This document shows positions 1 to 64,000 of a stretch of 64,000 nt of DNA, piece after piece. Numbering within the stretch: the first letter of the stretch is position 1; each line of letters opens with the position of its first letter. The notes beneath the pieces are model-generated. The model had not been told where the DNA came from, did no database searches, and saw only the letters and a program-made list of their open reading frames with translations. The position numbers were made by a program, and so were the translations under genes. Source of the stretch: a virus; IMG/VR virus record IMGVR_UViG_3300032116_000082, positions 30,272 to 94,271 of that record; one strand, written 5' to 3'.

Positions 1-3000
1 ATAGCACTTGTATTGATCTTCGAACGTCAACGGTACGCCCGCAGGTGCGGGAGGCATCACGGCAATGAGGTACCAGTTGACCGGGTCCTGCTCTCGGCTG
101 ATCGAGATGTTGATATCATGCAGCGCGGCCGAGGCATTCGTGGTGACGGTAATATCGTTCGAGAAGGGAATACCGCACGCGACCCGAGTGGTTGTCGGAT
201 CACTCGTGTTGGAAACACACGTCCCCTCCGCACCCGCCGAAGCGGTGGCCGTGAGGGTAATGTCGTCATCGCCGCCGTCGTCTTTCGTATCCTCAACATA
301 GGCCGTGATCCGCACGGTTTCCGTCTTGCTCTGGTAGGTGACGGCGTATTCGTACACGAGGGGCTTGCCTGAGGCTTTGAATTTCCGCCCGGTATTATGC
401 GAATACGTTCCAGCGCCATCAATGGCTTGCCCCTGATCGGCCTGTACGCCGTGATTGGTGGTCAGGGACGTCGTTTTCGGCGGTGTCAGACTTTGTTCGG
501 TAACCGTGATACTCACCGAACCCGGCGCGTTTGGCGTGTGCTTCCACGACACCAAAATGATACCACTGTCAATTTGCGGGGTCGCTGTCACCTCGCGAAT
601 CGCGTGAACTGTGGGGTTGTCTTCACCGATCAGGAATGGCGGCGCCTTGGTGACCGTACCCTCGCTGTTGAGCGAATTCACCGGCACAGCGACGGCGTAC
701 CACGTCCCCTCCCCCGCATTGATACTGAAGGTGGGTTGATTGATGCTGCCAGAGTACCGAATGTATTGCTCGTCGATGTCCGACGGCTCCAGCTGCTCAA
801 GAGTTGGATCTTTGTTCACCGTATTCTTGATCGGCCAGCCGGTCTTCTTCACGTAGCAGCGCCACGTTTTGGCATCATCGTCAAATCCGTTAGCGGTATA
901 TCGCAACTGGGTCGTTTCCGACTCGTACGACGGCTGCAGCGACTTGAGTGAGGCGGTGGAGTCCGGATCGACCTGCATGACTCGAACGTTTTCTGGCGTA
1001 CACCCGGTCTTGGTGGCATAGAACGCCATGTAAAACGTCTTGTTCTCCCCGGTGAAGGTCTCTTCTCCAGCCGTCGGGGCAAAGCCGTTCAGACCCTGTG
1101 GGGTGTCCGCGCTGCTCAGGCGCTGGAACATCACCGCGCCGTCGAGAATGCGGTATTCGTGTGTTCCCTGGTGCGTGGTAGGTAACGGATCACCGCCCAG
1201 CAGAAGCGTGCTGGCGGAACTGCCGACAATCGTGCGAATCAGCGGCTTCTCATTTTCAGGGGCAATCCACGCGTAGTAGTAGTTCAGATCGCCGGTCGTC
1301 CATTGGCCGACTCCGGCAGTAACCGACCAGGTGCGCCCCGCATCACTCACCGCATTCGCGGAGACGACCCCTGTCGAGGTTGTCGCTGGTTGGAGGGTCG
1401 TGCCGAGATTTTGCGGAGCCGGAGCCGGTGCCATGGCAAATCGCGCGGTCACGGTGTCCGGCACGCGGTTGCCGTCGGTATCCTTGGTGTCAAACGTGAC
1501 GAACGATCTCGGCGTACGAACCAGGTCACGATTGACTGGCTCGCCAAACGGCGCTCCCGCAATGCCAATGACGATGCTGCCGCTTCGGTTCTGCGCCGCC
1601 AACCCACCACCGGGATCGTCAACGGTGACCGTCGTCGGATTGGTCACTGTCTTGACGCGGTAGCGCGTATTCAGTTCTGGAAGCGTTGACCCGAGCACGT
1701 CAAACCACTGACCAACCACCAGCCCATGCGGCTCCGTGGTGACAAAGGTCGTGATGTCATTACTGCGGGCACTGGTGGCCAGCGGGACTAGGCTGTAGTC
1801 GAAGCTTCCGCACGGGAGCAAAATCAGCCGCTTGGAGGCCCCCAGGGGTAGGTCAACCACACCACGAATGACCTTGTTGCGGCGAAGATCGACATGGAAT
1901 GGCGAGTCTTTCGACGGCTCCTGAGGACCAGCCGGGTCCACATGCCACTGCACGCCGAAGGTATCGTCGTCACCAACGGCAATGAATGACGCCGTGTTAT
2001 TGTTGTTGTCGAGGAAGGTCTCGAGTGACGAAATCTCTGGCGTGGTATCCAAGTCCACCACGAAGCTGAGCACATCGGACTCCCGCCCAATCGCATCAAC
2101 CGCCCATACCCGAATCCATGTATCGTCTTCGGTACGGTTGAGCGCGACGAACCGGGATCGCGCGCGGGCGACCCCCTCACGATCGCCTGGCAGCAGATTA
2201 GGCCCGGTGTTCGCGTAGGAGAACGTACTGGCCGTCACCGCGGTTACTTCAAACGTCCCATTCAGCGAAGCCGTCGTAGCACCGGCGACCTCGACCAACT
2301 GCTCGACAACAAAGCCGTGCGGCGTCTCCGTCGTCACCGTGGTCACATTGTTGGTCCGAACAAAATCGGTGATCACCACACCGACGCGGTCGTCGACCAA
2401 GACCTCGTTTTCCGCCGTGATCTCGTACGGAAAATACGGTTCATACTGCTGCGGGACGGGAAACAAGACCGTCGGGGTCTCGTCGCCCTTCCGCTGATAG
2501 TGAATCTCTACGCCCTCGAACCTGGCCTGGGGCGGAGTCTTCGGACTGTTGGCATTGTAGGCGTAAAGCTCGACCAGGGCGTACACCTTCGGATCGCTGT
2601 AATCCTCAGGAGCTTCGACGAAGAATGCTTGTTCCGTCTTCGTAAGCTGGCGAAACGCGACAATAGGTCCACCCGTGAACTGGTCGTCCGCGGGGGTATA
2701 CGTCCAGACCGCCGCGTCGTCAAAACTCTGTTGGTTTCGGGACCGGTCAAACGTGGCGAAGTAGTACAGTCCGTAATTCTCGCCGAAGAATTGCAGCTCG
2801 TCCTGGCGATTGGGCAGTCCGAAGTCGCTCTTGACCTCGGTATCCTTGTAGATATACATGCCCACTTCAATATTATCACCGAGGGCATCCGCAATTGCTG
2901 CGATAATGTCATCTGGAAGGTCTTCTGCAATCGTGACGCTGTTCGTTGTGTTCTCTGCGATCGTAAAGGTGTAGGTCGGAAAGTTCTCCAGCGTTAGCTG

Positions 3001-4425
3001 CAGTTGGAATCCTTCCAACGTACTGTCTTCATCGTCTGGAAATTCGTTCAGGACCGCGGTAAGCGTACGTTTGTTGGAGCCGACGGACGCTAGTTCGTAG
3101 GGGACATCAATGAATACTTCTTCTTCGGGCGGCGCCTCTGGATCGAGCACCGAGTTCATGACTTGCTGGCGGTAGTAGACGTTCACCCCCGCATAGTCGA
3201 GGTCAGTCGGTGTGTCGAACTTGACGGTCACCAGTCGATTGGTCACCGTGGGGTAGTCTTCCAGGATGGTGATAGGACCGGGCGCGAAAATGTCTCCCGC
3301 CACGATGTACTGCACCTGACTGGTCGGGCTGAGAACGGTTTCGTCTACGAGCCCGACCGCCCGCAGCACATACTCATACCCATGATCCCGGTTGACCGCA
3401 GAATCGACATACTCGACCACCGAGGCATTGACGACGCGACTAACGCGCGCGATTTCATTGAAGCTACCGACAGACAGGAACTGACCGACGACGTTCGGCA
3501 AGGTCTCCAGGTCAATGGCGAGCCGACAAGCGAGTGTCGTTTGATACGCCGATTCGTCAACTGTCGTCGTCGTTTCGTCATCCTCAGTGATCTGCGTAAC
3601 CGTGACGCTTGTGACCACACCGAGCGTCTGACCGTTGGCAATCAGGAACGCGCCGACCTCCAGCTTCGGTCCTTGATCGCCGCCCATGGTGACGGTAAAC
3701 GTGCTGTCCGGACCGAGGGGCGACATTGTAGTAACAAGACCATCGCCGACTTTGGTCAGGTCCGCCAGCAAGATAGGCTCGCGACGGTAGACCCGGTAAC
3801 TGCCGACTTCCGGATCGGAATGCCACCGAAGCGTATTGCGGGCCGTACCGGCGCCCTCGTCGAGGTAGCCGGTCTGGATGGACACCCACTGAGGAGCACG
3901 TGGGATTTCCGTCTCGCCGACGAGTCGCACCTTGGTCGGGACCGCCACCGTGATCGTCGGAGCCACGGCCTGGACATACAGCGTGTGACGCCCCGCACTA
4001 ATATTCAGTGGGACTGCGACCGACCCACTCACCGTACGGATGAGCGTCCCATCGACATAGATCGCCGCCGTGGCGCCGGTGCCTGGGATCGTGATATCCA
4101 GATTGAATGACAGGCTCCGCTCAGCCTCTACCACGGTTCGAAGCATCAGGACCGTGTTTGGTCGAGTCGTTACCGTAATCCGACCTTCGATCGCCGTTTC
4201 CAACGACAGCGTCGACGTTTGCTCAGCAAAGGCGTCGAAGTAGTCCGTGAGCGGGAGGACCTGCGACCCGTTAATCCGGAGTGCTAGCCAGGTCTGGGAG
4301 ACAACCTCAGAAATATCTGCGAGGTCAACCCGCACGGCGCCATGGATATTGCCAACGGTCTGTCCGATCGTGACCGTATCCTGGCGAATCAGTTTGCGGA
4401 AGGACTCTAAAAGAGACAAACCCAT
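1..4425 (-). CDS. Very large tail-tip/fibre protein, C-terminus beyond the window (partial)
   Basis: Continuous reading frame of 1475 codons from an ATG at 4425 to the left edge with no stop, so the C-terminus is missing. The start lies 2 bases after the stop of the preceding giant tail gene, so the two are probably translationally coupled. I see fibronectin type III-like beta segments around residues 170-290 and 390-440 (Trp and Tyr-Arg-Val-Tyr signatures). Two modules of the FCCH type, with the core PHGFVVEQLVEVAG and a related PHGLVVGQWFDVLG, sit near residues 680-740 and 880-940. No enzymatic motif was recognised. Position after the tape measure and two other tail-tip genes suggests a virion protein of the tail tip or central fibre that contacts the host. 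Family assignment is inference from composition and order. Confidence 0.75.
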   Translation of the reverse strand, partial: MGLSLLESFRKLIRQDTVTIGQTVGNIHGAVRVDLADISEVVSQTWLALRINGSQVLPLTDYFDAFAEQTSTLSLETAIEGRITVTTRPNTVLMLRTVVEAERSLSFNLDITIPGTGATAAIYVDGTLIRTVSGSVAVPLNISAGRHTLYVQAVAPTITVAVPTKVRLVGETEIPRAPQWVSIQTGYLDEGAGTARNTLRWHSDPEVGSYRVYRREPILLADLTKVGDGLVTTMSPLGPDSTFTVTMGGDQGPKLEVGAFLIANGQTLGVVTSVTVTQITEDDETTTTVDESAYQTTLACRLAIDLETLPNVVGQFLSVGSFNEIARVSRVVNASVVEYVDSAVNRDHGYEYVLRAVGLVDETVLSPTSQVQYIVAGDIFAPGPITILEDYPTVTNRLVTVKFDTPTDLDYAGVNVYYRQQVMNSVLDPEAPPEEEVFIDVPYELASVGSNKRTLTAVLNEFPDDEDSTLEGFQLQLTLENFPTYTFTIAENTTNSVTIAEDLPDDIIAAIADALGDNIEVGMYIYKDTEVKSDFGLPNRQDELQFFGENYGLYYFATFDRSRNQQSFDDAAVWTYTPADDQFTGGPIVAFRQLTKTEQAFFVEAPEDYSDPKVYALVELYAYNANSPKTPPQARFEGVEIHYQRKGDETPTVLFPVPQQYEPYFPYEITAENEVLVDDRVGVVITDFVRTNNVTTVTTETPHGFVVEQLVEVAGATTASLNGTFEVTAVTASTFSYANTGPNLLPGDREGVARARSRFVALNRTEDDTWIRVWAVDAIGRESDVLSFVVDLDTTPEISSLETFLDNNNNTASFIAVGDDDTFGVQWHVDPAGPQEPSKDSPFHVDLRRNKVIRGVVDLPLGASKRLILLPCGSFDYSLVPLATSARSNDITTFVTTEPHGLVVGQWFDVLGSTLPELNTRYRVKTVTNPTTVTVDDPGGGLAAQNRSGSIVIGIAGAPFGEPVNRDLVRTPRSFVTFDTKDTDGNRVPDTVTARFAMAPAPAPQNLGTTLQPATTSTGVVSANAVSDAGRTWSVTAGVGQWTTGDLNYYYAWIAPENEKPLIRTIVGSSASTLLLGGDPLPTTHQGTHEYRILDGAVMFQRLSSADTPQGLNGFAPTAGEETFTGENKTFYMAFYATKTGCTPENVRVMQVDPDSTASLKSLQPSYESETTQLRYTANGFDDDAKTWRCYVKKTGWPIKNTVNKDPTLEQLEPSDIDEQYIRYSGSINQPTFSINAGEGTWYAVAVPVNSLNSEGTVTKAPPFLIGEDNPTVHAIREVTATPQIDSGIILVSWKHTPNAPGSVSITVTEQSLTPPKTTSLTTNHGVQADQGQAIDGAGTYSHNTGRKFKASGKPLVYEYAVTYQSKTETVRITAYVEDTKDDGGDDDITLTATASAGAEGTCVSNTSDPTTTRVACGIPFSNDITVTTNASAALHDINISISREQDPVNWYLIAVMPPAPAGVPLTFEDQYKCY

Positions 4426-4427
4426 CG

Positions 4428-7400
4428 TCAGCTCCCTCGCCGCTCAGGCAGCAACACCAGATGACACGTCAACTCCGTAGTTTGTGGAAGGACGGGACCA
4501 ACCCCCACGGGCATGTGCCCAGTCGTGAAGGGCCCACCGACGTCCCACGAGATCCCCGAATAGTTTCCGTTCCGCAAAAACCCGCCGGTAATTTTCGGCG
4601 TGCTGACATTGAGGTCGTCATCCTTCCAACCCGTCCACGCGCCGTAGTCGTAATACAGGTTATTCGAAAAGCCAATGAAGCGGTGTCTCCACCACATCAC
4701 CCCGTCCAGGCGCTCTTTGCCAAACCGATTCGTCGGGAACATGGAGCCCGATTCCCACACGTACTCACTGCGGAACGACGTCCGGAACCAGTCGATACCG
4801 GCGCCGGTTGGCGGAGACGTTGTGGTCGACGGACCCGTACGATCCACCAGCACCTGAAACAGCGGATAGCTCGAGACATTCAGCGTTTGGCTGACCTGAA
4901 TGCCCTTATAGCGATGGGGATTCACGTAATACGGTGACCCTGCCGCGACCTTGGTCGGCGCCGCCGCCGGGTACGGACCACGACTGTAGATGCCCCGCAG
5001 ATCTTCCCAATGCACCGTCTCGTCCTGCCGGACGTAGTTGATGGCATTGGTCGGAACGCCGTCCTTGAACATGCCTTTAGTTACATCGACACGAAATCCA
5101 GGGTTGAACTTCAGCGCGGTGCCGGATCCCGTCATATCAACCGTCGGACTCGACCACGTCTGCGCCGCCCCGGCGTCAGACGTCTTGCGCTCGATAGTGT
5201 TATCCGATCCGAAGGCACGGACCTTTACCTTGGTCTCCGAGCCGCCGATGGTCCAGTACATGTTGATACCGCGAAGATCGGCCTCCTCGCCGTTATTCGT
5301 GAAGCTGGCGAACGTCGACTGCGCAAACGGCGGAGCGGGCGGCGAGACCATTGGGGGCAGTAAGAAATATGGATGCAGATCCCGTGTGATGGACGGAATC
5401 CACAACGGACTGCTTTCCCACTCCCACGTTCCTACGTCCATGCCGCCAGACGCGTTCGCGCCCAGAAACGAACTCGACACGGCGCCTGCGACGGAACCAA
5501 GCTGACGCATAACATTCGACGCGCTGTACTCGAGCGGCAGGCGGTATCCGTCAACGGATGCCGCCGCGTGATTGGCCGAGTAGGTGTCCTGTGGGAACGT
5601 GCCGAAGGCGGACCACGAGACTGGCGTAGTGCCCACGTTTGTCGCCGACACGTCATGCTGATACCAGAACGACTGCAGTAGCTTGGCAAACAGCGTATTG
5701 GCCGAATAACCGAACGCTGTGAGCTGGTTTGCCTTCCAGTCGGCCTCCTCGGTCCACTGACGGCAAACGACCGTGCGGCGCTGCTCGTACATCGGATCGG
5801 TCGGCCAGTTCAGCGCCTGGGTATTGGTGTAGATCTTAGACTTGTCAACGAAACTGCGATTAATCCCCCAGCTGGAGCGCCCCGAGCGATCGGTGACGTA
5901 CGCCGACAGGTAAAACAGGTAGGACATCAAGGCGAACTGCAGGCGGGAACGAGCGGTCGCGGTCGCGCGCGCGCCGTTCCACTGAGGCACTTCTTCCAGC
6001 TGCAGGTAGTCCCCGAACTCGATCGACTGTTCGTACCCGGAGATCAAGAAATCCTTCTTAAAATCCCGCGGATAGAACACCCATTCGGTGCTTGCGTCAC
6101 CAGGATCCGTCGCGTCGTCCCAGCGGAACGTCGAGGCTTTCCGGTAGCCGGAATCCGTATACTGCTTGGTGTGCTCGTCATTGGTCAGGCGACGGCTATA
6201 CACCGCTCGATCTTCCACCGTCGTCCCTGGAAACTCCTTGCCCGCATACACCACCACCTGATCCCCGATAATAGCCCGAAGATGGACCTCTCTCGTGAGT
6301 TTGACGGAGATCTGGGAATCCTTACCTGCCCACAGAACACCTGGGCGCGGTGCCACTTTGAACCGAATACGGATCGGCTTGTCGTTGTTAATGTACGCCG
6401 TCAACGAGGACGGCTGGCTGGTAGGCGGTAGCGCGCCCCACGAGGCTCCGATCTTGTCTTCGACTTTCAGCTCGAGCTTCGTGGGTTCTGGTAAATGCGT
6501 CAAAATCGCAACGTTGACGTCGTCGTCCTTACTGCTCAGTTCCCTTTCGGCAGGCGTCGTCGTCTCGGCTTCAATGTGGACATACCAACGGGCGTACGTT
6601 CCGTGGCCAATAATCGGGACACCGTCCACATTTCGCGCCAACCAGATGTACGCCAACGGACCGAGGTCGCCGCCGCCAACTTCTTGGTTCCAGACATAGA
6701 ACCCCCGCCCAACGCGCGGCTTCTGATCGTCCTCGAACGTACCCTCAACCAACTCGGAATACAGCTCGGACTGGACCGCATTCCACAGGCCCAGCTGGTC
6801 CACGCCGTCCCAGGTGAACACCTTGTCGGCCATCACGGGCAGGTATTCCCAATGCTGCTCCGGCTGATTCGCGTCCGAGGCCGGGTTGGTTAGCCAGCCC
6901 ACGACCGTGTGATCCTCCCAGTTCCGGATCGATACCCGATACATCCCCTCCGCTAGGACGGAGAATCGGATATTGACCAGGTTGCCGAGCTCGCTCGTAT
7001 ACGGGTCATAGAACGGGCTCTTGGAAACACCACCAGCAATCCCATTCGGGTCGCCGCCTCCAACAGGGAACAAGGACCGATACCGCACATCAAAGGTCAA
7101 CACTTCGTCGGTCGATACGCCGGTTGTGGTCCCTTGAGCCCACGGGAGGGAGACGCCAACACTGGTGTAGTTCAGCCCATAAAACTCGTGGTACGGGTTA
7201 TTCGAAAGCCACCCGGTGTTCATGCGGTCCGTACCCACCCGGTACGACAAGAAGATCTTGCCTTCCGTGGCCAAAGCCGCACCGCCAGTCAAGGCTTTCT
7301 GACCGCGGAACAGCGAAATGACCCCGTCGGTCTCTTCGTAGTAGAAATAGTCCGACCGATCAACGGATCCAGCCGCCACGGTCGAGTCCAACGCGACCTT

Positions 7401-10394
7401 GGTCGCGGCAGCGTCGGAATACAACTTGACCCGCACCCCCTGCATCGTCCATTCGGGCGGGATACCAAACGTCTTGATCAGCTGGAGCGGCTGCCACCGA
7501 CCACTAATGGGTATCTCCAGGATCTTTGGCACTTCCACCGCGGTGCGACCCCCAGCGACAAAATTGCCCTTGATCTGGAAGGTCCCTGGGACTGGAGGCC
7601 AGGGCGCATTGCCCGGCATACTGAGCGTCGTCCCGCCGAATGACAGACCATTATACGCCACCGTATTGCCGATCACCTGCTTGACCAGACTCGGCGAGGG
7701 ATTGCTGTACGAATGTCCACTGAGTGACACATAATCCACCGTCAGTCCCGTGACCGGCTTGTTGTCGAATTTCGACAGGTCAATGTCCGTTCGGGGCTGG
7801 TACGCAGGATAGTCAGGCCACGGCTCCGTCTCGATCGTGGTCTGGAACTTATTGAGGTCAATCCGGTGCTGGATCTTGCGCACGTACTGCGTCGTGTCCG
7901 GCGTGACGGTGTTGAACTTGCTCTCCTCCACCGCGACCGGATCGGTGATCTCGAGCATGGGGAGCAGCGTGTGCGTTACCGTGGTGCCCACGCGCGGAAC
8001 GGATTGCCGGTAAATGAAGACCTGAGCCAAGTACTTAGCTAACCCATCGTCGGCGATCGCTTCGTCGTAGATGACCGACTGCTTCAGGTACCCGACATAG
8101 TTGGTGGCGGTACGGTCCGTAATCGAGCCCAGGTCGATCGCGTTCTGGACGACGAATTCCTGCTCGGTCGGCGCCTGGGCTTCTGCGAACTTGTCGCTGT
8201 CCGTTACCGCGGCCTTCCGACGACCCACGATGGTCACCTTATTTCGGACGGCATCCTGCTGAGTCTTGGTCTGTACCGTCAGCGCGGCGTCCAGCGTAGA
8301 CAGGGCGGGCAGCTTCGGATTGTCTGGATCCTGCGCATAGGCCAGGATGCAATCCACATACGCCGGTGTCGTTCCGGCGACGGGCTGGAGCGTCACTATC
8401 AGCTGTAGATAATCGCCGGTATACGCCGTATACACGGTACTATTACCGCCTGGAGCCGTCACAGCCGAGTCGAAGAACAGTTCCGGCTCTCCGACCGTAG
8501 CGGCAACATGCACTTGCTCTTGGGTTTCCTGGTATCCTTCCGACACCGTGACGATACGAGGCTCCCCGAGCTCAGTAATACGTCTCTGGTTGCTCTGCGT
8601 AGTCAGGTACGACACGTCCGAGGGTGTGACGGTGACAATCCAGTCGCGAATACCACTTGCCCGCGGAAACGAAATATCTACCCGCGAAGCATACACAGTC
8701 ACTTCGAACGTCGGCGTAGCGCCAGAGGCGGCCGACATGTACGTCGCACCGTACGCTGCCGGGTTAATGACCTCGGTCGCGGTGCCCGTCTTCACATCAT
8801 CGGTGGTGATATCGTGAACATACGACGGGGAATTGGCGGGAAATAGCACCGCCGCGCCGGTGACATCAAACCGGCAAATGTACCCCACGCGATCAGTCAA
8901 CTCACGAGCGCGGGCCCAGAGGTCTTTGGTGGGTTCAACCTTAAAGACGTAATCGTCGTCGTACGGGCGCGTTTCCGTAAAGGACAACCCAACATTGCCG
9001 TAGTGAACCGCCCGCGGAAGCCGAAGGGGCTCGCCAGATAGGGTGTCCGCGCGGAATCGCTTCAACAGAGCACCATTGATCTCAACGTCCCTACCGTTCC
9101 CGTTATCCTGCACGGCCTGGAACAGGCGACGAAAACAGATTGGGTCGATACCGGCCCGAATCCCCAGTTCTTCAACGGCCCATGCGAGCGGCCAGTTGTC
9201 GAACGCGGGGACATTGTAGACCGGCTGCTTCCGATCAACCGGCAACACATCGGCATAGTCAAGCACCTGGAAACCACGGGCCATGTAACTAATACGATCC
9301 GGTGCCTGCTCGTACTGCTCGACCATGCGACCTTCAAAGCTCACGCAGGTAATCTGCAACCGCCCGGTAGAGCCACTACCAAAATCGTCTACCTGCCCCG
9401 TAAAGATCGGCATCCAGGACGGAGTCTCCGCCCGCTTGGCGACTTCAATTTGAATCAGTCGCTTCCGCTTGAGCGTGTGCAGCAGATCCCCGGCATCATA
9501 GACCCGGAGGGATCCCGGATCGGTCTCCGGATCTGGCTGATAAAACACCCAGCCACTCCCATCGTTGATCGCCGGATTGACCAGCGGGACCTCGATGTCG
9601 GCGCGGATAGCACTGCCCTGTTCGTGGTTGACATTCACCGACAGGATATACGGCAGCTCCACCGCCTGAACGTCCGCATGAGAGAACAGGCTCGCTGCGA
9701 GGAGTGGCGCGGCTTGCGCTGCCGCCTTGGCGATCGGTCCTCTGCTATTGGCATCGGTGGGCCGTGCCGTCGGAATCGCCCGAATGACCAGCCCGCCCCA
9801 CGAGTCGGTCTTGTCCTGCACGTAGTACACATGCAGGGTCGAGGTGGAAGAGAAGGTGTGCGTCGACGAATACCGGAAGCCGTTTTCCAGAAAATCGCTC
9901 TCCGAGACATCTCCCTTGAACAGCGTCGTCCTCGTCGCACCTTCGACCACATCAATCCGCACCCATCCGGATCCTGCCACGGCAAACGTGAAGACGTCGT
10001 CATCCGCCAGCCACTGCCGACGAGACCGTGCAACGAGTGCTCCCTGAAAGCAGAGCGCCACTCGTCCAGTATACGCCCCGCCCCACCAGTTCGGAGTGCC
10101 GCTCCCCCAATAGGACTGCACCAGAGGCCACCGGCCATCTGCCACGGCAGCGGATGCGAACGATCCATTGGTGAAAGCGGATTCCGGACTGGAACCAGAC
10201 GCCACCGCCTTGAGCGCCGTGGCGTACTGGCTCCAGTTGACCGATTCCGCCAACGGCTGAAACACCCGAAGCTTCAACCCCTCGGACGCCTCGTCATTTT
10301 CAAGCGTCGTATACGGAGTATCCCAACTGCGAACCCGGAACTGCCATTCCTGGTCCGCAGAGAAGAACGCTGAGGTGGTAGGCGTCGGCCGCAT
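4428..10394 (-). CDS. Giant tail-tip/hub protein (1988 aa)
   Basis: Open frame of 1988 codons starting at an ATG that shares bases with the preceding stop (TAATG). The N-terminal 200 residues are rich in Trp, Gly and beta-strand patterns and could be a carbohydrate-binding or PA14-like fold, which is only a guess. Residues about 225-350 contain IFTGQVDDFGSG followed by LQITCVSFEGRM, a pattern like the hub domains of tail-associated proteins. The long remainder is beta-rich with many Pro, Tyr and Trp and no visible collagen or coiled-coil repeats. Gene order (tape measure, 235-aa gene, this gene, another giant gene) matches Dit/Tal-like tail-tip modules in siphophages, so I infer a tail-tip hub or host-recognition protein. 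No lytic transglycosylase or peptidase motif was seen, but I did not search exhaustively. Confidence 0.75.
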   Translation of the reverse strand: MRPTPTTSAFFSADQEWQFRVRSWDTPYTTLENDEASEGLKLRVFQPLAESVNWSQYATALKAVASGSSPESAFTNGSFASAAVADGRWPLVQSYWGSGTPNWWGGAYTGRVALCFQGALVARSRRQWLADDDVFTFAVAGSGWVRIDVVEGATRTTLFKGDVSESDFLENGFRYSSTHTFSSTSTLHVYYVQDKTDSWGGLVIRAIPTARPTDANSRGPIAKAAAQAAPLLAASLFSHADVQAVELPYILSVNVNHEQGSAIRADIEVPLVNPAINDGSGWVFYQPDPETDPGSLRVYDAGDLLHTLKRKRLIQIEVAKRAETPSWMPIFTGQVDDFGSGSTGRLQITCVSFEGRMVEQYEQAPDRISYMARGFQVLDYADVLPVDRKQPVYNVPAFDNWPLAWAVEELGIRAGIDPICFRRLFQAVQDNGNGRDVEINGALLKRFRADTLSGEPLRLPRAVHYGNVGLSFTETRPYDDDYVFKVEPTKDLWARARELTDRVGYICRFDVTGAAVLFPANSPSYVHDITTDDVKTGTATEVINPAAYGATYMSAASGATPTFEVTVYASRVDISFPRASGIRDWIVTVTPSDVSYLTTQSNQRRITELGEPRIVTVSEGYQETQEQVHVAATVGEPELFFDSAVTAPGGNSTVYTAYTGDYLQLIVTLQPVAGTTPAYVDCILAYAQDPDNPKLPALSTLDAALTVQTKTQQDAVRNKVTIVGRRKAAVTDSDKFAEAQAPTEQEFVVQNAIDLGSITDRTATNYVGYLKQSVIYDEAIADDGLAKYLAQVFIYRQSVPRVGTTVTHTLLPMLEITDPVAVEESKFNTVTPDTTQYVRKIQHRIDLNKFQTTIETEPWPDYPAYQPRTDIDLSKFDNKPVTGLTVDYVSLSGHSYSNPSPSLVKQVIGNTVAYNGLSFGGTTLSMPGNAPWPPVPGTFQIKGNFVAGGRTAVEVPKILEIPISGRWQPLQLIKTFGIPPEWTMQGVRVKLYSDAAATKVALDSTVAAGSVDRSDYFYYEETDGVISLFRGQKALTGGAALATEGKIFLSYRVGTDRMNTGWLSNNPYHEFYGLNYTSVGVSLPWAQGTTTGVSTDEVLTFDVRYRSLFPVGGGDPNGIAGGVSKSPFYDPYTSELGNLVNIRFSVLAEGMYRVSIRNWEDHTVVGWLTNPASDANQPEQHWEYLPVMADKVFTWDGVDQLGLWNAVQSELYSELVEGTFEDDQKPRVGRGFYVWNQEVGGGDLGPLAYIWLARNVDGVPIIGHGTYARWYVHIEAETTTPAERELSSKDDDVNVAILTHLPEPTKLELKVEDKIGASWGALPPTSQPSSLTAYINNDKPIRIRFKVAPRPGVLWAGKDSQISVKLTREVHLRAIIGDQVVVYAGKEFPGTTVEDRAVYSRRLTNDEHTKQYTDSGYRKASTFRWDDATDPGDASTEWVFYPRDFKKDFLISGYEQSIEFGDYLQLEEVPQWNGARATATARSRLQFALMSYLFYLSAYVTDRSGRSSWGINRSFVDKSKIYTNTQALNWPTDPMYEQRRTVVCRQWTEEADWKANQLTAFGYSANTLFAKLLQSFWYQHDVSATNVGTTPVSWSAFGTFPQDTYSANHAAASVDGYRLPLEYSASNVMRQLGSVAGAVSSSFLGANASGGMDVGTWEWESSPLWIPSITRDLHPYFLLPPMVSPPAPPFAQSTFASFTNNGEEADLRGINMYWTIGGSETKVKVRAFGSDNTIERKTSDAGAAQTWSSPTVDMTGSGTALKFNPGFRVDVTKGMFKDGVPTNAINYVRQDETVHWEDLRGIYSRGPYPAAAPTKVAAGSPYYVNPHRYKGIQVSQTLNVSSYPLFQVLVDRTGPSTTTSPPTGAGIDWFRTSFRSEYVWESGSMFPTNRFGKERLDGVMWWRHRFIGFSNNLYYDYGAWTGWKDDDLNVSTPKITGGFLRNGNYSGISWDVGGPFTTGHMPVGVGPVLPQTTELTCHLVLLPERRGS

Positions 10395-11101
10395 TAGTAG
10401 GGGATCTCCTCGTCGATCACAAACGTGAACTTGGTATTGCTATACCGGACGGATCCACCATCCCCGCGCAATTCGCGCGTGGTATCCAACACGCGTGCCT
10501 TCCACCAGGCGGGTTCCGACCATGACAGCAGGATCGTGCCGGTCCCGAGCGGGCCGCTGAGGGGATTCTCGAGCGTAAGGCTGGTGCTGGTGGCCCCAAT
10601 TACCGAGCGTCGCTCAAAGGGGTAAACCGTGCTTCCAGGAAGCACATCGATGACCGCATTCTTGAGCAGGGACGGACCGACGTTTGCAGGGAGCGACACA
10701 GACAATGTGGTAGTGCTCGTCGCCGACGCCGTGAGCTGCACCTGGCGATTCAGGTTCAGCAATCCGGTGACCCCGTCATAGACATAGATTTGCGGAGGAA
10801 GACCACGCGCCATGCGCGTGCGGGCCGTGAGCTGTTGAAGCCACTTGTAAGTGCGCTCGTAGGTCACCACCTCCGGCCCAGCATTGGACCAGATCCAGCT
10901 GCGGCGTCGTGGGTCGCGGTTAGTAACCTGAGTAATCACACGCCCATCGGCGGTCTCAATCACTTCGCCGAGCTCGGCGTTCGGGTACTCCACCCGCGTC
11001 GGTCCGGGAAGGAGCGGAACGTCCTGATTCAGCTTCGCCCCAGCAAGGTCGGCCATCGCGATGCGGAACCCAACCAGTTTGGTCGTCGTCGTAACGGGCA
11101 T
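10394..11101 (-). CDS. Tail-tip protein, distal-tail-like position (235 aa)
   Basis: The start is set at the ATG at 11101 (MPVTTTTKLV), which has a GGGGGA ribosome site four bases upstream. A longer frame reaching 11215 would run through a terminator-like hairpin and is not credible. The protein is beta-rich with a central FERRSVIGATSTSLTLENPL stretch and a Trp-rich C-terminus. It lies directly after the tape-measure gene and before two giant tail genes, the place where siphophages encode a distal tail (Dit) or adaptor protein. I do not recognise the family by motif, so the role is inferred from order. The stop overlaps the next start by one base (TAATG). Confidence 0.7.
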   Translation of the reverse strand: MPVTTTTKLVGFRIAMADLAGAKLNQDVPLLPGPTRVEYPNAELGEVIETADGRVITQVTNRDPRRRSWIWSNAGPEVVTYERTYKWLQQLTARTRMARGLPPQIYVYDGVTGLLNLNRQVQLTASATSTTTLSVSLPANVGPSLLKNAVIDVLPGSTVYPFERRSVIGATSTSLTLENPLSGPLGTGTILLSWSEPAWWKARVLDTTRELRGDGGSVRYSNTKFTFVIDEEIPY

Positions 11102-11124
11102 TGCTTCCCCCATAAACACAAAAA

Positions 11125-11156
11125 GGCGCACCGTACCTGAATGGGCACGGGACGCC
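11125..11156 (-). terminator. Probable intrinsic terminator or attenuator before the 235-aa tail gene
   Basis: On the coding strand a hairpin with stem GGCG/CGCC and inner stem CCGTGCC/GGTACGG (one G-U pair), separated by a 2x2 internal loop, is followed directly by TTTTT. It lies 92 bases after the tape-measure stop and 23 bases before the next start codon. It could end the tape-measure transcript. Because it also lies downstream of the repeated CGACTTATT motif, it could act as an attenuator instead. Confidence 0.55.
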
Positions 11157-11186
11157 GTTTTGCACTCCGAAACTCCCCAAACGACA

Positions 11187-11221
11187 CTCCCCGTGACTCT
11201 AATAAGTCGAGTCACGGGGAG
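11187..11221 (-). repeat. Perfect 13-bp inverted repeat enclosing a CGACTTATT motif
   Basis: CTCCCCGTGACTC pairs with GAGTCACGGGGAG with no mismatch. The loop is nine bases and carries most of the repeated CGACTTATT motif. It sits in the 131-base gap between the tape-measure gene and the next tail gene. It has no T-run directly after it, so it is not a standard terminator; an operator, RNA-processing site or structured 5' leader is possible. Confidence 0.7.
11201..11209 (-). promoter_or_regulatory. Repeated intergenic motif CGACTTATT, copy 1
   Basis: Exact 9-base match on the coding strand, located in the loop of a perfect hairpin, 99 bases before the ATG of the 235-aa tail gene. This distance is longer than for the other copies. 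It is a candidate phage late promoter core or RNA-processing site. Confidence 0.5.
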
Positions 11222-11232
11222 CTGAGCGTAGG

Positions 11233-14200
11233 TTAGCGTCGGATATCGAAGGCGCTGCCTGCTCCTCGTAGTTCGTTCCGGATCGCGTCAGCCACTAGGG
11301 CCGCTACCTTCTGCTCATCCTGACCAGGAGCCGCATTGACCGTGATATTCATGGACACATTTCCGCCGCTGCTCGAGCTGTTCGCACCAAACGGACGGAA
11401 CGTCGGCACCACAAAGCCCGTCGGGACATTCATGAACCGGCTATCGAGCTGCAGCATCCGCGTCTGATTCTCAACCGCTTGAATCTGCTGTCGCGTATTG
11501 CGTTCGATGAGTTCCAGCGCGGTGATCTGCTTTTCGCCGTCCTCCACATTCTTCTTGAGCAGGCCACCAACCAGACCACCAAGCACACCACCAATAGCAC
11601 CACCCACCGGGCCGAGCGGTGTCATCGTCCCAATCATGGCCCCTATCGAGGCCCCTTCCTGGGCGAAGTTGGCGTCCTTATACGGGGAGTTGTTGTTGCC
11701 GATCTGCCCACCGGCCAGGGAGCCCGCCAGCACCAAGGCCGCTTCCCCAGCGGACTTCCAGGAACCCCCGCGAGAACTGGTACTGATCGACGAATTGCCA
11801 CCGCGCGTCCCCTGGGCATCCATGGTGCTCGTGCCCAGTGTGACGCCGACGCGATCAACCGGCGTCCCGCCGGACAGCAACGCCCCACCAGCGGCTGCCG
11901 CCGCTCCAGCTGCCGCTGCGGCCGTACCCTCGGCACCAGCCCCTGCAACTCCCCCGCCCACCGGACTGATGTTCGTGGCGCTCAGCGCCCCTTGCAGGGC
12001 GTTTCGTAGTTCGATCGAGGCATCACGCACGCCGTTCCGGAATCCTGCCTCGATGTGGGTTTCCGTCGTCAACGCCCCGTTATTGAAGCCGTCACGGAGC
12101 ACCGAACCAAGTACACCCGTTTCACTGAACGCCCGACGCATAAAGACATCGACCAAACGAGCCTGTGCCGCCTGGCCCATGGCCTCGAACATCTGGTTGC
12201 GCCCTTCCACATTGAAATTCCGATACGACATCAACACATTGCGCATCGGATTGGTCATGTCCTGGACCAACTGCATCGCCTCGTCCTGGCGACGACGCGT
12301 CAACTGACCATCCAGCGTGGCGACCGTATTATACTGGGCGGCCATGCGTTCCCGATCGGCCGTTGACTGCGTGTTGGCAAAATCCCGCCGAGCCTTCGCG
12401 AGCGCCTGGTCCTTCGGCGTGCCGTCAGGCATCAGGTTGGCCTCGGCGAGCGCGGCATCGCGTGCAATCGTCGCCTGGGCGATCTGATTATTATAGGCCA
12501 GCTGGGCGAGTGCCTGCTGGGAATTCAACGTGACCATCGGATTCCGCGGATCGAGCTGCTGCAAGGCAAAATCCCCCTGCAACAGCGCCTGCTCTAGCGT
12601 GAACCGCCCCTGGGCATTCGCTCGAGCATTGTCCGCCTGTACCTGAATCTCGTTACGCTTCCTTTCGCGCTCGACTTCGGCGAGAATCATGTCGTCAAGG
12701 ACCTTGCGCGCCTTCTCCCGGCGCTCGGCCAGCGTGCCCTCGAGTTTGGCAAGTGCGTTCAGCTGTTCTTTGGTCTTTACATCGCCAAAGGCACCCAAGG
12801 CATCCAGAACGTTTTGCAGCTCCTTCGCGGCGACCTGCAGTTCCTCCGGACTATCCGACCGCAGCCCGAACGAAATGACGTCGGTCAGCCCCTTCTGCGT
12901 CGCCGCCACATACTGCTGCCGCATCGCATTGAGCTTTTCGATGTCCCGCTTCCGTCCACCGCTCAGCGCAGCGATCACCGCGGGATCATTGGCGATGCCT
13001 GCCCCAAGTGCGCCGCTTCGGACACCGCCTTCTTCAACTTGAATCTGGCGCAGGACCTCAGCATCTGCACCAACTGCCGTGCCACCCGACAACACGCTCG
13101 CTGCCAGCTTCGCACGATCCGTCAGCAGGCGAATCGGCACCTGATCCATTCCAATCAACATCTGCCGAGCCGCCTGCGCCCGAGCACCGACCGAGTCAAA
13201 CCCCGTACCGTATTGCGCCGACAGCCGCTCTTCCGTACCGATCTCCGCCATACGCGACGCAAACTGCATGATCGGCTCGAACATCCGATCCCGGATACTG
13301 AAGTCGAGCGCTTTAGAGGTAACCGCTGCCGCCTGAGACGTACGCGTCAAGCTGTCGTTCAGCTTGAGTAGACGGTCCTTGTACTCCTTCATCCCCGCCG
13401 TTTGGATATTGATGGCCTCGGCGGTCTTCATGAGTTCCGCGCGAGCCAAATCTACCGCTTGCTGGAAGGCCTCGACAAAGGCACCACCAGGCGTTGCGGC
13501 CTCACCCACCGTCCCCAGTCCGCGCTGAATGGCCTTGATCCGCTGATCGCCGTCGTTGCCAACGGCTTTGTTGATCACACCGATAAGGTCCGCGGCCAGC
13601 TGCCGCTGATTGCCCAGACGATAGTACGCTCCGGACAATTCACCCTGTTGCTGCATATTCAGGTTACCGGCCTGTGCAGCTGACTGAATAACGGCCTGCG
13701 GAGTAATGGTCTGATTTGACTGACGGAGCCGCTCTTCAGCCGCCTTGAGCTGAGACCGCTGGTTGGCATTTACGAGCAACTGTGTACGAGCGTACTCATC
13801 CAGCTGCTGCAGCTCCTGACCAAACGTGAGCCTCCCAGCCATGTCGGCAAACGTACCACGCGTCCCTGGGGCTCGTAGATTGTTGGCAAACATGAACTGC
13901 TGCCCAGCGTAGCTATACTGCTCAAAGAAGTCATTAAAGGAAAACCGATTGGTCACCTTCACCCGTCGGCCGGAGCCGGGCATACCATTGTAATCAACCA
14001 GCATCTCCTGTTCAGACGAGTTCTTCAGCGTCTTCATCAAATCACCGAAGGACTTGTCCACCTCGGAGAACAAATCAGCAAGGTCCTTGCGAAGACCAGA
14101 CGTCATGGTATCTGGTACCGCGAGGCCGTACGTTGCCGTTGAGCGGACCAGCGCCAGCGCCTCCGCCGCAAGCGCAGCCGGATCGCCGATGTTAGCAAAT

Positions 14201-17200
14201 CCAGGTAGCGCCGCGCTCAGGTTCTTGACAAGCTCCTCGAGCGTCCGATCATACTGCTGATTTTGCGGCAGCTTCCCTCGGTCAACCTGATCCTGGACCT
14301 GACCCGCCGCCGAAAGGAACGCCGTGCGGACCTGGCTGGACAGTTCGTTCGTGTCCATCCCGTACTGGGTTGCCCGCCGGGAATATTCCTGGAAGAAGTC
14401 AGATTCGCGGAAGGTCTGCAGGTCGAATTCATCCGGCGTACGGACATCAAACTGATCTTGACGATTCTGGAACCACTTCAAGATCCCCACAATCACCGCG
14501 ACTCCCGCAGCGATAGCGGCGATCGGCGCAGCATACCCAGCAACGCCCGCAGCGAGACCAGCGCCTCGGACCGCCGCACCACTCAGGAAACCACCGCCAG
14601 CACCAGACGCAAATTGCATCAGCCGCGGGGCCAGCGCGGATCCAATTCGCGCAACCGCGAAGCTGGCACCAGCCGCCGTCAACATTCCGGCAGGACTCGA
14701 TAGGCCCTCACCAGCAGCAGCGCCCGCACGCAGTCCGGTCTTGAGCAGGCTGGCCACACCGGTGTCGTTGAACAACGTCGAGGCAAGCTTCGTGAGGGAC
14801 GTATTGAACTGCGCCAGTGAGGCGGATACGGTATCCATGCGCAGCTTGACACGCTCTTGCGTGTCCCCGTAAGCCAGGGCGCTCTCGTTTGCGACCTTGA
14901 GGACCTTCGTGTTGTAGTCGTCGAGCAATGCCGCCGCCACGTTCGACTGACGGGCACCCGCGAACGTCGTCAGCAGCTGCTGTGCCTTGACCGTATCGCC
15001 GCTAGCCTTGAGCTCCTGATACCGGTTAGCAATATCTCCAAGAATGTCCTGCAACGGACGCAGCTCGTTCGGGTTATCCCCCGCCAGGTTAATCTTAAAC
15101 TGCTCCTGCAGCGCCTTGGCGACCTCAGGAGCACCGAGACGAGAGATGATGAACCGCAGGGACGTGGCCGCCTGCTCGCCAGTGACACGCGTCCGTTCAA
15201 TGATCGCCGTGGACGCACCGATAACCAAGTCGAGGGCGTCGACTGCGCCCAGGGCCTGTGGCTGCAGCTGTTGCGCGAGCGAGCCCGCCCGCTGGATTGC
15301 GTTGGAGAGGTCCTGCGCACTGACCGCGTACTGCGACTCAATTCGGGAAATACGATCCAGAATATCAAACGCGGTGACCTGCCGGTCCGTAATGTTCTGG
15401 ACCGCGATGAGCATTTCGGTTGCCTGCTGCGCATCAAGCCCGGCGCCAATCTGGGCGGCCAGCGAGGCCCGCGTCAGGCTGATCGTTTCATTGGGGTCCG
15501 CACCCGTCTGCGCAAACAGCTTGGCGGAGCGCATCGATTCCTGGACGGACACCCCGTATTCCGTAGCGGCGCTGAAAACGCCCGAACCGATCGCGGCAGC
15601 CTGACCGCCCGATCGGGTACTCAGCACACCTTGAATGTTCTTCAAGTCCGTTTCAAACTGCACCGCGGCAGCCGATGCCTGACGAATCTCGTTCGCGATC
15701 GTGTACAGTATTCCACCCGCCGTCATATAAGCGGCGAGGTTCTTGAACTTATTGACCACGCGGTCCATCATCGATCCGCCAGCTTCCGCGTGATCAATGG
15801 ACGCCTGCGTCACCTTCAGCAGGGCGTTGTACAGCTTGCCCAACTCGCCGTTGAGCTGCCCGTACTTTGCCTTGAGCTTGTCGACGGAGCGCTCGGCCTG
15901 TGGAACGTTCAGGTCGTCATACCGCTTCCCAATGAACTCCTGCAATCCGGCACGAGACTGCTCCAAGCTCTTGCGACGCGCCTGAATCCGTGGATCATCG
16001 CCTGTTAACAGGGCTGATTCGGCATCAATCGTTCGAAGCTTCTTCTCTGCATCCAAGATGGACCGATACTGATCACCGAACGCGTTACGCGTACGCGCGG
16101 CATCGATGACAGCCGTCGCGGCGGCAGACACCTCATTGTTCCGTCCGGAGAAGAACCGAGGATCGGAAGAACTCATCGCGCGGGCGTTCATCGCAAACGT
16201 CTGCATCAGTGCATCCATCTGCGCACTGTTCTGGGCAATCTGGCGCGAGGTGGTGCGCGTGGACATCTGCGCACCCACCTGGGCATCGAACGTGGCCAGA
16301 AGGTCCTGCGCACGCATCTGGGAATTGCCGATCTGATTCCGCCCACGCAGGATGAGCTCCCGCAGGACCGCCGGATCCGTCCCAAGGACAGGAGCGGTTC
16401 CAGACAATGCCGGGCTGCCGGTCAGTGTCGGCATCGTGTCGTCATACCGGACACCACGACCGCCGCCGTATGCCTGGCGATTGATCAGCCGGTCCAGCTC
16501 GCCCTTGGTCTTGATCTCCTCACGGGACAGCCGATCGGCGTTCTTATCTGCCAACGACGCCCCAGCCAGCCCACGCGTCGTCGCCAACGCATTGACCTTC
16601 TCCAAGGCTGCCGCATACGGCTTAAGAACTTCCGCCAGACGCTGGAACTCCTTAATGACCGGGTCAAACTGTACGGTCGCCAGCTCCGACATCGTCTTGT
16701 TAATGCGGGCCAGAGCGCCTTCGACCCCGTTCATAGCGTCCAGGAATTGCTTGGCGGCGGTCGTCTCGGCGGACATGGTCTGGCCGAGTTCGTTGACACC
16801 TTGCAGCGGATTGTCGAGCAAACGCGAACGGACACCGCCCTTCCGGACATAGGCCCGCTCCTTGGGATCCAGGAGCGCCCCGTCCATGATGTCGCCACCA
16901 ACGGCCATCGGCGACGTGCGATAGTAGTAGCGCCCGCCGAACTCCAGCTCACGCTGCCATTCAAGCATCTGTTCGCGCCGATAATCCGTGAAGTTCTTGG
17001 GATCTTCACGTGCCATGGTCTCATATCGCCGGAACATCTTCTCGGCAAAGGCCCGGCGCTGCTCCGTCTGTGGAGCAAACTCACCACCACGACTAATGAA
17101 CCCACGAAGCCACCGCTCACGAACCTCGCGATCCGGCACGTCGCGGTAACCGTCCATGAACGGCGCGGTATCAATGTCCAGGTTGGGATTGAAGGTCGGC

Positions 17201-19212
17201 AGCGGAAACGTCCCGCGCGGACGCGTCAGCTCAAACGCAGTTTTTGCGTCGTTGAACTGTCGCTGAAAGCGCCGTACGCCTCCAAGCGCACCCATCGCCT
17301 GGCGAGAATCCCGCGGAATGTTCCCGGCAATAACGGAGAGCAGGTTATTGCCCGTGATTTCGTCCGCCAGCTCCTTCGGGATAGCAGAGATCTGCCCAGA
17401 GCCCATCTTCTTGAGGGCCGCGGCATACTTGTTGAGCGTGTCGCGAACGTACTGTGCCAACGTGCGCGGCAGCAGCAGGGCTTCCTGCGTCAGATTGGGG
17501 TTCTCTGACGACAGGCTCTTCACGCGCTCCTGCGAGAAGTTGAGTTCTGCCAACTGGCGATTGATCTGCGTTTCCCGATCCCGCACCTGCTGTTGCGACA
17601 GATTCGGGTTGTTGATCGTGCGCTCGCGATCCATTTCGAGCTTCGCCCGCAACTGCGTGGCCGCCTGCATGACCCAGTTATTCGTATTGCGGAACGTCAG
17701 CTGGCCACGCTCGAGCTCCGCCTGTTCCAGCTTCTTCTGGTTTTCCCACGCCTGATTTTGGATCTCCTGGCGCTTGGTCGGGTCCGTCTCACTACGAAGG
17801 CTCTTGCCGTAAATGGCCCGCTGCTGCCGCAGCTGATCGATCTGCTCGTCAAGCGCCTTGCCCTGCGGACTAAAGGCGACACGTGCAGACATCCGCTCAA
17901 ACACTTGCGGAATGGCCATGACGCCAGCATCCGCCGCCCGCTGGAACATGCTGCCTTCACGCGTACTCAGCCCAGAGAGGAACTGGGCTGCCCGCCGCTG
18001 GGCGAGGGCCTCGTGGCTCTGCGGCGCCTGCTCAAACACCGCCTCCGCCTGGGCCCGCTGACGCGAGCTCATGAAGTTCGGACCCCCTGCTGGACTCGTA
18101 CGGAGCATCTCCGCATCCATCTGCTGGATGTGCTGCTCCATAACCATGGCTTCACCGCGCAGGTCGTCGAGCTTCTTGCGACGCTCCGCGATCGCCTGAA
18201 CCAGCCCCTCCTGGCCTCGGAACTGCTGTCCAGCTTTTGCCTTCGCCTCCAGGTTGGCTAGCTTCGTCTCATACGTGCGAAGCTGATCCTCCGCCGTCCG
18301 CATATCGGCGCGTACTCGGTCCAAGCTCTCCGTCTGAGACTGGCGCGAACGGCGCAGCTGCTCAGGGTCAGTGCCGTACGCGGTCTTACGAAACACATCG
18401 GCACCCCACTTCGCCTCACCGGGAGACACTTCGCCATAGTACTGCTGACCGCCGCCGCCCATCGCGAGACCATTGCGGACCGCTTCGGAAATAGCCGTGG
18501 CCATTCCTGCCGTCGCGTCGGCGATACCTGAACGCAGTGCGTCGGCAAGCCGTGCGGCACCGGTTTCGAACGCCTTGTTGATGACGGAGGCGTCGATGGC
18601 CAGGCCGGGCGTGCGGCCGGACGCCGTAGTTTCCCGGACGACCTGCGACTGCTCGACCAGGCGCCGACGACGGTCCGCCAACCGCTGACGAAGGTCACCC
18701 TTCGTCAGGTCAAACGGATCGTCCCCTTCGAACCCGCTGCCTAGGGCCGACCGCAACGCGCGAACGTGCTTGTCCGTGATGACCTTGGCACCCTTATCCA
18801 ACTCATCAAGCAGCTTATTGACCGTATCGATGTTGCGAATCTGCCGGTCGAATCGGGTAGGCACCGGACGGCTGCCGCCACCGCCCATGCCGGAGACCAT
18901 CTGCGCCAGCTTACTGATCGACTGCTCGAGCGCCGTGGTGTCGACCTGCACGCTTCCGCCACCACCGCCCCCGCCACCGTCGCCGCCAACTGCATAATTG
19001 ACACGCCCGCCCCCGCGGGAGAAGCCCTTGCTGACCGCCTGGCCAATCTCCTTGGACAGGCTCTCGAGGGACGTGGCGTTGACGCGCACGTCAAACTCTG
19101 CGCCTTTTCCAGACAGCTGCTGGATGGCAACAATGGTATCGTGCAGCTTCTGGAGCTCACCGAGCTTGTCCAGCTGCACAGAAATGAGATAATTCAACCC
19201 ACTTGTTGCCAT
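11233..19212 (-). CDS. Tail tape-measure protein (2659 aa)
   Basis: By far the largest alpha-helical protein here, just upstream of the tail-tip genes. The N-terminal 1100 residues are rich in Gln, Arg, Ala and Glu with long coiled-coil segments. Residues about 1185-1420 hold the conserved tape-measure core (AAVQFETDLKNIQ, then TEYGVSVQESMRSAKLFAQT and QAATSLRFIISRLGAPEVA), as in the TP901-type tape-measure family. Hydrophobic Gly/Ala stretches near residue 1560 and near the C-terminus (GPVGGAIGGVLGGLVGGLL) fit membrane-insertion segments. The start at 19212 has a GAGGA site seven bases upstream. With the usual rule of about 0.15 nm per residue, the tail would be close to 400 nm. No lysozyme motif was noticed. 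Confidence 0.93.
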   Translation of the reverse strand: MATSGLNYLISVQLDKLGELQKLHDTIVAIQQLSGKGAEFDVRVNATSLESLSKEIGQAVSKGFSRGGGRVNYAVGGDGGGGGGGGSVQVDTTALEQSISKLAQMVSGMGGGGSRPVPTRFDRQIRNIDTVNKLLDELDKGAKVITDKHVRALRSALGSGFEGDDPFDLTKGDLRQRLADRRRRLVEQSQVVRETTASGRTPGLAIDASVINKAFETGAARLADALRSGIADATAGMATAISEAVRNGLAMGGGGQQYYGEVSPGEAKWGADVFRKTAYGTDPEQLRRSRQSQTESLDRVRADMRTAEDQLRTYETKLANLEAKAKAGQQFRGQEGLVQAIAERRKKLDDLRGEAMVMEQHIQQMDAEMLRTSPAGGPNFMSSRQRAQAEAVFEQAPQSHEALAQRRAAQFLSGLSTREGSMFQRAADAGVMAIPQVFERMSARVAFSPQGKALDEQIDQLRQQRAIYGKSLRSETDPTKRQEIQNQAWENQKKLEQAELERGQLTFRNTNNWVMQAATQLRAKLEMDRERTINNPNLSQQQVRDRETQINRQLAELNFSQERVKSLSSENPNLTQEALLLPRTLAQYVRDTLNKYAAALKKMGSGQISAIPKELADEITGNNLLSVIAGNIPRDSRQAMGALGGVRRFQRQFNDAKTAFELTRPRGTFPLPTFNPNLDIDTAPFMDGYRDVPDREVRERWLRGFISRGGEFAPQTEQRRAFAEKMFRRYETMAREDPKNFTDYRREQMLEWQRELEFGGRYYYRTSPMAVGGDIMDGALLDPKERAYVRKGGVRSRLLDNPLQGVNELGQTMSAETTAAKQFLDAMNGVEGALARINKTMSELATVQFDPVIKEFQRLAEVLKPYAAALEKVNALATTRGLAGASLADKNADRLSREEIKTKGELDRLINRQAYGGGRGVRYDDTMPTLTGSPALSGTAPVLGTDPAVLRELILRGRNQIGNSQMRAQDLLATFDAQVGAQMSTRTTSRQIAQNSAQMDALMQTFAMNARAMSSSDPRFFSGRNNEVSAAATAVIDAARTRNAFGDQYRSILDAEKKLRTIDAESALLTGDDPRIQARRKSLEQSRAGLQEFIGKRYDDLNVPQAERSVDKLKAKYGQLNGELGKLYNALLKVTQASIDHAEAGGSMMDRVVNKFKNLAAYMTAGGILYTIANEIRQASAAAVQFETDLKNIQGVLSTRSGGQAAAIGSGVFSAATEYGVSVQESMRSAKLFAQTGADPNETISLTRASLAAQIGAGLDAQQATEMLIAVQNITDRQVTAFDILDRISRIESQYAVSAQDLSNAIQRAGSLAQQLQPQALGAVDALDLVIGASTAIIERTRVTGEQAATSLRFIISRLGAPEVAKALQEQFKINLAGDNPNELRPLQDILGDIANRYQELKASGDTVKAQQLLTTFAGARQSNVAAALLDDYNTKVLKVANESALAYGDTQERVKLRMDTVSASLAQFNTSLTKLASTLFNDTGVASLLKTGLRAGAAAGEGLSSPAGMLTAAGASFAVARIGSALAPRLMQFASGAGGGFLSGAAVRGAGLAAGVAGYAAPIAAIAAGVAVIVGILKWFQNRQDQFDVRTPDEFDLQTFRESDFFQEYSRRATQYGMDTNELSSQVRTAFLSAAGQVQDQVDRGKLPQNQQYDRTLEELVKNLSAALPGFANIGDPAALAAEALALVRSTATYGLAVPDTMTSGLRKDLADLFSEVDKSFGDLMKTLKNSSEQEMLVDYNGMPGSGRRVKVTNRFSFNDFFEQYSYAGQQFMFANNLRAPGTRGTFADMAGRLTFGQELQQLDEYARTQLLVNANQRSQLKAAEERLRQSNQTITPQAVIQSAAQAGNLNMQQQGELSGAYYRLGNQRQLAADLIGVINKAVGNDGDQRIKAIQRGLGTVGEAATPGGAFVEAFQQAVDLARAELMKTAEAINIQTAGMKEYKDRLLKLNDSLTRTSQAAAVTSKALDFSIRDRMFEPIMQFASRMAEIGTEERLSAQYGTGFDSVGARAQAARQMLIGMDQVPIRLLTDRAKLAASVLSGGTAVGADAEVLRQIQVEEGGVRSGALGAGIANDPAVIAALSGGRKRDIEKLNAMRQQYVAATQKGLTDVISFGLRSDSPEELQVAAKELQNVLDALGAFGDVKTKEQLNALAKLEGTLAERREKARKVLDDMILAEVERERKRNEIQVQADNARANAQGRFTLEQALLQGDFALQQLDPRNPMVTLNSQQALAQLAYNNQIAQATIARDAALAEANLMPDGTPKDQALAKARRDFANTQSTADRERMAAQYNTVATLDGQLTRRRQDEAMQLVQDMTNPMRNVLMSYRNFNVEGRNQMFEAMGQAAQARLVDVFMRRAFSETGVLGSVLRDGFNNGALTTETHIEAGFRNGVRDASIELRNALQGALSATNISPVGGGVAGAGAEGTAAAAAGAAAAAGGALLSGGTPVDRVGVTLGTSTMDAQGTRGGNSSISTSSRGGSWKSAGEAALVLAGSLAGGQIGNNNSPYKDANFAQEGASIGAMIGTMTPLGPVGGAIGGVLGGLVGGLLKKNVEDGEKQITALELIERNTRQQIQAVENQTRMLQLDSRFMNVPTGFVVPTFRPFGANSSSSGGNVSMNITVNAAPGQDEQKVAALVADAIRNELRGAGSAFDIRR

Positions 19213-19226
19213 GACGATATCCTCGG

Positions 19227-20336
19227 CTACCGAACGGTCAGCAAATCATCCAGCGCTTTCGTCAACTCCCGGTCCAAATCCAACAGGTCTTCCGCATGAA
19301 ACTGCCCGTTGTTATTGAACAAGAAGTTCATCGGTTGCGTACCACGTAACAGCAGTCCGACATTCTCATTGTTACGAGGCCCATAGTGCCAGGTGGGTTC
19401 CTTGTTTGCACCAGGATTTCCCGCCGTTTTCCGCCGCGCACCCGTGCCAAATTCCAAGTGCCGCCAAAAGCTTTTATAACGGGAACTAGTCGGCATACCC
19501 GTCAACATATAAGTCGCAGATGGAGTCGTCAGATCATCGACGACATTCATGGGGCCAAGGCCCACTCCCGCCAGGTTTCCGACTCTCCAATCCTGCACAA
19601 AATTGGCGTCGGTGATAATGCTCAGAAGCGCGATCATCTGACGGCGAAACACATTACCGGTCTTGAGGCTGAACGTATGCGATCGATACGTCTTCCCCTC
19701 AGGGCTCTTCTTGAGCTGCTTTATCATGCGCTCGTTGAGCTTCGTCAGCCGATCCCGAAGCTCCGCCGCACGATCCAAATCACCAGACACCTGTGCGTCG
19801 TTTAGACGATCCATGGTGCGGGCAATGGTGCCTTGTAACCCCACATCCTCCATACGCTTCTTGATCTGCTGGCTTGCAGGGCGCTCGACCCCCTGTTCTT
19901 TCAGCACCTGCATCTCGAGCGCCTTAGTCATATTCGCCAAATACCGCGCACGAACATTCTTTGCCACCGAGCGAAGGACTGCGACTTTCAGAATCCGCCG
20001 CACCACCTCATCGCCCTTTAACAAGTGCTGAAGGCCAGCAGCCGCACCATCAAAACCGGACGACGAAAAGGAGAACCGCACCTTAATCGTGAAGGAACCT
20101 GGAGGACTGGCAACCCGGAACGGTGTCTTTTGAGTGGCCTGAACCGCGATCTGTTGCTGCCGCTGTTCCGACGCCTGCGCGCCGCGACGCTTGGAGCGCT
20201 CAACCCGCTGACGACGATACTCCTGATACCACTGCTCACGGTTGTACTGCGGGCGAGGAAACTCCGGCGGCATCGGCTGCGACCGGAGCATCCCCTTGTC
20301 CATATTCCACTCGTCTAAGTCATCCGGCGGTGCCAT
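19227..20336 (-). CDS. Tail-completion-like protein between chaperone and tape measure (369 aa)
   Basis: ATG at 20336 has AAGGGG five bases upstream; a GTG two codons earlier is less likely because the site would be too close. The N-terminal 70 residues are Arg/Gln-rich, and residues 100-220 form charged helices. The C-terminal half contains WRHLEFGTGARRK, like the EFGT signature of HK97 gp10-type tail-completion proteins. Those proteins usually sit in the neck region, so finding this one between the G/T chaperone and the tape measure is unusual. The family link rests on this short motif and is tentative. The start lies three bases after the stop of the frameshifted T extension. Confidence 0.65.
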   Translation of the reverse strand: MAPPDDLDEWNMDKGMLRSQPMPPEFPRPQYNREQWYQEYRRQRVERSKRRGAQASEQRQQQIAVQATQKTPFRVASPPGSFTIKVRFSFSSSGFDGAAAGLQHLLKGDEVVRRILKVAVLRSVAKNVRARYLANMTKALEMQVLKEQGVERPASQQIKKRMEDVGLQGTIARTMDRLNDAQVSGDLDRAAELRDRLTKLNERMIKQLKKSPEGKTYRSHTFSLKTGNVFRRQMIALLSIITDANFVQDWRVGNLAGVGLGPMNVVDDLTTPSATYMLTGMPTSSRYKSFWRHLEFGTGARRKTAGNPGANKEPTWHYGPRNNENVGLLLRGTQPMNFLFNNNGQFHAEDLLDLDRELTKALDDLLTVR

Positions 20337-20338
20337 AC

Positions 20339-20680
20339 TCACCCCTTAAACTCTGGGACCCCTGCGAAATCCGCTTGCACGTTCTTCTTACCGGACTTGA
20401 TCGCCATTTCCCGCGTGTAGTTGGTGTACCACCGGTCAAGCTCCTCGTCGTCCTCGATGATATGCTCGTCCGGTTTATCAGACGGCAGCATGTTGTTGAG
20501 GGAGTCGTAAAACCGGGCGTACCCCAGCAGGGTTAACTGACCATCGTCTATGTCGTAGCCAGAACCGAGGCCGAAGAGCCGGAGTCCGTCTCCGCCGCAG
20601 GACTTGAATCGAGCCTGGAAGTCGGCGGAGCGGGCGATTCGTCGGATGGCTCGGACTCCCCACTGGACGAAGTCGTCTCC
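20339..20680 (-). CDS. T extension of the tail-assembly chaperone, reached by -1 frameshift
   Basis: In the -1 frame relative to the upstream chaperone gene there are 113 codons ending in TGA at 20339, just before the next gene. The segment includes DFVQWGVRAIRRIARSADFQ and, later, GYARFYDSLNNMLPSD and DRWYTNYTREMAIKSGKKN, which read as real protein. There is no ATG, GTG or TTG start with a ribosome site at its head, and without it a 206-base hole would remain between genes. This is the position and layout of lambda gpGT. The upstream limit of the open -1 frame is a TGA at 20732-20734. The likely slip site is the G5 run at 20679-20683 (GTGGGGGAGA), giving a fusion of about 433 aa. The exact slip site is inferred. 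Confidence 0.7.
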   Translation of the reverse strand, partial: GDDFVQWGVRAIRRIARSADFQARFKSCGGDGLRLFGLGSGYDIDDGQLTLLGYARFYDSLNNMLPSDKPDEHIIEDDEELDRWYTNYTREMAIKSGKKNVQADFAGVPEFKG

Positions 20681-21639
20681 CCCACGTCCGCCGCGAGAAA
20701 ACCGAAGGTCTGGAGATACTCCCGCGCCTCATCAGGAATACCGTTCAGGAAGAAGTAGGCTTCCACCAGGAGCCACTGGATCACCGACTCAGGGAACTCC
20801 CAGAGATCCTCGAACGCAGGCGCCAGCAAGCCAACCGGCTTCCCGTTGGCGTCCACCACGTCCGTCGTGAAGTACAGGCGGGCCATCTCCTCGGCATTGT
20901 CGCGCCGCTGCTCGACCGAATCGGAGAAGATCTTGGAATGCTTGAGCTGCAATTCGGCCAAGCGCAGGCGCTCCTTCTGGAGCTTGACATACCGCTGCAG
21001 GCGCTCCCGTAGATCGTCGATCGTGTTCAGGTAATCGATCGTCTCAAGATCCGGCACCGCATTGACGAGCTCCTGATAATCCAGATCGAGGCTGTACACT
21101 TCCCGACCCTGCTTCGACGCGTGCTTGGCGTCGTACTCTTCAGAACGGTCCTTCGACCATTCCAGCCAGCGATCAAAACGCTCAATGACCTCCGCGGCTT
21201 TGTCCGCGTCCGTAATGTGCGTACTGATTGACTCCCGATAGGCAGACGCCGCATCCAGCAGCTGGACGGTCCAGCTCGACTGATCAACCCCATTCACGAA
21301 AAGGGCGCCCATTTCCCGGCTGGTCGAGGCCTGGAGGTCGGTCATCTCCTTGTCCATGGCGGAAGACCATTCCCCACGTTCCTGGACAAGCTTCAGGATC
21401 TGCTCATGGCTCAGAATCTCAGAATCCTGGAGGTCCTTGTGATACTGCCGCTGAACCACCTGGGAGATCTTTCGACGCTTCGCAGGGTTCAAACGCGTAA
21501 AGCGGACCCGCGTGACCGCGACTCCGCATTCCGATTCGAGCGTCTCCGCCAGGGCCTGCGGCATGTCCTTAATCCGGTAACCCCGCGCCAGCTCGTCTTC
21601 CAGCACTGTATCCAAACGCTTTTGCGTCTGCTGCTCCAT
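20548..21639 (-). CDS. Tail-assembly chaperone G-like protein (363 aa)
   Basis: Start at 21639 (MEQQTQKRLDTVL) with CGGGGGC three bases upstream. A frame extending to 21693 would end beside the intergenic CGACTTATT motif and has no ribosome site. The protein is mostly charged helix, with LYFTTDVVDANGKPVGLLAP and FPESVIQWLLVEAYFFLNG near residues 265-310. A Ser/Pro/Glu-rich tail of about 40 residues (320-363) is encoded where the -1 frame is also open. Lying between tail tube and tape measure with an overlapping -1 extension, it matches the gpG slot. It is longer than lambda gpG (140 aa), so homology is not obvious and the call is by context. Confidence 0.75.
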   Translation of the reverse strand: MEQQTQKRLDTVLEDELARGYRIKDMPQALAETLESECGVAVTRVRFTRLNPAKRRKISQVVQRQYHKDLQDSEILSHEQILKLVQERGEWSSAMDKEMTDLQASTSREMGALFVNGVDQSSWTVQLLDAASAYRESISTHITDADKAAEVIERFDRWLEWSKDRSEEYDAKHASKQGREVYSLDLDYQELVNAVPDLETIDYLNTIDDLRERLQRYVKLQKERLRLAELQLKHSKIFSDSVEQRRDNAEEMARLYFTTDVVDANGKPVGLLAPAFEDLWEFPESVIQWLLVEAYFFLNGIPDEAREYLQTFGFLAADVGETTSSSGESEPSDESPAPPTSRLDSSPAAETDSGSSASVLATT

Positions 21640-21697
21640 AAAGCCCCCGAATAGTCGGTTCGTGTACCCCGCGCCTCTACGTGCGCTATCCATCGAG

Positions 21698-21706
21698 AAT
21701 AAGTCG
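21698..21706 (-). promoter_or_regulatory. Repeated intergenic motif CGACTTATT, copy 2
   Basis: Exact match on the coding strand, 58 bases before the ATG of the tail chaperone gene and just after the terminator of the tail-tube gene. It is flanked by a short dyad (AGAAT/ATTCT). Position between a terminator and a start codon is what a promoter would show. Confidence 0.6.
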
Positions 21707-21720
21707 ATTCTTTGGCAACC

Positions 21721-21752
21721 AAAACGAAACCGCCGCCCTCAGGGGGCGGCGG
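21721..21752 (-). terminator. Intrinsic terminator after the tail-tube gene
   Basis: Perfect 9-bp GC stem CCGCCGCCC/GGGCGGCGG with a 5-base loop, followed on the coding strand by TTTCGTTTT. It lies 28 bases after the tail-tube stop and just before the CGACTTATT motif. Confidence 0.85.
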
Positions 21753-21780
21753 CTCGTTCCGGCGGGTGTGGTGACAAAAC

Positions 21781-23091
21781 TTAGATATTGAATCCCTGGA
21801 CTTGGAACTCAGAACCACGGAAGCTCCAGGTGATCTCGCCACGGCCGCCGACGTTAACGCGGCTGCCCATGGAATCCACGCGGAGGTCACCGAAGGTCAC
21901 CGTCTGCACCTTGGTGCCCTGCTTGGTGAAGTAGTCGATGATGACCGCGAACTCCTTCTTCATGTTCTCCGGCGCGAAGTCGTACACGTTGTCGTACACG
22001 TTCGACCCGGTGAAGGACTTGGTCAGCATCGCCTTCCAGTCCGCCCAGTCCGTCTCCATGACGGTGGCGTTCACGGACATGGTGAGCGGGTAGGTCGGGA
22101 CGCGCTGATAGATCGTCGTGCCCTGGTCGTTGTAAGCCACCTGCCGCAGCGCCTCCATCCGGAGGTCGACCGAGTAGTCAAGCGACTGCACGCGCAGCCA
22201 CTGCTCGGACGAAACCGGGGAAGCCTCATTCACAGGCGCAATGTACACATTCGCCTGGTAGCCGCGGACACCGAACACTGCCGTAGCACCGCTGCCCACG
22301 GTGTCCGGGGTATGCACCGCACTCCACTGGTTGTCACCGGAGACCGGGGTCGTCTTGTAGAAGACCGCCGTCGCCACGACACCAGACGGCACCGTGTAGC
22401 CAGCCGACATGGTGATCGTGCCGCCCGAGAACGCCGCGTACACCGGGTTCGCCACCTCAGTGGTGTAGGGAATCCCGTCGATGGTTACATACGCCAGCGT
22501 CCAGCCCGTATTGTAGGCCGCCCCGTCAATCAGAGTCAGCGTGCTCGAGCTGGCCTTGGTCGCCGGAACCGAGCGCACGACATGGTAGGGCGACGGGAAC
22601 CCAACAACGAACTGACCGGCCCAATTGACCGTGTCCATCGCCATGCCCGTCGTGTCCACCCGGCCCGTGAGCGTGGTCGGGTAGCAGCAGCCAAGGTACA
22701 CCGAGCGGTTGAAGGTCTTCTGCTCGGTCTTCTCATGCAGCACCGCATCGAACTTCAGGGCGGCCAGGTCGTCCTGGTTGAACGTGTAGCCGTTCACGCC
22801 CGTGCCGGACGCAGTCGGGGCATACTCGAAGCCCTCGAAGGCCCCGGTGCCGCTGTTGTACTTCGCCTTCATGCGGGCGATCAGGCCCGCCAGGTTTCCA
22901 GACGAGGCAAGCTCGAACGACCCGGAGGTCTCGAGCTCCATCAGGGTGTCGAGACGGGTCGTGCGACCAAGCTCGAACACATCCTGGGCATTGAAGTTCG
23001 GCTGCCAGGAGAAGTTCTGGACGAGCCCCAGCGTGTTGAAATTGTTCAGGCGCAGCGCCTTGTCGGTCCCAAGGACTTGAGTAACTGCCAT
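21781..23091 (-). CDS. Major tail (tube) protein (436 aa)
   Basis: Start at 23091 with a strong AGGAGGA site and a terminator directly after the stop, as expected for a highly expressed virion protein. The N-terminus (LRLNNFNTLGLVQNFSW) and the segment VFELGRTTRLDTLMELETSG resemble tube proteins of long-tailed phages, where the protein forms hexameric rings around the tape measure. Residues about 170-290 (TLTLIDGAAYN, then YTVPSGVVATAVFYKTTPV) look like an inserted Ig-like or decorating domain, which would explain the length above the usual 150-250 aa. The gene follows a tail-terminator-like gene and precedes the chaperone, the classical tail order. Confidence 0.85.
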   Translation of the reverse strand: MAVTQVLGTDKALRLNNFNTLGLVQNFSWQPNFNAQDVFELGRTTRLDTLMELETSGSFELASSGNLAGLIARMKAKYNSGTGAFEGFEYAPTASGTGVNGYTFNQDDLAALKFDAVLHEKTEQKTFNRSVYLGCCYPTTLTGRVDTTGMAMDTVNWAGQFVVGFPSPYHVVRSVPATKASSSTLTLIDGAAYNTGWTLAYVTIDGIPYTTEVANPVYAAFSGGTITMSAGYTVPSGVVATAVFYKTTPVSGDNQWSAVHTPDTVGSGATAVFGVRGYQANVYIAPVNEASPVSSEQWLRVQSLDYSVDLRMEALRQVAYNDQGTTIYQRVPTYPLTMSVNATVMETDWADWKAMLTKSFTGSNVYDNVYDFAPENMKKEFAVIIDYFTKQGTKVQTVTFGDLRVDSMGSRVNVGGRGEITWSFRGSEFQVQGFNI

Positions 23092-23146
23092 TGTGCTATC
23101 CTCCTGTGGTTGTCGATCGCGTCACGAGACGGGCGATCACTCTGCC

Positions 23147-23779
23147 TTACGCCTCGTAACGGAGGCGCGCGTTCAACGTGAATTCAAAAGCTCTGCTTTC
23201 CGGCCCCAGCGGGTAAATCAAGGTGCCAACTGATGTCCGCTGTAACTCCATCAATCCTACTGATGCCTTCGTACCGGCATCATGATCCGCCACCGTGAGA
23301 AACTGACTCTCGTCAAACGCCACGCGGAGCGCATCTACGAGGTACAGCTGTTCACCTTGGTCCCGCGCCAGGCCGTACATATCCAGAGACGCAAACCGCT
23401 CACGCTCCCTCGATCCGAGGCCCAACAGACCGCCGTTCCCCTCATGCTGGACCTGCAAGACAATACTAGGCACCGGCATGTCCTCTGGGGAAAGGACAGC
23501 ACCATCGCTAGTAGGTCGAGTGGGAAACTGCGGAAACGAAAAGTCATCGTTCCGTATCGTCAGGATCCCGCGACTATCGTTATACCGGGAAGCCACTGCC
23601 GAATCCGACAGAAGAATGGCCGCCTGATTCGCCTGGTATTGAGGATAGACCCCGTCCGGCGTCTGGAGGGCATCCAGGGTCGGCCAGTACAGCAAATAGT
23701 CGTGGCTCAACAGCGTACTCGCCAACACCTCGGCGACGCTGTTGGTCAGATTAGTCAGGCTGTACGCTGCGAGCGCCAT
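23147..23779 (-). CDS. Tail terminator-like protein (210 aa)
   Basis: Short beta/alpha protein just before the tail tube gene. Its size and location fit the tail terminator (gpU-like) or head-tail joining proteins that cap the tail tube. The C-terminal phrase FEFTLNARLRYEA is typical of such proteins, which often end in a beta strand with Arg and Tyr. Start at 23779 has a GAAGGAG site upstream and overlaps the end of the preceding 72-aa gene by 29 bases. Identification is by order and shape, not by a diagnostic motif. Confidence 0.6.
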   Translation of the reverse strand: MALAAYSLTNLTNSVAEVLASTLLSHDYLLYWPTLDALQTPDGVYPQYQANQAAILLSDSAVASRYNDSRGILTIRNDDFSFPQFPTRPTSDGAVLSPEDMPVPSIVLQVQHEGNGGLLGLGSRERERFASLDMYGLARDQGEQLYLVDALRVAFDESQFLTVADHDAGTKASVGLMELQRTSVGTLIYPLGPESRAFEFTLNARLRYEA

Positions 23780-23969
23780 ACCGGATACACTCCTTCGCCA
23801 AGTTCCAAACCCGACGAATCACCTGGTTGCGAAGCTCATTGAACTGGACCGGGTGGGAGACCTCGGCAGGATCCAATGCGGCCAACTCTTCCATCGTGCC
23901 CATGAGCAGCTTGATCGTGGCGTTTACCTCCGCCTCGATCCGTTTCTGCTCTTCCGTACGTTCCATCAT
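23751..23969 (-). CDS. Small helical connector-region protein (72 aa)
   Basis: ATG overlaps the preceding stop (TAATG) at 23969. The encoded protein MMERTEEQKRIEAEV... is almost entirely helical and charged, without Cys-rich or membrane segments apart from one Cys near the end. A longer frame to 24089 exists but overlaps the preceding gene out of frame and is less likely. It is sandwiched between neck and tail-terminator candidates, so a structural or assembly role is likely, but the function is unknown. Confidence 0.6.
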   Translation of the reverse strand: MMERTEEQKRIEAEVNATIKLLMGTMEELAALDPAEVSHPVQFNELRNQVIRRVWNLAKECIRYGARSVQPD

Positions 23970-24451
23970 TACGACTTCACCGCCCCAGCCAGCGCCACGT
24001 AATACGTCCCGGAATTGATCATGCTGGCGGCTGGCCGAACGACGCTCATGACCTTGAATCGGGTTCCTGCGATTTCGACGTAATCGCACCCGTCCAGGAT
24101 CGTTCCACCCTCAGGCTTGTCCACGTCGGCCGAGATCACACGAGCGTATCCCTTCACATCCCGGTTCCACCCGCCGATCTCGGCCCCTGCCCTGGTACTT
24201 CGAAGGTCACTCAGCGCCGACGTCTCAAGGTACAAACACGGCACCTCGACATCCGGCAGAATGCGCTCCGGCTCTTCCTCCGGGACGGGCTGGGGATTCG
24301 GCTTTGCCAGCAGCGGAGCGACCGGGAGCGGAACCGGCGTCGTCCCACTCGGCTTGGTACGAGCCTTGGGAAATACGATCCGCATGGTATAGTCGCTCGC
24401 CCGAATACGAGCGATGACCCGCTCAGACACCCGACGCGCGTTGACGGCCAT
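23969..24451 (-). CDS. Head-tail connector (stopper-like) candidate (160 aa)
   Basis: Starts in a TAATG overlap. The N-terminus is Arg-rich (RRVSERVIARIRASD), followed by a Pro-rich linker (residues 33-65). The C-terminal half is a beta domain (GTILDGCDYVEIAGTRFKVM ... YYVALAGAV) similar in layout to head-tail stopper proteins. Neighbours are another connector candidate before and the tail terminator after. The function is inferred from position. Confidence 0.55.
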   Translation of the reverse strand: MAVNARRVSERVIARIRASDYTMRIVFPKARTKPSGTTPVPLPVAPLLAKPNPQPVPEEEPERILPDVEVPCLYLETSALSDLRSTRAGAEIGGWNRDVKGYARVISADVDKPEGGTILDGCDYVEIAGTRFKVMSVVRPAASMINSGTYYVALAGAVKS

Positions 24452-24891
24452 TAGTGCTTCCTGGCGTTAGCCGTTGTCCGCTGATACGTCACCAGAAGCT
24501 GGTTGTAGTCCGATTTCAGCTCTTCCAGCATGGCCTTGTAGGCCCGCTCGGCAGAGATCGAGGATTCCTCTTCCAGACCAGATCGCCAGCTGACGCCCAA
24601 CTCACCCCGATCCACCCGCTCCCGATAGGTGGACGACAAGACTTCATGCGCCACCGCGTAGATCAGAATGACCATCTGCGAGTCGGAGGCGTTTTGAATT
24701 CCATAGGTGGAGATATCCTGTCGGTTCAGACCGATCGCCACCGTGTCAAAGCCCTGGACCAGGCGGACTGCCAGCTCCACCCTGGCGTCTTCCGCCGATG
24801 AGAGGAGCTGGAGATCGGTCCGTCGCTGGGCAGCCGTGTCGACATCAGACAGCTTCCGGCGCAACATCTTCAACCACTGATCAGTCGTCAC
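24451..24891 (-). CDS. Head-tail adaptor candidate (146 aa)
   Basis: GTG start at 24891 with GGAGGGG just upstream. The protein is helical (DQWLKMLRRKLSDVD, then VILIYAVAHEVLSSTYRERV), the usual form of gp6/gp15-type adaptor proteins that dock under the portal. It is the second gene after the major capsid gene and is coupled to the next connector gene by a TAATG overlap. No diagnostic motif was found, so the call depends on size, helix content and order. Confidence 0.55.
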   Translation of the reverse strand: MTTDQWLKMLRRKLSDVDTAAQRRTDLQLLSSAEDARVELAVRLVQGFDTVAIGLNRQDISTYGIQNASDSQMVILIYAVAHEVLSSTYRERVDRGELGVSWRSGLEEESSISAERAYKAMLEELKSDYNQLLVTYQRTTANARKH

Positions 24892-24907
24892 GGCCCCTCC
24901 GAGTTAC

Positions 24908-25642
24908 TTAGGCTCGCGCCAGCCGGTTGCTGGAGCCTGTTTCCAGATGTCGCACCTTGGCCACCGGATTCAGCTCATCGAGCCGCTCCTCGGCCAGCTC
25001 TTCCACCACCCGGAACAGCGCAGGGAGATCCCGAATGGACTTCCGCGCCCGCTCCGGATCGTCCTGATACTTCGACTCCCCGATCCGGACAATTTCCTGG
25101 TCCACCGCGTAGAGCAACCGGCGCAGCGACGGCTCAGACGTCATTCCGGCAATCGCGTCGCGCAGCTCGTCCTCTGTGCGATCCACGATCCACATCCGAG
25201 GATCCAGAATGACGTTCTTCTTGGCGTCCGGGTGCATATCGTCCGGACGATCTTCCGGGGCGGCATTTTCTGCCGGACCCAGAATCGAGTCGTCCCGGAC
25301 GATCAGCCCACGGCCCACCTGGTTGCCCGTACGAATCTGCTGCCAAAACGCATAACTGATGACCGCACGAGTCCGCGGGTCCGCCACGCCAGGAACCTCA
25401 GGGTTGAGGTTGTACTCCACCACTTGTCCAGACGTCTTGTCGAGCATCCCAACGCTGTAATTCGAAACATTCCGGATTCCGACGACGAGCTGTCCGCCTG
25501 TGAAGAACTGCTTCTGATTCGCACCCAGCTGGGCCGCCATCTGGGCCTGCTGCTGGGACATGCGCTCGATCGTCTCAAGCGCCTTAGCGTACCGCTCCTC
25601 CAAATCCGCAATCCTGGTCTGCTCAGCCTTACGTGGGGGCAT
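24908..25642 (-). CDS. Unknown head-region protein with N-terminal coiled coil (244 aa)
   Basis: ATG at 25642 with a GGGAG site. Residues 8-45 form a coiled coil (DLEERYAKALETIERMSQQQ), then a beta-rich middle (GGQLVVGIRNVSNYSVGMLD) and an acidic helical C-terminus with many Arg/Glu pairs. It is the first gene after the capsid-gene terminator and 61 bases downstream of a CGACTTATT motif, so it probably leads the connector/tail transcript. I do not recognise the family. A minor head protein or neck protein is possible. Confidence 0.6.
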   Translation of the reverse strand: MPPRKAEQTRIADLEERYAKALETIERMSQQQAQMAAQLGANQKQFFTGGQLVVGIRNVSNYSVGMLDKTSGQVVEYNLNPEVPGVADPRTRAVISYAFWQQIRTGNQVGRGLIVRDDSILGPAENAAPEDRPDDMHPDAKKNVILDPRMWIVDRTEDELRDAIAGMTSEPSLRRLLYAVDQEIVRIGESKYQDDPERARKSIRDLPALFRVVEELAEERLDELNPVAKVRHLETGSSNRLARA

Positions 25643-25703
25643 GTCGTTCTCCCGCGCCTAGAGGCGCTGTGGTAATTCCCAGGATCCAACCACAGATCCC
25701 GTC

Positions 25704-25712
25704 AATAAGTCG
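25704..25712 (-). promoter_or_regulatory. Repeated intergenic motif CGACTTATT, copy 3
   Basis: Exact match on the coding strand, 61 bases before the ATG of the 244-aa gene and downstream of the major-capsid terminator. Only an imperfect dyad (CCG/CGG) surrounds it. Confidence 0.6.
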
Positions 25713-25791
25713 GTGTCAGCAGGCAAAAGCGGGAACGGCTAACACCGCTCCACACAAGGGGATTGACGGGCCTGATCACAACCTTACGCCA

Positions 25792-25824
25792 CAAACAACG
25801 AAGGGACCGGCGTTGGCCGGTCCC
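25792..25824 (-). terminator. Intrinsic terminator after the major capsid gene
   Basis: Perfect 9-bp stem GGGACCGGC/GCCGGTCCC with a four-base loop, followed on the coding strand by TTCGTTGTTTG. It lies 23 bases after the capsid stop. Confidence 0.85.
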
Positions 25825-25847
25825 CCGTTGCCTGCGGAGTGCCGCTA

Positions 25848-26813
25848 TCAGACCTCGATGATCCGATAGGCGTACGGGTTCCACACCAGGAGCCCCTCCT
25901 CCATCCGCATACCGGTCGTGAAGACGCCGACCCGCGGGTCGGTCTCGGCATAGTTCAGGAAGGAGAGGTCGATCTCGGCGAGGACCGCGCCCTTCGCCCC
26001 GCCCGCGATATACACGCGGTCGTTGCGGATGACATGGTTCCCGTGCTTCCGCGAGAACTTGTCGATGAGCGTCACGATCGGGCTGCCCTGGTAGACACCC
26101 GTCACGCCACGCACTTCGAACTCACGAAGCCCGTCCTGCGACCAGCCGTTGAAACCACGGATGGCCGGGTAGAGCGCCGTGTGACGGCCAAAGATGCTCG
26201 GCGCCTCGCCGTCATCCTTGAGACCATCGAGGGCCTTCTCGAGGTTCGTGTCGGTCAGCCCGCTGTAGCGGAGCGTGAAGCCGGACACGCCCGAGCGGTC
26301 GGCCGTCGCCGCGGGCACGCCCGCGTCGATACCATCGAGCACGAACTGCACGCGATTGCGGTTGATGGACTCGGCGATGTTGTTCACCGCGTCCGAGGCG
26401 CTCATCGCGCCCGAGGCGATCTCCTCGAGCGGAATCTCCACGGCAATTTCCTTCGCCGTGGTGGTCATGCCCCACTCGACCTTGGTCAGGCGCTGCGACA
26501 GCGCCTTGGTGCCGTAGGCACGCTTGGTAACCTTGAGGTCACCACGCATTTCCTGGAACAGGATCTGGTCGCCGAGGTTGTAGGTGCGGCGATCCACCAT
26601 GAACGGGGTCGGGTCCGTGAGGGCCACGGTGTCCTCGACCAGCTGCACCACAAGCTGGGCGATCTCGATCTTGTTGGCCTCAAGCTCCTTGAGACCCTTC
26701 GGATCAATACGGCCCTTCTTGTCGTGTCCGACAGCGGCCTTGAAGATCCGATCCAGCTCAGTCTTGTGGTCCGCGATCTCAGCCGCGGTCCGATTAGCGG
26801 TCTTAAACTGCAT
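25848..26813 (-). CDS. Major capsid protein (321 aa)
   Basis: ATG at 26813 with AGGAGG seven bases upstream; a TTG two codons earlier is too close to the site. The 321-aa protein has a charged helical N-terminus and then PFMVDRRTYNLGDQILFQEM and AYGTKALSQRLTKVEWGM, an E-loop/spine-helix style layout. Near the C-terminus come DRVYIAGGAKGAVLAEIDLS and EEGLLVWNPYAYRIIEV, typical of HK97-fold capsid proteins. No long N-terminal delta domain is present, in line with a separate scaffold encoded upstream. Strong ribosome site, terminator after the stop, and decoration and protease/scaffold genes before it support the call. Confidence 0.88.
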   Translation of the reverse strand: MQFKTANRTAAEIADHKTELDRIFKAAVGHDKKGRIDPKGLKELEANKIEIAQLVVQLVEDTVALTDPTPFMVDRRTYNLGDQILFQEMRGDLKVTKRAYGTKALSQRLTKVEWGMTTTAKEIAVEIPLEEIASGAMSASDAVNNIAESINRNRVQFVLDGIDAGVPAATADRSGVSGFTLRYSGLTDTNLEKALDGLKDDGEAPSIFGRHTALYPAIRGFNGWSQDGLREFEVRGVTGVYQGSPIVTLIDKFSRKHGNHVIRNDRVYIAGGAKGAVLAEIDLSFLNYAETDPRVGVFTTGMRMEEGLLVWNPYAYRIIEV

Positions 26814-26850
26814 GATCAATCCTCCTTATTCGGTGATCAGGTCCGATGAG

Positions 26851-27348
26851 TTAAACCAGCTCGATGCGGACCTTGCCGCCGAGCACGTCGAACACGCGCC
26901 CAACCACCGGAGAGGTGATCGCGCCAGAGACGTTGGCCTTGCAAAACTTGCCGCCCTTGATCGCCAGCGCCTCGCCGACTACCGGAAGCGCGCCAGAAGC
27001 GGCCGGGTTCAGCGAAGTGTGAAGGAGGGACGGGTCATACTCGATGATGGCGCCCTTCGCCACCTGGACAATCGCGTCGCCGCTCTTGATGGCAACCACG
27101 CGCGAACCCCACTCGGTCGGGACGCCGAAGAGGCTCTCCGAGACCTGGAGCTGGTCCACCGAGACCTTGGCGGCCACACCCCACTTGCCATCGACCAGCT
27201 CGGCCGAGTCAGAATCCCCGACCGTCAGGGCCTTACGCTCACCAGCGGCGTTCGCGCTGATCTTGATCACCGCGCCGAGGGCAATGTCCTCGCCCGCGAC
27301 GGCGGTATGACGCGGCGCGTCATAGAAATTTGCAATGTGCAGCTTCAT
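26851..27348 (-). CDS. Capsid decoration/stabilising protein (165 aa)
   Basis: Strong AGGAGG site before the ATG at 27348. The protein is beta-rich, Gly/Ala/Val-rich and lacks Trp clusters. It has repeated short strands (AVAGEDIALGAVIKISANA, later GDAIVQVAKGAIIEYD, then GALPVVGEALAIKGGKF), like head-decoration or capsid-cement proteins. It is placed between protease/scaffold and major capsid genes, as lambda gpD is. The role is inferred from order and composition. Confidence 0.75.
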   Translation of the reverse strand: MKLHIANFYDAPRHTAVAGEDIALGAVIKISANAAGERKALTVGDSDSAELVDGKWGVAAKVSVDQLQVSESLFGVPTEWGSRVVAIKSGDAIVQVAKGAIIEYDPSLLHTSLNPAASGALPVVGEALAIKGGKFCKANVSGAITSPVVGRVFDVLGGKVRIELV

Positions 27349-27382
27349 GTTTTCCTCCTACAAGGGTTGCCGCTATCGCGGG

Positions 27383-27949
27383 TTACTTGATGAGCGCGGA
27401 AACCTTCGCGCTCAGCTCCGTGACACTGCCCGCAGGCAGAGCGCCCTCTTCCTCAGAGAGCTTCAGGTAGCTGATCTTGGTATCAGCAAACCCAACAAAC
27501 AGATCGCTCTTGAACTCCATCCAGCTCTCATCCGAGGCCGTCGACCAGCGGGCCACGAAACGAGCCTGCTCCTCATCATTCCGCTTGGCAAACGCCGCGC
27601 GGTACGACTCGGGCAGCTCCGCGAAACGGGCAGACCAGCGCTGCTCGATCGCCAGCTTCTCCTGCTCGGCCGCGATCTGCGCCAGGGAGGCATTCGCCGT
27701 CTCCAGCTCAGTCACCATCGCCGCCATCTGCTCCGCCGCCGTCGCCAGTTCGGCCTGCAGGGCATCCCGCTTGAGCTCGGCCTCTTCGGCACGAGCGGTG
27801 AGAGCCGCAACCGAAGCGTCGAGCTCAGCCAGCTTCGCCTGATGCTCAACCTTCGCCTGGGCCGCGAGGTCCAGCTCCGTCTTCAGCACAGCGTTCGCCT
27901 CGAGAGCCGCTTCGAGCGCCGCCTGAGACATGTCGTTCTGATTCTCCAT
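27383..27949 (-). CDS. Nested scaffold protein from an internal start (188 aa)
   Basis: Within the protease gene and in the same frame, ATG at 27949 (MENQNDMSQAALEAALEAN) is preceded by GGAGGAGGAGAC, a better ribosome site than that of many genes here. The product would be almost wholly coiled coil (LAELDASVAALTARAEEAEL) with a short folded C-terminal end (FVARWSTASDESWMEFKSDL). This is the C/Nu3 pattern of lambda: an in-frame nested gene supplies excess scaffold, while the full-length product brings the protease into the prohead. Separate expression is inferred from the ribosome site. Confidence 0.7.
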   Translation of the reverse strand: MENQNDMSQAALEAALEANAVLKTELDLAAQAKVEHQAKLAELDASVAALTARAEEAELKRDALQAELATAAEQMAAMVTELETANASLAQIAAEQEKLAIEQRWSARFAELPESYRAAFAKRNDEEQARFVARWSTASDESWMEFKSDLFVGFADTKISYLKLSEEEGALPAGSVTELSAKVSALIK

Positions 27950-29140
27950 TGTCTCCTCCTCCGTGCGCGTCGCCCGACGGGCCCTCACGCGCTCCTTGGC
28001 TTCGTTTAACACTGACCGCATGTGGTCGAGGCCACGAGAGCCGACAGCCAGCCACTTCACCTGCGCTACCACCCCCGCCAACTGAAAATCCTCGTAGTGG
28101 CGGGCCACCCACGCCTCACGCAGGCGGACTGCATACTCCTCAGTCGCAGTGGTCGTCTTGCCCCCACGGCGAGCCACCGGAGCTAACCGGCGGAACTGGT
28201 CGTTTCCGCGGATATTGCCGCCTCGACGCCAGATTTCCGGCCAGTTTTCCTTCAGGTCGGTCGCCTCATCCAACGGAAACAACTTCCACTGGCTATTTCT
28301 GAGGCTGACCGCCTTATCTTCACCGGGCGTTGGGAAATTCGTCTTGCCCTTCTTGGCGCCAGACAGCACCTCGGTAGCAGATGCCTGCTCCAGGTCGCTG
28401 TCAGACCACTGCTCTTCATCAAGGGAAGCCGCATCCCACTCCCACCATTCACGGGGCCGCTTCTGCTCGGGCATCTGATCCATGTTCTCGATCAGGCCCT
28501 TCGCGTCCGGATCACCAGGCGGAACGTTCAACGCTGACAGCGTAAAGAAGACCGGCTCAATCGCGATCTCGTACGCTCCGTTCTGATCCCGGCCCCGCTC
28601 AACGTTGGTCGGGATACAGGCCATCGAGAACTCGATGTAGCCCTTCTCCCGCTGGATCCGAAGCATTTCCTCTGCGTACTCGGGAAACGCCCAGGCCCAG
28701 ACCACCCCTTTTGCCTCGATACCAAGGGCGCCTCTGCCCTCATAGGCAGCGTCGTCCTGCTTGGCCTCGGCGGCGTACCACACCCCGATAGCCTTCGACA
28801 CCCCGTCCTGCGGAACCACGGCACTGTGATTCCAGTCCATCGGCAGGAAGTTCGGCGCTGCAAGCTTCTCTGCGGCGGGCGCCAAGTCTTCGACGCGGAA
28901 TACGAGGTTGTTGTTGTTCTTGCCTTCGTGAACCATCCAAGCCGTCACTAGCAGCTTTGTTGGCTCACCGTCGGTGACCATCGGCATGAACATCGAGGTC
29001 TTCATCGCCTGCGCGACACGAGCCTCTTCGGTGTCCCCAGGAGTGAGCTCCTGCACCGTCGCCCGCGCCGTGATGAATCGGACCCGTTCGAGACCAGCCG
29101 ACAGGCCGTTCGAACTTTCCTGTCGGTTGTTCTCGTCCAT
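27383..29140 (-). CDS. Prohead protease with C-terminal scaffold domain (585 aa)
   Basis: ATG at 29140 (MDENNRQESS) with GGAGG four bases upstream. Residues about 20-215 look like a head maturation protease of the XkdF/prohead serine type, with candidate catalytic His105 (MDWNHSAVV) and Ser172 (IEFSMACIP). Residues about 265-390 are a separate basic helical module (NFPTPGEDKAVSLRNSQW, PEIWRRGGNIRGNDQFRRLA, VAQVKWLAVGSRGLDHMR). Residues 398-585 are a Glu/Ala-rich coiled coil that can also be made alone from an internal start. The protease would cut scaffold and itself during capsid maturation. Protease residues are assigned by eye and not tested. Confidence 0.75.
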   Translation of the reverse strand: MDENNRQESSNGLSAGLERVRFITARATVQELTPGDTEEARVAQAMKTSMFMPMVTDGEPTKLLVTAWMVHEGKNNNNLVFRVEDLAPAAEKLAAPNFLPMDWNHSAVVPQDGVSKAIGVWYAAEAKQDDAAYEGRGALGIEAKGVVWAWAFPEYAEEMLRIQREKGYIEFSMACIPTNVERGRDQNGAYEIAIEPVFFTLSALNVPPGDPDAKGLIENMDQMPEQKRPREWWEWDAASLDEEQWSDSDLEQASATEVLSGAKKGKTNFPTPGEDKAVSLRNSQWKLFPLDEATDLKENWPEIWRRGGNIRGNDQFRRLAPVARRGGKTTTATEEYAVRLREAWVARHYEDFQLAGVVAQVKWLAVGSRGLDHMRSVLNEAKERVRARRATRTEEETMENQNDMSQAALEAALEANAVLKTELDLAAQAKVEHQAKLAELDASVAALTARAEEAELKRDALQAELATAAEQMAAMVTELETANASLAQIAAEQEKLAIEQRWSARFAELPESYRAAFAKRNDEEQARFVARWSTASDESWMEFKSDLFVGFADTKISYLKLSEEEGALPAGSVTELSAKVSALIK

Positions 29141-29180
29141 CCAGCCTCCTCCGCTGTCGCCGACCACAAAGGCCATCACG

Positions 29181-29189
29181 AATGAGTCG
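29181..29189 (-). promoter_or_regulatory. Possible degenerate motif copy (CGACTCATT) before the protease gene
   Basis: One mismatch to CGACTTATT, 40 bases before the protease start, inside a palindrome ATCACGA/TCGTGAT. It is weaker than the other copies and is offered only because the gap, orientation and dyad all fit. Confidence 0.3.
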
Positions 29190-29246
29190 TGATCAGCGCC
29201 GCAAAAACGCAGAAGAAGGCCCGGTTACTCGTTCCACTGTCGCGGG

Positions 29247-30611
29247 TTACAAGAGCTCAGACTGAAATTCACCACGCCGCAGCTCGCGAATTTCGTTGAG
29301 TTGTAGCAGGGTAGGAGTCGATTGTGCTGCGGTAAGGGCGTAACGAATCCGTTCGGCAAACTGCTCACCGACCGCGGACCAGGAGGGTAATGCCTCTGCA
29401 CGGTCTCGACATGCCGACCCGAGATATTCAGTGAGATACGGGTCGCTAGCCAACTCAATGAGGATGTCGGCGGTGGCATTCACGTCCACTATCGCGTGGG
29501 CTGTGTTGATGTATTTCGGCTCAAACCGGTAATCCATCACGGGCAACAACTGCGCAGCCCCGGCCCAAATCTCGCGCGTCGCCGACCAGTCAGGTACAAG
29601 CTGCGTGACCCCGCATAACGCGCCTTCAACAGACGTAAGTCCCCACCCCTCACCACCGCCGGTGTTCAGCTGCACGTCCGCGGTGTTGTACAGCATCCGG
29701 AGCTGCTCATCGGTCAGCTCCGGGTACGTCCAGTGCGTACAAATCACCTTGTCCTGGACGCCGTACAGGCGAGCAAGCTGGGCGAGGTCCCATCCGTCCT
29801 TGTCATTACCACCCATGCAATGCAATACGAGCAGCGCATTCGGTCGAATCGCCGCGAGCTTGGCAAACGCCCGAATCGTGATGTCCTGGCGCTTACGGAA
29901 CTGGTTCGTATTGACATTTAGGACGACAAAGGCATCCTGCGGGAAATTCCATACCGCCCGGCAGTCCGCCTTCGACATCGGATAGAACAGGGAGTGATCG
30001 ATCCCATGCGGAACCGGCGCATACGCCTCAAGATTCTGCCGCTCAGCCAGCCGATCAACGCGCAGATGAAGCTCCATACCATCCTTGGGCAACGTCATCC
30101 ATGCGGCACGTTCGCTGAGATTCACCCCGCGATTGGCATAGGAATCAAGGACCAGGTCCACCAGGTCCCGAGTGCCTATAGCCGTCTCTTTCGCACCAAA
30201 TGTCGTATAGGGAACCGCGCTCGTCAGCGCCGCGGCACCCATGGCATAGCTCCATTTGATATTGGGCGTATCGACGGGATAATACCCAACGGTTGGGAAT
30301 CCACGCGGCACGTAACCCAGGTAGTTGGTCTGATTCCACAGATCCTGGATCATCAGCACTACATCGGGCTTGTCCTGCTTGAGCCAGCTCGGGAGCTGCG
30401 TGACGGCAAGAGGATCCTGCGAGGTCTGCCGTGTGGGCTTCAGGTCGTACGGATATGGTTCGACACGGCTTTTTGATCCAAGTCCGTATCCAAGCCCCCG
30501 ATGGATCACCTCAAAACTACCGGTGGACTGGAGATACGTCCCAATCCCACGAGCAACCCGCTCAAAACCAGTAGGCCACCCGCCATCAGCAACCATCAAA
30601 ACACGAGTCAT
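29247..30611 (-). CDS. GT-B fold glycosyltransferase, family 4-like (454 aa)
   Basis: The N-terminus MTRVLMVADGGWPTGFERV has the Gly-rich acceptor-side loop of GT-B glycosyltransferases. The central VLNVNTNQFRKRQDITIRAF opens the donor domain. Residues near 330-350 hold NTGGGEGWGLTSVEGALCG, the E-x7-E-like nucleotide-sugar site of family GT4. It probably transfers a sugar from a nucleotide-sugar donor in the host cytoplasm. Lying in the middle of the head operon, between portal and protease, it may glycosylate a capsid or decoration protein. Modification of DNA or host polysaccharide is also possible. The start overlaps the stop of the LAGLIDADG gene (TAATG). Confidence 0.85.
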   Translation of the reverse strand: MTRVLMVADGGWPTGFERVARGIGTYLQSTGSFEVIHRGLGYGLGSKSRVEPYPYDLKPTRQTSQDPLAVTQLPSWLKQDKPDVVLMIQDLWNQTNYLGYVPRGFPTVGYYPVDTPNIKWSYAMGAAALTSAVPYTTFGAKETAIGTRDLVDLVLDSYANRGVNLSERAAWMTLPKDGMELHLRVDRLAERQNLEAYAPVPHGIDHSLFYPMSKADCRAVWNFPQDAFVVLNVNTNQFRKRQDITIRAFAKLAAIRPNALLVLHCMGGNDKDGWDLAQLARLYGVQDKVICTHWTYPELTDEQLRMLYNTADVQLNTGGGEGWGLTSVEGALCGVTQLVPDWSATREIWAGAAQLLPVMDYRFEPKYINTAHAIVDVNATADILIELASDPYLTEYLGSACRDRAEALPSWSAVGEQFAERIRYALTAAQSTPTLLQLNEIRELRRGEFQSELL

Positions 30612-31003
30612 TACCGTTCGACCATATAGGGGACTTCAACCAACGGCGGCAGCGGAACCCGATTGTATTCTGGGGTTATCCCTGTCCGCTCTAGATACGC
30701 GACCTCCACCTGCTCAATGGATCGCGCGCGACGAGGGCTCATATACGGCTGGAAACGTTTCATTAGCTGCATGGCGCGACGACCACGGAGCATTAGGCGA
30801 TACGTCACGGCACTGTTTGGACGACTTTCCCGACGATCCCTACGTGAATAACTAAGCCCCAAGATGGCAGCAATACGAGCAATCACATGCTCGTCTTTCA
30901 TCTCGACTTGAATCACCGGGGATCGCTGACTGGCCAGGTATCCGAAATACGCTTCCCCCTCGAATACGCCGACCAGCCAGAAGAACGTGTGCGAATCGTC
31001 CAA
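30611..31003 (-). CDS. LAGLIDADG-type homing endonuclease-like protein (130 aa)
   Basis: Residues 8-19 read FWLVGVFEGEAYF, a LAGLIDADG helix of the WLAGFFEGEG kind, with the acidic residue (Glu) in place. Only one such motif is visible, so an active enzyme would need to be a homodimer. The rest (RLMLRGRRAMQLMKRFQPYM) fits the family's beta-sheet and helix layout. The only possible start before the motif is a TTG at 31003, with no ribosome site, because an in-frame TAA lies about 25 bases upstream. It sits freestanding between portal and glycosyltransferase genes. It may be a functioning homing enzyme, a degenerate remnant, or a domesticated DNA-binding protein. Confidence 0.75.
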   Translation of the reverse strand: MDDSHTFFWLVGVFEGEAYFGYLASQRSPVIQVEMKDEHVIARIAAILGLSYSRRDRRESRPNSAVTYRLMLRGRRAMQLMKRFQPYMSPRRARSIEQVEVAYLERTGITPEYNRVPLPPLVEVPYMVER

Positions 31004-31051
31004 ACAGTGTACCGTGAAATGTTATATCTATTGACCGGTTCGACGGTCTTC

Positions 31052-32761
31052 TTACGCCTCCGTCACAAGCGCATCCGGCGTACGACCTGCGCCAGGATCC
31101 TTCCCATCGCCCTGGCCTTGGACGCCGCCCGTGGCCTGTCCCTGAAGACCCTGCGGAGGTGCGAACGCCTGTTCCCATGTAGTCACATCGGGATTCAAGC
31201 CACGTTCCTGGCACTTGAGAAGGAACTCGGCATTCGGATCCCGACCCGACGCGGAAATCAGCGAGTGCAGCGAGACCGCCCCCGCCAGGTAATCCGCCCG
31301 ATTCTGCGTCCGCGTTTCCTTGTAGTCGGCCATGAGGGAGGCGTCGAACTCCCAGATCAGGTCGACCCCGTCATAGCCATTTTCGATCGAAATGCGCTCG
31401 CCCAGCGTAGTCAGGACAGCCGCAAAGTTGTTGGCTAGTTCCTGCATCTGGGCCGCGGCACCGACCATCGAGGCCCAGCTAGCACCGGATCCGTTCCCAA
31501 CATTCCCCATTAGCAGCGCATCCGGAAGGCCAAGCGCCATCTTGATCTTCTGATCCGCAATCTCGTACCGCTTATTGAGGTCGAGGACTGACTGGTTGCT
31601 GCCCACGTCCGTGACCTTGACATCGTCGCCCTGCCAGACAATGACCATGGAGGGGGAGATTTCCTCGAAGAAAGACTGCATGAGGGCTGCGCGGGCCGCT
31701 GCCACATCCGCCTTGGAATACGGAGACTTGGGATCTGCCGACCCAACCTGAACGATCGTCAGGCGGTTAATCACGTTTTCCATACTGACCAAGTCAATCG
31801 CGGTCAGTGCCCGGCTGAACCGAATACCCAGCTTGGCCGGTTCGATCATGGACTCACCCACCGGGTCCGTGGCAAACCCCCGGTGCTTGACATGAAGAAG
31901 TAGGGCCGGAGTTAGAAGTACCCGATTATTCTTCTTCAGCTCTTCCTTGGTCTTGGTGTCCACCAGGCGCTTGACCACATCATTGATTTCCTTGGTCTTG
32001 CTGCCGTTGATAATCAGCTGCGCCAGCGTCGAATCCGGCTTCCAGTACCAGAGCTCTCCAAGTCCGGACAGCTCCGTCACTGGCTCCAGGTTCACCATGG
32101 AAATCGTCTGAATCGTCATCGGCAGGCTGACGTTCCCCACGGTCGGTAGATTCACCTTCGTCCACTGCTGACGGGCGACCCAATCTCCTTCGACCAGCGC
32201 GTGCCGCACCCCGTTGTGGACAATCGACTTCATGCCGCGCTCGCTGGTAATCACACCACCCAGCGGCGAATTGTTCACATTGACGGTGAAATAGTCGAGG
32301 ATCATCTGCAGGTCCTCGATCGCCTTCCGCGACTTGCCCCGACGCGCATGGCGAACCTTGTACCGTCCGCCGACGCCAATCAGAGCCGCCGTCTTATTGA
32401 CGGCGTTATTGATGATGCCTTCATTCTTGTAGATCTCTCGGTACTGCTTGACCTTGGTCGTCAGATTCGTTGTTGGTTTACCGCCGAGATCCGCGAAATC
32501 CGCAATCGTGGTGATATAGTCCGACGTCTTGCCTGGATCTCGGCTCAGGGCCGCCAGAGCCATAATTTCATGGCGGCCATCCTCGAGCGTCCTGGTCTGG
32601 ATTCGAAGCTCCTTGCTGCTATGCCGAGGGGCAAATCGACCCGTAGAAACAATTTCCTGCCGGAGCCTCTCGTGCTCATCCCCGGCAAACAGGTCCTCGA
32701 GCATCATCGTGCCGCCCAAGACCTGGGTCTGAATGCCGCCAATATCCGTAATGTCCGCCAT
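31052..32761 (-). CDS. Portal protein (569 aa)
   Basis: ATG at 32761 with GAGGA upstream. The protein follows the large terminase and a small Cys-rich gene. Features of portal proteins include GGRYKVRHARRG after the N-terminal helices, a central DPVGESMIEPAKLGIRFSRA, the stem/wing stretch VSMENVINRLTIVQVGSA and the LNKRYEIADQKIKMALGLPD segment. The C-terminus (residues 530-569) is Gly/Gln-rich and disordered. It would form the 12-subunit ring through which DNA is packaged and onto which connector proteins attach. Identification rests on this combination and on gene order, which is very clear. Confidence 0.88.
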   Translation of the reverse strand: MADITDIGGIQTQVLGGTMMLEDLFAGDEHERLRQEIVSTGRFAPRHSSKELRIQTRTLEDGRHEIMALAALSRDPGKTSDYITTIADFADLGGKPTTNLTTKVKQYREIYKNEGIINNAVNKTAALIGVGGRYKVRHARRGKSRKAIEDLQMILDYFTVNVNNSPLGGVITSERGMKSIVHNGVRHALVEGDWVARQQWTKVNLPTVGNVSLPMTIQTISMVNLEPVTELSGLGELWYWKPDSTLAQLIINGSKTKEINDVVKRLVDTKTKEELKKNNRVLLTPALLLHVKHRGFATDPVGESMIEPAKLGIRFSRALTAIDLVSMENVINRLTIVQVGSADPKSPYSKADVAAARAALMQSFFEEISPSMVIVWQGDDVKVTDVGSNQSVLDLNKRYEIADQKIKMALGLPDALLMGNVGNGSGASWASMVGAAAQMQELANNFAAVLTTLGERISIENGYDGVDLIWEFDASLMADYKETRTQNRADYLAGAVSLHSLISASGRDPNAEFLLKCQERGLNPDVTTWEQAFAPPQGLQGQATGGVQGQGDGKDPGAGRTPDALVTEA

Positions 32762-32770
32762 AACAGGTCC

Positions 32771-33073
32771 TCAGAGTCCGAGCTTGAACGGGGTGTCTAT
32801 GCTCGCCTTGCGAATCTGCGCGGCGGCTACACGGGGACAATCGATACGACTGCAGACTGTGCCTTCCTCAACCTCCTGGTCACAGACGGCACACTTGTAG
32901 GTCTGTGCCGCGTGCGACAGCAGGCAGGGGTCCTTCTCACAAGGCGTAGTTGAACCGCAGGCACACACCGCGGCACTCGAGACGGCCTGGCACCCAGGCG
33001 TATCGCACTCGGCGGGCAACGTCTTGCCGCACACCTCGCACGTCTTAGAAAAGTCTGAACCGTGATCTTCCAT
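32771..33073 (-). CDS. Cys-rich multi-zinc-ribbon protein (100 aa)
   Basis: ATG at 33073 with TAGGAGGGGGAC before it; the gene overlaps the terminase end by 29 bases. The protein carries about 15 Cys in pairs and clusters: CEVCGKTLPAECDTPGC, CACGSTTPCEKDPC, then CAVCDQEVEEGTVCSRIDC. These suggest three short zinc-binding knuckles in tandem. No nuclease or helicase motif is present. Lying exactly between terminase and portal suggests a packaging accessory or a DNA/protein-binding adaptor, but the function is unknown. Virion zinc-ribbon proteins here are unusual. Confidence 0.7.
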   Translation of the reverse strand: MEDHGSDFSKTCEVCGKTLPAECDTPGCQAVSSAAVCACGSTTPCEKDPCLLSHAAQTYKCAVCDQEVEEGTVCSRIDCPRVAAAQIRKASIDTPFKLGL

Positions 33074-35150
33074 GTCCCCCTCCTATGCGGGTAACCACCG
33101 CGCCCAGGGGCGGTGGCGTATCTTCGATCATGCGCTGACGAATCACATGGGCGCGCAACTGCTTGGCGGCGTAAATGAACGCTGCCCACAAGTCCTTCTT
33201 GTTACCGGCCTGTTCCGTATCACCCTTCATGAAGAACTGCCGAAAGTTCTTGGTAGGCTTCTGCTGGAGCGCCCGAAGCTGATGGGCCAGGATCTTTGCC
33301 CCGTTGTAGCCAATGTCAATCTTGACATCAAACGGTCGCTCGGATTCCGGAATATCCTTTGGTAGGTACAGCAGCTTCTGCGTCATCTGTCCGAGCGTAA
33401 ACTCCACCAATCGGTCATTCAGCTGATCGGACGGGAAAATGGCGTCCAGCATGGGCAACGACCGCAGGTCCGAAGCAAACGCCTGGACGCGTTCGTCCGG
33501 ATCAAGCGGATCGTAGATCCGGTACTCTTCCGGTCCGAGATCCTGCTTGTTGATATGTACAAGCTCATCTCGAACGCCCGAGCCACCACCGCGCATATCC
33601 AGGCCGACCGCCCGGCACAACTTCCACGTGTCCGTCTCGTGCGCATCATGGAAGTACACGAGGTTGTACCGATCCTTGAACTCCCGGATCTTGTTCGCAA
33701 CGTCCGCGTGACTCGTCATCCGGTGCTGTTCCGCCCACACCACATTCGACCAGGACGACTTGCCCAAGCCGGTGACCGGGTTGAACTCCCCATCGGCCAG
33801 CGGGCCAACGCGCATAACGACAAATGCGGAAAAGTCCCGACTGCCAGGGGCATAGTCGACACCGAGCACACAGGGATCGGAGCACGACCACATGACCGGC
33901 GGGATAAAATGACTATCTGGATCGGGATACTTGCGCTTCCACTCCGCCCCACAATCCTCATGGGCGAGGATGTACCGGTTGCCCTTGCAAGAGGCCGCAT
34001 CCACTACCTGGTGCGGGTACACATCACCCGTGGACGTATCCACGACATTCCGCTGCTCGGCCAACCAGATGGCCTCTGGGGTTTCCCCGGAGAGCAGCTT
34101 GTCCTCGACGTTACGATTGATTGGGTACGTAGTGATGATTTCGACCGGTACGCCCTGAACCTGAAATCGATTGTTTTCGCCGCGAACCGTGAACGGCAGT
34201 CCGCGGATATCGCGCTTAAACCGGCGAGTGGCATCCGGCCACGTGATCTCCAGTCGCCGACCATCGCGCGTGTCTAGGTGACGGCGGATAATGGTGTCCG
34301 TATAGTCGAAAGACACATACTGCGTCTGCAAAATGCCTTTTCGGCGATACTCATCATACAGCGGCCAGTTGCCCAACTTCGCAGCGTCCAGGGCGGCCAG
34401 GTCGCGAGCCATGCCCTCATACGCTGCCGTCGCCGTTTTCTGGAAGTCGCGCCACCCGTAGTCAATGGTGGTCGTGTAGAAGACGTTGTTAATCGCAGCG
34501 TTATCGCCGCCCGTCTTGAAGTCCCCAAGAACGTTCAAGAAGGAATCCGCGACCTTGGACATGAGTTCGAGGTCGGTGAAATTCGCCTCGTCTACATATA
34601 GGTCGTTGCCGCGAATACCTCGGATCTTTTCAGGGTCGTTGGTCGGAACCGTCAGCAAGTGAGATGCCGATGTAAAATCGATGCGCCAGTAGTTCTGTTG
34701 CCTCAGTACAACCTTTTCGTACACAACCGAGTTCTTGACGAAATCAAGACCAGACTCCTGGTCGAACCAGGCCCCGTTGATCCACTTCTCCGCATCGTCG
34801 TAAAGCAGCTGACCACCGCGAAAACCACCTGCCGAGAGTGTGACTCCTTTCCGCTTGGGAAAGAACAGCGCCCGATAGCTAGCGTACAACACGTCTACGA
34901 CGGCCGACTTGGACGTACCACGACTGCAGACATATACCGTCGTTGGTGCGCCGAGGTGCGCAGCATAGAGCATGAGCCGCTGATGCGGAGGAATGAAGAT
35001 CCCCGTCAAGGATCGCAAGGCGATATCCGGCCAGTGACGCCACCGCATAAGCGGCTTGTACAGACGATCGGCCTCGATCGCCTGCTCTGCCGTTTGCGGC
35101 GTCCTCAGTGTGTCCGCCAAGGACCTCGTCCAGGGTCTAATCGTGAGCAA
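33045..35150 (-). CDS. terL: Terminase large subunit (701 aa)
   Basis: ATPase domain: Walker A-like CSRGTSKS at residues 75-82, in the variant form usual in terminases, and Walker B LYVDEAN around 184-190 with Asp187 and Glu188. Nuclease domain: Asp432 in VLGVDYAPGSRDFSAF, Asp502 in VYFHDAHETD and a C-terminal Asp in KKDLWAAFIYAAKQL fit the RNase H-like acidic triad. It pumps DNA into the prohead and cuts concatemers. The start is a TTG at 35150 with GAGGA eight bases upstream, overlapping the previous gene by 14 bases. At 701 aa it is longer than most (450-600); the extra length lies partly between the ATPase and nuclease domains. Confidence 0.9.
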   Translation of the reverse strand: MLTIRPWTRSLADTLRTPQTAEQAIEADRLYKPLMRWRHWPDIALRSLTGIFIPPHQRLMLYAAHLGAPTTVYVCSRGTSKSAVVDVLYASYRALFFPKRKGVTLSAGGFRGGQLLYDDAEKWINGAWFDQESGLDFVKNSVVYEKVVLRQQNYWRIDFTSASHLLTVPTNDPEKIRGIRGNDLYVDEANFTDLELMSKVADSFLNVLGDFKTGGDNAAINNVFYTTTIDYGWRDFQKTATAAYEGMARDLAALDAAKLGNWPLYDEYRRKGILQTQYVSFDYTDTIIRRHLDTRDGRRLEITWPDATRRFKRDIRGLPFTVRGENNRFQVQGVPVEIITTYPINRNVEDKLLSGETPEAIWLAEQRNVVDTSTGDVYPHQVVDAASCKGNRYILAHEDCGAEWKRKYPDPDSHFIPPVMWSCSDPCVLGVDYAPGSRDFSAFVVMRVGPLADGEFNPVTGLGKSSWSNVVWAEQHRMTSHADVANKIREFKDRYNLVYFHDAHETDTWKLCRAVGLDMRGGGSGVRDELVHINKQDLGPEEYRIYDPLDPDERVQAFASDLRSLPMLDAIFPSDQLNDRLVEFTLGQMTQKLLYLPKDIPESERPFDVKIDIGYNGAKILAHQLRALQQKPTKNFRQFFMKGDTEQAGNKKDLWAAFIYAAKQLRAHVIRQRMIEDTPPPLGAVVTRIGGGHGRSRFRLF

Positions 35151-36192
35151 TCGCGTCGTCCTCTACCGGCTCTTGTACCTGCGTATCGTCGATCGGTACT
35201 TCCTTAAGGAATCCCTTCTTTGCCAACCACGACTCAATTTCGTCGATCTGGAGCCCAGCATAATTCCTGGTGCCACATTTCGCACACTCACAGGTCCGAC
35301 ACCGGGTCGCACCAAACAGCCCGACGTCGTCGAGCTGATAACCGCCCATGTTTGACCGCGGGCTCGGCGTGTGGTACATCTGAAACAGGACCAGCAGCTC
35401 CTCGGCAAGCCAGCGCTCACGGAGCTCAATCGCATTGGTCTCCTCCAGGCGCCGTACCGCCTCCCCGATAGTCCCGCCTTCCTTCTCCTTCTGCTGCTTA
35501 GCCAGCTGGTCCGGGTGGATGTTCAGCGCCTTTTCCAGCTCAACGATCTGCTTCGTCAGCTGCTGGATCTGAAACTCCTCGGTCTTACCCTTCTGGTCCT
35601 TGGCCTGCCGGAAGCGGATGCGGTCAAGAAGCAGCGTGAGATCCAGGAGCATGTCCAGCTTAGACTCCGACGCGACGGAGCGAAGCTGCGGGAAGTCCTT
35701 GAGGTAGGCGTCCTTCAGCCGCTCACGTCGCTCGAGCTCGGCGGAGGTGAAGAACACCAGCGGGTCGTCACCATACGTTGCTTCCCCCGCCACCTTCTTC
35801 CGATATTCATCCGGAAGATTCTTGTCTGTGGCCTGCGCCTCCTTCTTGGCTTTAGCTACTTCCTTTTCACGAGTCTTCCTGGCTCTCCGCTTCTCATCGG
35901 CCGTGACAAGGGGCGCCATCGCATCTAGGTCAAACCGACACGCAGAACGTACACGGGCCGTGAGCGTTGAAGTCGCCATGGCAAACCACGGCGATTTGCC
36001 ATCCGAAGGCAGCACACCCTTCAAACAACAATCCAAATAGTACTTGGCCGCTGCAACCGGCTCCTTCGTATTGCGCGTCTGGGCAAACCAATCGGCGATT
36101 TTTTCGATCGCCTCCTGATATCGTTCCGGCGCAATGTCCGAACCGACCTCATAGATCAAAGGCTCCCGCAGCGTTTTGCCGCCACGTGGCAT
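35137..36192 (-). CDS. Terminase small-subunit candidate with C-terminal Cys knuckle (351 aa)
   Basis: ATG at 36192 overlaps the preceding stop (TAATG). Residues 20-75 are helical and could be a helix-turn-helix region (RYQEAIEKIADWFAQTRNTK). Residues 90-135 are Lys/Arg/Ala-rich. Residues 205-245 form a coiled coil (QQLTKQIVELEKALNIHPDQ) suited to ring assembly. Residues about 300-312 hold CRTCECAKCG, a possible zinc knuckle. It lies immediately upstream of the large terminase, the usual small-subunit place, though 351 aa is large for this family. An unrelated packaging regulator is the main alternative. Confidence 0.6.
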   Translation of the reverse strand: MPRGGKTLREPLIYEVGSDIAPERYQEAIEKIADWFAQTRNTKEPVAAAKYYLDCCLKGVLPSDGKSPWFAMATSTLTARVRSACRFDLDAMAPLVTADEKRRARKTREKEVAKAKKEAQATDKNLPDEYRKKVAGEATYGDDPLVFFTSAELERRERLKDAYLKDFPQLRSVASESKLDMLLDLTLLLDRIRFRQAKDQKGKTEEFQIQQLTKQIVELEKALNIHPDQLAKQQKEKEGGTIGEAVRRLEETNAIELRERWLAEELLVLFQMYHTPSPRSNMGGYQLDDVGLFGATRCRTCECAKCGTRNYAGLQIDEIESWLAKKGFLKEVPIDDTQVQEPVEDDAIAHD

Positions 36193-36584
36193 TACTCCTC
36201 CTCCTCTTCGAGATTCCGCTTGAAGTGCTTTGACACATCGTTGCGACTGCTTTGGAGCGATACCGGCGGCATAACCAGGTCAAAATCGCCAGCGACGTCG
36301 CGGACCAACTGCTCCCCCCGCTCGAGTCTGGCGTCGAGAGATTCAGTGTTGTAGATCCGCTCGCGCCGTAAATAGTCAATCATTCGGAACTTGAGCGCTT
36401 GGCGAATGTAAGCATCCGGATTGTCCTTGGCCCGACCAGGATTACAGTTCCAGAGGGCAATCAGCCCCTCCTGGTACAGATCCTCGGCCAAGGTGTCGTT
36501 TGTCTGGGCCAACTTCCAAGATATGGCACGAATTACCAGATCGTACTTTGGCAGGAAGTAGGTTTCGAACTCCTCATTGGTCAT
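36192..36584 (-). CDS. Sigma-70 region 2-like protein (130 aa)
   Basis: ATG at 36584 with GGGAG five bases upstream; an upstream TTG is out of register with the site. Residues about 30-75 read LAEDLYQEGLIALWNC, then NPDAYIRQALKFRMIDYLRR, which closely follows region 2 of sigma-70 and ECF sigma factors (core-binding helix, then the basic helix before DNA melting). No region 4 follows: the last 40 residues are linker ending in five Glu. It likely binds the beta' clamp of host RNA polymerase and recognises a -10-type element. The gene next to it upstream looks like region 4. The stop overlaps the small-terminase start, tying its production to the late region. Confidence 0.75.
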   Translation of the reverse strand: MTNEEFETYFLPKYDLVIRAISWKLAQTNDTLAEDLYQEGLIALWNCNPGRAKDNPDAYIRQALKFRMIDYLRRERIYNTESLDARLERGEQLVRDVAGDFDLVMPPVSLQSSRNDVSKHFKRNLEEEEE

Positions 36585-36606
36585 ACCAGCTCCCTCGGAC
36601 AACAGT

Positions 36607-36675
36607 TAAGCCCGATACTAGGTCGTACTTTTGTGATTTCAGACGAAAATCGGGGGCTGGGGAGCTGTTTTCGTC
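36607..36675 (-). promoter_or_regulatory. Two overlapping potential RNA hairpins before the sigma region 2 gene
   Basis: In the 102-base gap between the two sigma-like genes, GACGAAAA (36675-36668) can pair with TTTTCGTC (36649-36642). Alternatively AGCCCCCGAT can pair with ATCGGGCT further downstream, with small bulges. The two helices share bases at their junction, so they may exclude each other or form a pseudoknot. No T-run follows. They might set the ratio of the two sigma pieces. Folding is inferred by eye only. Confidence 0.35.
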
Positions 36676-36686
36676 GATTCTACGCG

Positions 36687-36947
36687 TTATTTGACTGATT
36701 CTGAGAGTCTTCGAATGGCGGCGGTGCGGATATATCGTATGGCAGCCTCGGACAGCGGCTTTCCCCGCATCTTTTGTCCTACATACCAGCCAATCGCGGC
36801 ATAGGTCGGCGGCCACGAAGCATTTGGCCACGGCCAATCCGGCGGATGTCGAAGCCCAAAGACCAATTCGACGACCAGGCGATGTTCGTCGGACAACGTG
36901 ATCAACAGCTGCTCGACCGCAATGCGGTTGATTAGATCGTCTTCCAT
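36687..36947 (-). CDS. Sigma-70 region 4-like protein (86 aa)
   Basis: ATG overlaps the previous stop (TGATG) at 36947. Residues about 17-32 (LSDEHRLVVELVFGL) match the start of sigma region 4.1 (the L-x-E-R-x-V-x-x-L-R-F-G-L pattern). Residues about 48-86 (TYAAIGWYVGQKMRGK, then LSEAAIRYIRTAAIRRLSE) match the region 4.2 helix-turn-helix with its final A-x-x-x-L-R-x-L. A Pro/Trp-rich insert (PPDWPWPNASWPP) separates the two. It probably binds the beta-flap of host RNA polymerase and perhaps a -35-like element. A whole sigma factor seems split between this gene and the next one downstream. Confidence 0.72.
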   Translation of the reverse strand: MEDDLINRIAVEQLLITLSDEHRLVVELVFGLRHPPDWPWPNASWPPTYAAIGWYVGQKMRGKPLSEAAIRYIRTAAIRRLSESVK

Positions 36948-37600
36948 CAGGCCGCCTCATCTACAGTGTCGGCCTGACGTTCACGCATCAGATGCCAGGC
37001 CCAATTCAGCGCAATCGCATCGGCTTCATCATCCTGCGTAATCTTCTTGGTTGTATCGTTCGCCTTGAACTTCAGATTCAGTCCAAACTGCTGGTTGACC
37101 ATCAACAGAACGATCTTCTTGTTGGCCTCATGGTCGGTTCCCTTCTTCGCCCCAATCGCCCGCTTAACCAGATGGGCCGCGACAGCCTCGTCCTTGTCAA
37201 ACTCCCGCCCATAATGCTCGAAGTGGGCCGATTCGATGATGCCTACATATCGTGACAGAATGCCATAGGTGTTCTTCATCCGGCCCTGATACGGCGCCTC
37301 ATAGATTACGACATGCGGCGCCCATTCCTGGAGCATGCCCAGCAACCACGCGCGGAAGTTCATCAAACGCTCGCCGTGACCTGTTCCCGTCTGGCGATAA
37401 CACCCGTGTACCAGCAGGGCACCATTATCGAAAATGGACCAGCCGCACGCACGAGAGCTAGAGTCAAGGGCGAGCACGCGAGTCACGCCGCCTACCGGCG
37501 CGACGGGCTGCGCCTTTCGCCGAGCGGGACCACGCGTCCGGTGCTTCGTTGGTCTGGGGGTGCGCTGCTTTCGCGAACGACCGAGCTTAGCGCGCGGCAC
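36947..37600 (-). CDS. RuvC-like Holliday junction resolvase (217 aa)
   Basis: RNase H-fold crossover junction endonuclease signs: first Asp in RVLALDSSSRACGWSIF (about residue 45), Glu in VVIYEAPYQG (about 100) and the C-terminal acidic pair in DDEADAIALNWAWH (about 190-203). The first 38 residues are a Arg/Lys/Pro-rich extension likely to contact DNA. It would resolve branched replication or recombination DNA before packaging, and sits a few genes before the terminase. GTG start at 37600, overlapping the previous gene by 14 bases. Confidence 0.85.
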   Translation of the reverse strand: MPRAKLGRSRKQRTPRPTKHRTRGPARRKAQPVAPVGGVTRVLALDSSSRACGWSIFDNGALLVHGCYRQTGTGHGERLMNFRAWLLGMLQEWAPHVVIYEAPYQGRMKNTYGILSRYVGIIESAHFEHYGREFDKDEAVAAHLVKRAIGAKKGTDHEANKKIVLLMVNQQFGLNLKFKANDTTKKITQDDEADAIALNWAWHLMRERQADTVDEAA

Positions 37601-38237
37601 GATCTACTCCGACAGGGAGCATCTTTCGGAGCAGAGACACCTTCTCCGACGTGGTGACGGCCAAGACGCTGGGCTTACGCCCTAAATGGCCTGCCAGATA
37701 CAAATGGGCATCAACCTGCCATTGAAGCGTGTCCGCGTAGCCAGGATCGTTATAGATGACACCGTTAAACAAACTCAGCGGGCACATATCGATATTCGTC
37801 TCTGATTCGTGCGCGCGCTGTTCGGAGGTCATGTTGTTGGCTACGTGGCGCTGCGGCGCGTCCACCCGATAGACCAGGCCGCCGTGATCGCGAATAAACC
37901 GGATCTCATTGATAAAACGGACATCGGTGATTACGAACTTGTCGAAGCCCCACGACTCTTCAATGCGGCGAATCCGCGCAAACAGGGCGCGCGCCCACAC
38001 GTCTTCTCCATGAACGTGTCTGCCGCGCTCCGTGCCTTCCTGCTGAAGCCACGTCCTGATCGCAACCGGCTTGGGTCCAAGGAACACCTCCTCGTAACTC
38101 GCCACTCCGGTTGCGATCGCTCGAATCTTGATGTCTTCGGCTAGGCTGACATCCAAGTAGCCGAGTGGCCTCAAATAGCGATCTGCGATGGTGTTCTTGC
38201 CGACCCCAGCACGTCCGGCAAGAGCCACCACCTTCAT
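37587..38237 (-). CDS. Deoxynucleoside monophosphate kinase-like P-loop protein (216 aa)
   Basis: N-terminal P-loop ALAGRAGVGKNTIADRYL, then FVITDVRFINEIRFIRDHGG with the DVRF pattern of phage dNMP kinases and AHESETNI later, the usual lid/substrate segment of that family. It probably phosphorylates dNMPs released from host DNA for phage DNA synthesis. Coupled to the previous gene by an ATGA overlap at 38234-38237 and to the resolvase by a 14-base overlap. The length is close to the family's usual 200-240 aa. Confidence 0.82.
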   Translation of the reverse strand: MKVVALAGRAGVGKNTIADRYLRPLGYLDVSLAEDIKIRAIATGVASYEEVFLGPKPVAIRTWLQQEGTERGRHVHGEDVWARALFARIRRIEESWGFDKFVITDVRFINEIRFIRDHGGLVYRVDAPQRHVANNMTSEQRAHESETNIDMCPLSLFNGVIYNDPGYADTLQWQVDAHLYLAGHLGRKPSVLAVTTSEKVSLLRKMLPVGVDRAAR

Positions 38238-38701
38238 GACAGCGTGAGAATTCGAGAAGACGGCAGGGCCTCGTGCCCCTGGCGAACCAGCGTTTCGAGC
38301 CGCAACTGGAGATTCTGGAGACTATCCTCGGCCCCCTGCCGGGTCTCTGGCGGCAGTGCGCCCATGGCGAGCTCTAGGTCCAGCTGGGTCCGCAGCTGAA
38401 GCTGCTCCGACCGGACCTGCTGAAAGTGCTGCAGTCGAGCGATGTGGGCCTGGACATACTCCACCGCGGCGTCCACATCCGCACACCCGGTACGCTCAAG
38501 AAACAGACGCTCCAGACTCTGAAACCGGCTAGTCAGCGTGGCCAGACTCTCCTCAACTTTGGCGCGGGTGTCCGCATCCGTGTCCGAATCCACGGATGCA
38601 ATGAGGACCTGGGCCTGGGCAACCCCCTGTTGCGTCTGCTCATACAGCGATGCAATAGCTTTCAACTCTTCAACCTTGAAAATCAGCTGCTGTAACTTCA
38701 T
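38234..38701 (-). CDS. Coiled-coil protein of unknown function (155 aa)
   Basis: ATG at 38701 overlaps the HNH gene's TGA (ATGA) and has AAGAGAG seven bases upstream. The whole chain is Gln/Leu/Glu-rich amphipathic helix (LATLTSRFQSLERLFLERTG, then QLQLRTQLDLELAMGALPPE), with no membrane segment, zinc site or enzymatic motif. It is embedded in the replication/nucleotide block. A structural or DNA-metabolism accessory is possible, but no function can be assigned. Confidence 0.6.
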   Translation of the reverse strand: MKLQQLIFKVEELKAIASLYEQTQQGVAQAQVLIASVDSDTDADTRAKVEESLATLTSRFQSLERLFLERTGCADVDAAVEYVQAHIARLQHFQQVRSEQLQLRTQLDLELAMGALPPETRQGAEDSLQNLQLRLETLVRQGHEALPSSRILTLS

Positions 38702-39015
38702 GAAGTAGCTCTCTTGTGGGGGCGTGTACGTGGAAACGATGCCCAAACGCCTGGCGAGATTTCGAGGAGACGGAGATCCGCCTCTCCACGGTGAATGTTT
38801 TCGTGACATGAAAAACACACGGTGATCAAGTTGGCCGGTTCATGCGTGCCGCCCTGACTCCGGTACTGTATGTGATGAAGTTGGAGGCGGTTCTCGCCCC
38901 CAACTCCACACAGTTGGCATTGGTCGTTGTCTCGATCAAGAACGGCACGTCGGACGTGCTGTGAAATACGCGTGGGATCTTCACGAGCCCTATGGCTCGC
39001 CAAATCCTCAATCAC
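38698..39015 (-). CDS. HNH endonuclease (105 aa)
   Basis: Contains CQLCG, then RLQLHHIQYRSQGGTHEPAN followed by LITVCFSCHENIH. This is a complete HNH (beta-beta-alpha metal) nuclease with two CxxC zinc pairs, the His-His pair and the Asn/His helix. Small free-standing HNH proteins like this can be packaging nucleases, restriction-like nucleases or homing enzymes. Distance from the terminase (four genes or more) leaves all open. The GTG start at 39015 shares bases with the stop of the upstream membrane protein gene (GTGA). Confidence 0.85.
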   Translation of the reverse strand: MIEDLASHRAREDPTRISQHVRRAVLDRDNDQCQLCGVGGENRLQLHHIQYRSQGGTHEPANLITVCFSCHENIHRGEADLRLLEISPGVWASFPRTRPHKRATS

Positions 39016-39320
39016 TTCGTACGACGCTGCGCTTTGGTGGTCTTCTTCGCTGGAGCCTTACGAGCAGGCGTTTTCGCAGGCGCCTTCTTCGCTGCGGTCT
39101 TCTTCGCTGGAGTCTTCTTCGCTGAGAGCTTCGCTGCCGGGGCAACTGAGGCCATGGCGGTCACCGACTCGTCCGGATTGGGACTATCCGAGATTGCACC
39201 CCCGCCAATCCCACTTGCGGGAAACAGTCCCGACGACGGCGTCGCGGTCTCCGAGAGGTAGTGCTTCACCGCAAACGCGAACGCCGCGACCAGGGCGAGA
39301 AACATGAGTAGAGTAGCCAT
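39012..39320 (-). CDS. Membrane-anchored protein with a histone H1-like tail (102 aa)
   Basis: The first 18-19 residues (MATLLMFLALVAAFAFAV) are a clear hydrophobic helix, a signal-anchor rather than a cleaved signal because no typical cleavage box follows. Residues 20-63 are Ser/Pro/Gly-rich. Residues 64-102 are a Lys/Ala/Pro repeat region of the KKTPAKKTAAKKAPAK type, as in histone H1 and bacterial H1-like or HU tails. The C-terminal part should bind DNA nonspecifically, so the protein could tether DNA to the membrane if the tail faces the cytoplasm. Its function is unknown. It is coupled to neighbours on both sides. Confidence 0.75.
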   Translation of the reverse strand: MATLLMFLALVAAFAFAVKHYLSETATPSSGLFPASGIGGGAISDSPNPDESVTAMASVAPAAKLSAKKTPAKKTAAKKAPAKTPARKAPAKKTTKAQRRTK

Positions 39321-39538
39321 CAGTCGTCCTCTGAGAATTTGTTGTGCCGCAACTTGCGACGGTTGTGACTCTTTATAGAAGGAGGCGCCGACTGGCGGTT
39401 CTCCTCCTCTTCGAAATGGGCATCACACTCCAGACACCGAAACAGCGGGAACGCCGTACCCAGGAGCTGAAGATCCTGACTGCCACAATAGGGACATTCG
39501 ATATCGTCCCTAGTACTGATACGCACGCCGCCTCTCAT
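39320..39538 (-). CDS. Zinc-ribbon protein (72 aa)
   Basis: Carries CPYCG and, 17 residues later, CLECDAHFEE, a classic four-Cys zinc ribbon like those of transcription-related or small DNA-binding proteins. The rest is Arg/Asn/Ser-rich and probably unstructured. It starts at 39538, overlapping the previous gene by 29 bases, and ends in a TGATG overlap with the H1-like gene. It could bind nucleic acid or the host polymerase. There is no stronger clue. Confidence 0.65.
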   Translation of the reverse strand: MRGGVRISTRDDIECPYCGSQDLQLLGTAFPLFRCLECDAHFEEEENRQSAPPSIKSHNRRKLRHNKFSEDD

Positions 39539-40025
39539 CCTTGAAGAATGCCAGCGCGGTTTTGAGATTGTCGCTCACCCGCTCATTCGTCTTGTTCCAG
39601 GTGTGCCCAGCGTCAATGAGCTCCTGCAGCTTATCAATCCGGTCCTCCAGCTTATCCCGCTTGGACCGAAGCTCGGACACAGAGTCGGCATATCCCTGAT
39701 CCTCAAACCGCCTCTGCAGGGCCCCGGATATCGTCTTATTGCTTTTGGCCTCGGTCGGCGTCAGCGGATCGGCGACCATAACCGCTCGCTCCAACGTCTC
39801 CAAATCCCGCTCGATATTCCGCAGTTCGATATTTAAGCGCATCCGGTCCTGCATCGCATCCGTAATGGCCTGAGTAATCTGAAGTGCGGAATTTGCCAGC
39901 TTAATCAGGTCGTTCGTGGCGCTGACAGGGTTCCAATAGGCGAAATCGTTAGCGTCCGGGTCGATGTCATGATCGTACTCCGGATTAACCCGAACCTTCA
40001 AGTCATCAGCCAGTGATTTCTTCAT
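39510..40025 (-). CDS. Coiled-coil protein of unknown function (171 aa)
   Basis: Start chosen at ATG 40025 (MKKSLADDLKVRV); a frame reaching 40148 would cover the previous zinc-ribbon gene in another frame. Residues 45-160 are amphipathic helix (RMRLNIELRNIERDLETLER, DKLEDRIDKLQELIDAGHTW). No ribosome site is strong. Coexpressed with the polymerase and zinc-ribbon genes; the role is unknown. Confidence 0.6.
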   Translation of the reverse strand: MKKSLADDLKVRVNPEYDHDIDPDANDFAYWNPVSATNDLIKLANSALQITQAITDAMQDRMRLNIELRNIERDLETLERAVMVADPLTPTEAKSNKTISGALQRRFEDQGYADSVSELRSKRDKLEDRIDKLQELIDAGHTWNKTNERVSDNLKTALAFFKDERRRAYQY

Positions 40026-40062
40026 ATGGACTCTGTAGTGGTTGACGGCGAGGCGGCCGATC

Positions 40063-40326
40063 TTACACAACAAAGCCGTATTGCGTCCCGCAATCGTTGC
40101 AATACAGCTCGCCGTCTTCGTAGCGATCGGAATCCAGCAAGACGACATTCGTGCTTAAACACGCCATGCATACCGGTACGTCTTGCGGGACCCGGTGCAG
40201 TGCGCTCACTACCGGTGGACGGTTGGTCTGTTCACGAATCATGAATCGTGACCATTGGCCATCTTCAGACCGCTGCCACAGCATCGTGGTAGCGACAACC
40301 GGGCGTTTTGGATCAAACCGACTCAC
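40063..40326 (-). CDS. Zinc-ribbon protein after the DNA polymerase (87 aa)
   Basis: GTG at 40326 overlaps the polymerase stop (GTGA) with AAGGA nine bases upstream. The C-terminal half has CMAC and CNDCG, a four-Cys zinc ribbon. The N-terminal half is Arg/Trp-rich (MLWQRSEDGQWSRFMI). A small zinc-ribbon gene directly after the polymerase suggests a replication or transcription accessory, but there is no direct evidence. Confidence 0.65.
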   Translation of the reverse strand: MSRFDPKRPVVATTMLWQRSEDGQWSRFMIREQTNRPPVVSALHRVPQDVPVCMACLSTNVVLLDSDRYEDGELYCNDCGTQYGFVV

Positions 40327-42623
40327 GCCGCCATTTCCTTGGTCCAATACGGCACTACACCCTCAGAACCCTCTGGAAACTCTGCCGCAACCGGCACATC
40401 GGGGCAGTAGAAGCGTCCTGCCTGTTCCATAAGCTCTCTCATCAACGGCGCGAACTCCTGGGCGATGGAATCATGTACCTCACACACAATCTCGTCATGA
40501 ACGAGATTCACCACGAAGGCCTTGTCCTGCCAGCCGCGATCGTCAATCAGTCGTTGAATTAAACACGCCGCGGCTTTCGTCATAGTCGCGGATCCGCCTT
40601 GAATCGGGGCGTTGGATCCTTCGGTATAGGTGTTTTTAGAGTCGGGCGGGAAGAATCTGATCCGACCGCAGGGCGCTCGGACGTAGGTCACCATGTCCCC
40701 AGCGACCTCATCCCAGATTTTCGGCGCGTGTGGATTATTGGGATCCGCACGCTGAGAGCAGAGGTCCTGGTACTCCAAGACCTTCTCGTGGACCTCAAAG
40801 AACCGGCGATGTAGCCCCTGGGCATATTCGAAGCTGGGGGCCTCAACCTGACCGGTCATGATGGCATCGGCCAGTCCTAGGGTTAGCTGATCGCGGAGCT
40901 TTCTGGCACCGGACCGATAGGCCATCGCCAGCACGACGGCCTTGAAAATCTTCCGCTCGAGCTTGCCTTCCGGCGTGTGCTTGTCTGGCCTGTGGCCCAG
41001 CATTGCCTCGGCGACTGACAGATACAGGTCGTCATTCCGTTCATAGGTTCCGATATACACCGGATCCTTCGACACCTGGGCCAGAAGCCGAGGCTCCTGC
41101 TGCGAGTAGTCTGCAATAACAAAGGAATACTCGTCGGCAGGGATGAAACAATGCCGGTACCGAGCGTCTCCGGGAACGTTCTGCAGGTTGGGAGTAGTGC
41201 TCAAACGCCCGGTATTCGTTACCGCCTGATGCACTTCGGTATGTACACGGCCAGTATCCGTTCGGACGTTCTTCAGCAGCCAGTCATTACCAAAGGTGTC
41301 ACAGCGAATATCGTACTTGGAATACTCCATCAACAAATCAACAATATCCGAAGGCAGCTGCCCACGGCACTTCCGGAGCGTCAAGGTGTTTTTGTCCGAT
41401 TCGGTTAGCAGGCAATACTGATACTCGGATACCACCCAGTCCGGAATGTCACGAACGTCGACCGATCGCCCGCGCTCCTCCTGCTGCTGCCGCCAGTCAC
41501 GACCGAATAGCTGCTTGAGCTCGTTGAGCCGGTCCACAGACGTCACTACCTCGTAACTCCATTGACGACCCTCACAGATCTTCTTGATCGCCCACTTGAC
41601 CTGTTCCGAACTGGAGTAGTTCAGCGGCTTGTTAAGCTTCGGGTAGATTGGTCTCTGCTTGAACGTATCGGTGTCGAACAGGTCTGGCTGCATGGTGTAC
41701 TGCCGAACCAGATCGTCCAGGGCCGCCTGTGCCTCAGCCCGCTTGGCCAGCGCCTCCTGCCACAGGGCTCGCCACTGGGACCGATCCACCCGCATCCCGT
41801 GGTGCTCAAGCTCACCTAGAACCGGGATCAGCTCCATCTCGACCTTAATGATGCCCCGCAGCCCACGTTCCTCGATCAAAGTGCGTTGCTTCTTCGCAAT
41901 GACGAACGGGTAAATGACGTCGCTCGCGGCATACACGATCTGGCGCAACGTATGCTGTCCAACGGGAGTCTTGAAGAACCCGGTTCGGAGGGACTCTTCC
42001 TTGTCGATTTCCACCTTGGAGTACCGCTCCATGAGGGCAGCCATGGAGCACAACTTGTAGGCACTACGATCCTCGTTCTTTCCGCGAGCCTCCCCCTTCG
42101 GCGATAGCAGACCAGCGCGGATGATCATCTCGGCAATCTGCGTGTCGGCGAGATTACGGCATCGGACGTCGTACTGTGCGCGGAGAAACCGGTATTCAAA
42201 CCGGACGTTCTGACCCAGCTTGGTCACCTGGCGATTCTCGAGTACGTCGAATACCGGCCGCAGCTGTTCTTTGGAGAACGCACGGACGTCTATCACCACG
42301 GCGTTGGGAAACCGGGGGTCGGCCACCTCCATATTGCCAAGCTGCAGGGTGGCGATCTTCGAGTCGAACGGGTTCAGACCAGACGTCTCAAGGTCCAGGC
42401 CGACCATATTGAGTGTCGCAAGCCACTCCACAACCAGGGGCAATTCCTGCGGCTGTGTCACATACCAATATCGTACGAGCTTACTGGTGTCTTCACTCAG
42501 TGGCAGGTCGATGGTGAATTGCAGCGGACGACCGTCCTGCGGCATATCCAAAACCTGGAGCTTATGCCCGTACCGGATTAGCTCTTCACGCTGCAGGCGC
42601 AACGGCTCAGTCAACGAAAGCAT
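40323..42623 (-). CDS. Family A DNA polymerase with 3'-5' exonuclease (766 aa)
   Basis: Exonuclease: Asp77 and Glu79 in VGLDLETSG, Asn139 and Glu143 in GQNVRFEYRF, Tyr231 and Asp235 in YAASDVIYPF. The exo II acidic residue is Glu where E. coli Pol I has Asp424. Polymerase: motif A around Asp505 (FVIADYSQQEPRLL), motif B from Arg557 to Tyr569 (RKIFKAVVLAMAYRSG) and motif C His709-Asp710-Glu711 (NLVHDEIVCEV). The position equal to E. coli Phe762 is Leu565. No 5'-nuclease domain. It is the replicative polymerase, overlapping the primase-helicase gene by 17 bases. It has no clear ribosome site, so it is probably translated by coupling. Confidence 0.95.
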   Translation of the reverse strand: MLSLTEPLRLQREELIRYGHKLQVLDMPQDGRPLQFTIDLPLSEDTSKLVRYWYVTQPQELPLVVEWLATLNMVGLDLETSGLNPFDSKIATLQLGNMEVADPRFPNAVVIDVRAFSKEQLRPVFDVLENRQVTKLGQNVRFEYRFLRAQYDVRCRNLADTQIAEMIIRAGLLSPKGEARGKNEDRSAYKLCSMAALMERYSKVEIDKEESLRTGFFKTPVGQHTLRQIVYAASDVIYPFVIAKKQRTLIEERGLRGIIKVEMELIPVLGELEHHGMRVDRSQWRALWQEALAKRAEAQAALDDLVRQYTMQPDLFDTDTFKQRPIYPKLNKPLNYSSSEQVKWAIKKICEGRQWSYEVVTSVDRLNELKQLFGRDWRQQQEERGRSVDVRDIPDWVVSEYQYCLLTESDKNTLTLRKCRGQLPSDIVDLLMEYSKYDIRCDTFGNDWLLKNVRTDTGRVHTEVHQAVTNTGRLSTTPNLQNVPGDARYRHCFIPADEYSFVIADYSQQEPRLLAQVSKDPVYIGTYERNDDLYLSVAEAMLGHRPDKHTPEGKLERKIFKAVVLAMAYRSGARKLRDQLTLGLADAIMTGQVEAPSFEYAQGLHRRFFEVHEKVLEYQDLCSQRADPNNPHAPKIWDEVAGDMVTYVRAPCGRIRFFPPDSKNTYTEGSNAPIQGGSATMTKAAACLIQRLIDDRGWQDKAFVVNLVHDEIVCEVHDSIAQEFAPLMRELMEQAGRFYCPDVPVAAEFPEGSEGVVPYWTKEMAA

Positions 42624-44640
42624 TGGGATCGAGTGAGAAGATATCTTTGGCGACCGTCTGCTCGGTCATACTTGGAGCGGGAACAAATTTCGAAACTGTT
42701 TGATGCAGTAAGAGCTCGACGGCGACACCCGCTTCACCCTCACGCTGCTTGACGATCGTGATCTTCCGCTTGGAAATGGCACCTGGCGTACGTTCACCGG
42801 TCAGAATCATGGCTACGTCGGCGTCGGCCTCGATGCGACCGGTGCCCTTAAACCAGTTGATCTGCGGCTCGTCGTCCGCCTCAACCTTCCGCTGCAGTTG
42901 TGAAAACACCACGACAGGCTGCCTCAGAACCTTGGCCATGTACTTAAACTCCATGGACAACCGCGACAACTTCTCGTATTCCGACTGGTGCCCGTTCACA
43001 TCGATGGAGCCGAACTGCAGGTAATCCATAAACACGACCATCGGTTTGCCGATGGACAACTTCTCCCGCAGAATGGTGTCTTCGAGCAGGTTGAAAATGA
43101 GATCCGGTTGGCTAGCGGAGTAATGCAGGTAAATCGGCAGCTGATATAGTCGTTCAGCCGCCAGCGTGACCTCACGCTCCTCTTCGCTGTTGAGCGGATA
43201 GGGGCTGCCGTTCCAAAGACGCTCGCCCCGTATGGCCCGTGAATCCACACCAGACATGCGGGCCAACATGCGCTCCTCAAGCCCTTCCTGGCCGGTCTCG
43301 GCGCTGAATCCCAACACCGGAATGCCTCGCTCGGCCATGGACACCATGGCATCAACCATGAGCGCCGTCTTTCCAATGCTTGGAAGAGCGCCTACGATCG
43401 TGAGCTCCTTCGGGCGAAGGCGTGTATACTGATCAAGACCGGCCGTGCCCCACGTCGCACCTGTCGGAACCTCCCCTCGATTGCGACGCCGCATACGGTC
43501 CAAGGAACGCTTAAAATCCGACCGAAGCATTGGTTCGGTGGTTTCCTTGACCAGCGTGGCTATCGGCGCATCACCGACGTGGTACGGCGCCCCGCCCTTG
43601 CATCCCTTACAGGCCAGATGCGGGAAATGCTCGCGGATGTAGCGGCAACCCACCGGCGGATGACGAAGTGCCTGAGTGTACTTGGCGTCCGTCTCTGACT
43701 CGGAGTATCCCTTATAGTCGCGGCTGATCAGATGGGCCGCCTCACGACCGTTGGCGAAGCAGGTCAGCTGCTGAATAGCGGCGTACCACTGCGGCTCCGG
43801 TAGCCGTTCGCGGTTCTCGAACGCATGGGCCATAAACTGGCACCCATAGTCCGAGATCAGCTTTAGGACCCCATTTAGGGGTTTTTCCGGCCGTCCGCCT
43901 GGATGAGTCTCTCCATAGGGGGCAGGCTCATACATCTCGGTCCTGACACTCGGGACAGGCGCAGCTTCCACAGGAGCATTATCCGCCAGCTCCTGAATGA
44001 CGTATCTGTTGTTGTACCGGACAATCTTGACAAACTCCGCAGGACCAACCGGATCCAGCGTGGTGGTATTCAAGAACACACTGGCGCCGCCGGGCACTCC
44101 AGGACCCAATTGACTCGACCAACCAGCCGGTGCCTCCGCACCGAAGAACGGCAGCGCAATCAGGTTGCCGTAGGGTCTAGACTCGCTGACCGTGGTCTGG
44201 ACCGGGTACAGGCGATCGAAGCTGCTGGCGTCAACCAGAAGCGGCTTTAGGGCTTTTCGAACGTCAGCCGCAGGGACCGGAGATTCGAAAAAGCCCCAGA
44301 CATGGCAACCTTCACCGGATCGGGACTTCTCCAAGTAGACTTGAAGTCCGGCCTCCTGGAATACCTCGAGCTGGTTCAGCGCCTGGTTTAGGACGGAGGT
44401 AGCATCGTCCTCTGCGTCGAAATCCAACGCGAACCAGCAGACCGTGGAATCGGCGAGAAGCTGGTACTGACCAAGCAGGATGCGCCCTGCCAGGTGATCC
44501 TGCAGCAGATCGTCCGTAAGTGGTTCTTTTACAAGGGCATATCCGACTTTTCCAGGCTGTCCATCCTTGACAAACGCCTTGGCGTAGACGTCGCCGCGAC
44601 CACGAAATAGTCGCGTTGTTGCTTCCAGAAGGGTGTTCAC
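42607..44640 (-). CDS. Primase-helicase fusion: AEP-type primase plus DnaB-like helicase (677 aa)
   Basis: Residues about 1-200 match an archaeo-eukaryotic primase of the TOTE/PrimPol kind: catalytic DxD in CWFALDFDAEDD (Asp73, Asp75), SGEGCHVWGFF around 108-118 with His113, and YGNLIALPFF about 157-166. Residues about 330-350 carry CRYIREHFPHLACKGC, a possible zinc site. Residues from about 395 are a RecA-fold DnaB-type helicase: Walker A GALPSIGKTAL (417-427) and Walker B VVFMDYLQFG with Asp539. One protein would unwind the fork and make primers for the polymerase gene that follows. GTG start at 44640 with a poor ribosome site. A classical phage enzyme would carry a TOPRIM domain instead of AEP. 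Confidence 0.88.
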   Translation of the reverse strand: MNTLLEATTRLFRGRGDVYAKAFVKDGQPGKVGYALVKEPLTDDLLQDHLAGRILLGQYQLLADSTVCWFALDFDAEDDATSVLNQALNQLEVFQEAGLQVYLEKSRSGEGCHVWGFFESPVPAADVRKALKPLLVDASSFDRLYPVQTTVSESRPYGNLIALPFFGAEAPAGWSSQLGPGVPGGASVFLNTTTLDPVGPAEFVKIVRYNNRYVIQELADNAPVEAAPVPSVRTEMYEPAPYGETHPGGRPEKPLNGVLKLISDYGCQFMAHAFENRERLPEPQWYAAIQQLTCFANGREAAHLISRDYKGYSESETDAKYTQALRHPPVGCRYIREHFPHLACKGCKGGAPYHVGDAPIATLVKETTEPMLRSDFKRSLDRMRRRNRGEVPTGATWGTAGLDQYTRLRPKELTIVGALPSIGKTALMVDAMVSMAERGIPVLGFSAETGQEGLEERMLARMSGVDSRAIRGERLWNGSPYPLNSEEEREVTLAAERLYQLPIYLHYSASQPDLIFNLLEDTILREKLSIGKPMVVFMDYLQFGSIDVNGHQSEYEKLSRLSMEFKYMAKVLRQPVVVFSQLQRKVEADDEPQINWFKGTGRIEADADVAMILTGERTPGAISKRKITIVKQREGEAGVAVELLLHQTVSKFVPAPSMTEQTVAKDIFSLDPNAFVD

Positions 44641-44724
44641 AGGGCGATCAGGTGGTGAGGGTCCTGCCTGATTGACGACTTACGCGAACTCCTTACATTC
44701 GCCCCACAACCACCGGATAAACCC

Positions 44725-45114
44725 CTAGAATAGTAGGAAGAACGACGCCTGCAGATCCCCATACCGGACTACGACAACTGGCTGGCTAATCCCAACCTGC
44801 CCTGAGAGCCCCTCCGGATAAACAGTCCACGTCCCAGGGATAACCATGGTGTCCCCGAACGCAGCATCCGGAATCAAACCGTCCGGAAGTACAAGAACAG
44901 AGCCCGGTTGAATTTCCGTGTTTCCAAAATCAGAAGCCGAAGGCAACCCATCGAGGTCAAGCACCAACGCCAACGCAGACAGCGCCGGATCTCCGACCGC
45001 GGAAGAACTCGGAATTCCCGCAGGATAGAGTACAAGCAACGCCACCCGACTACCAAAGTAGCCGGGTGGAAAATACCGCTCAGCAAAGAACCCCCGCGGA
45101 AACAGGCTAGCCAT
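44725..45114 (-). CDS. Short repeat protein of the adhesin block (129 aa)
   Basis: The first 20 residues (FPRGFFAERYFPPGYFG) form an aromatic/Pro/Gly element common at the start of small tail proteins. After that, four imperfect repeats of about 17-25 residues have the pattern G-[IL]-x-x-x-x-x-[FV]-G (GIPSSSAVGD, GLPSASDFGN, GLIPDAAFGD, GLSGQVGI). Similar short beta repeats occur in phage tail proteins. It is the last gene of the adhesin block before the replication genes and ends in a hydrophobic beta strand. Probably a virion fibre accessory; the exact role is unknown. Confidence 0.6.
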   Translation of the reverse strand: MASLFPRGFFAERYFPPGYFGSRVALLVLYPAGIPSSSAVGDPALSALALVLDLDGLPSASDFGNTEIQPGSVLVLPDGLIPDAAFGDTMVIPGTWTVYPEGLSGQVGISQPVVVVRYGDLQASFFLLF

Positions 45115-45116
45115 GC

Positions 45117-45767
45117 CTACGTTGCGTCAAATAGAATAGCCGTTCGATTACCGTTAGCATCTACCGTTGCAACAATGCGGTTCTTGTCATCCGCAACACT
45201 TCGGAAGGTAATCGTCGTGCCTTCCGCGCCGGACACCTTACCGACTAGGGCAGACAGAATCAGCCGCATCGCTCCTGTCAGATCCAAGCCCGAATCCACA
45301 GCTTTGGAATGCACCGCGTCTGCAATTTCGGACGGTGACGCCTGATTTACCGCGTAGGACAAGTTGGACACCGTCGACGTAACCCCGCCACCTGGCAGAA
45401 TCAGAAACGGACTCTGCCCCTCCTGGTCATTATAAAGTGTCCCCGTGACAGACACCTCGTGGTCAACAACCACCCGCCAGCCATTCATCAAAAAATAGAT
45501 ATCTCCGGCAAGCAAGCCCCCGCCCACCGGATCCCCACCAATGACGCGAACCGCGGGTAAGAACTTGGCGTTGTCACGAACCTGAACCCATTCCTTCCAG
45601 GCCGAGTAGATATCGCGACGCACATCAATATTCGTCTCCAACGGATTAACGATGATCTGACGATTAAGGCCATCAAACGTACACCGCTGCTCACCCCACA
45701 CCCCAGCACTAGGAGTGTAGGGTCCCCAGAACTCATGAAAGGCGTAGTTCTGGATCAGCGTCGTCAC
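45117..45767 (-). CDS. Beta-rich tail/fibre protein (216 aa)
   Basis: GTG at 45767 shares bases with the previous stop (GTGA) and has AAGGAG eight bases upstream. Residues 40-100 (IYSAWKEWVQVRDNAKFLPA, GGDPVGGGLLAGDIYFLMNG) and the C-terminal beta stretch (IVATVDANGNRTAILFDAT) look like a short structural protein with a beta sandwich. It sits within a block of fibre genes and has no catalytic motif. The role is inferred from position. Confidence 0.6.
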   Translation of the reverse strand: MTTLIQNYAFHEFWGPYTPSAGVWGEQRCTFDGLNRQIIVNPLETNIDVRRDIYSAWKEWVQVRDNAKFLPAVRVIGGDPVGGGLLAGDIYFLMNGWRVVVDHEVSVTGTLYNDQEGQSPFLILPGGGVTSTVSNLSYAVNQASPSEIADAVHSKAVDSGLDLTGAMRLILSALVGKVSGAEGTTITFRSVADDKNRIVATVDANGNRTAILFDAT

Positions 45768-47674
45768 TGCGCAATCTCCTTCCACGCAGTCTTAATCACG
45801 AGGTGCACCGGATTGGTACCGAAGTACTTCTTACAGATGATCGACCACAAGAAGCGAGAGCCAAACATGCCCCGAATGGTGCCACCACTGGTGTACGTGC
45901 CGAAGCCGGTCGTATTCAGCGGCGTCGTCATCGCCGCGTTCGTATACAACTCGGCGGTGGTGAGACCCGTGATCTTCATGTAGTAGGTCTGCCCGTTCAC
46001 CTCGGTCATGCCACCAACACCCGCGAACGTTACGGCCGTCCCATCCCGTAGCATATGCGGCATATCGACGGTCAGCACTGCCGAGGACGCGTTGGTGATA
46101 CCGGCGACCACACATTGCCGCGTACCACCGTTCTCCGCGTAATTCTTAATCGAAGCTTGGAGGTTATTTGCCAGCGATGTAAGATCCTGCGCCGAATGCC
46201 CATTCGCCAGCGTCTTGACCGTAGGCCGACCGCCACCGTAGAACGTCGCATCCGTGTCCATAGACACAGTCGGCGAATCGGTTGCCTGCCAGTTGAGCCC
46301 GGCCACAATCGGCTCCGCAATAACCTCGACCTCCACCAAAGCGGGCGCTCCCGTGACCGTATCAAACGCCAACACCTCGAGCTGGTTCGGAAAGTACAGC
46401 GTCCGATTGGTGCGCCCGTTGTCAAGCAGCTCCACCGGTGCCAGGGTTCCAATATACTCGTAGCTGTTATTTGCAGTGATAGTGTAATTCATACTCTGCA
46501 ACCCAGAGCGCCCAGATCGCAGCGGATCAAGGGCTGTCTCCGTCCAAACGGAGGAACAGAAGACCCGCATTTCACTGCTACTTCCAGTCGACGCGAAGTT
46601 CCGCTGGGCAAAGCAAATGGGCAGCGAGCCGGTTGCACAGAAAGGATACGGCGCGGTATTTCCATGGTGATACTCATGACAGACCACGCGCTGCCCCTCG
46701 TGGTACACACCGAACCGAACGCGTCCCGCCCCCAGCCACTGCATGTCGATCCAGTACAGATTGTCCTTCGTCACATCAATCAACATCTGCGACGGTCCCG
46801 TCCCGTCGATACGATCCCTGTTCCAGTCTTCCTGCCAGATGTAGGTGTCCACCACCGACCCAGTCACATCGGACTTGATGACGAAGCCCAGCTTCACCTG
46901 CCCCGGATTCGCCGGGTCCTCCCGATGGACGAAGTGGACCCCGTTCTGAAAGTCGAACATGCCCCAGGAACGGCCGAGTCCCACTTTTCCGCTATCGCCC
47001 AACGCCAAGGTCGCCATAAAGAGCTGGCTCGACCCCGGCGTATAATGGTGGTACGTATTCGACGTATGCGCGACGATGTCACCGCTCACGGTCGTCGAGC
47101 TAAGCAGCGCCGCCCGCTTGTTCTGGTCCCAAGCGAGCGTCGCCCCGCCTACCAGGCGAGTACTGAAGGCATCGGGCATGGTACCGTTGGCAAAGACGTA
47201 CTCGCCGAGGATGGTACCCTGACTGACACGGAGCTTGCCAAACGCATCCAGCTGCGGCTGCCCTTCCGCGAAGGTGATCTGGGCCGACCCAAACTTGTCG
47301 ACCCACATCCCATATTCCGGATTATCGTAGCTCGTGATATGATTCGTGTTGACCCAGACGTCCCGCACTTCCAACGTTGGGTGGACCTGGGCAATGGTTA
47401 CCCCATCGAGGGTGATATTCTCACCCGGCTGCGGCGTCAGATTGTTGAACGTCGCACTCCGCGAGTAATGGACCTCAATATACCCGGTAGTGCTGGTTAG
47501 CTCGTACACCCCGTGCACGTGCATCGAGAACCCGGAGGTTCCCAGATGCACGCGGGAGCCCAAGGCAAACGTTCCAGTCCGATTTGTATACGGAACCGAC
47601 GCCGTGTGCTTTAGATTGATGCGCGGTCCGGTGGATGCTGGAGGAATCCGCGTGAAGTTACGTTCGCCTGGCAT
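45764..47674 (-). CDS. Tail fibre/structural protein with FCCH-like module (636 aa)
   Basis: ATG at 47674 with GGAG eight bases upstream. The first 300 residues are beta-rich with many Asn, His and Gly (YGMWVDKFGSAQITFAEGQP, GRSWGMFDFQNGVHFVH). The C-terminal 110 residues contain a module of the FCCH type (AVLTVDMPHMLRDGTAVTFA, GMTEVNGQTYYMKITGLTTA), also seen in the next upstream gene and in the left-edge tail gene. A host-contact virion protein is likely. Confidence 0.65.
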   Translation of the reverse strand: MPGERNFTRIPPASTGPRINLKHTASVPYTNRTGTFALGSRVHLGTSGFSMHVHGVYELTSTTGYIEVHYSRSATFNNLTPQPGENITLDGVTIAQVHPTLEVRDVWVNTNHITSYDNPEYGMWVDKFGSAQITFAEGQPQLDAFGKLRVSQGTILGEYVFANGTMPDAFSTRLVGGATLAWDQNKRAALLSSTTVSGDIVAHTSNTYHHYTPGSSQLFMATLALGDSGKVGLGRSWGMFDFQNGVHFVHREDPANPGQVKLGFVIKSDVTGSVVDTYIWQEDWNRDRIDGTGPSQMLIDVTKDNLYWIDMQWLGAGRVRFGVYHEGQRVVCHEYHHGNTAPYPFCATGSLPICFAQRNFASTGSSSEMRVFCSSVWTETALDPLRSGRSGLQSMNYTITANNSYEYIGTLAPVELLDNGRTNRTLYFPNQLEVLAFDTVTGAPALVEVEVIAEPIVAGLNWQATDSPTVSMDTDATFYGGGRPTVKTLANGHSAQDLTSLANNLQASIKNYAENGGTRQCVVAGITNASSAVLTVDMPHMLRDGTAVTFAGVGGMTEVNGQTYYMKITGLTTAELYTNAAMTTPLNTTGFGTYTSGGTIRGMFGSRFLWSIICKKYFGTNPVHLVIKTAWKEIAQ

Positions 47675-47686
47675 GAACTAGGCTCC

Positions 47687-49285
47687 TTACACGGGGTTGC
47701 TGTAGTTACGTTCCTGCGCAGGCGCGAGAAGAATAGACTGTCCTGCCGTACGCGTGATCACATGATCAACGGAAGCAAATTGACCGCCGGAGAGGCCGAT
47801 CCCGATGACCTTGACAGTCACGTTTCCTGCCGGAGACACCGTACGACCACCCTGCGTGTTTGAGTCGTAGTTGAACGTCCAGTTGATGGGCGAGCCGGTA
47901 TACGTGCCACTGATCGGGCTGCCATCCTTGTCGTTGACCAGCAGGGCGTTGGCCGTGCCGTAATTGCTGCTGTTCGGCGTCGTCGTGAAGAACATGCGGT
48001 AGATGAAATCGCCGCTCCCGGCAAACGAGCCAAAGTTGATCGTTCCAGCCGACACGAACGGATAGCGCCGAACCACCGCGTTAAAGTCATAGAAATCAAC
48101 GGCATTCAGGAAGTTGGCGCTCAGACCGCTAATGAACACGCCATTCGAGCCGACGAGTGTGTCACCAACGAACTGCAGAAGGGCGTCCGCCGTCTTACCC
48201 GTAACACTGCCAGCACCCGAATCGATGTCGCTATTCTGACGCAGCAGATACTGGATCTTCTCATAGATCTGCTGAGTCGTAGCAGCGCCACTACCATCGG
48301 TAATCACATACCGGTATGGCTCATCATTGGAGTCACCATCAACATCGAACAGCTGATCCGTGCCAAAATACTCCACAGAAATGGTGCTGTGAATCGACCC
48401 AACCGTTCCACCTGAGGTATACGAACCAGGATCTGACGCGATATTGATCGTGAAGGTGTCGGTGTCAACTGCCGTCACAACACCACCAACATTATACCCC
48501 GAGGGCGTCACACCCGTAATCGTGGCATACTGACCCGTAGAGAAGCCGTGCGCCGCCGTCGTATTGATCGTAGCGACACCGCTGGACCAGGAAGCCGAGG
48601 TCACCGCGACATTCTTGGTGATGAACGCGTCGCTGGAGCTAATCTTGAGGTCCGTGGCGTTCGACAGCGGGAACCGGTAAGTAATATACGTGAGCGTCGA
48701 GGCACCGATCGCGGTGTTGTTCGAGCTGGCGTATAGCTTCCCCTGCTCACGGCAGAACAGCTTGAAGCTATCCCCATCCGTAAAGTTGAAGTTGCCATTG
48801 GACGAATCGCCGAAAATCTGTACGGCCTCGTTTACCGGACCGGGATAGGCAAAGTTCGTCGCCGCACCCGTACCAAACTGGTAATAGGGCTGGTCCACGG
48901 CGCCAAGCGATCCAAGGGACACGACGCCAAGATACTGCCGCTCAACGGCACCTGCCGCCGATCGCTCAGCCCAACCGGCCGTACGAATCAGCTTACGGGT
49001 TGCATCATTCGCAGGCTTCCAGCCATTGATGAACTCGAACGATTCCGGCGTAATCGCTTCCATGGGGAACGGAAACTTGATGTACGTCGTATTAGACTTC
49101 CACTCCTCCTTCAGCCACGAATACAGCGTCTGGCCGGTAACCCCACCAGTCGCCCCCTCGTCAGCGACAACGCCGCTTGCATTGGTCGAGGCGTTATATG
49201 GGCGAATTTCGATGGTCTTTGCTGTGGTATTGACAACAACGTCAGTACCGTCGACCAACTGATCCGGATCAGAAATGATAGGCAT
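47687..49285 (-). CDS. Structural fibre protein with FCCH-like module (532 aa)
   Basis: ATG at 49285 with AAGGAG inside the end of the upstream 64-aa gene. The N-terminal region (DVVVNTTAKTIEIRPYNAS) recurs in baseplate/fibre proteins of large phages. A module near residues 230-300 (ATINTTAAHGFSTGQYATIT) is of the FCCH kind. Later segments are Ser/Thr/Gly-rich beta strands. No enzyme motif. Probably an adhesin or its adaptor. Confidence 0.65.
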   Translation of the reverse strand: MPIISDPDQLVDGTDVVVNTTAKTIEIRPYNASTNASGVVADEGATGGVTGQTLYSWLKEEWKSNTTYIKFPFPMEAITPESFEFINGWKPANDATRKLIRTAGWAERSAAGAVERQYLGVVSLGSLGAVDQPYYQFGTGAATNFAYPGPVNEAVQIFGDSSNGNFNFTDGDSFKLFCREQGKLYASSNNTAIGASTLTYITYRFPLSNATDLKISSSDAFITKNVAVTSASWSSGVATINTTAAHGFSTGQYATITGVTPSGYNVGGVVTAVDTDTFTINIASDPGSYTSGGTVGSIHSTISVEYFGTDQLFDVDGDSNDEPYRYVITDGSGAATTQQIYEKIQYLLRQNSDIDSGAGSVTGKTADALLQFVGDTLVGSNGVFISGLSANFLNAVDFYDFNAVVRRYPFVSAGTINFGSFAGSGDFIYRMFFTTTPNSSNYGTANALLVNDKDGSPISGTYTGSPINWTFNYDSNTQGGRTVSPAGNVTVKVIGIGLSGGQFASVDHVITRTAGQSILLAPAQERNYSNPV

Positions 49286-49289
49286 GGCG

Positions 49290-49484
49290 CTACTCCTTGA
49301 CTAACGTCATTTGGTAATTGGTGCTGATGACGACCAGTTCGGTACCGTCGGGGTTGCTAAAGGTCTTTTCGACGGCGACCACATCTCCGTCTGCGAACGT
49401 GATAATCTGACCGGGCTCCGCGCTCAGCAGCACCTCCCCGAGATGCTGATTGTCGGTGGTCTGGGTGATCCTATACATACGCAC
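49290..49484 (-). CDS. Small beta protein (64 aa)
   Basis: GTG at 49484 or ATG at 49478 may be used; neither has a good ribosome site. The protein is a short run of beta strands (QIITFADGDVVAVEKTF, ELVVISTNYQMTLVKE) with no Cys and no membrane segment. It lies between two large fibre genes, four bases before the next start. A small structural or chaperone role is possible; the function is unknown. Confidence 0.5.
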   Translation of the reverse strand: MRMYRITQTTDNQHLGEVLLSAEPGQIITFADGDVVAVEKTFSNPDGTELVVISTNYQMTLVKE

Positions 49485-49502
49485 ACATACCCGTTCGAGA
49501 GG

Positions 49503-51755
49503 TTAATTTGGCGGGTTGAGATACACCCGATCCAATACCTGCTGAATCGGAAGCTCCCGGTTAGACGCGGAATACGTAAGTGGCAGAACAATGTCTTTGT
49601 AGCCAACCGCGAAGATCACGATGTAGCCGTCCTGACCAGATACCGACTGACTAAACTCAAAGCTTGTACTGCTGGACTCAACGCCAGCAATCTCGGTAGC
49701 CGTAGCAGGATCAGTACCTACATACGCGCGCACCTCGGATCCGGCCTTAAGTCCCGTGAGCGTCACGAGGGCAGACGCGTTGACGGTAACAGTAGCACCT
49801 GCCGTACGATATGTCGGAATGGTGCCCCCAGTAACGTTGATAACCACCGCTCCACTCGTAGCCGTGACATACACCGTCTCGTTTCCAGTAGAGCCGTTGC
49901 TAGCCGCGTACCCCGTAAACGTCAGATTACTGAAGGTATAGGTACCTGCCGACGGGATGATCATCGCGTGCCCGGTACCACCGCTCGTGAAAGAACAGCT
50001 TGAGATAACGTTTGGATTGCTTGCCGTAACCGTCGTATTGCTGAACGTGCAGTTCGAAATTGTCGCGCCGTTTTGCGTCATCGTGGCGCAGTCGGTAAAC
50101 GCCATGTTCGAGAACGTCGTCACCGGCTGCAGGGTCACCGTGGCACCGACCACGGAGGTACCGGCGAATGACCACGTGGCGGAGGCGGAGGCGGTGCCCC
50201 CGATGCGCCAGTAATACGGCGACGGGGACGTGAACACACAGTTCACAAACTTGCAGGTATCGCCCGCCTTGGCATCGAACTCAATTCCCAGGTGGCTCGC
50301 GTCGACGTGAAAGTCGAAGTAGTCAACACCGTCAGTGCGTTGCGGCCACTGGAAAGTACGAAGTCCCACATTGATATGGACTGGATCGCCACCGCCGATC
50401 GCGAGGCGCGTCCATACTGTCGCGGCAGCACCATTGCGGACGATAACCGGAATGTCACCGGAGCCGCGATTGACCGCGAAGACCAGGTCCGTGAACCCCA
50501 AAGGGACCGACGCCGTCCCCCCAGCCAGGACCGTTTCATTCAGCGCCCAGAGCTCCGACCACTCAAGAGCAGACGCGCCATAGTAGCCATTACCGCCGAC
50601 GAACAAGCGATTGACCGCGTTCGTCGCGAGCGTGCCCGTAGCATCCCACGTGGTGGTCTGCGTTTGACCCACCTGAATCGCAAAGTTCTGACGATTTGCC
50701 GGATCCGTCGATTCCGTGAACTGACCACCAAGAAGCCAGGCCTTATGGTTGTTAGAGGCATCGGCAAAGCGCAGGTAGATGCCCCCGTTGGACGGCTTCC
50801 CCATGTCGAGGTAGTCGCGAGGGACCTGGGGGCGCCACGTCCCGAAGACCACTCCGGAACCGAAGGTAAGGTCGCGAGCGGTCGCGAACGTCAGCTGCGT
50901 CGCCGAGATACCCGTCTTACTGTTGGTGGTTGTGTGACGCATCGCGGCGCGGAACGGGTTGTAGCCCGAGTCGGCGGCGGCCGCACCCGTCACACCCGAC
51001 ACCGTCTTGCCTGCGAGCGTCAACAACTGCGTCGCGTTGCCGTTCTGCCAGGTGCCCTGATCTGCATTCGGCTCAAAGGCCATCGCGGCGATAACCTGCG
51101 CTGGGATCGTCGCTCGGTCCACGTACGGGTCGATCTCTTCGTTCGTCCCGCTATCCCGCACGGCCAGAAGCACCGACCGCGAGTCGTCCTGCGCAGCGGC
51201 CCAGTACCCAGGGTGGGTCAGGGCCGCCGCCGTGCGCTGGAAGGTGTACGAAAGCCCCAACGAGTTCGCACCCGCGTCGCCGCCGAACAGTGTCACCCAG
51301 CCAGGCAACGAGGAGGGCCCGATGCCGCTGTCAGTGGAGAGCATGCCCAGAACGAGGCAGTTGTTGTGCAACGGCGTGATCGTGCCGCCACTCAGTGGCA
51401 ACGTCCCATCGTCCGCCGCCGCCGACGCGGTGGCGCTAATCGCGTCCGTTATCGTGGTGCCAAAGACGTTCTTGACCGAGACCACCACGGAGACCGAGGT
51501 CTCTGAGGTGTAGCTCAGCGTGACGGCCTCCGCACTACTGACGGCCTTCTTCCCGAAGACCGTGGCGTTCGCGCCTGCACTGTTAACGCTGGCCAGCTGC
51601 GTCCAACCCGTGGGCAACGTCGGACCACCGGCTGCGGTATCTTTGTTGAAAAAGATCAGCAGCAGGTCTCCGGTCTGATGCGCTGGCATCTCTAACACCG
51701 ACGATGCCACCGCCACAGACTCTACGGTGATCGCATAATCTCGGATCTTGGGCAC
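49503..51755 (-). CDS. Large receptor-binding/beta-helix-like tail protein (750 aa)
   Basis: GTG start at 51755, weak ribosome site. The N-terminal 210 residues form a Ser/Thr/Ala-rich beta domain (GDLLLIFFNKDTAAGG, GTTITDAISATASAAADDGT). The middle carries Trp-rich strands (FGTWRPQVPRDYLDMGKPSN) that may be a lectin-like sandwich. Residues about 500-660 have regularly spaced Asn/Cys/Phe/Ser strands (CKFVNCVFTS, CTFSNTTVTASNP, SSCSFTSGGTG), the rhythm of a right-handed beta-helix. It probably binds or degrades surface polysaccharide. A catalytic site could not be identified. Confidence 0.6.
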   Translation of the reverse strand: MPKIRDYAITVESVAVASSVLEMPAHQTGDLLLIFFNKDTAAGGPTLPTGWTQLASVNSAGANATVFGKKAVSSAEAVTLSYTSETSVSVVVSVKNVFGTTITDAISATASAAADDGTLPLSGGTITPLHNNCLVLGMLSTDSGIGPSSLPGWVTLFGGDAGANSLGLSYTFQRTAAALTHPGYWAAAQDDSRSVLLAVRDSGTNEEIDPYVDRATIPAQVIAAMAFEPNADQGTWQNGNATQLLTLAGKTVSGVTGAAAADSGYNPFRAAMRHTTTNSKTGISATQLTFATARDLTFGSGVVFGTWRPQVPRDYLDMGKPSNGGIYLRFADASNNHKAWLLGGQFTESTDPANRQNFAIQVGQTQTTTWDATGTLATNAVNRLFVGGNGYYGASALEWSELWALNETVLAGGTASVPLGFTDLVFAVNRGSGDIPVIVRNGAAATVWTRLAIGGGDPVHINVGLRTFQWPQRTDGVDYFDFHVDASHLGIEFDAKAGDTCKFVNCVFTSPSPYYWRIGGTASASATWSFAGTSVVGATVTLQPVTTFSNMAFTDCATMTQNGATISNCTFSNTTVTASNPNVISSCSFTSGGTGHAMIIPSAGTYTFSNLTFTGYAASNGSTGNETVYVTATSGAVVINVTGGTIPTYRTAGATVTVNASALVTLTGLKAGSEVRAYVGTDPATATEIAGVESSSTSFEFSQSVSGQDGYIVIFAVGYKDIVLPLTYSASNRELPIQQVLDRVYLNPPN

Positions 51756-51758
51756 GGA

Positions 51759-52166
51759 TTACAGAGCAAAAATCTTGTTGGGTCCGTTATCGAACCGCAC
51801 TTCAGCCGCACCGCCGTTCGCCAAAAACGGTAACCCGGCAACATCATCCAAATACGCGATCAATGGAGAGGTCGCTGGTGACCCGGTATCCAGATACAAC
51901 ACCAAGGCCTCGACGGTTGTACCGGCGGGAAGAACGGCAGGAAATATCACATCGTCGGCGTCAAAGACACCGTTGGTCACACTTTTATTGACCAAAACCT
52001 GCGGAGAACTTACAACGGCAGATTGAACCGCCGAGTAGTGTCCGTGTGTGGCGCTGTAGGTATATGCCGCAGAATCAACCAGAGCGATCTTGACCGCTCC
52101 GGTCAGCAAGTTGGCTCCTCCCTGCAGGAGAAGCTCCTTGAACTCCGGGTACAACGTATTGGCCAT
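51759..52166 (-). CDS. Small baseplate/tail protein of a common phage family (135 aa)
   Basis: The pattern MANTLYPEFKELLLQGGANL, then VKIALVDSAAYTY, VFDADDVIFPAVLPAGTTVE, LVLYLDTGSPATSPLIAYLD and NGGAAEVRFDNGPNKIFAL is seen in short structural proteins of many tailed phages, usually near tail-fibre genes. Start at 52166, three bases from the previous stop, with GGTGGGG upstream. It is likely a virion protein; the precise role is not known to me. Confidence 0.7.
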   Translation of the reverse strand: MANTLYPEFKELLLQGGANLLTGAVKIALVDSAAYTYSATHGHYSAVQSAVVSSPQVLVNKSVTNGVFDADDVIFPAVLPAGTTVEALVLYLDTGSPATSPLIAYLDDVAGLPFLANGGAAEVRFDNGPNKIFAL

Positions 52167-52168
52167 GG

Positions 52169-52756
52169 TCAGTACCCCACCATCAGCGCAACAACATCAT
52201 AGGTGTTGCTGGCCGAGCGATATAGAATTCCAATGCGGTCCAGCTTGTCAGGGGCAGTACTAAGCTGAATCGACGGAATGATGAGGGAATACCGCAGGTT
52301 TGCTGGCCAAGTCACGGCGTGCCCTCCCGTGGATCCCTGGGTCAACTCAAGAATCAGCCGCTGGTCATTTGTTGCCCCAGTAAAAGCGAACGTCGTAGGA
52401 CCCTGAAGAGTGACCCGTACGACGTCGACCGTTGCCCAATCCACCGTCATGGTACTCGTCCACGGCAAGACGCTGCTCCGTAGCGGGCCCAGGCCGCCAG
52501 GAGGGCCCGGTACACCCACAGTCACCACCTGGACAATCGGCTCCTCTACCAGGACCGTCTGCCGTACCGTCTGACCATCGTCAATTAGGAGCCGCTCGAG
52601 ATCGTCCCCGGTCGTTACAAGGATCCCGTCAGCACCCTGTTCCGAGATTGTCAGCTGCTGGAGTTCCGGACTGGTCAGAGCCAAGTTCGCGGCAAGCTCC
52701 GGCGTCGCGTCAATGACGACCGTCTGCGTAGTCACCGCAGTATTGACCTTAGTCAC
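52169..52756 (-). CDS. Tail fibre-type protein with GPPG collagen-like turn (195 aa)
   Basis: GTG at 52756 overlaps the previous stop (GTGA), with GGAGG upstream. The N-terminal 85 residues are helix and strand rich in Thr, Val and Gln. They lead to GVPGPPGGLGPLRS, a very short collagen-like Gly-Pro-Pro turn. The C-terminal 90 residues (FTGATNDQRLILELTQGSTG, TWPANLRYSLIIPS) fit a fibre-head domain seen in many phages. Probably a trimeric fibre. Confidence 0.65.
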   Translation of the reverse strand: MTKVNTAVTTQTVVIDATPELAANLALTSPELQQLTISEQGADGILVTTGDDLERLLIDDGQTVRQTVLVEEPIVQVVTVGVPGPPGGLGPLRSSVLPWTSTMTVDWATVDVVRVTLQGPTTFAFTGATNDQRLILELTQGSTGGHAVTWPANLRYSLIIPSIQLSTAPDKLDRIGILYRSASNTYDVVALMVGY

Positions 52757-53103
52757 CGAGTCACCTCCGGCTTCACGGTGAAGCTGCCCTCGATCAGACG
52801 GGTCACCACTCCACTACCAGAAACGAGCTCGAGATCATACACACACGGCTTGGTAGGCAGCGCCGCAGTCTGCTCGGCGGTCAGGGTCATCACAATTTTG
52901 CCCGTGGTTGGGTATAGAACAACCCGACCATTCGCCGTTGTCAGCTCAATGACCGTAGTTGCCGACTTGATCGTCTGACGGACGTGCATCCGCGCCGAGT
53001 ACCCGGTCAAATTCACGGGTTGCTCGGTCGCATCCGTCCAGGTCAGCTCCCGGATGAACGTCGCGCCCTGCTCACACACGATATCGTAACGCCCAGCGGC
53101 CAT
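52753..53103 (-). CDS. Baseplate/fibre Ig-like protein (116 aa)
   Basis: ATG at 53103 with GGAGGG upstream. The layout CEQGATFIRELTWTDATEQP, NLTGYSARMHVRQTIKSAT and VMTLTAEQTAALPTKPCVYD resembles the N-terminal domain of phage baseplate proteins (BppU-like). There is no enzyme motif. It is the first gene after a CGACTTATT motif and a long leader hairpin, so it may head a transcript for the small fibre genes downstream. Confidence 0.65.
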   Translation of the reverse strand: MAAGRYDIVCEQGATFIRELTWTDATEQPVNLTGYSARMHVRQTIKSATTVIELTTANGRVVLYPTTGKIVMTLTAEQTAALPTKPCVYDLELVSGSGVVTRLIEGSFTVKPEVTR

Positions 53104-53126
53104 GACGGACCCTCCAATTGCGGCAA

Positions 53127-53168
53127 TAGCCAGGCACTGGTGGCACTAGCCACGACAGGGCCTGGCTA
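53127..53168 (-). repeat. Long leader hairpin downstream of motif copy 4
   Basis: On the coding strand TAGCCAGGC pairs with GCCTGGCTA, with an inner helix GTGGC/GCCAC closing a TAGT loop. It starts one base after the CGACTTATT motif and ends 23 bases before the next start codon. No T-run follows it, so it is more a structured 5' leader than a terminator. Confidence 0.6.
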
Positions 53169-53169
53169 C

Positions 53170-53178
53170 AATAAGTCG
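53170..53178 (-). promoter_or_regulatory. Repeated intergenic motif CGACTTATT, copy 4
   Basis: Exact match, 66 bases before the ATG of the 116-aa gene, with a short flanking dyad (TACA/TGTA) and a long hairpin just downstream. Confidence 0.6.
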
Positions 53179-53212
53179 CTGTAACGCTGGGAAATACGAA
53201 GCCCGAATCAGA

Positions 53213-53497
53213 TCACGGCTGCGGTACCGGCGGAGGCCCTGACACCGCGAACTCATAGAAGAACTTGATGTCCGCCGCCGGTATGCCCGTCTTGATCGCC
53301 AAAGCCTGACGAAGATCCTCGTTCGTCCACGCGGGGTTATCGCTCAAGTCGACCTGTTCACTCACGATGATCGGGTTATCGACCAGATGCACCCCGAAAT
53401 ACGCCGTGGCGGGGGTTAGACACCGACACTCGATCATCCCGGTTTGATAGCTGATCGTGGCCGAAAATACCTGCAACGCAGGAAAGCTTCCTGGCAT
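53213..53497 (-). CDS. Small structural-block protein (94 aa)
   Basis: ATG at 53497 with AAGGAG six bases upstream. It contains two Cys close together (IECRCLTP), a middle HLVDNPIIVSEQVDLSDNPA and a Pro-rich end. No family recognised. It follows the glycine-rich fibre gene closely, so it could be its chaperone or adaptor; that is only context. Confidence 0.55.
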   Translation of the reverse strand: MPGSFPALQVFSATISYQTGMIECRCLTPATAYFGVHLVDNPIIVSEQVDLSDNPAWTNEDLRQALAIKTGIPAADIKFFYEFAVSGPPPVPQP

Positions 53498-53517
53498 ACC
53501 GACTCCTTTTCTATGGA

Positions 53518-54543
53518 CTAATACACTTCAATCTTAACCCGTCCCGCGCCTCCCTGCCCTCCATTCCAATATTGATCTCCATTCGTACCGGTACCACCCC
53601 CAGAACCACCAGCCCCAGGCGCACCACCCGTTCCAGCAACTGTGTAGTTACCTATCCCACCCGACGCACTGAATCCTTGAAAGACAGTGCGATCTGCGCC
53701 GTTGCCGCCCAAAAACTGAATTGACTTATAAGAGTAACTTGGATTGATGGTCACAGGTACCATACTACCCGCGCCTCCATTAGAGAAGCTTGTAGTACCA
53801 GGCCACAAACGAGGGCCTGAAATAGCCTTTCCGGTCGCGGTTGTACCTACACTAGGACGGGTTTCCGTATACTGACACCCTTCATATAACACTTCCGTAT
53901 TTGTATACCAACCCGAAGGCCAACCCCCCGACGCACTTATATATACTGAATAGTCATTGTATGCCTGTTGAAGCTCCTCGTTCCACAGCTCTTCTAAAAT
54001 GTAGACCTGCGATGTACCACCAATATATCCGTTTGGCGGTACAGAATTAACCGAACCGCCAGAGCCCCCAGCGCCAACAATAATCGTCAAGGGACCGGCG
54101 TTATGCAAACCGCTTGCCTGATAGTCGCCGACAGCCGCTACTCCCGCACCTGCACCGTACGCGGGCTGTATCCAGCCAACATTATAAAAATTTCCATCAC
54201 ACGACTCGTTGTAGTCGTAGTAATACGATCCTGCGCCACCACCGCCGCCACCAATAACAAATATACGTAGCAAAGTCGCTCCCGCTGGTACCGTATACGA
54301 ATATGTCCCTGGCGTACTCCACGTCTGCGTGGCCAGCAACGGAGGCGTTGCGGAGTGGTTGTACCCACGCCACTCGCTCATGGCGTGCGGCGCGGATACG
54401 TTCGGTCGAATCGTCGAGTTCGTATTAATGTTTGTGTAATTTCCAACACTAGCGCTCATGAGACTAATCGACGCCGAGGCCGAACGACCAAGCTCGGTGT
54501 TGATTTGGCTCATGGACAACGAACCAGACGACGGGAGTGCCAT
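53518..54543 (-). CDS. Glycine-rich tail fibre/adhesin (341 aa)
   Basis: The N-terminus SSGSLSMSQINTELGRSASA is a known leader of phage tail fibre proteins. From residue 70 a glycine-rich domain begins (TVPAGATLLRIFVIGGGGGG), with long runs of Gly, Ser, Tyr and Asn, and it ends AGRVKIEVY. Glycine-rich adhesins stack poly-Gly helices and carry variable loops that decide host range. Here the loops are Tyr/Trp/Asn-rich (SYYYDYNESC, NEELQQAYNDYSVY). Probably the tip adhesin. AAGGGC upstream of the start. Confidence 0.75.
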   Translation of the reverse strand: MALPSSGSLSMSQINTELGRSASASISLMSASVGNYTNINTNSTIRPNVSAPHAMSEWRGYNHSATPPLLATQTWSTPGTYSYTVPAGATLLRIFVIGGGGGGAGSYYYDYNESCDGNFYNVGWIQPAYGAGAGVAAVGDYQASGLHNAGPLTIIVGAGGSGGSVNSVPPNGYIGGTSQVYILEELWNEELQQAYNDYSVYISASGGWPSGWYTNTEVLYEGCQYTETRPSVGTTATGKAISGPRLWPGTTSFSNGGAGSMVPVTINPSYSYKSIQFLGGNGADRTVFQGFSASGGIGNYTVAGTGGAPGAGGSGGGTGTNGDQYWNGGQGGAGRVKIEVY

Positions 54544-54553
54544 AGGTCAGCCC

Positions 54554-54925
54554 TTAGTTGGTCGCAGGTGCCGGTTCAGGAGCCGTAGGCTCAGGAGCCA
54601 CGGGCTCAGGGGCCCACGGCAGCGGCTTTGGCGTCAGGGCGAGCTTCTCGAGCTCCTTCGCCACCACGTAGGCGACATGCGCCCGCACGTTGTCCAGCGA
54701 GGAATCCGCCTCAACCCATGACACAAGCTGCGCCTCCGTCAGATCCGCAAAGTCCGTGAAATCGTCCGGATCCGCCGCGTCGAACTTGACCGTAGCCGGA
54801 AGCTCAAACGTCGCAGTGCCGTCCACACCCTTCACGACGACATCGAGTTCCTTGACCACGTCCGCGAGATCGTCCTGGGTACCAACCCGAGCCCCGGTTA
54901 CCGTGTAGCTGAATGTAATCGCCAT
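54554..54925 (-). CDS. Fibre-associated small protein with Pro/Glu tail (123 aa)
   Basis: Start at 54925 (MAITFSYTVTGARVGTQDD) with GGGAGG four bases upstream; a longer frame to 55024 runs over the giant fibre gene and is rejected. The first 90 residues form a small alpha/beta domain (FTDFADLTEAQLVSWVEADS) like tail-accessory proteins found after fibre genes. The last 25 residues are Pro/Glu/Ala repeats (PEPVAPEPTAPEPAPATN). It lies 10 bases after the fibre stop. Possibly a fibre assembly factor. Confidence 0.65.
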   Translation of the reverse strand: MAITFSYTVTGARVGTQDDLADVVKELDVVVKGVDGTATFELPATVKFDAADPDDFTDFADLTEAQLVSWVEADSSLDNVRAHVAYVVAKELEKLALTPKPLPWAPEPVAPEPTAPEPAPATN

Positions 54926-54935
54926 ACGTCCTCCC

Positions 54936-57900
54936 CTACTGGTTGAGTAGCGCAGCAACCTGCGCCTTGAGTGTGTCAATCTGCTCTTGCTGTTCCTTGA
55001 TCGCCTCGATGAGCAGAGGCACAAGACGATCGTACTTCACGGTCAAGTAGTTCTCCCCAGACTTGCTGGAGATCTCGCCAGTCTCCGGATCCGTATGGAA
55101 GTCCACCGGGGCCAAGGTGACCGCTTCCGGCAACACCGCCTGGACCTCCTGCGCCGAGAGACCCACCTGCTGCTTGTCGTTCTGATACCCCAGCGACTTG
55201 GCCAGGGCGTTCTCCACGTACAGGAACCCGCTCAGCTGCTTGACCTTGGCAACCGGCGACGCGATCGCACCAACCCGCGTCTTGAGCCGCTCGTCCGAGT
55301 AGTACGCGGTGATGTCTCCAGTGGCTGCGATCTGGTTCGCAACGTAGAACGCCTTCGCGTTGTATACTCGAACCCAGGTGCCGTCCTCCATGTAGACACC
55401 ACCGCCCCACTGGTTACTATACCAACCCGTGTTGCCAGTTGATCGGAACCAATCGCTGGCGTTCCAGGACGCGGCATATACGTAATCGTTGGACGGGTTG
55501 AGGTAGACCTCTGCCGTGCCGTAGACCGAGTTGCCAGAGCCCCACAGCATCTGGTAGTTGGCGTTGGAGTTGTTGCTATAGTTGATGGTGACCTGGCTAG
55601 CCGTCGTAGCACTAGACGCCGTCGTAGCGCTAGTCGCCGTCGCGGCGTTACCGGTAATGTTGATGCCCCACGTACCAGAGGCTCCAGAGCCGGTCAGCGA
55701 CGGTGCGTAGCTGGTGTAATTGCTGGTCGTGATAGCGCCGATGGCCGATGCGACCGCTTGCGGCGTGTAACTCCGAATGTAGTAATCGCTGGAGTTGAAC
55801 CCTGCAAAGTACGCCAGCCCAGAAGCGTTTCGTTCCGCCCCACCACCACTGGTGTAGAAGTAATTGTTCGCGATATATCCATTACTGTCGCGCTGAACGA
55901 TCGTGTTCGCGCCACTCGACGCATTCTGCGTATACCCGTTCAGCGACCCAGCGGAACCTGTAACGTTAATACTCCACGTACCAGAGGCCCCAGATCCAGT
56001 CAGGCTCGGGCTGTACGAGGTGTAATTACCAGAGTGCAGAACTGTTCGCCACGCGGTAAATGTTGCCCCGGAAGTATGCCACCCGCGGAACCACAAATTG
56101 TCATTTTGGTAACCACCATAGATCTGCAAACCGGTATCGATACCGCGGGCAACGATCAACTGCCCATAACTACCGCCTGGCGAATTGGTCGGTGTAGCTT
56201 CGGCGTTGAAGAATCCAGTGGACAGGATAGAATTGAAATCCGTAGTAAACCGAGTGCCTTCTTGTGACGACGGCAGCGTCGGCTTGCTAGTCACATTGGA
56301 CCAGGCGACAGAGCCTGCACTGCCCGTCACATTGATCGACCAAGTCCCAGAGGCGCCGCTGCCAGTCAGCGATGGGCTGTAAGACGTGTAGTTTCCAGCG
56401 TGCAGGACCTGATTGCTGTCTTGCTTGAGTGCGCCAACTGACACGTTTACGTCGCTGCCAGTAAACACCAGCGTGGCGCTTCCGCCGCGAATGTTCAACG
56501 GCTGATAGGTGCTGGTGCTCCGGTTGTACGAGAGGACGTATCCCGAAGCACCGGAAAAGCCGACTTCTAGCGCCGAGCCCGTATTGCCCGCGCCGTCCGT
56601 GTACCAGCCGCTGAATCGCCCCTGCCCAGACGAGGCGATGTCGGCGCTGAAGGACCGCTGCGAGGTCGTGGCGGCATTCCCCGTGATATTGATGCCCCAC
56701 GTGCCAGACGCACCTGAGCCAGTCAGCGTCGGACTATATGACGTGTAGTTACCGGCGTGCAGAACTTGATTGCCGCTCTGCTGCAAGGCCACCTTGCTAT
56801 TGACGGCGCTGCTGCTCAACTCCAGCCAGTTGTTATTATAAGCGGGCCCTATCCAGAGAATAGACAGCGCGTCCGCACCACCGTTAGCTCCAAACCCACC
56901 GCGGTTCGTGCCTGACGAACCAAGGAAGTACAGACCAGTCGCCCAGCCGCCAGTGTCGCCCTTTATGGAGATCAGGCCGTTGGCCGTATCAACAACAATT
57001 GGTCGCGCACCTGTAAAGGTGTCTCCGGCCTTGTTTACCGGGGTATACCCAAGGGCGGTCGTCACCATGCCAGACGTGATGCCCGTGATATACCCGCTGG
57101 GATTCGTGCTGTTGTATGGGGTGTACCCGAGCGCAGTCGTGACCTGGCCAGAGGTAATGCTGGAGACAGTCGCAGCATTACCCGTAATGCTGATGCCCCA
57201 CGTCCCAGAAGCTCCGGAGCCGGTCAGACTTGGGCTGTAGGACGTATAGTTGCTGCTATCAAGTACAGTCCGCCACGCGGTCCACGAGCCAGTCCCGCCG
57301 ACATTACTAGGATTGCCGGACCGCGTGTAGAGCGTGCCTGTAGAGTAGCTGCCATAGATCTGGGTGATCGTATCCGAGCCGCCATAGATGACAAGCAGCT
57401 GCCCATAGTCCGACGGACGATTCGCTTCCGTGTTCTGAACGCGGTAGAACCCCGAGGTGGTCAGGGTGTTGAGATCAACACCACCAGTGGAGCCGCGAGC
57501 GATGTTCGACACCGTCCCCGCATTCCCCGTGATGTTGATGCCCCAGTTGCCAGATGCGCCGGAACCCGTCAGCGACGGTGCATAGCTATTGTAGTTCGAG
57601 CTATCCAGCTGCGTACGCCAGGCAGACCAGCTGGAATTGTACGCACGCGTGAACGTCTGGCCGGAAGACAGATGTGTCGCAAGCTGACCAACGACATTGC
57701 TCTCGTTACCGTACGTAACAATGGCATAATGCTCATTAGTCGGATTGTTTGCATTCGGATCAAACCGATACGCGCTGCTGACAAAGTTAGTATTGGGATT
57801 TGTCTGGCTGCTCGATGAGCGCAACATAAACCCAGTATATCCGGAAGTGATATATCCGCTGGGATTCGTGCTGTTATACGGCGTATACCCGAGGGCCGTC

Positions 57901-60900
57901 GTGACCTGGCTCGAGGTGATACTAGAGACCGTGGCCGCGTTGCCAGTGATACTGATACCCCAGGTCCCAGATGCTCCAGAGCCAGTCAGGGACGGAGCAT
58001 AAGAGGTGTAGTTCCCGGCATACAGGACCTGACTGCCTCCCTGCTGCAGCGCTCCTCTGACGATGTTGACATTGCCGCCGTGATCAATGCTGACCGCCGT
58101 CTTAGCACCCGTGGCGAACGAGTCGGTCGTTGCCAGGTACATCTTGGTGCCATAAGTGCCGGACGACTGGACGTAGATTCCCGCCTGCGCGTCTCCAGTG
58201 TTATTGAAGGTCCAGGTAATTGCCTGCACCTGGTCATTCGTGTTGTTGCCGTTGAACCGCAGGTTATAACTAGCCGTACCTGGGGTCGTCGTGTTCATCG
58301 TTGAGACGCCGTTCAACGAAAGAATACCGCTAAACGCACCGGTAGTGGCGTTGACCGTACCGCCCGACTGGTTAGTAGCCGTGGTCGCCGTTGATGCTGA
58401 CCCCGCGCTGCCGGTGATATTGATCCCCCACGTACCGGAAGCACCGGAACCAGTCAGCGACGGAGCATAGCTGTTGTAGTTGTTGGAATGGAGCACGCGA
58501 CTCCACGTCCCAATCGACCGCTCGCGAATGTAGAGGTTCGCGGAGCCTTCGGCGGCCCCCACCAGGTCAAACCCACGAGACGACGTATCACCAGCACCCA
58601 TGATGAACCGGTACGACATGACACTACTCATTCCGGTCGGCAGATTCGACGAACCTGACGGATTCGCGAAGATTACGTCATACAGCGCCGGATACGAGTT
58701 GAAGTCATGCGTAACATACGGCTTGCCATTCTGAGCAATCGTCGATGAGAGGGCGTAGCTGGTGTAGTTCCCTGCGTGAAGAACCGTATTTCCATCAACC
58801 GTCGTGCCCGTAGCGAACACGCCCACGCCAGCGACCGTAATGCCGCCGACCGTAGCGCCACTACGCTGAACATCAAACGCGTACAGCGCCGTACTCTTGT
58901 TCGTTGTATCAACGATAAAGTTGGAGCCATCAACATTCGCATTGTTATTCGAGACGAACACATGCGAGCTGACGAACTTGCCCGTTCGCTCCACCCGAAG
59001 CACCTCGGCACCACCAAGCAACCCTTGGAAGAGATAGTGCCCGGCACTCGTGTCTTGCTGGTTAATGCGAAGAATCGGCGTACCTTGAGTGCTAGCAGAC
59101 AGATACGCCCAGGCGGAGGTAGTGGCATTCGCCTGTACGGCATCGGTGATGCCAAACCCGCTCAGCGTCGTGGGCTTACTCGTAATGCCAGACCAGGCGA
59201 CGTTCGTCGCAGTCGCCGCATTGCCGGTGATGCTAATCCCCCACGTACCGGAGGCTCCGGAACCCGTCAGGCTCGGGCTGTACGACGTGTAGTTCCCGGC
59301 GTGAAGAACCTGATTGCCGCCCTGCTGCAGGGTTGTCAGAATGTTGACGGTGCCGGAGGTGTCAATTACCATGCGCTCGGTTGCGGATCCGTTAGTGTAG
59401 AAGCGCAACCCGAAACCAGTCTCCGCGATCAGCGACATATCGGAACTAGAGTCGCCTTCCCACGCGCCACTGAGCCCAACGAAACCAGCCGTGGTGCCAT
59501 TGTTTACAAACCCAACGACGGCTTTGCCGGTGTTCGTATTGTTGATGCGAATTGCCGCATCTGAGCCAACAATGTCAAGTTTGTAGTTTGCTGTCGGACT
59601 CGCCGTCCCCACGCCCACGCGGTTGTTCACCGCGTCCACGTACAGCGTGTTCGTGTCGACCGTCAGGTTCCCGCTGATGACGGCGCTATTAGTGCTAATG
59701 CCAGTTGTCGTGAACGTGGTTGCCGATCCAGCACCACCGCTCACCACTCGAATCCCAGTGCCGTCGATACCGAACCCGAAGTTCGTGTATCCAGCAAACG
59801 TGATGCTCGGGTCCGTCGCAGATCCAGCCGCTGCGGTGATATCGCCGCTCACCGTCAGGCTGCTCAACGTCCCGACGCTGGTGACGTTTGGCTGCGCGGC
59901 GGTCGAGAGCGTGCCCGCTAGTCCCGTCGCCGACAACACACCGGTTGACGGATTGAACGTCAGCTTCGTGGAGGCGACGTTAATCGACGTCGTGGTGCCG
60001 CTCGTGACGTCATCAAACAAGAGGTACCGCGTCGCGTTGGTCGTCGTGTCGTCGGACACCGCCACCGAGGCACCGGCCGAGCCAGTCGAAGCCGAGGTGA
60101 TACGACCCTTCGCATCCACGGTAAACGTGGCGTTACTATACGTTCCGGCAGTAACCCCGCTGTTCGACAACGTCGCAGTAATGGCCGTCGTCCCGCTGCC
60201 AGTCACATCGCCAGACAGCGTAATGGTCTGGTTCCCGCCAGGCGACCAGGAGAGCACACCGGAGCCGTTGGTCGTGAGCACCCGACCCGAAGCCCCATCC
60301 GCGGCAGGCCACGTATAGGCCACGCCGTTCAGCGTGGTGATACCTGTGACAGAAAGCGTCGAGAGGATGCCAACCGAGGTCAGGCTCGAGCTGACCACAT
60401 TGGAGGCGAGGGCCGTTCCGGAGAGCGTACTGGCAGGTGCAACCACCGCCTGAGTCGTCACCGCAGTGACCAAGCCCTTGGCATTGACCGTGACCACGGG
60501 AACCGTCGACGCCCCGCCGAACGACCCGACGTTGCTATTGACCGTCGCCAGCGTCAGTGCCAGGCTGGTGCTGCCGGACCCGGTCGCATCCCCCGTAACG
60601 CTGATCGTCTGGTTCCCGGTCAGATACGTCGCCGTATCCAGGGCCCAGGTGTCCGCCGCGGTCTTCTTGAGGAACCCAGACGTTCCCGCCAGGGCGGCAA
60701 TTGCCGCCAGATCCGCATCATAGGCCTGGACGTTCGTCCCAATGGCAAGGCCGAGGTTCGTGCGCGCGGCCGCCGCATTGGTCGCCCCAGTACCGCCGTT
60801 GGCAATCGCCACCGTGCCGGTCACATTGGCCGCGTTGCCGCTGATGTTGCCGGAGACCTTACTACCAGCAAGTGACGTGATCCAGCTCGGATCTGCGTAG

Positions 60901-63725
60901 CTCCCGCCCACCGTGACGACGGCGTTTCCGTTCTGCGTCAGGCTTCCGGTCACCGCCAAACTGCCAGGAATGGCCACTGCGCCCGCATTCGAGATCGTCA
61001 GGCGATCGGTAAACGGAACGGTCGTGCCTGCAACGCCAACCGGTGCCGTCTTAAAGGCCAAGCCGCCATTGGCAAAGTCCAGCTGGACCGCAAAATCGGC
61101 ACGATCATACGTATACGAACTACCGGTGGTCGTCGTACGATACCCTTCACCGATCGTCCCGTAGCCAAGATCACTACGACCCAGGGTGATGTAGTGAAGA
61201 ATCGAGTACGTCGACGGTGCGGTATGGCCGATCCACCGACCCCCGCTGTAACTCGACACTACCTGGCCGTTGAGATTCGAGGTGCCTGAGACCGTGACAC
61301 TGCTCAGCGTCCCGAGCGACGTAAGGCTCGAGTTCACCACCGTGCTGTTAAGCGTCGTCCCGGACAACGTTCCGGCAGGAGCCACCACCTGCACCGTCGT
61401 GACCCCAGTCACGAGACCCTTAGCGTTCGTCGTAACCACCGGGACATTCGAGGCATCGCCGAACGTCCCGACGTTGCTATTGACCGTCGCCAGCGTCAAC
61501 GCCAGCGCCGTGGTGCCAGACCCAGACACGTCACCGGTGACGGTAATAGACTGATTGCCCGTCAGGTACGCGTTGGTATCCAACGACCAGGTGTTCGCCG
61601 CGGTCTTTTTGAGGAATCCCGTCGTTCCCGTCAGCGCGGCGATGGCCGCAAGATCCGGATCATACGCCTGCACATCGCTTCCGATGGCCACGCCCAGGTT
61701 CGTGCGGGCCGTCGCCGCATCCCCCGCTCCGGTACCACCACGTGCGAGCGCCAGCGTACCAGAGGAAATGTTCGAGGCGTTGGTGGTGTCCGTCGTGGCC
61801 GAGGCAACAAGCCCAGACACCGCGCCTGAGGCAATCGCGATCGGCGTCGAGGCCGCCGCCGTCAGCTGACCCTGCGCGTTGACCGTGAACGTCGCCACAC
61901 TCGAGGCGGAGCCATAGCTCGCCCCAGTGACTCCCGTATTGGTAATGCTGAACGTGTTGCCCGTCTTGGTGAGCCCGGTCCCAGCGAACAGCTGATTGCT
62001 GCTGAAGAGCTGCGAGAACACCAACGGGGTGGTGCCCAGCGTGATCGGGGCATCCGTCGACAAGAACCAGCCCGTGTCCGCCAGCGTCGCGCCGGACTCC
62101 ACGAACAGGAAGATGCCAGGCGTGACCGCTCCTGAGCTATCCGCATCCGCCGCACGTACCCAGGTGCCGTTGGCACCCGTTCCGACGGACTGCACGACGT
62201 AAATGCCGTTCTGCGCTCCATTCGCCTGCGCGCGCACCAGCACGCGATCATTTGCCGCCAGGGTCACTCCGTCCACACTACTCGGAGCTCCGCCAGCAAG
62301 GCTGACGTCGCCGGTGGTTGCCACCCGCGCGGAGGCCTTGAAGTCCAGGTTGCCCAGGGCCAGCAGATCGACGTAGCCCTTATTGACAACGTCGGTATCG
62401 GCCACGGGGTTGGCGACATTGGTCAGCCGCTGCCCATTGAAGGATACCGGGCTCGTCGGCACCGCCATCTGATCCAGCCGATTCGTGCGAACCTGCGTGT
62501 CAAAGTCCGAGATCTTGGCCGAGGTGAGCACCGGAATATCCGTTGCCGCCAGCGTCGTCGCCGCGGTGACCTGGCCCTTGGTGTTGACGGTCAGCTTGGT
62601 ATAGGTCCCAGCCGTCAGCCCCGCCTGGTTTGGCAAGGTGAGGGTAATGGCCGTCGTACCAGAACCCGACACATCTCCCGTAACGTTGATCGTCTGGTTT
62701 CCGGTGAGGCGCGCATTGACCTGTCCCTGCAGCTTCTGAACGGCCTGCAGAATAGAATCGGTCGCAGCCACCGAAGTGTTCGTGCCAACGGCATAGCCCG
62801 TCAGGAGCTTTCCGGTGACCGTCGCGTCCGCAATCGCCACCGTGATCGCCGTCGCACCGCTCCCAGAAGCATCACCAGACAGTGTAACCGTCTGATTGCC
62901 CGTCAACCGGGCATTGACCTGGCCCTGGAGTTTCTGCAGCGCGACCAGAATCGAGTCCGTCGCCGTAAGCGCGGAATTCGCGCCGACGACATATCCGGTC
63001 AGCAGCTTGCCCGTCACCGTCGCATCGGCCAACGACGTCGTGATCGTTGTGGCGCCGCTACCCGTGATATCCCCGCTCAGGGTGATTGACTGGTTGCCGG
63101 TCAGGTATGTGTTCGTATCGAGCGCCCAGGTCGACGCGCCCGTCCGCTTCAGGAATCCTGTTCCGGTAATCGCGGCAATGGCGTCCAGGTCGGCATCGTG
63201 GGCTTGGACATTCGTACCAATCACGAGGCCCAGGTTGGTGCGTGCATCGGCAGCCGTCGCGGCGCCCGTTCCGCCCCGCGCCAGCGCCAGTGTCCCCGAG
63301 CTGATCTGATCCGCATTCAGCGCCGTCAGCGTCGAGCCGTCCGTGCTGTTGACCCAACTCGTCCCGTTGTATCGAATAAACTGACCCGCGGCGGTCCCCG
63401 CAAAGGCGATGTCGGTCAGATTCGTCAGCGCCAGCGACGGCGTCGCCGCCCACGACAGCCCGCCGCTGCCGTTGGTCTTGAGGTATAGGTTCGCAGACTG
63501 CGTTGCCGGGAACGTGTAGGTAATGCCGCCCACCGTGAGCGTCCCGCCCAGGGTGGTCGCACCCGTCACGGAGAGCGTTGCCAGCGACCCAAGATTGGCC
63601 GCGGTGTACCCCGCGATCTGAGAAACCGTCAGCTTACGAGAAGAATTCCCTTGAGTCGTCTCGAGCTGATCCGTTCCAGAAATCGTCGAGGCACTCGGAA
63701 GATCTATAATACGAGCGTTGGCCAT
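54936..63725 (-). CDS. Giant tail fibre with C-terminal S74-type chaperone (2929 aa)
   Basis: N-terminal segment [20 protein letters not shown] would attach to the virion. The first half has repeats such as [20 protein letters not shown] and [20 protein letters not shown]. The second half has nine copies of a unit around [13 protein letters not shown], spaced about 300-800 bases apart, several preceded by LHAGNYTSY. The last 120 residues ([31 protein letters not shown]) are an S74 intramolecular chaperone, which guides trimer folding and then cuts itself off at the Ser/Asp site near residue 2810. The end is a coiled coil. Probably the main long side fibre. The ribosome site is weak (GGACGGG). 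Confidence 0.9.
55660..59290 (-). repeat. Nine-copy repeat family inside the giant fibre gene
   Basis: The codons for LTGSGASG followed by TWGI/NWGI/TWSI recur at about 55675, 55981, 56347, 56703, 57207, 57550, 57967, 58435 and 59249, each with different sequence between. The DNA is similar enough to recombine, so copy number may vary among relatives. Confidence 0.85.
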
Positions 63726-63781
63726 GTCTACCCGTCCTGACCCGATGCGGGCGTAATCGGTTGCGCCGTTACCCTGGCTCT

Positions 63782-63790
63782 TGTAAGTCG
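63782..63790 (-). promoter_or_regulatory. Variant of the repeated motif (CGACTTACA), copy 5
   Basis: Matches CGACTTA and then differs at the last two bases. It lies 56 bases before the start of the giant fibre gene, with a small dyad TCTT/AAGA around it. Orientation and distance match copies 2-4. Confidence 0.5.
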
Positions 63791-63818
63791 AAGATTTACA
63801 CGGGAATGCGCAGCGAAA

Positions 63819-64000
63819 TCACGGTCGTTCAACGAGGGCTCCCCCGTTGATCACGGACCACCAGCGCTCCCCGTTGACGGGCGAGACCCACCATTCCAAA
63901 AACCGATCCTTTGGCATCCATTTCTCGGTCTTCCCAGACGACGGATCGGGATCGAAATAGCAGACCCGCTCCCGATCGACGTCCAGTATTACAATCGCGT
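63819..64000 (-). CDS. C-terminus of an unknown protein (partial, 60 residues)
   Basis: Open frame entering from the right edge and ending with TGA at 63819. Its protein reads AIVILDVDRERVCYFDPDPS, later KWMPKDRFLEWW and GERWWSVINGG. The D-V-D, then Y-F-D-P, then F-L-x-W-W spacing recalls the C-terminal end of C39-like or other papain-fold peptidases, but the catalytic half would be outside the window. Trp-rich composition and reading frame without stops support a real gene. Function is uncertain. Confidence 0.55.
   Translation of the reverse strand, partial: AIVILDVDRERVCYFDPDPSSGKTEKWMPKDRFLEWWVSPVNGERWWSVINGGALVERP

Follow-up and report, generated by a model that had tools for sequence, protein, structure and literature searches.

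The locus described here raises the question of whether a phage can carry an archaeo-eukaryotic primase (AEP) and a replicative helicase of the DnaB type in a single polypeptide, and of what such a protein would do in the replication of that phage. The window, by which we mean the whole stretch of 64,000 nucleotides that was analyzed, is part of a 94,271-base IMG/VR virus record. Its minus strand contains an open reading frame of 677 amino acids starting with GTG, exactly where an earlier reading made from the letters alone (the sequence-only reading) had placed a primase-helicase gene. Pfam searches and structural modeling delineate two domains in its product, an N-terminal AEP/Prim-Pol domain and a C-terminal DnaB_C domain, with a helical domain containing cysteines between them; in PHROGs, the protein matches DnaB-like helicases and, more weakly, phage primase families. 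The fusion of AEP and DnaB noticed in the sequence-only reading is confirmed, and its interpretation as an AEP-type primase fused to a DnaB-type helicase is supported. The gene is organized as follows.

42607..44640, minus strand: primase-helicase gene, open reading frame of 677 aa with a GTG start
43966..44640, minus strand: AEP/Prim-Pol catalytic domain, residues 1-225 (Pfam, profile and Foldseek)
43597..43884, minus strand: helical Cys domain, residues 253-348, PriCT-like, putative Zn or Fe-S site (model, alignment and NF040561)
42685..43449, minus strand: DnaB_C RecA-type helicase domain, residues 398-652 (PF03796, E=1.2e-35)

The N-terminal half matches the Pfam AEP-TOTE family PF22548 over residues 9-170 (E=1.1e-33, 117 bits against a cut-off of 27). 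The signatures that had first suggested a primase, namely the DFD of Asp73/Asp75, SGEGCH and LIALPFF, are all in place and can be read in terms of the AEP motif definitions, hhhDhD/E for motif I and sxH for motif II (PMC10345425).

44416..44424, minus strand: motif I, D73-F-D75, predicted metal ligands, invariant and aligned with the CAPP DID
44302..44310, minus strand: motif II, G111-C-H113 (sxH), predicted nucleotide binding, G111 and H113 invariant
44215..44220, minus strand: candidate motif III, F141-D142 (hD/E), putative third metal ligand

Motif I reads FALDFD from residue 70, motif II is set in SRSGEGCH from residue 106 with G-C-H113 fitting sxH, and GNLIALPFF begins at residue 158. D73, D75, G111 and H113 are invariant in all 24 aligned viral AEPs. 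F141-D142 appears to be the likeliest motif III. The assignment is qualified: the fusion proteins and the aligned TOTE protein conserve D142, but the Glu found in other phage AEPs lies one residue nearer the following proline. In searches with a profile of these AEPs, the top PDB match is to CAPP Prim-Pol structures (7nqd, E=1.7e-27), with D73/D75 lying over the CAPP DID. The AlphaFold model of residues 1-400 has a mean pLDDT of 73.5, higher across most of residues 1-225; its six best Foldseek matches in the PDB are all CAPP (7nqd, 7nqf and 7p9j, from Marinitoga), with target-normalized TM-scores of 0.78-0.80, followed by PrimPol and LigD Pol domains, in agreement with the alpha/beta plus RRM-like fold of AEPs. 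The sequence-only reading turned on the presence of an AEP fold and on the DxD residues lying in the catalytic site; it holds, since the fold is supported and the corresponding metal-binding pair of CAPP, D177/D179, is essential, its mutation abolishing activity (PMC8211822). For CAPPs, DNA primase and polymerase activities have been demonstrated (PMC8211822), and PrimPol-type DNA extension by the AEP half of the window protein is plausible by analogy.

The cysteine cluster reported between the two halves is borne out by C267, C332 and C347, invariant in all five aligned proteins (the window protein, two relatives and two further phage proteins), and by C344, present in four of the five. Residues ~253-348 are helical in the AlphaFold model. 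The same Cys module is encountered in Pseudomonas phage Rollin, after an AEP-type primase whose AEP match is weak (E=0.0007) and before a DUF927 helicase, and in a gut phage, after an AEP-type primase and before another helicase in a protein with RepB_primase and D5/DUF5906 domains. The NCBIfam CAPP profile NF040561 spans residues 5-342 of the window protein (model positions 125-450), which shares with CAPP the succession of an AEP and a Cys-containing PriCT-like domain, whereas in the one TOTE protein tested it covers the AEP only, without the Cys domain. The scores of this profile, 83 bits for the window protein and 91-95 bits for its relatives, lie below the CAPP type A cut-off of 200 bits. 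The window protein further differs from CAPPs in that it has no N-terminal TPR, carries a DnaB domain fused at its C-terminal side and is encoded by a phage gene adjoining polA; no cas gene is named among the genes that were scanned. The C-terminal domain of CAPPs is PriCT-like with conserved cysteines (PMC8211822) and was modelled in contact with the initiating nucleotide (PMC10345425); by analogy, the Cys domain may have a similar role. Because this domain taken alone finds no convincing match in Pfam, 'PriCT-like' denotes here a resemblance and not an assignment.

The helicase half gives PDB matches to replicative DnaB and contains the DnaB Walker motifs that the sequence-only reading had described.

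43366..43392, minus strand: Walker A, GALPSIGKT, residues 417-425 (alignment)
43015..43038, minus strand: Walker B, VVFMDYLQ, residues 535-542 (alignment)
42742..42750, minus strand: KQR, residues 631-633 (K.R.G conserved in the alignment with phage DnaB)

Walker A, FSAET (the region of the catalytic Glu), Walker B, SQ, IEADAD and KQR all align with phage DnaB proteins, and KQR occupies the place of the DnaB arginine finger, whose role we presume from DnaB in general. The DnaB N-terminal domain PF00772, found in ordinary phage DnaB, was not detected by Pfam in the window protein or its relatives. The full-length model is of low confidence (pLDDT 70.9, pTM 0.50).

As the sequence-only reading had proposed, the gene precedes one for a family A polymerase; the end of the primase-helicase gene and the beginning of the polymerase gene share 17 nt.

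40323..42623, minus strand: family A DNA polymerase with a 3'-5' exonuclease domain, 766 aa (Pfam DNA_pol_A, E=4.5e-47; exonuclease, E=1.6e-19)

The fusion is present in three viral populations: that of the window, a second one (L011) whose protein is 79% identical with the same length and start, and a third one (L099 and L100, identical in this gene) whose protein is 67% identical to that of the window. Both domains are recognized well beyond the cut-off in the window protein and in its two relatives. In all three, polA directly follows the fusion gene. An assembly chimera is ruled out, since the fusion recurs in the two other populations with conserved gene order. Where dS is not saturated, Nei-Gojobori dN/dS ratios are ~0.08-0.18 for the AEP and DnaB halves and 0.08-0.30 when the AEP, Cys and DnaB parts are all taken, the lowest being that of the AEP between the window and L011 (0.08); all domains of the fusion are under purifying selection where dS can be estimated. 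No second primase or DnaB was found: Toprim_2 has no match in any of the four records (own, L011, L099 and L100), the DnaG Zn ribbon has none in the own 94-kb record, and DnaB_C matches once in each of the four records, in the fusion gene itself. The own record further encodes a SNF2-type helicase, a clamp-loader-like AAA protein, a class II ribonucleotide reductase, an integrase and, according to PHROGs, RuvC-like and dNMP kinase proteins.

We regard the fusion, with a probability of about 80%, as the phage's own replicative primase-helicase, comparable to T7 gp4 but with an unrelated primase, because neither the 94-kb record nor its relatives yielded a DnaG-type primase; as the records are of uncertain completeness, a DnaG gene could lie elsewhere in the phage. 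The DnaB-type RecA domain would probably form a hexamer, move 5'-3' on the lagging-strand template and unwind the fork, and the tethered AEP domain would lay primers on the exposed single strand; its metal ligands would be D73/D75 and probably D142, and G-C-H113 would bind the incoming nucleotide. Between the halves, the helical domain with its four cysteines would serve as the PriCT or primase-large-subunit part, helping to hold the template and the first nucleotide, and the primers would be handed to the co-encoded family A polymerase. It is through this scheme of unwinding, priming and hand-over that the fusion would work like T7 gp4. The functions ascribed to the AEP and Cys domains are presumed from relatives at ~20-40% identity. 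Against this role, the fusion lacks the DnaB N-terminal domain, which normally aids ring assembly. T7 gp4 likewise has an N-terminal primase and a C-terminal RecA-type ring helicase in one chain, in a phage that also encodes a family A polymerase; its primase is, in contrast, of the Toprim/DnaG type with an N-terminal zinc domain, neither Toprim_2 nor DnaG Zn ribbon being matched in the own record of the window, whereas the fusion has an AEP-type primase and a four-Cys domain between its halves.

One could instead imagine that the AEP, besides priming, carries out long stretches of DNA synthesis at the fork, leaving the family A polymerase a secondary part. The nearest solved relative, CAPP, is indeed an active and strand-displacing DNA polymerase (PMC8211822, PMC10345425) and the AEP-helicase ORF904 synthesizes kilobases (PMC10345425). 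We nevertheless consider such a full Prim-Pol replicase unlikely: a family A polymerase equipped with a 3'-5' exonuclease domain adjoins the fusion in the fusion phages, and characterized AEPs are devoid of proofreading (PMC5862659).

The origin of the AEP half bears on a second alternative. When 38 AEPs are placed in one tree, the fusion proteins fall into a single clade (100/96). Bacterial TOTE primases group with this clade (100/97), and the stand-alone phage primases that were sampled branch elsewhere; the bacterial sequences were picked for similarity to the window protein and CAPPs were left out, so the tree informs on relative closeness and not on the direction of transfer. TOTE-type proteins also provide the nearest AEP domain by sequence, with 31-44% identity in the best segments. 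This grouping, together with the match to a Pfam family named for TOTE, could suggest a TOTE-related factor acting in conflict or anti-defence and not a replicative enzyme. The helicase of TOTE proteins is, however, of the SF2 DEAD/DEAH type, and the window protein, which has the AEP-TOTE domain, has no fused SF2 helicase and carries DnaB_C in its place; among 80 genomic AEP loci, an SF2 helicase is found in 74 and DnaB in none. As the fusion gene moreover overlaps polA and no other primase was found with Toprim_2 in the four records or with the DnaG Zn ribbon in the own record, a role in conflict seems very improbable. It is equally hard to credit that the AEP half has no catalytic activity and serves as a DNA-binding or loading module, with priming left to host DnaG, which DnaB-type helicases elsewhere recruit, for even if motif III is a tentative placement, all 24 AEPs have the same motif I and II residues and the AEP dN/dS between the window and L011 is 0.08.

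A replicative primase-helicase thus remains our preferred reading. Environmental phages of 36-38 kb carry a DnaB-like gene beside an unfused 300-aa AEP gene at 74 loci (contigs L013-L090; for instance L058:363-1448 and 1397-2368). Simple fusion of such neighbors is not favored, because in the loci inspected the DnaB-like gene lies just upstream of the AEP gene, the reverse of the order in the fusion, and these AEPs are on other branches. Stand-alone phage AEPs, of the phrog_21866 and 300-aa types, thus share the Pfam domain and, at the 74 viral loci, the adjacent DnaB-like gene; they differ in being unfused, with the helicase gene upstream and not downstream, and in occupying separate branches of the AEP tree. 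Searches started from the single protein or from full-length alignments retrieved no fusion beyond the window, L011 and L099/L100. A profile search found the AEP-TOTE domain in none of the 80 viral DnaB ORFs nearest to the window protein, and no phage or plasmid record covers 80% of that protein.

The general AEP-helicase design is already known, since PrimQH-DnaB fusions, predicted structures in BFVD and a four-in-one replicase are on record. AEPs are nearly as frequent in phages as DnaG primases, and PrimQH AEPs are reported fused to DnaB, RepA, DUF927 or VirE helicases (PMC5862659). PrimQH proteins likewise align an AEP, a PriCT or Zn-binding domain and then a helicase, DnaB included; as described, they are set apart by another AEP family (PrimPol-PV1), by their location in integrated mobile elements and by a usual C-terminal winged helix (PMC5862659). 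In BFVD, the best predicted-structure matches to the AEP-Cys part are two uncultured Caudovirales proteins, A0A6J5NZ70 (604 aa, annotated DnaB-like) and A0A6J5RPM6 (686 aa). They are again the best matches when the full-length model is used, aligning over 692 and 721 columns, respectively, so that predicted viral structures with a DnaB annotation and this order of folds are already known; their identity is 16-19% and the annotation shown does not name an AEP domain. The four-in-one phage replicase comprises an SF3 helicase, a PriS-like domain and PolB (PMC12205980). The sequence-only reading had set the gene against phage primase-helicases that are mostly of the TOPRIM type: the AEP-DnaB combination is real, but its rarity was overstated in view of the PrimQH fusions and the BFVD matches. 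What is distinctive is the joining of a CAPP/TOTE-class AEP, grouping with bacterial TOTE primases, to DnaB, and in the literature searched we found no description of such an AEP, followed by a four-Cys domain and carried on a DnaB ring, in combination with a co-encoded PolA.

The fusion unites in a single polypeptide a replicative ring helicase and a primase of the class encountered in CRISPR adaptation and in TOTE systems, and links phage replication enzymes to the primases of bacterial TOTE systems. It also offers a compact single-chain system for asking how an AEP primase works when attached to a DnaB ring and whether a phage fork uses DNA-rich primers. Going further, a possible but doubtful proposal is that a CRISPR/TOTE-class Prim-Pol on a hexameric DnaB ring makes mostly-DNA primers, with one 5' ribonucleotide followed by dNTPs as in CAPP, that the lagging strand would consequently need little or no RNA-primer removal, and that these phages and bacterial TOTE systems exchanged the primase half.

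Several observations concern the phages themselves. A tyrosine integrase gene lies at L009:7903-9090 (record position 7903-9090), from which the phage may be temperate. PolA has Leu at the position of E. coli 762 in all three fusion phages (window 40323-42623, L011:8012-10324 and L099). A virioplankton survey linked Leu762 PolA to non-ring helicases and to the lack of ribonucleotide reductase (PMC6302109); in the present phages, the helicase that accompanies it is a ring DnaB, and the own record also encodes a ribonucleotide reductase, of class II. Residues 72-305 of PolA match the NCBIfam model of the aminoadenine polymerase DpoZ (E=7e-27, well below the cut-off); aminoadenine (Z) DNA was considered from this partial match and rejected, no PurZ-type adenylosuccinate synthetase being found in the record. 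Very long open reading frames occupy the minus strand of the window at 11233-19212 (2659 aa), 54936-63725 (2929 aa) and 4428-10394 (1988 aa), and L011:1512-5258 encodes 1248 aa consisting mostly of repeats of a unit of the kind ASAVDDSTDAFGTATVEVGAVTLT. Finally, a small open reading frame at 38698-39015 of the window displays the HNH-like pattern CQLCG...LHHI...C..CH.
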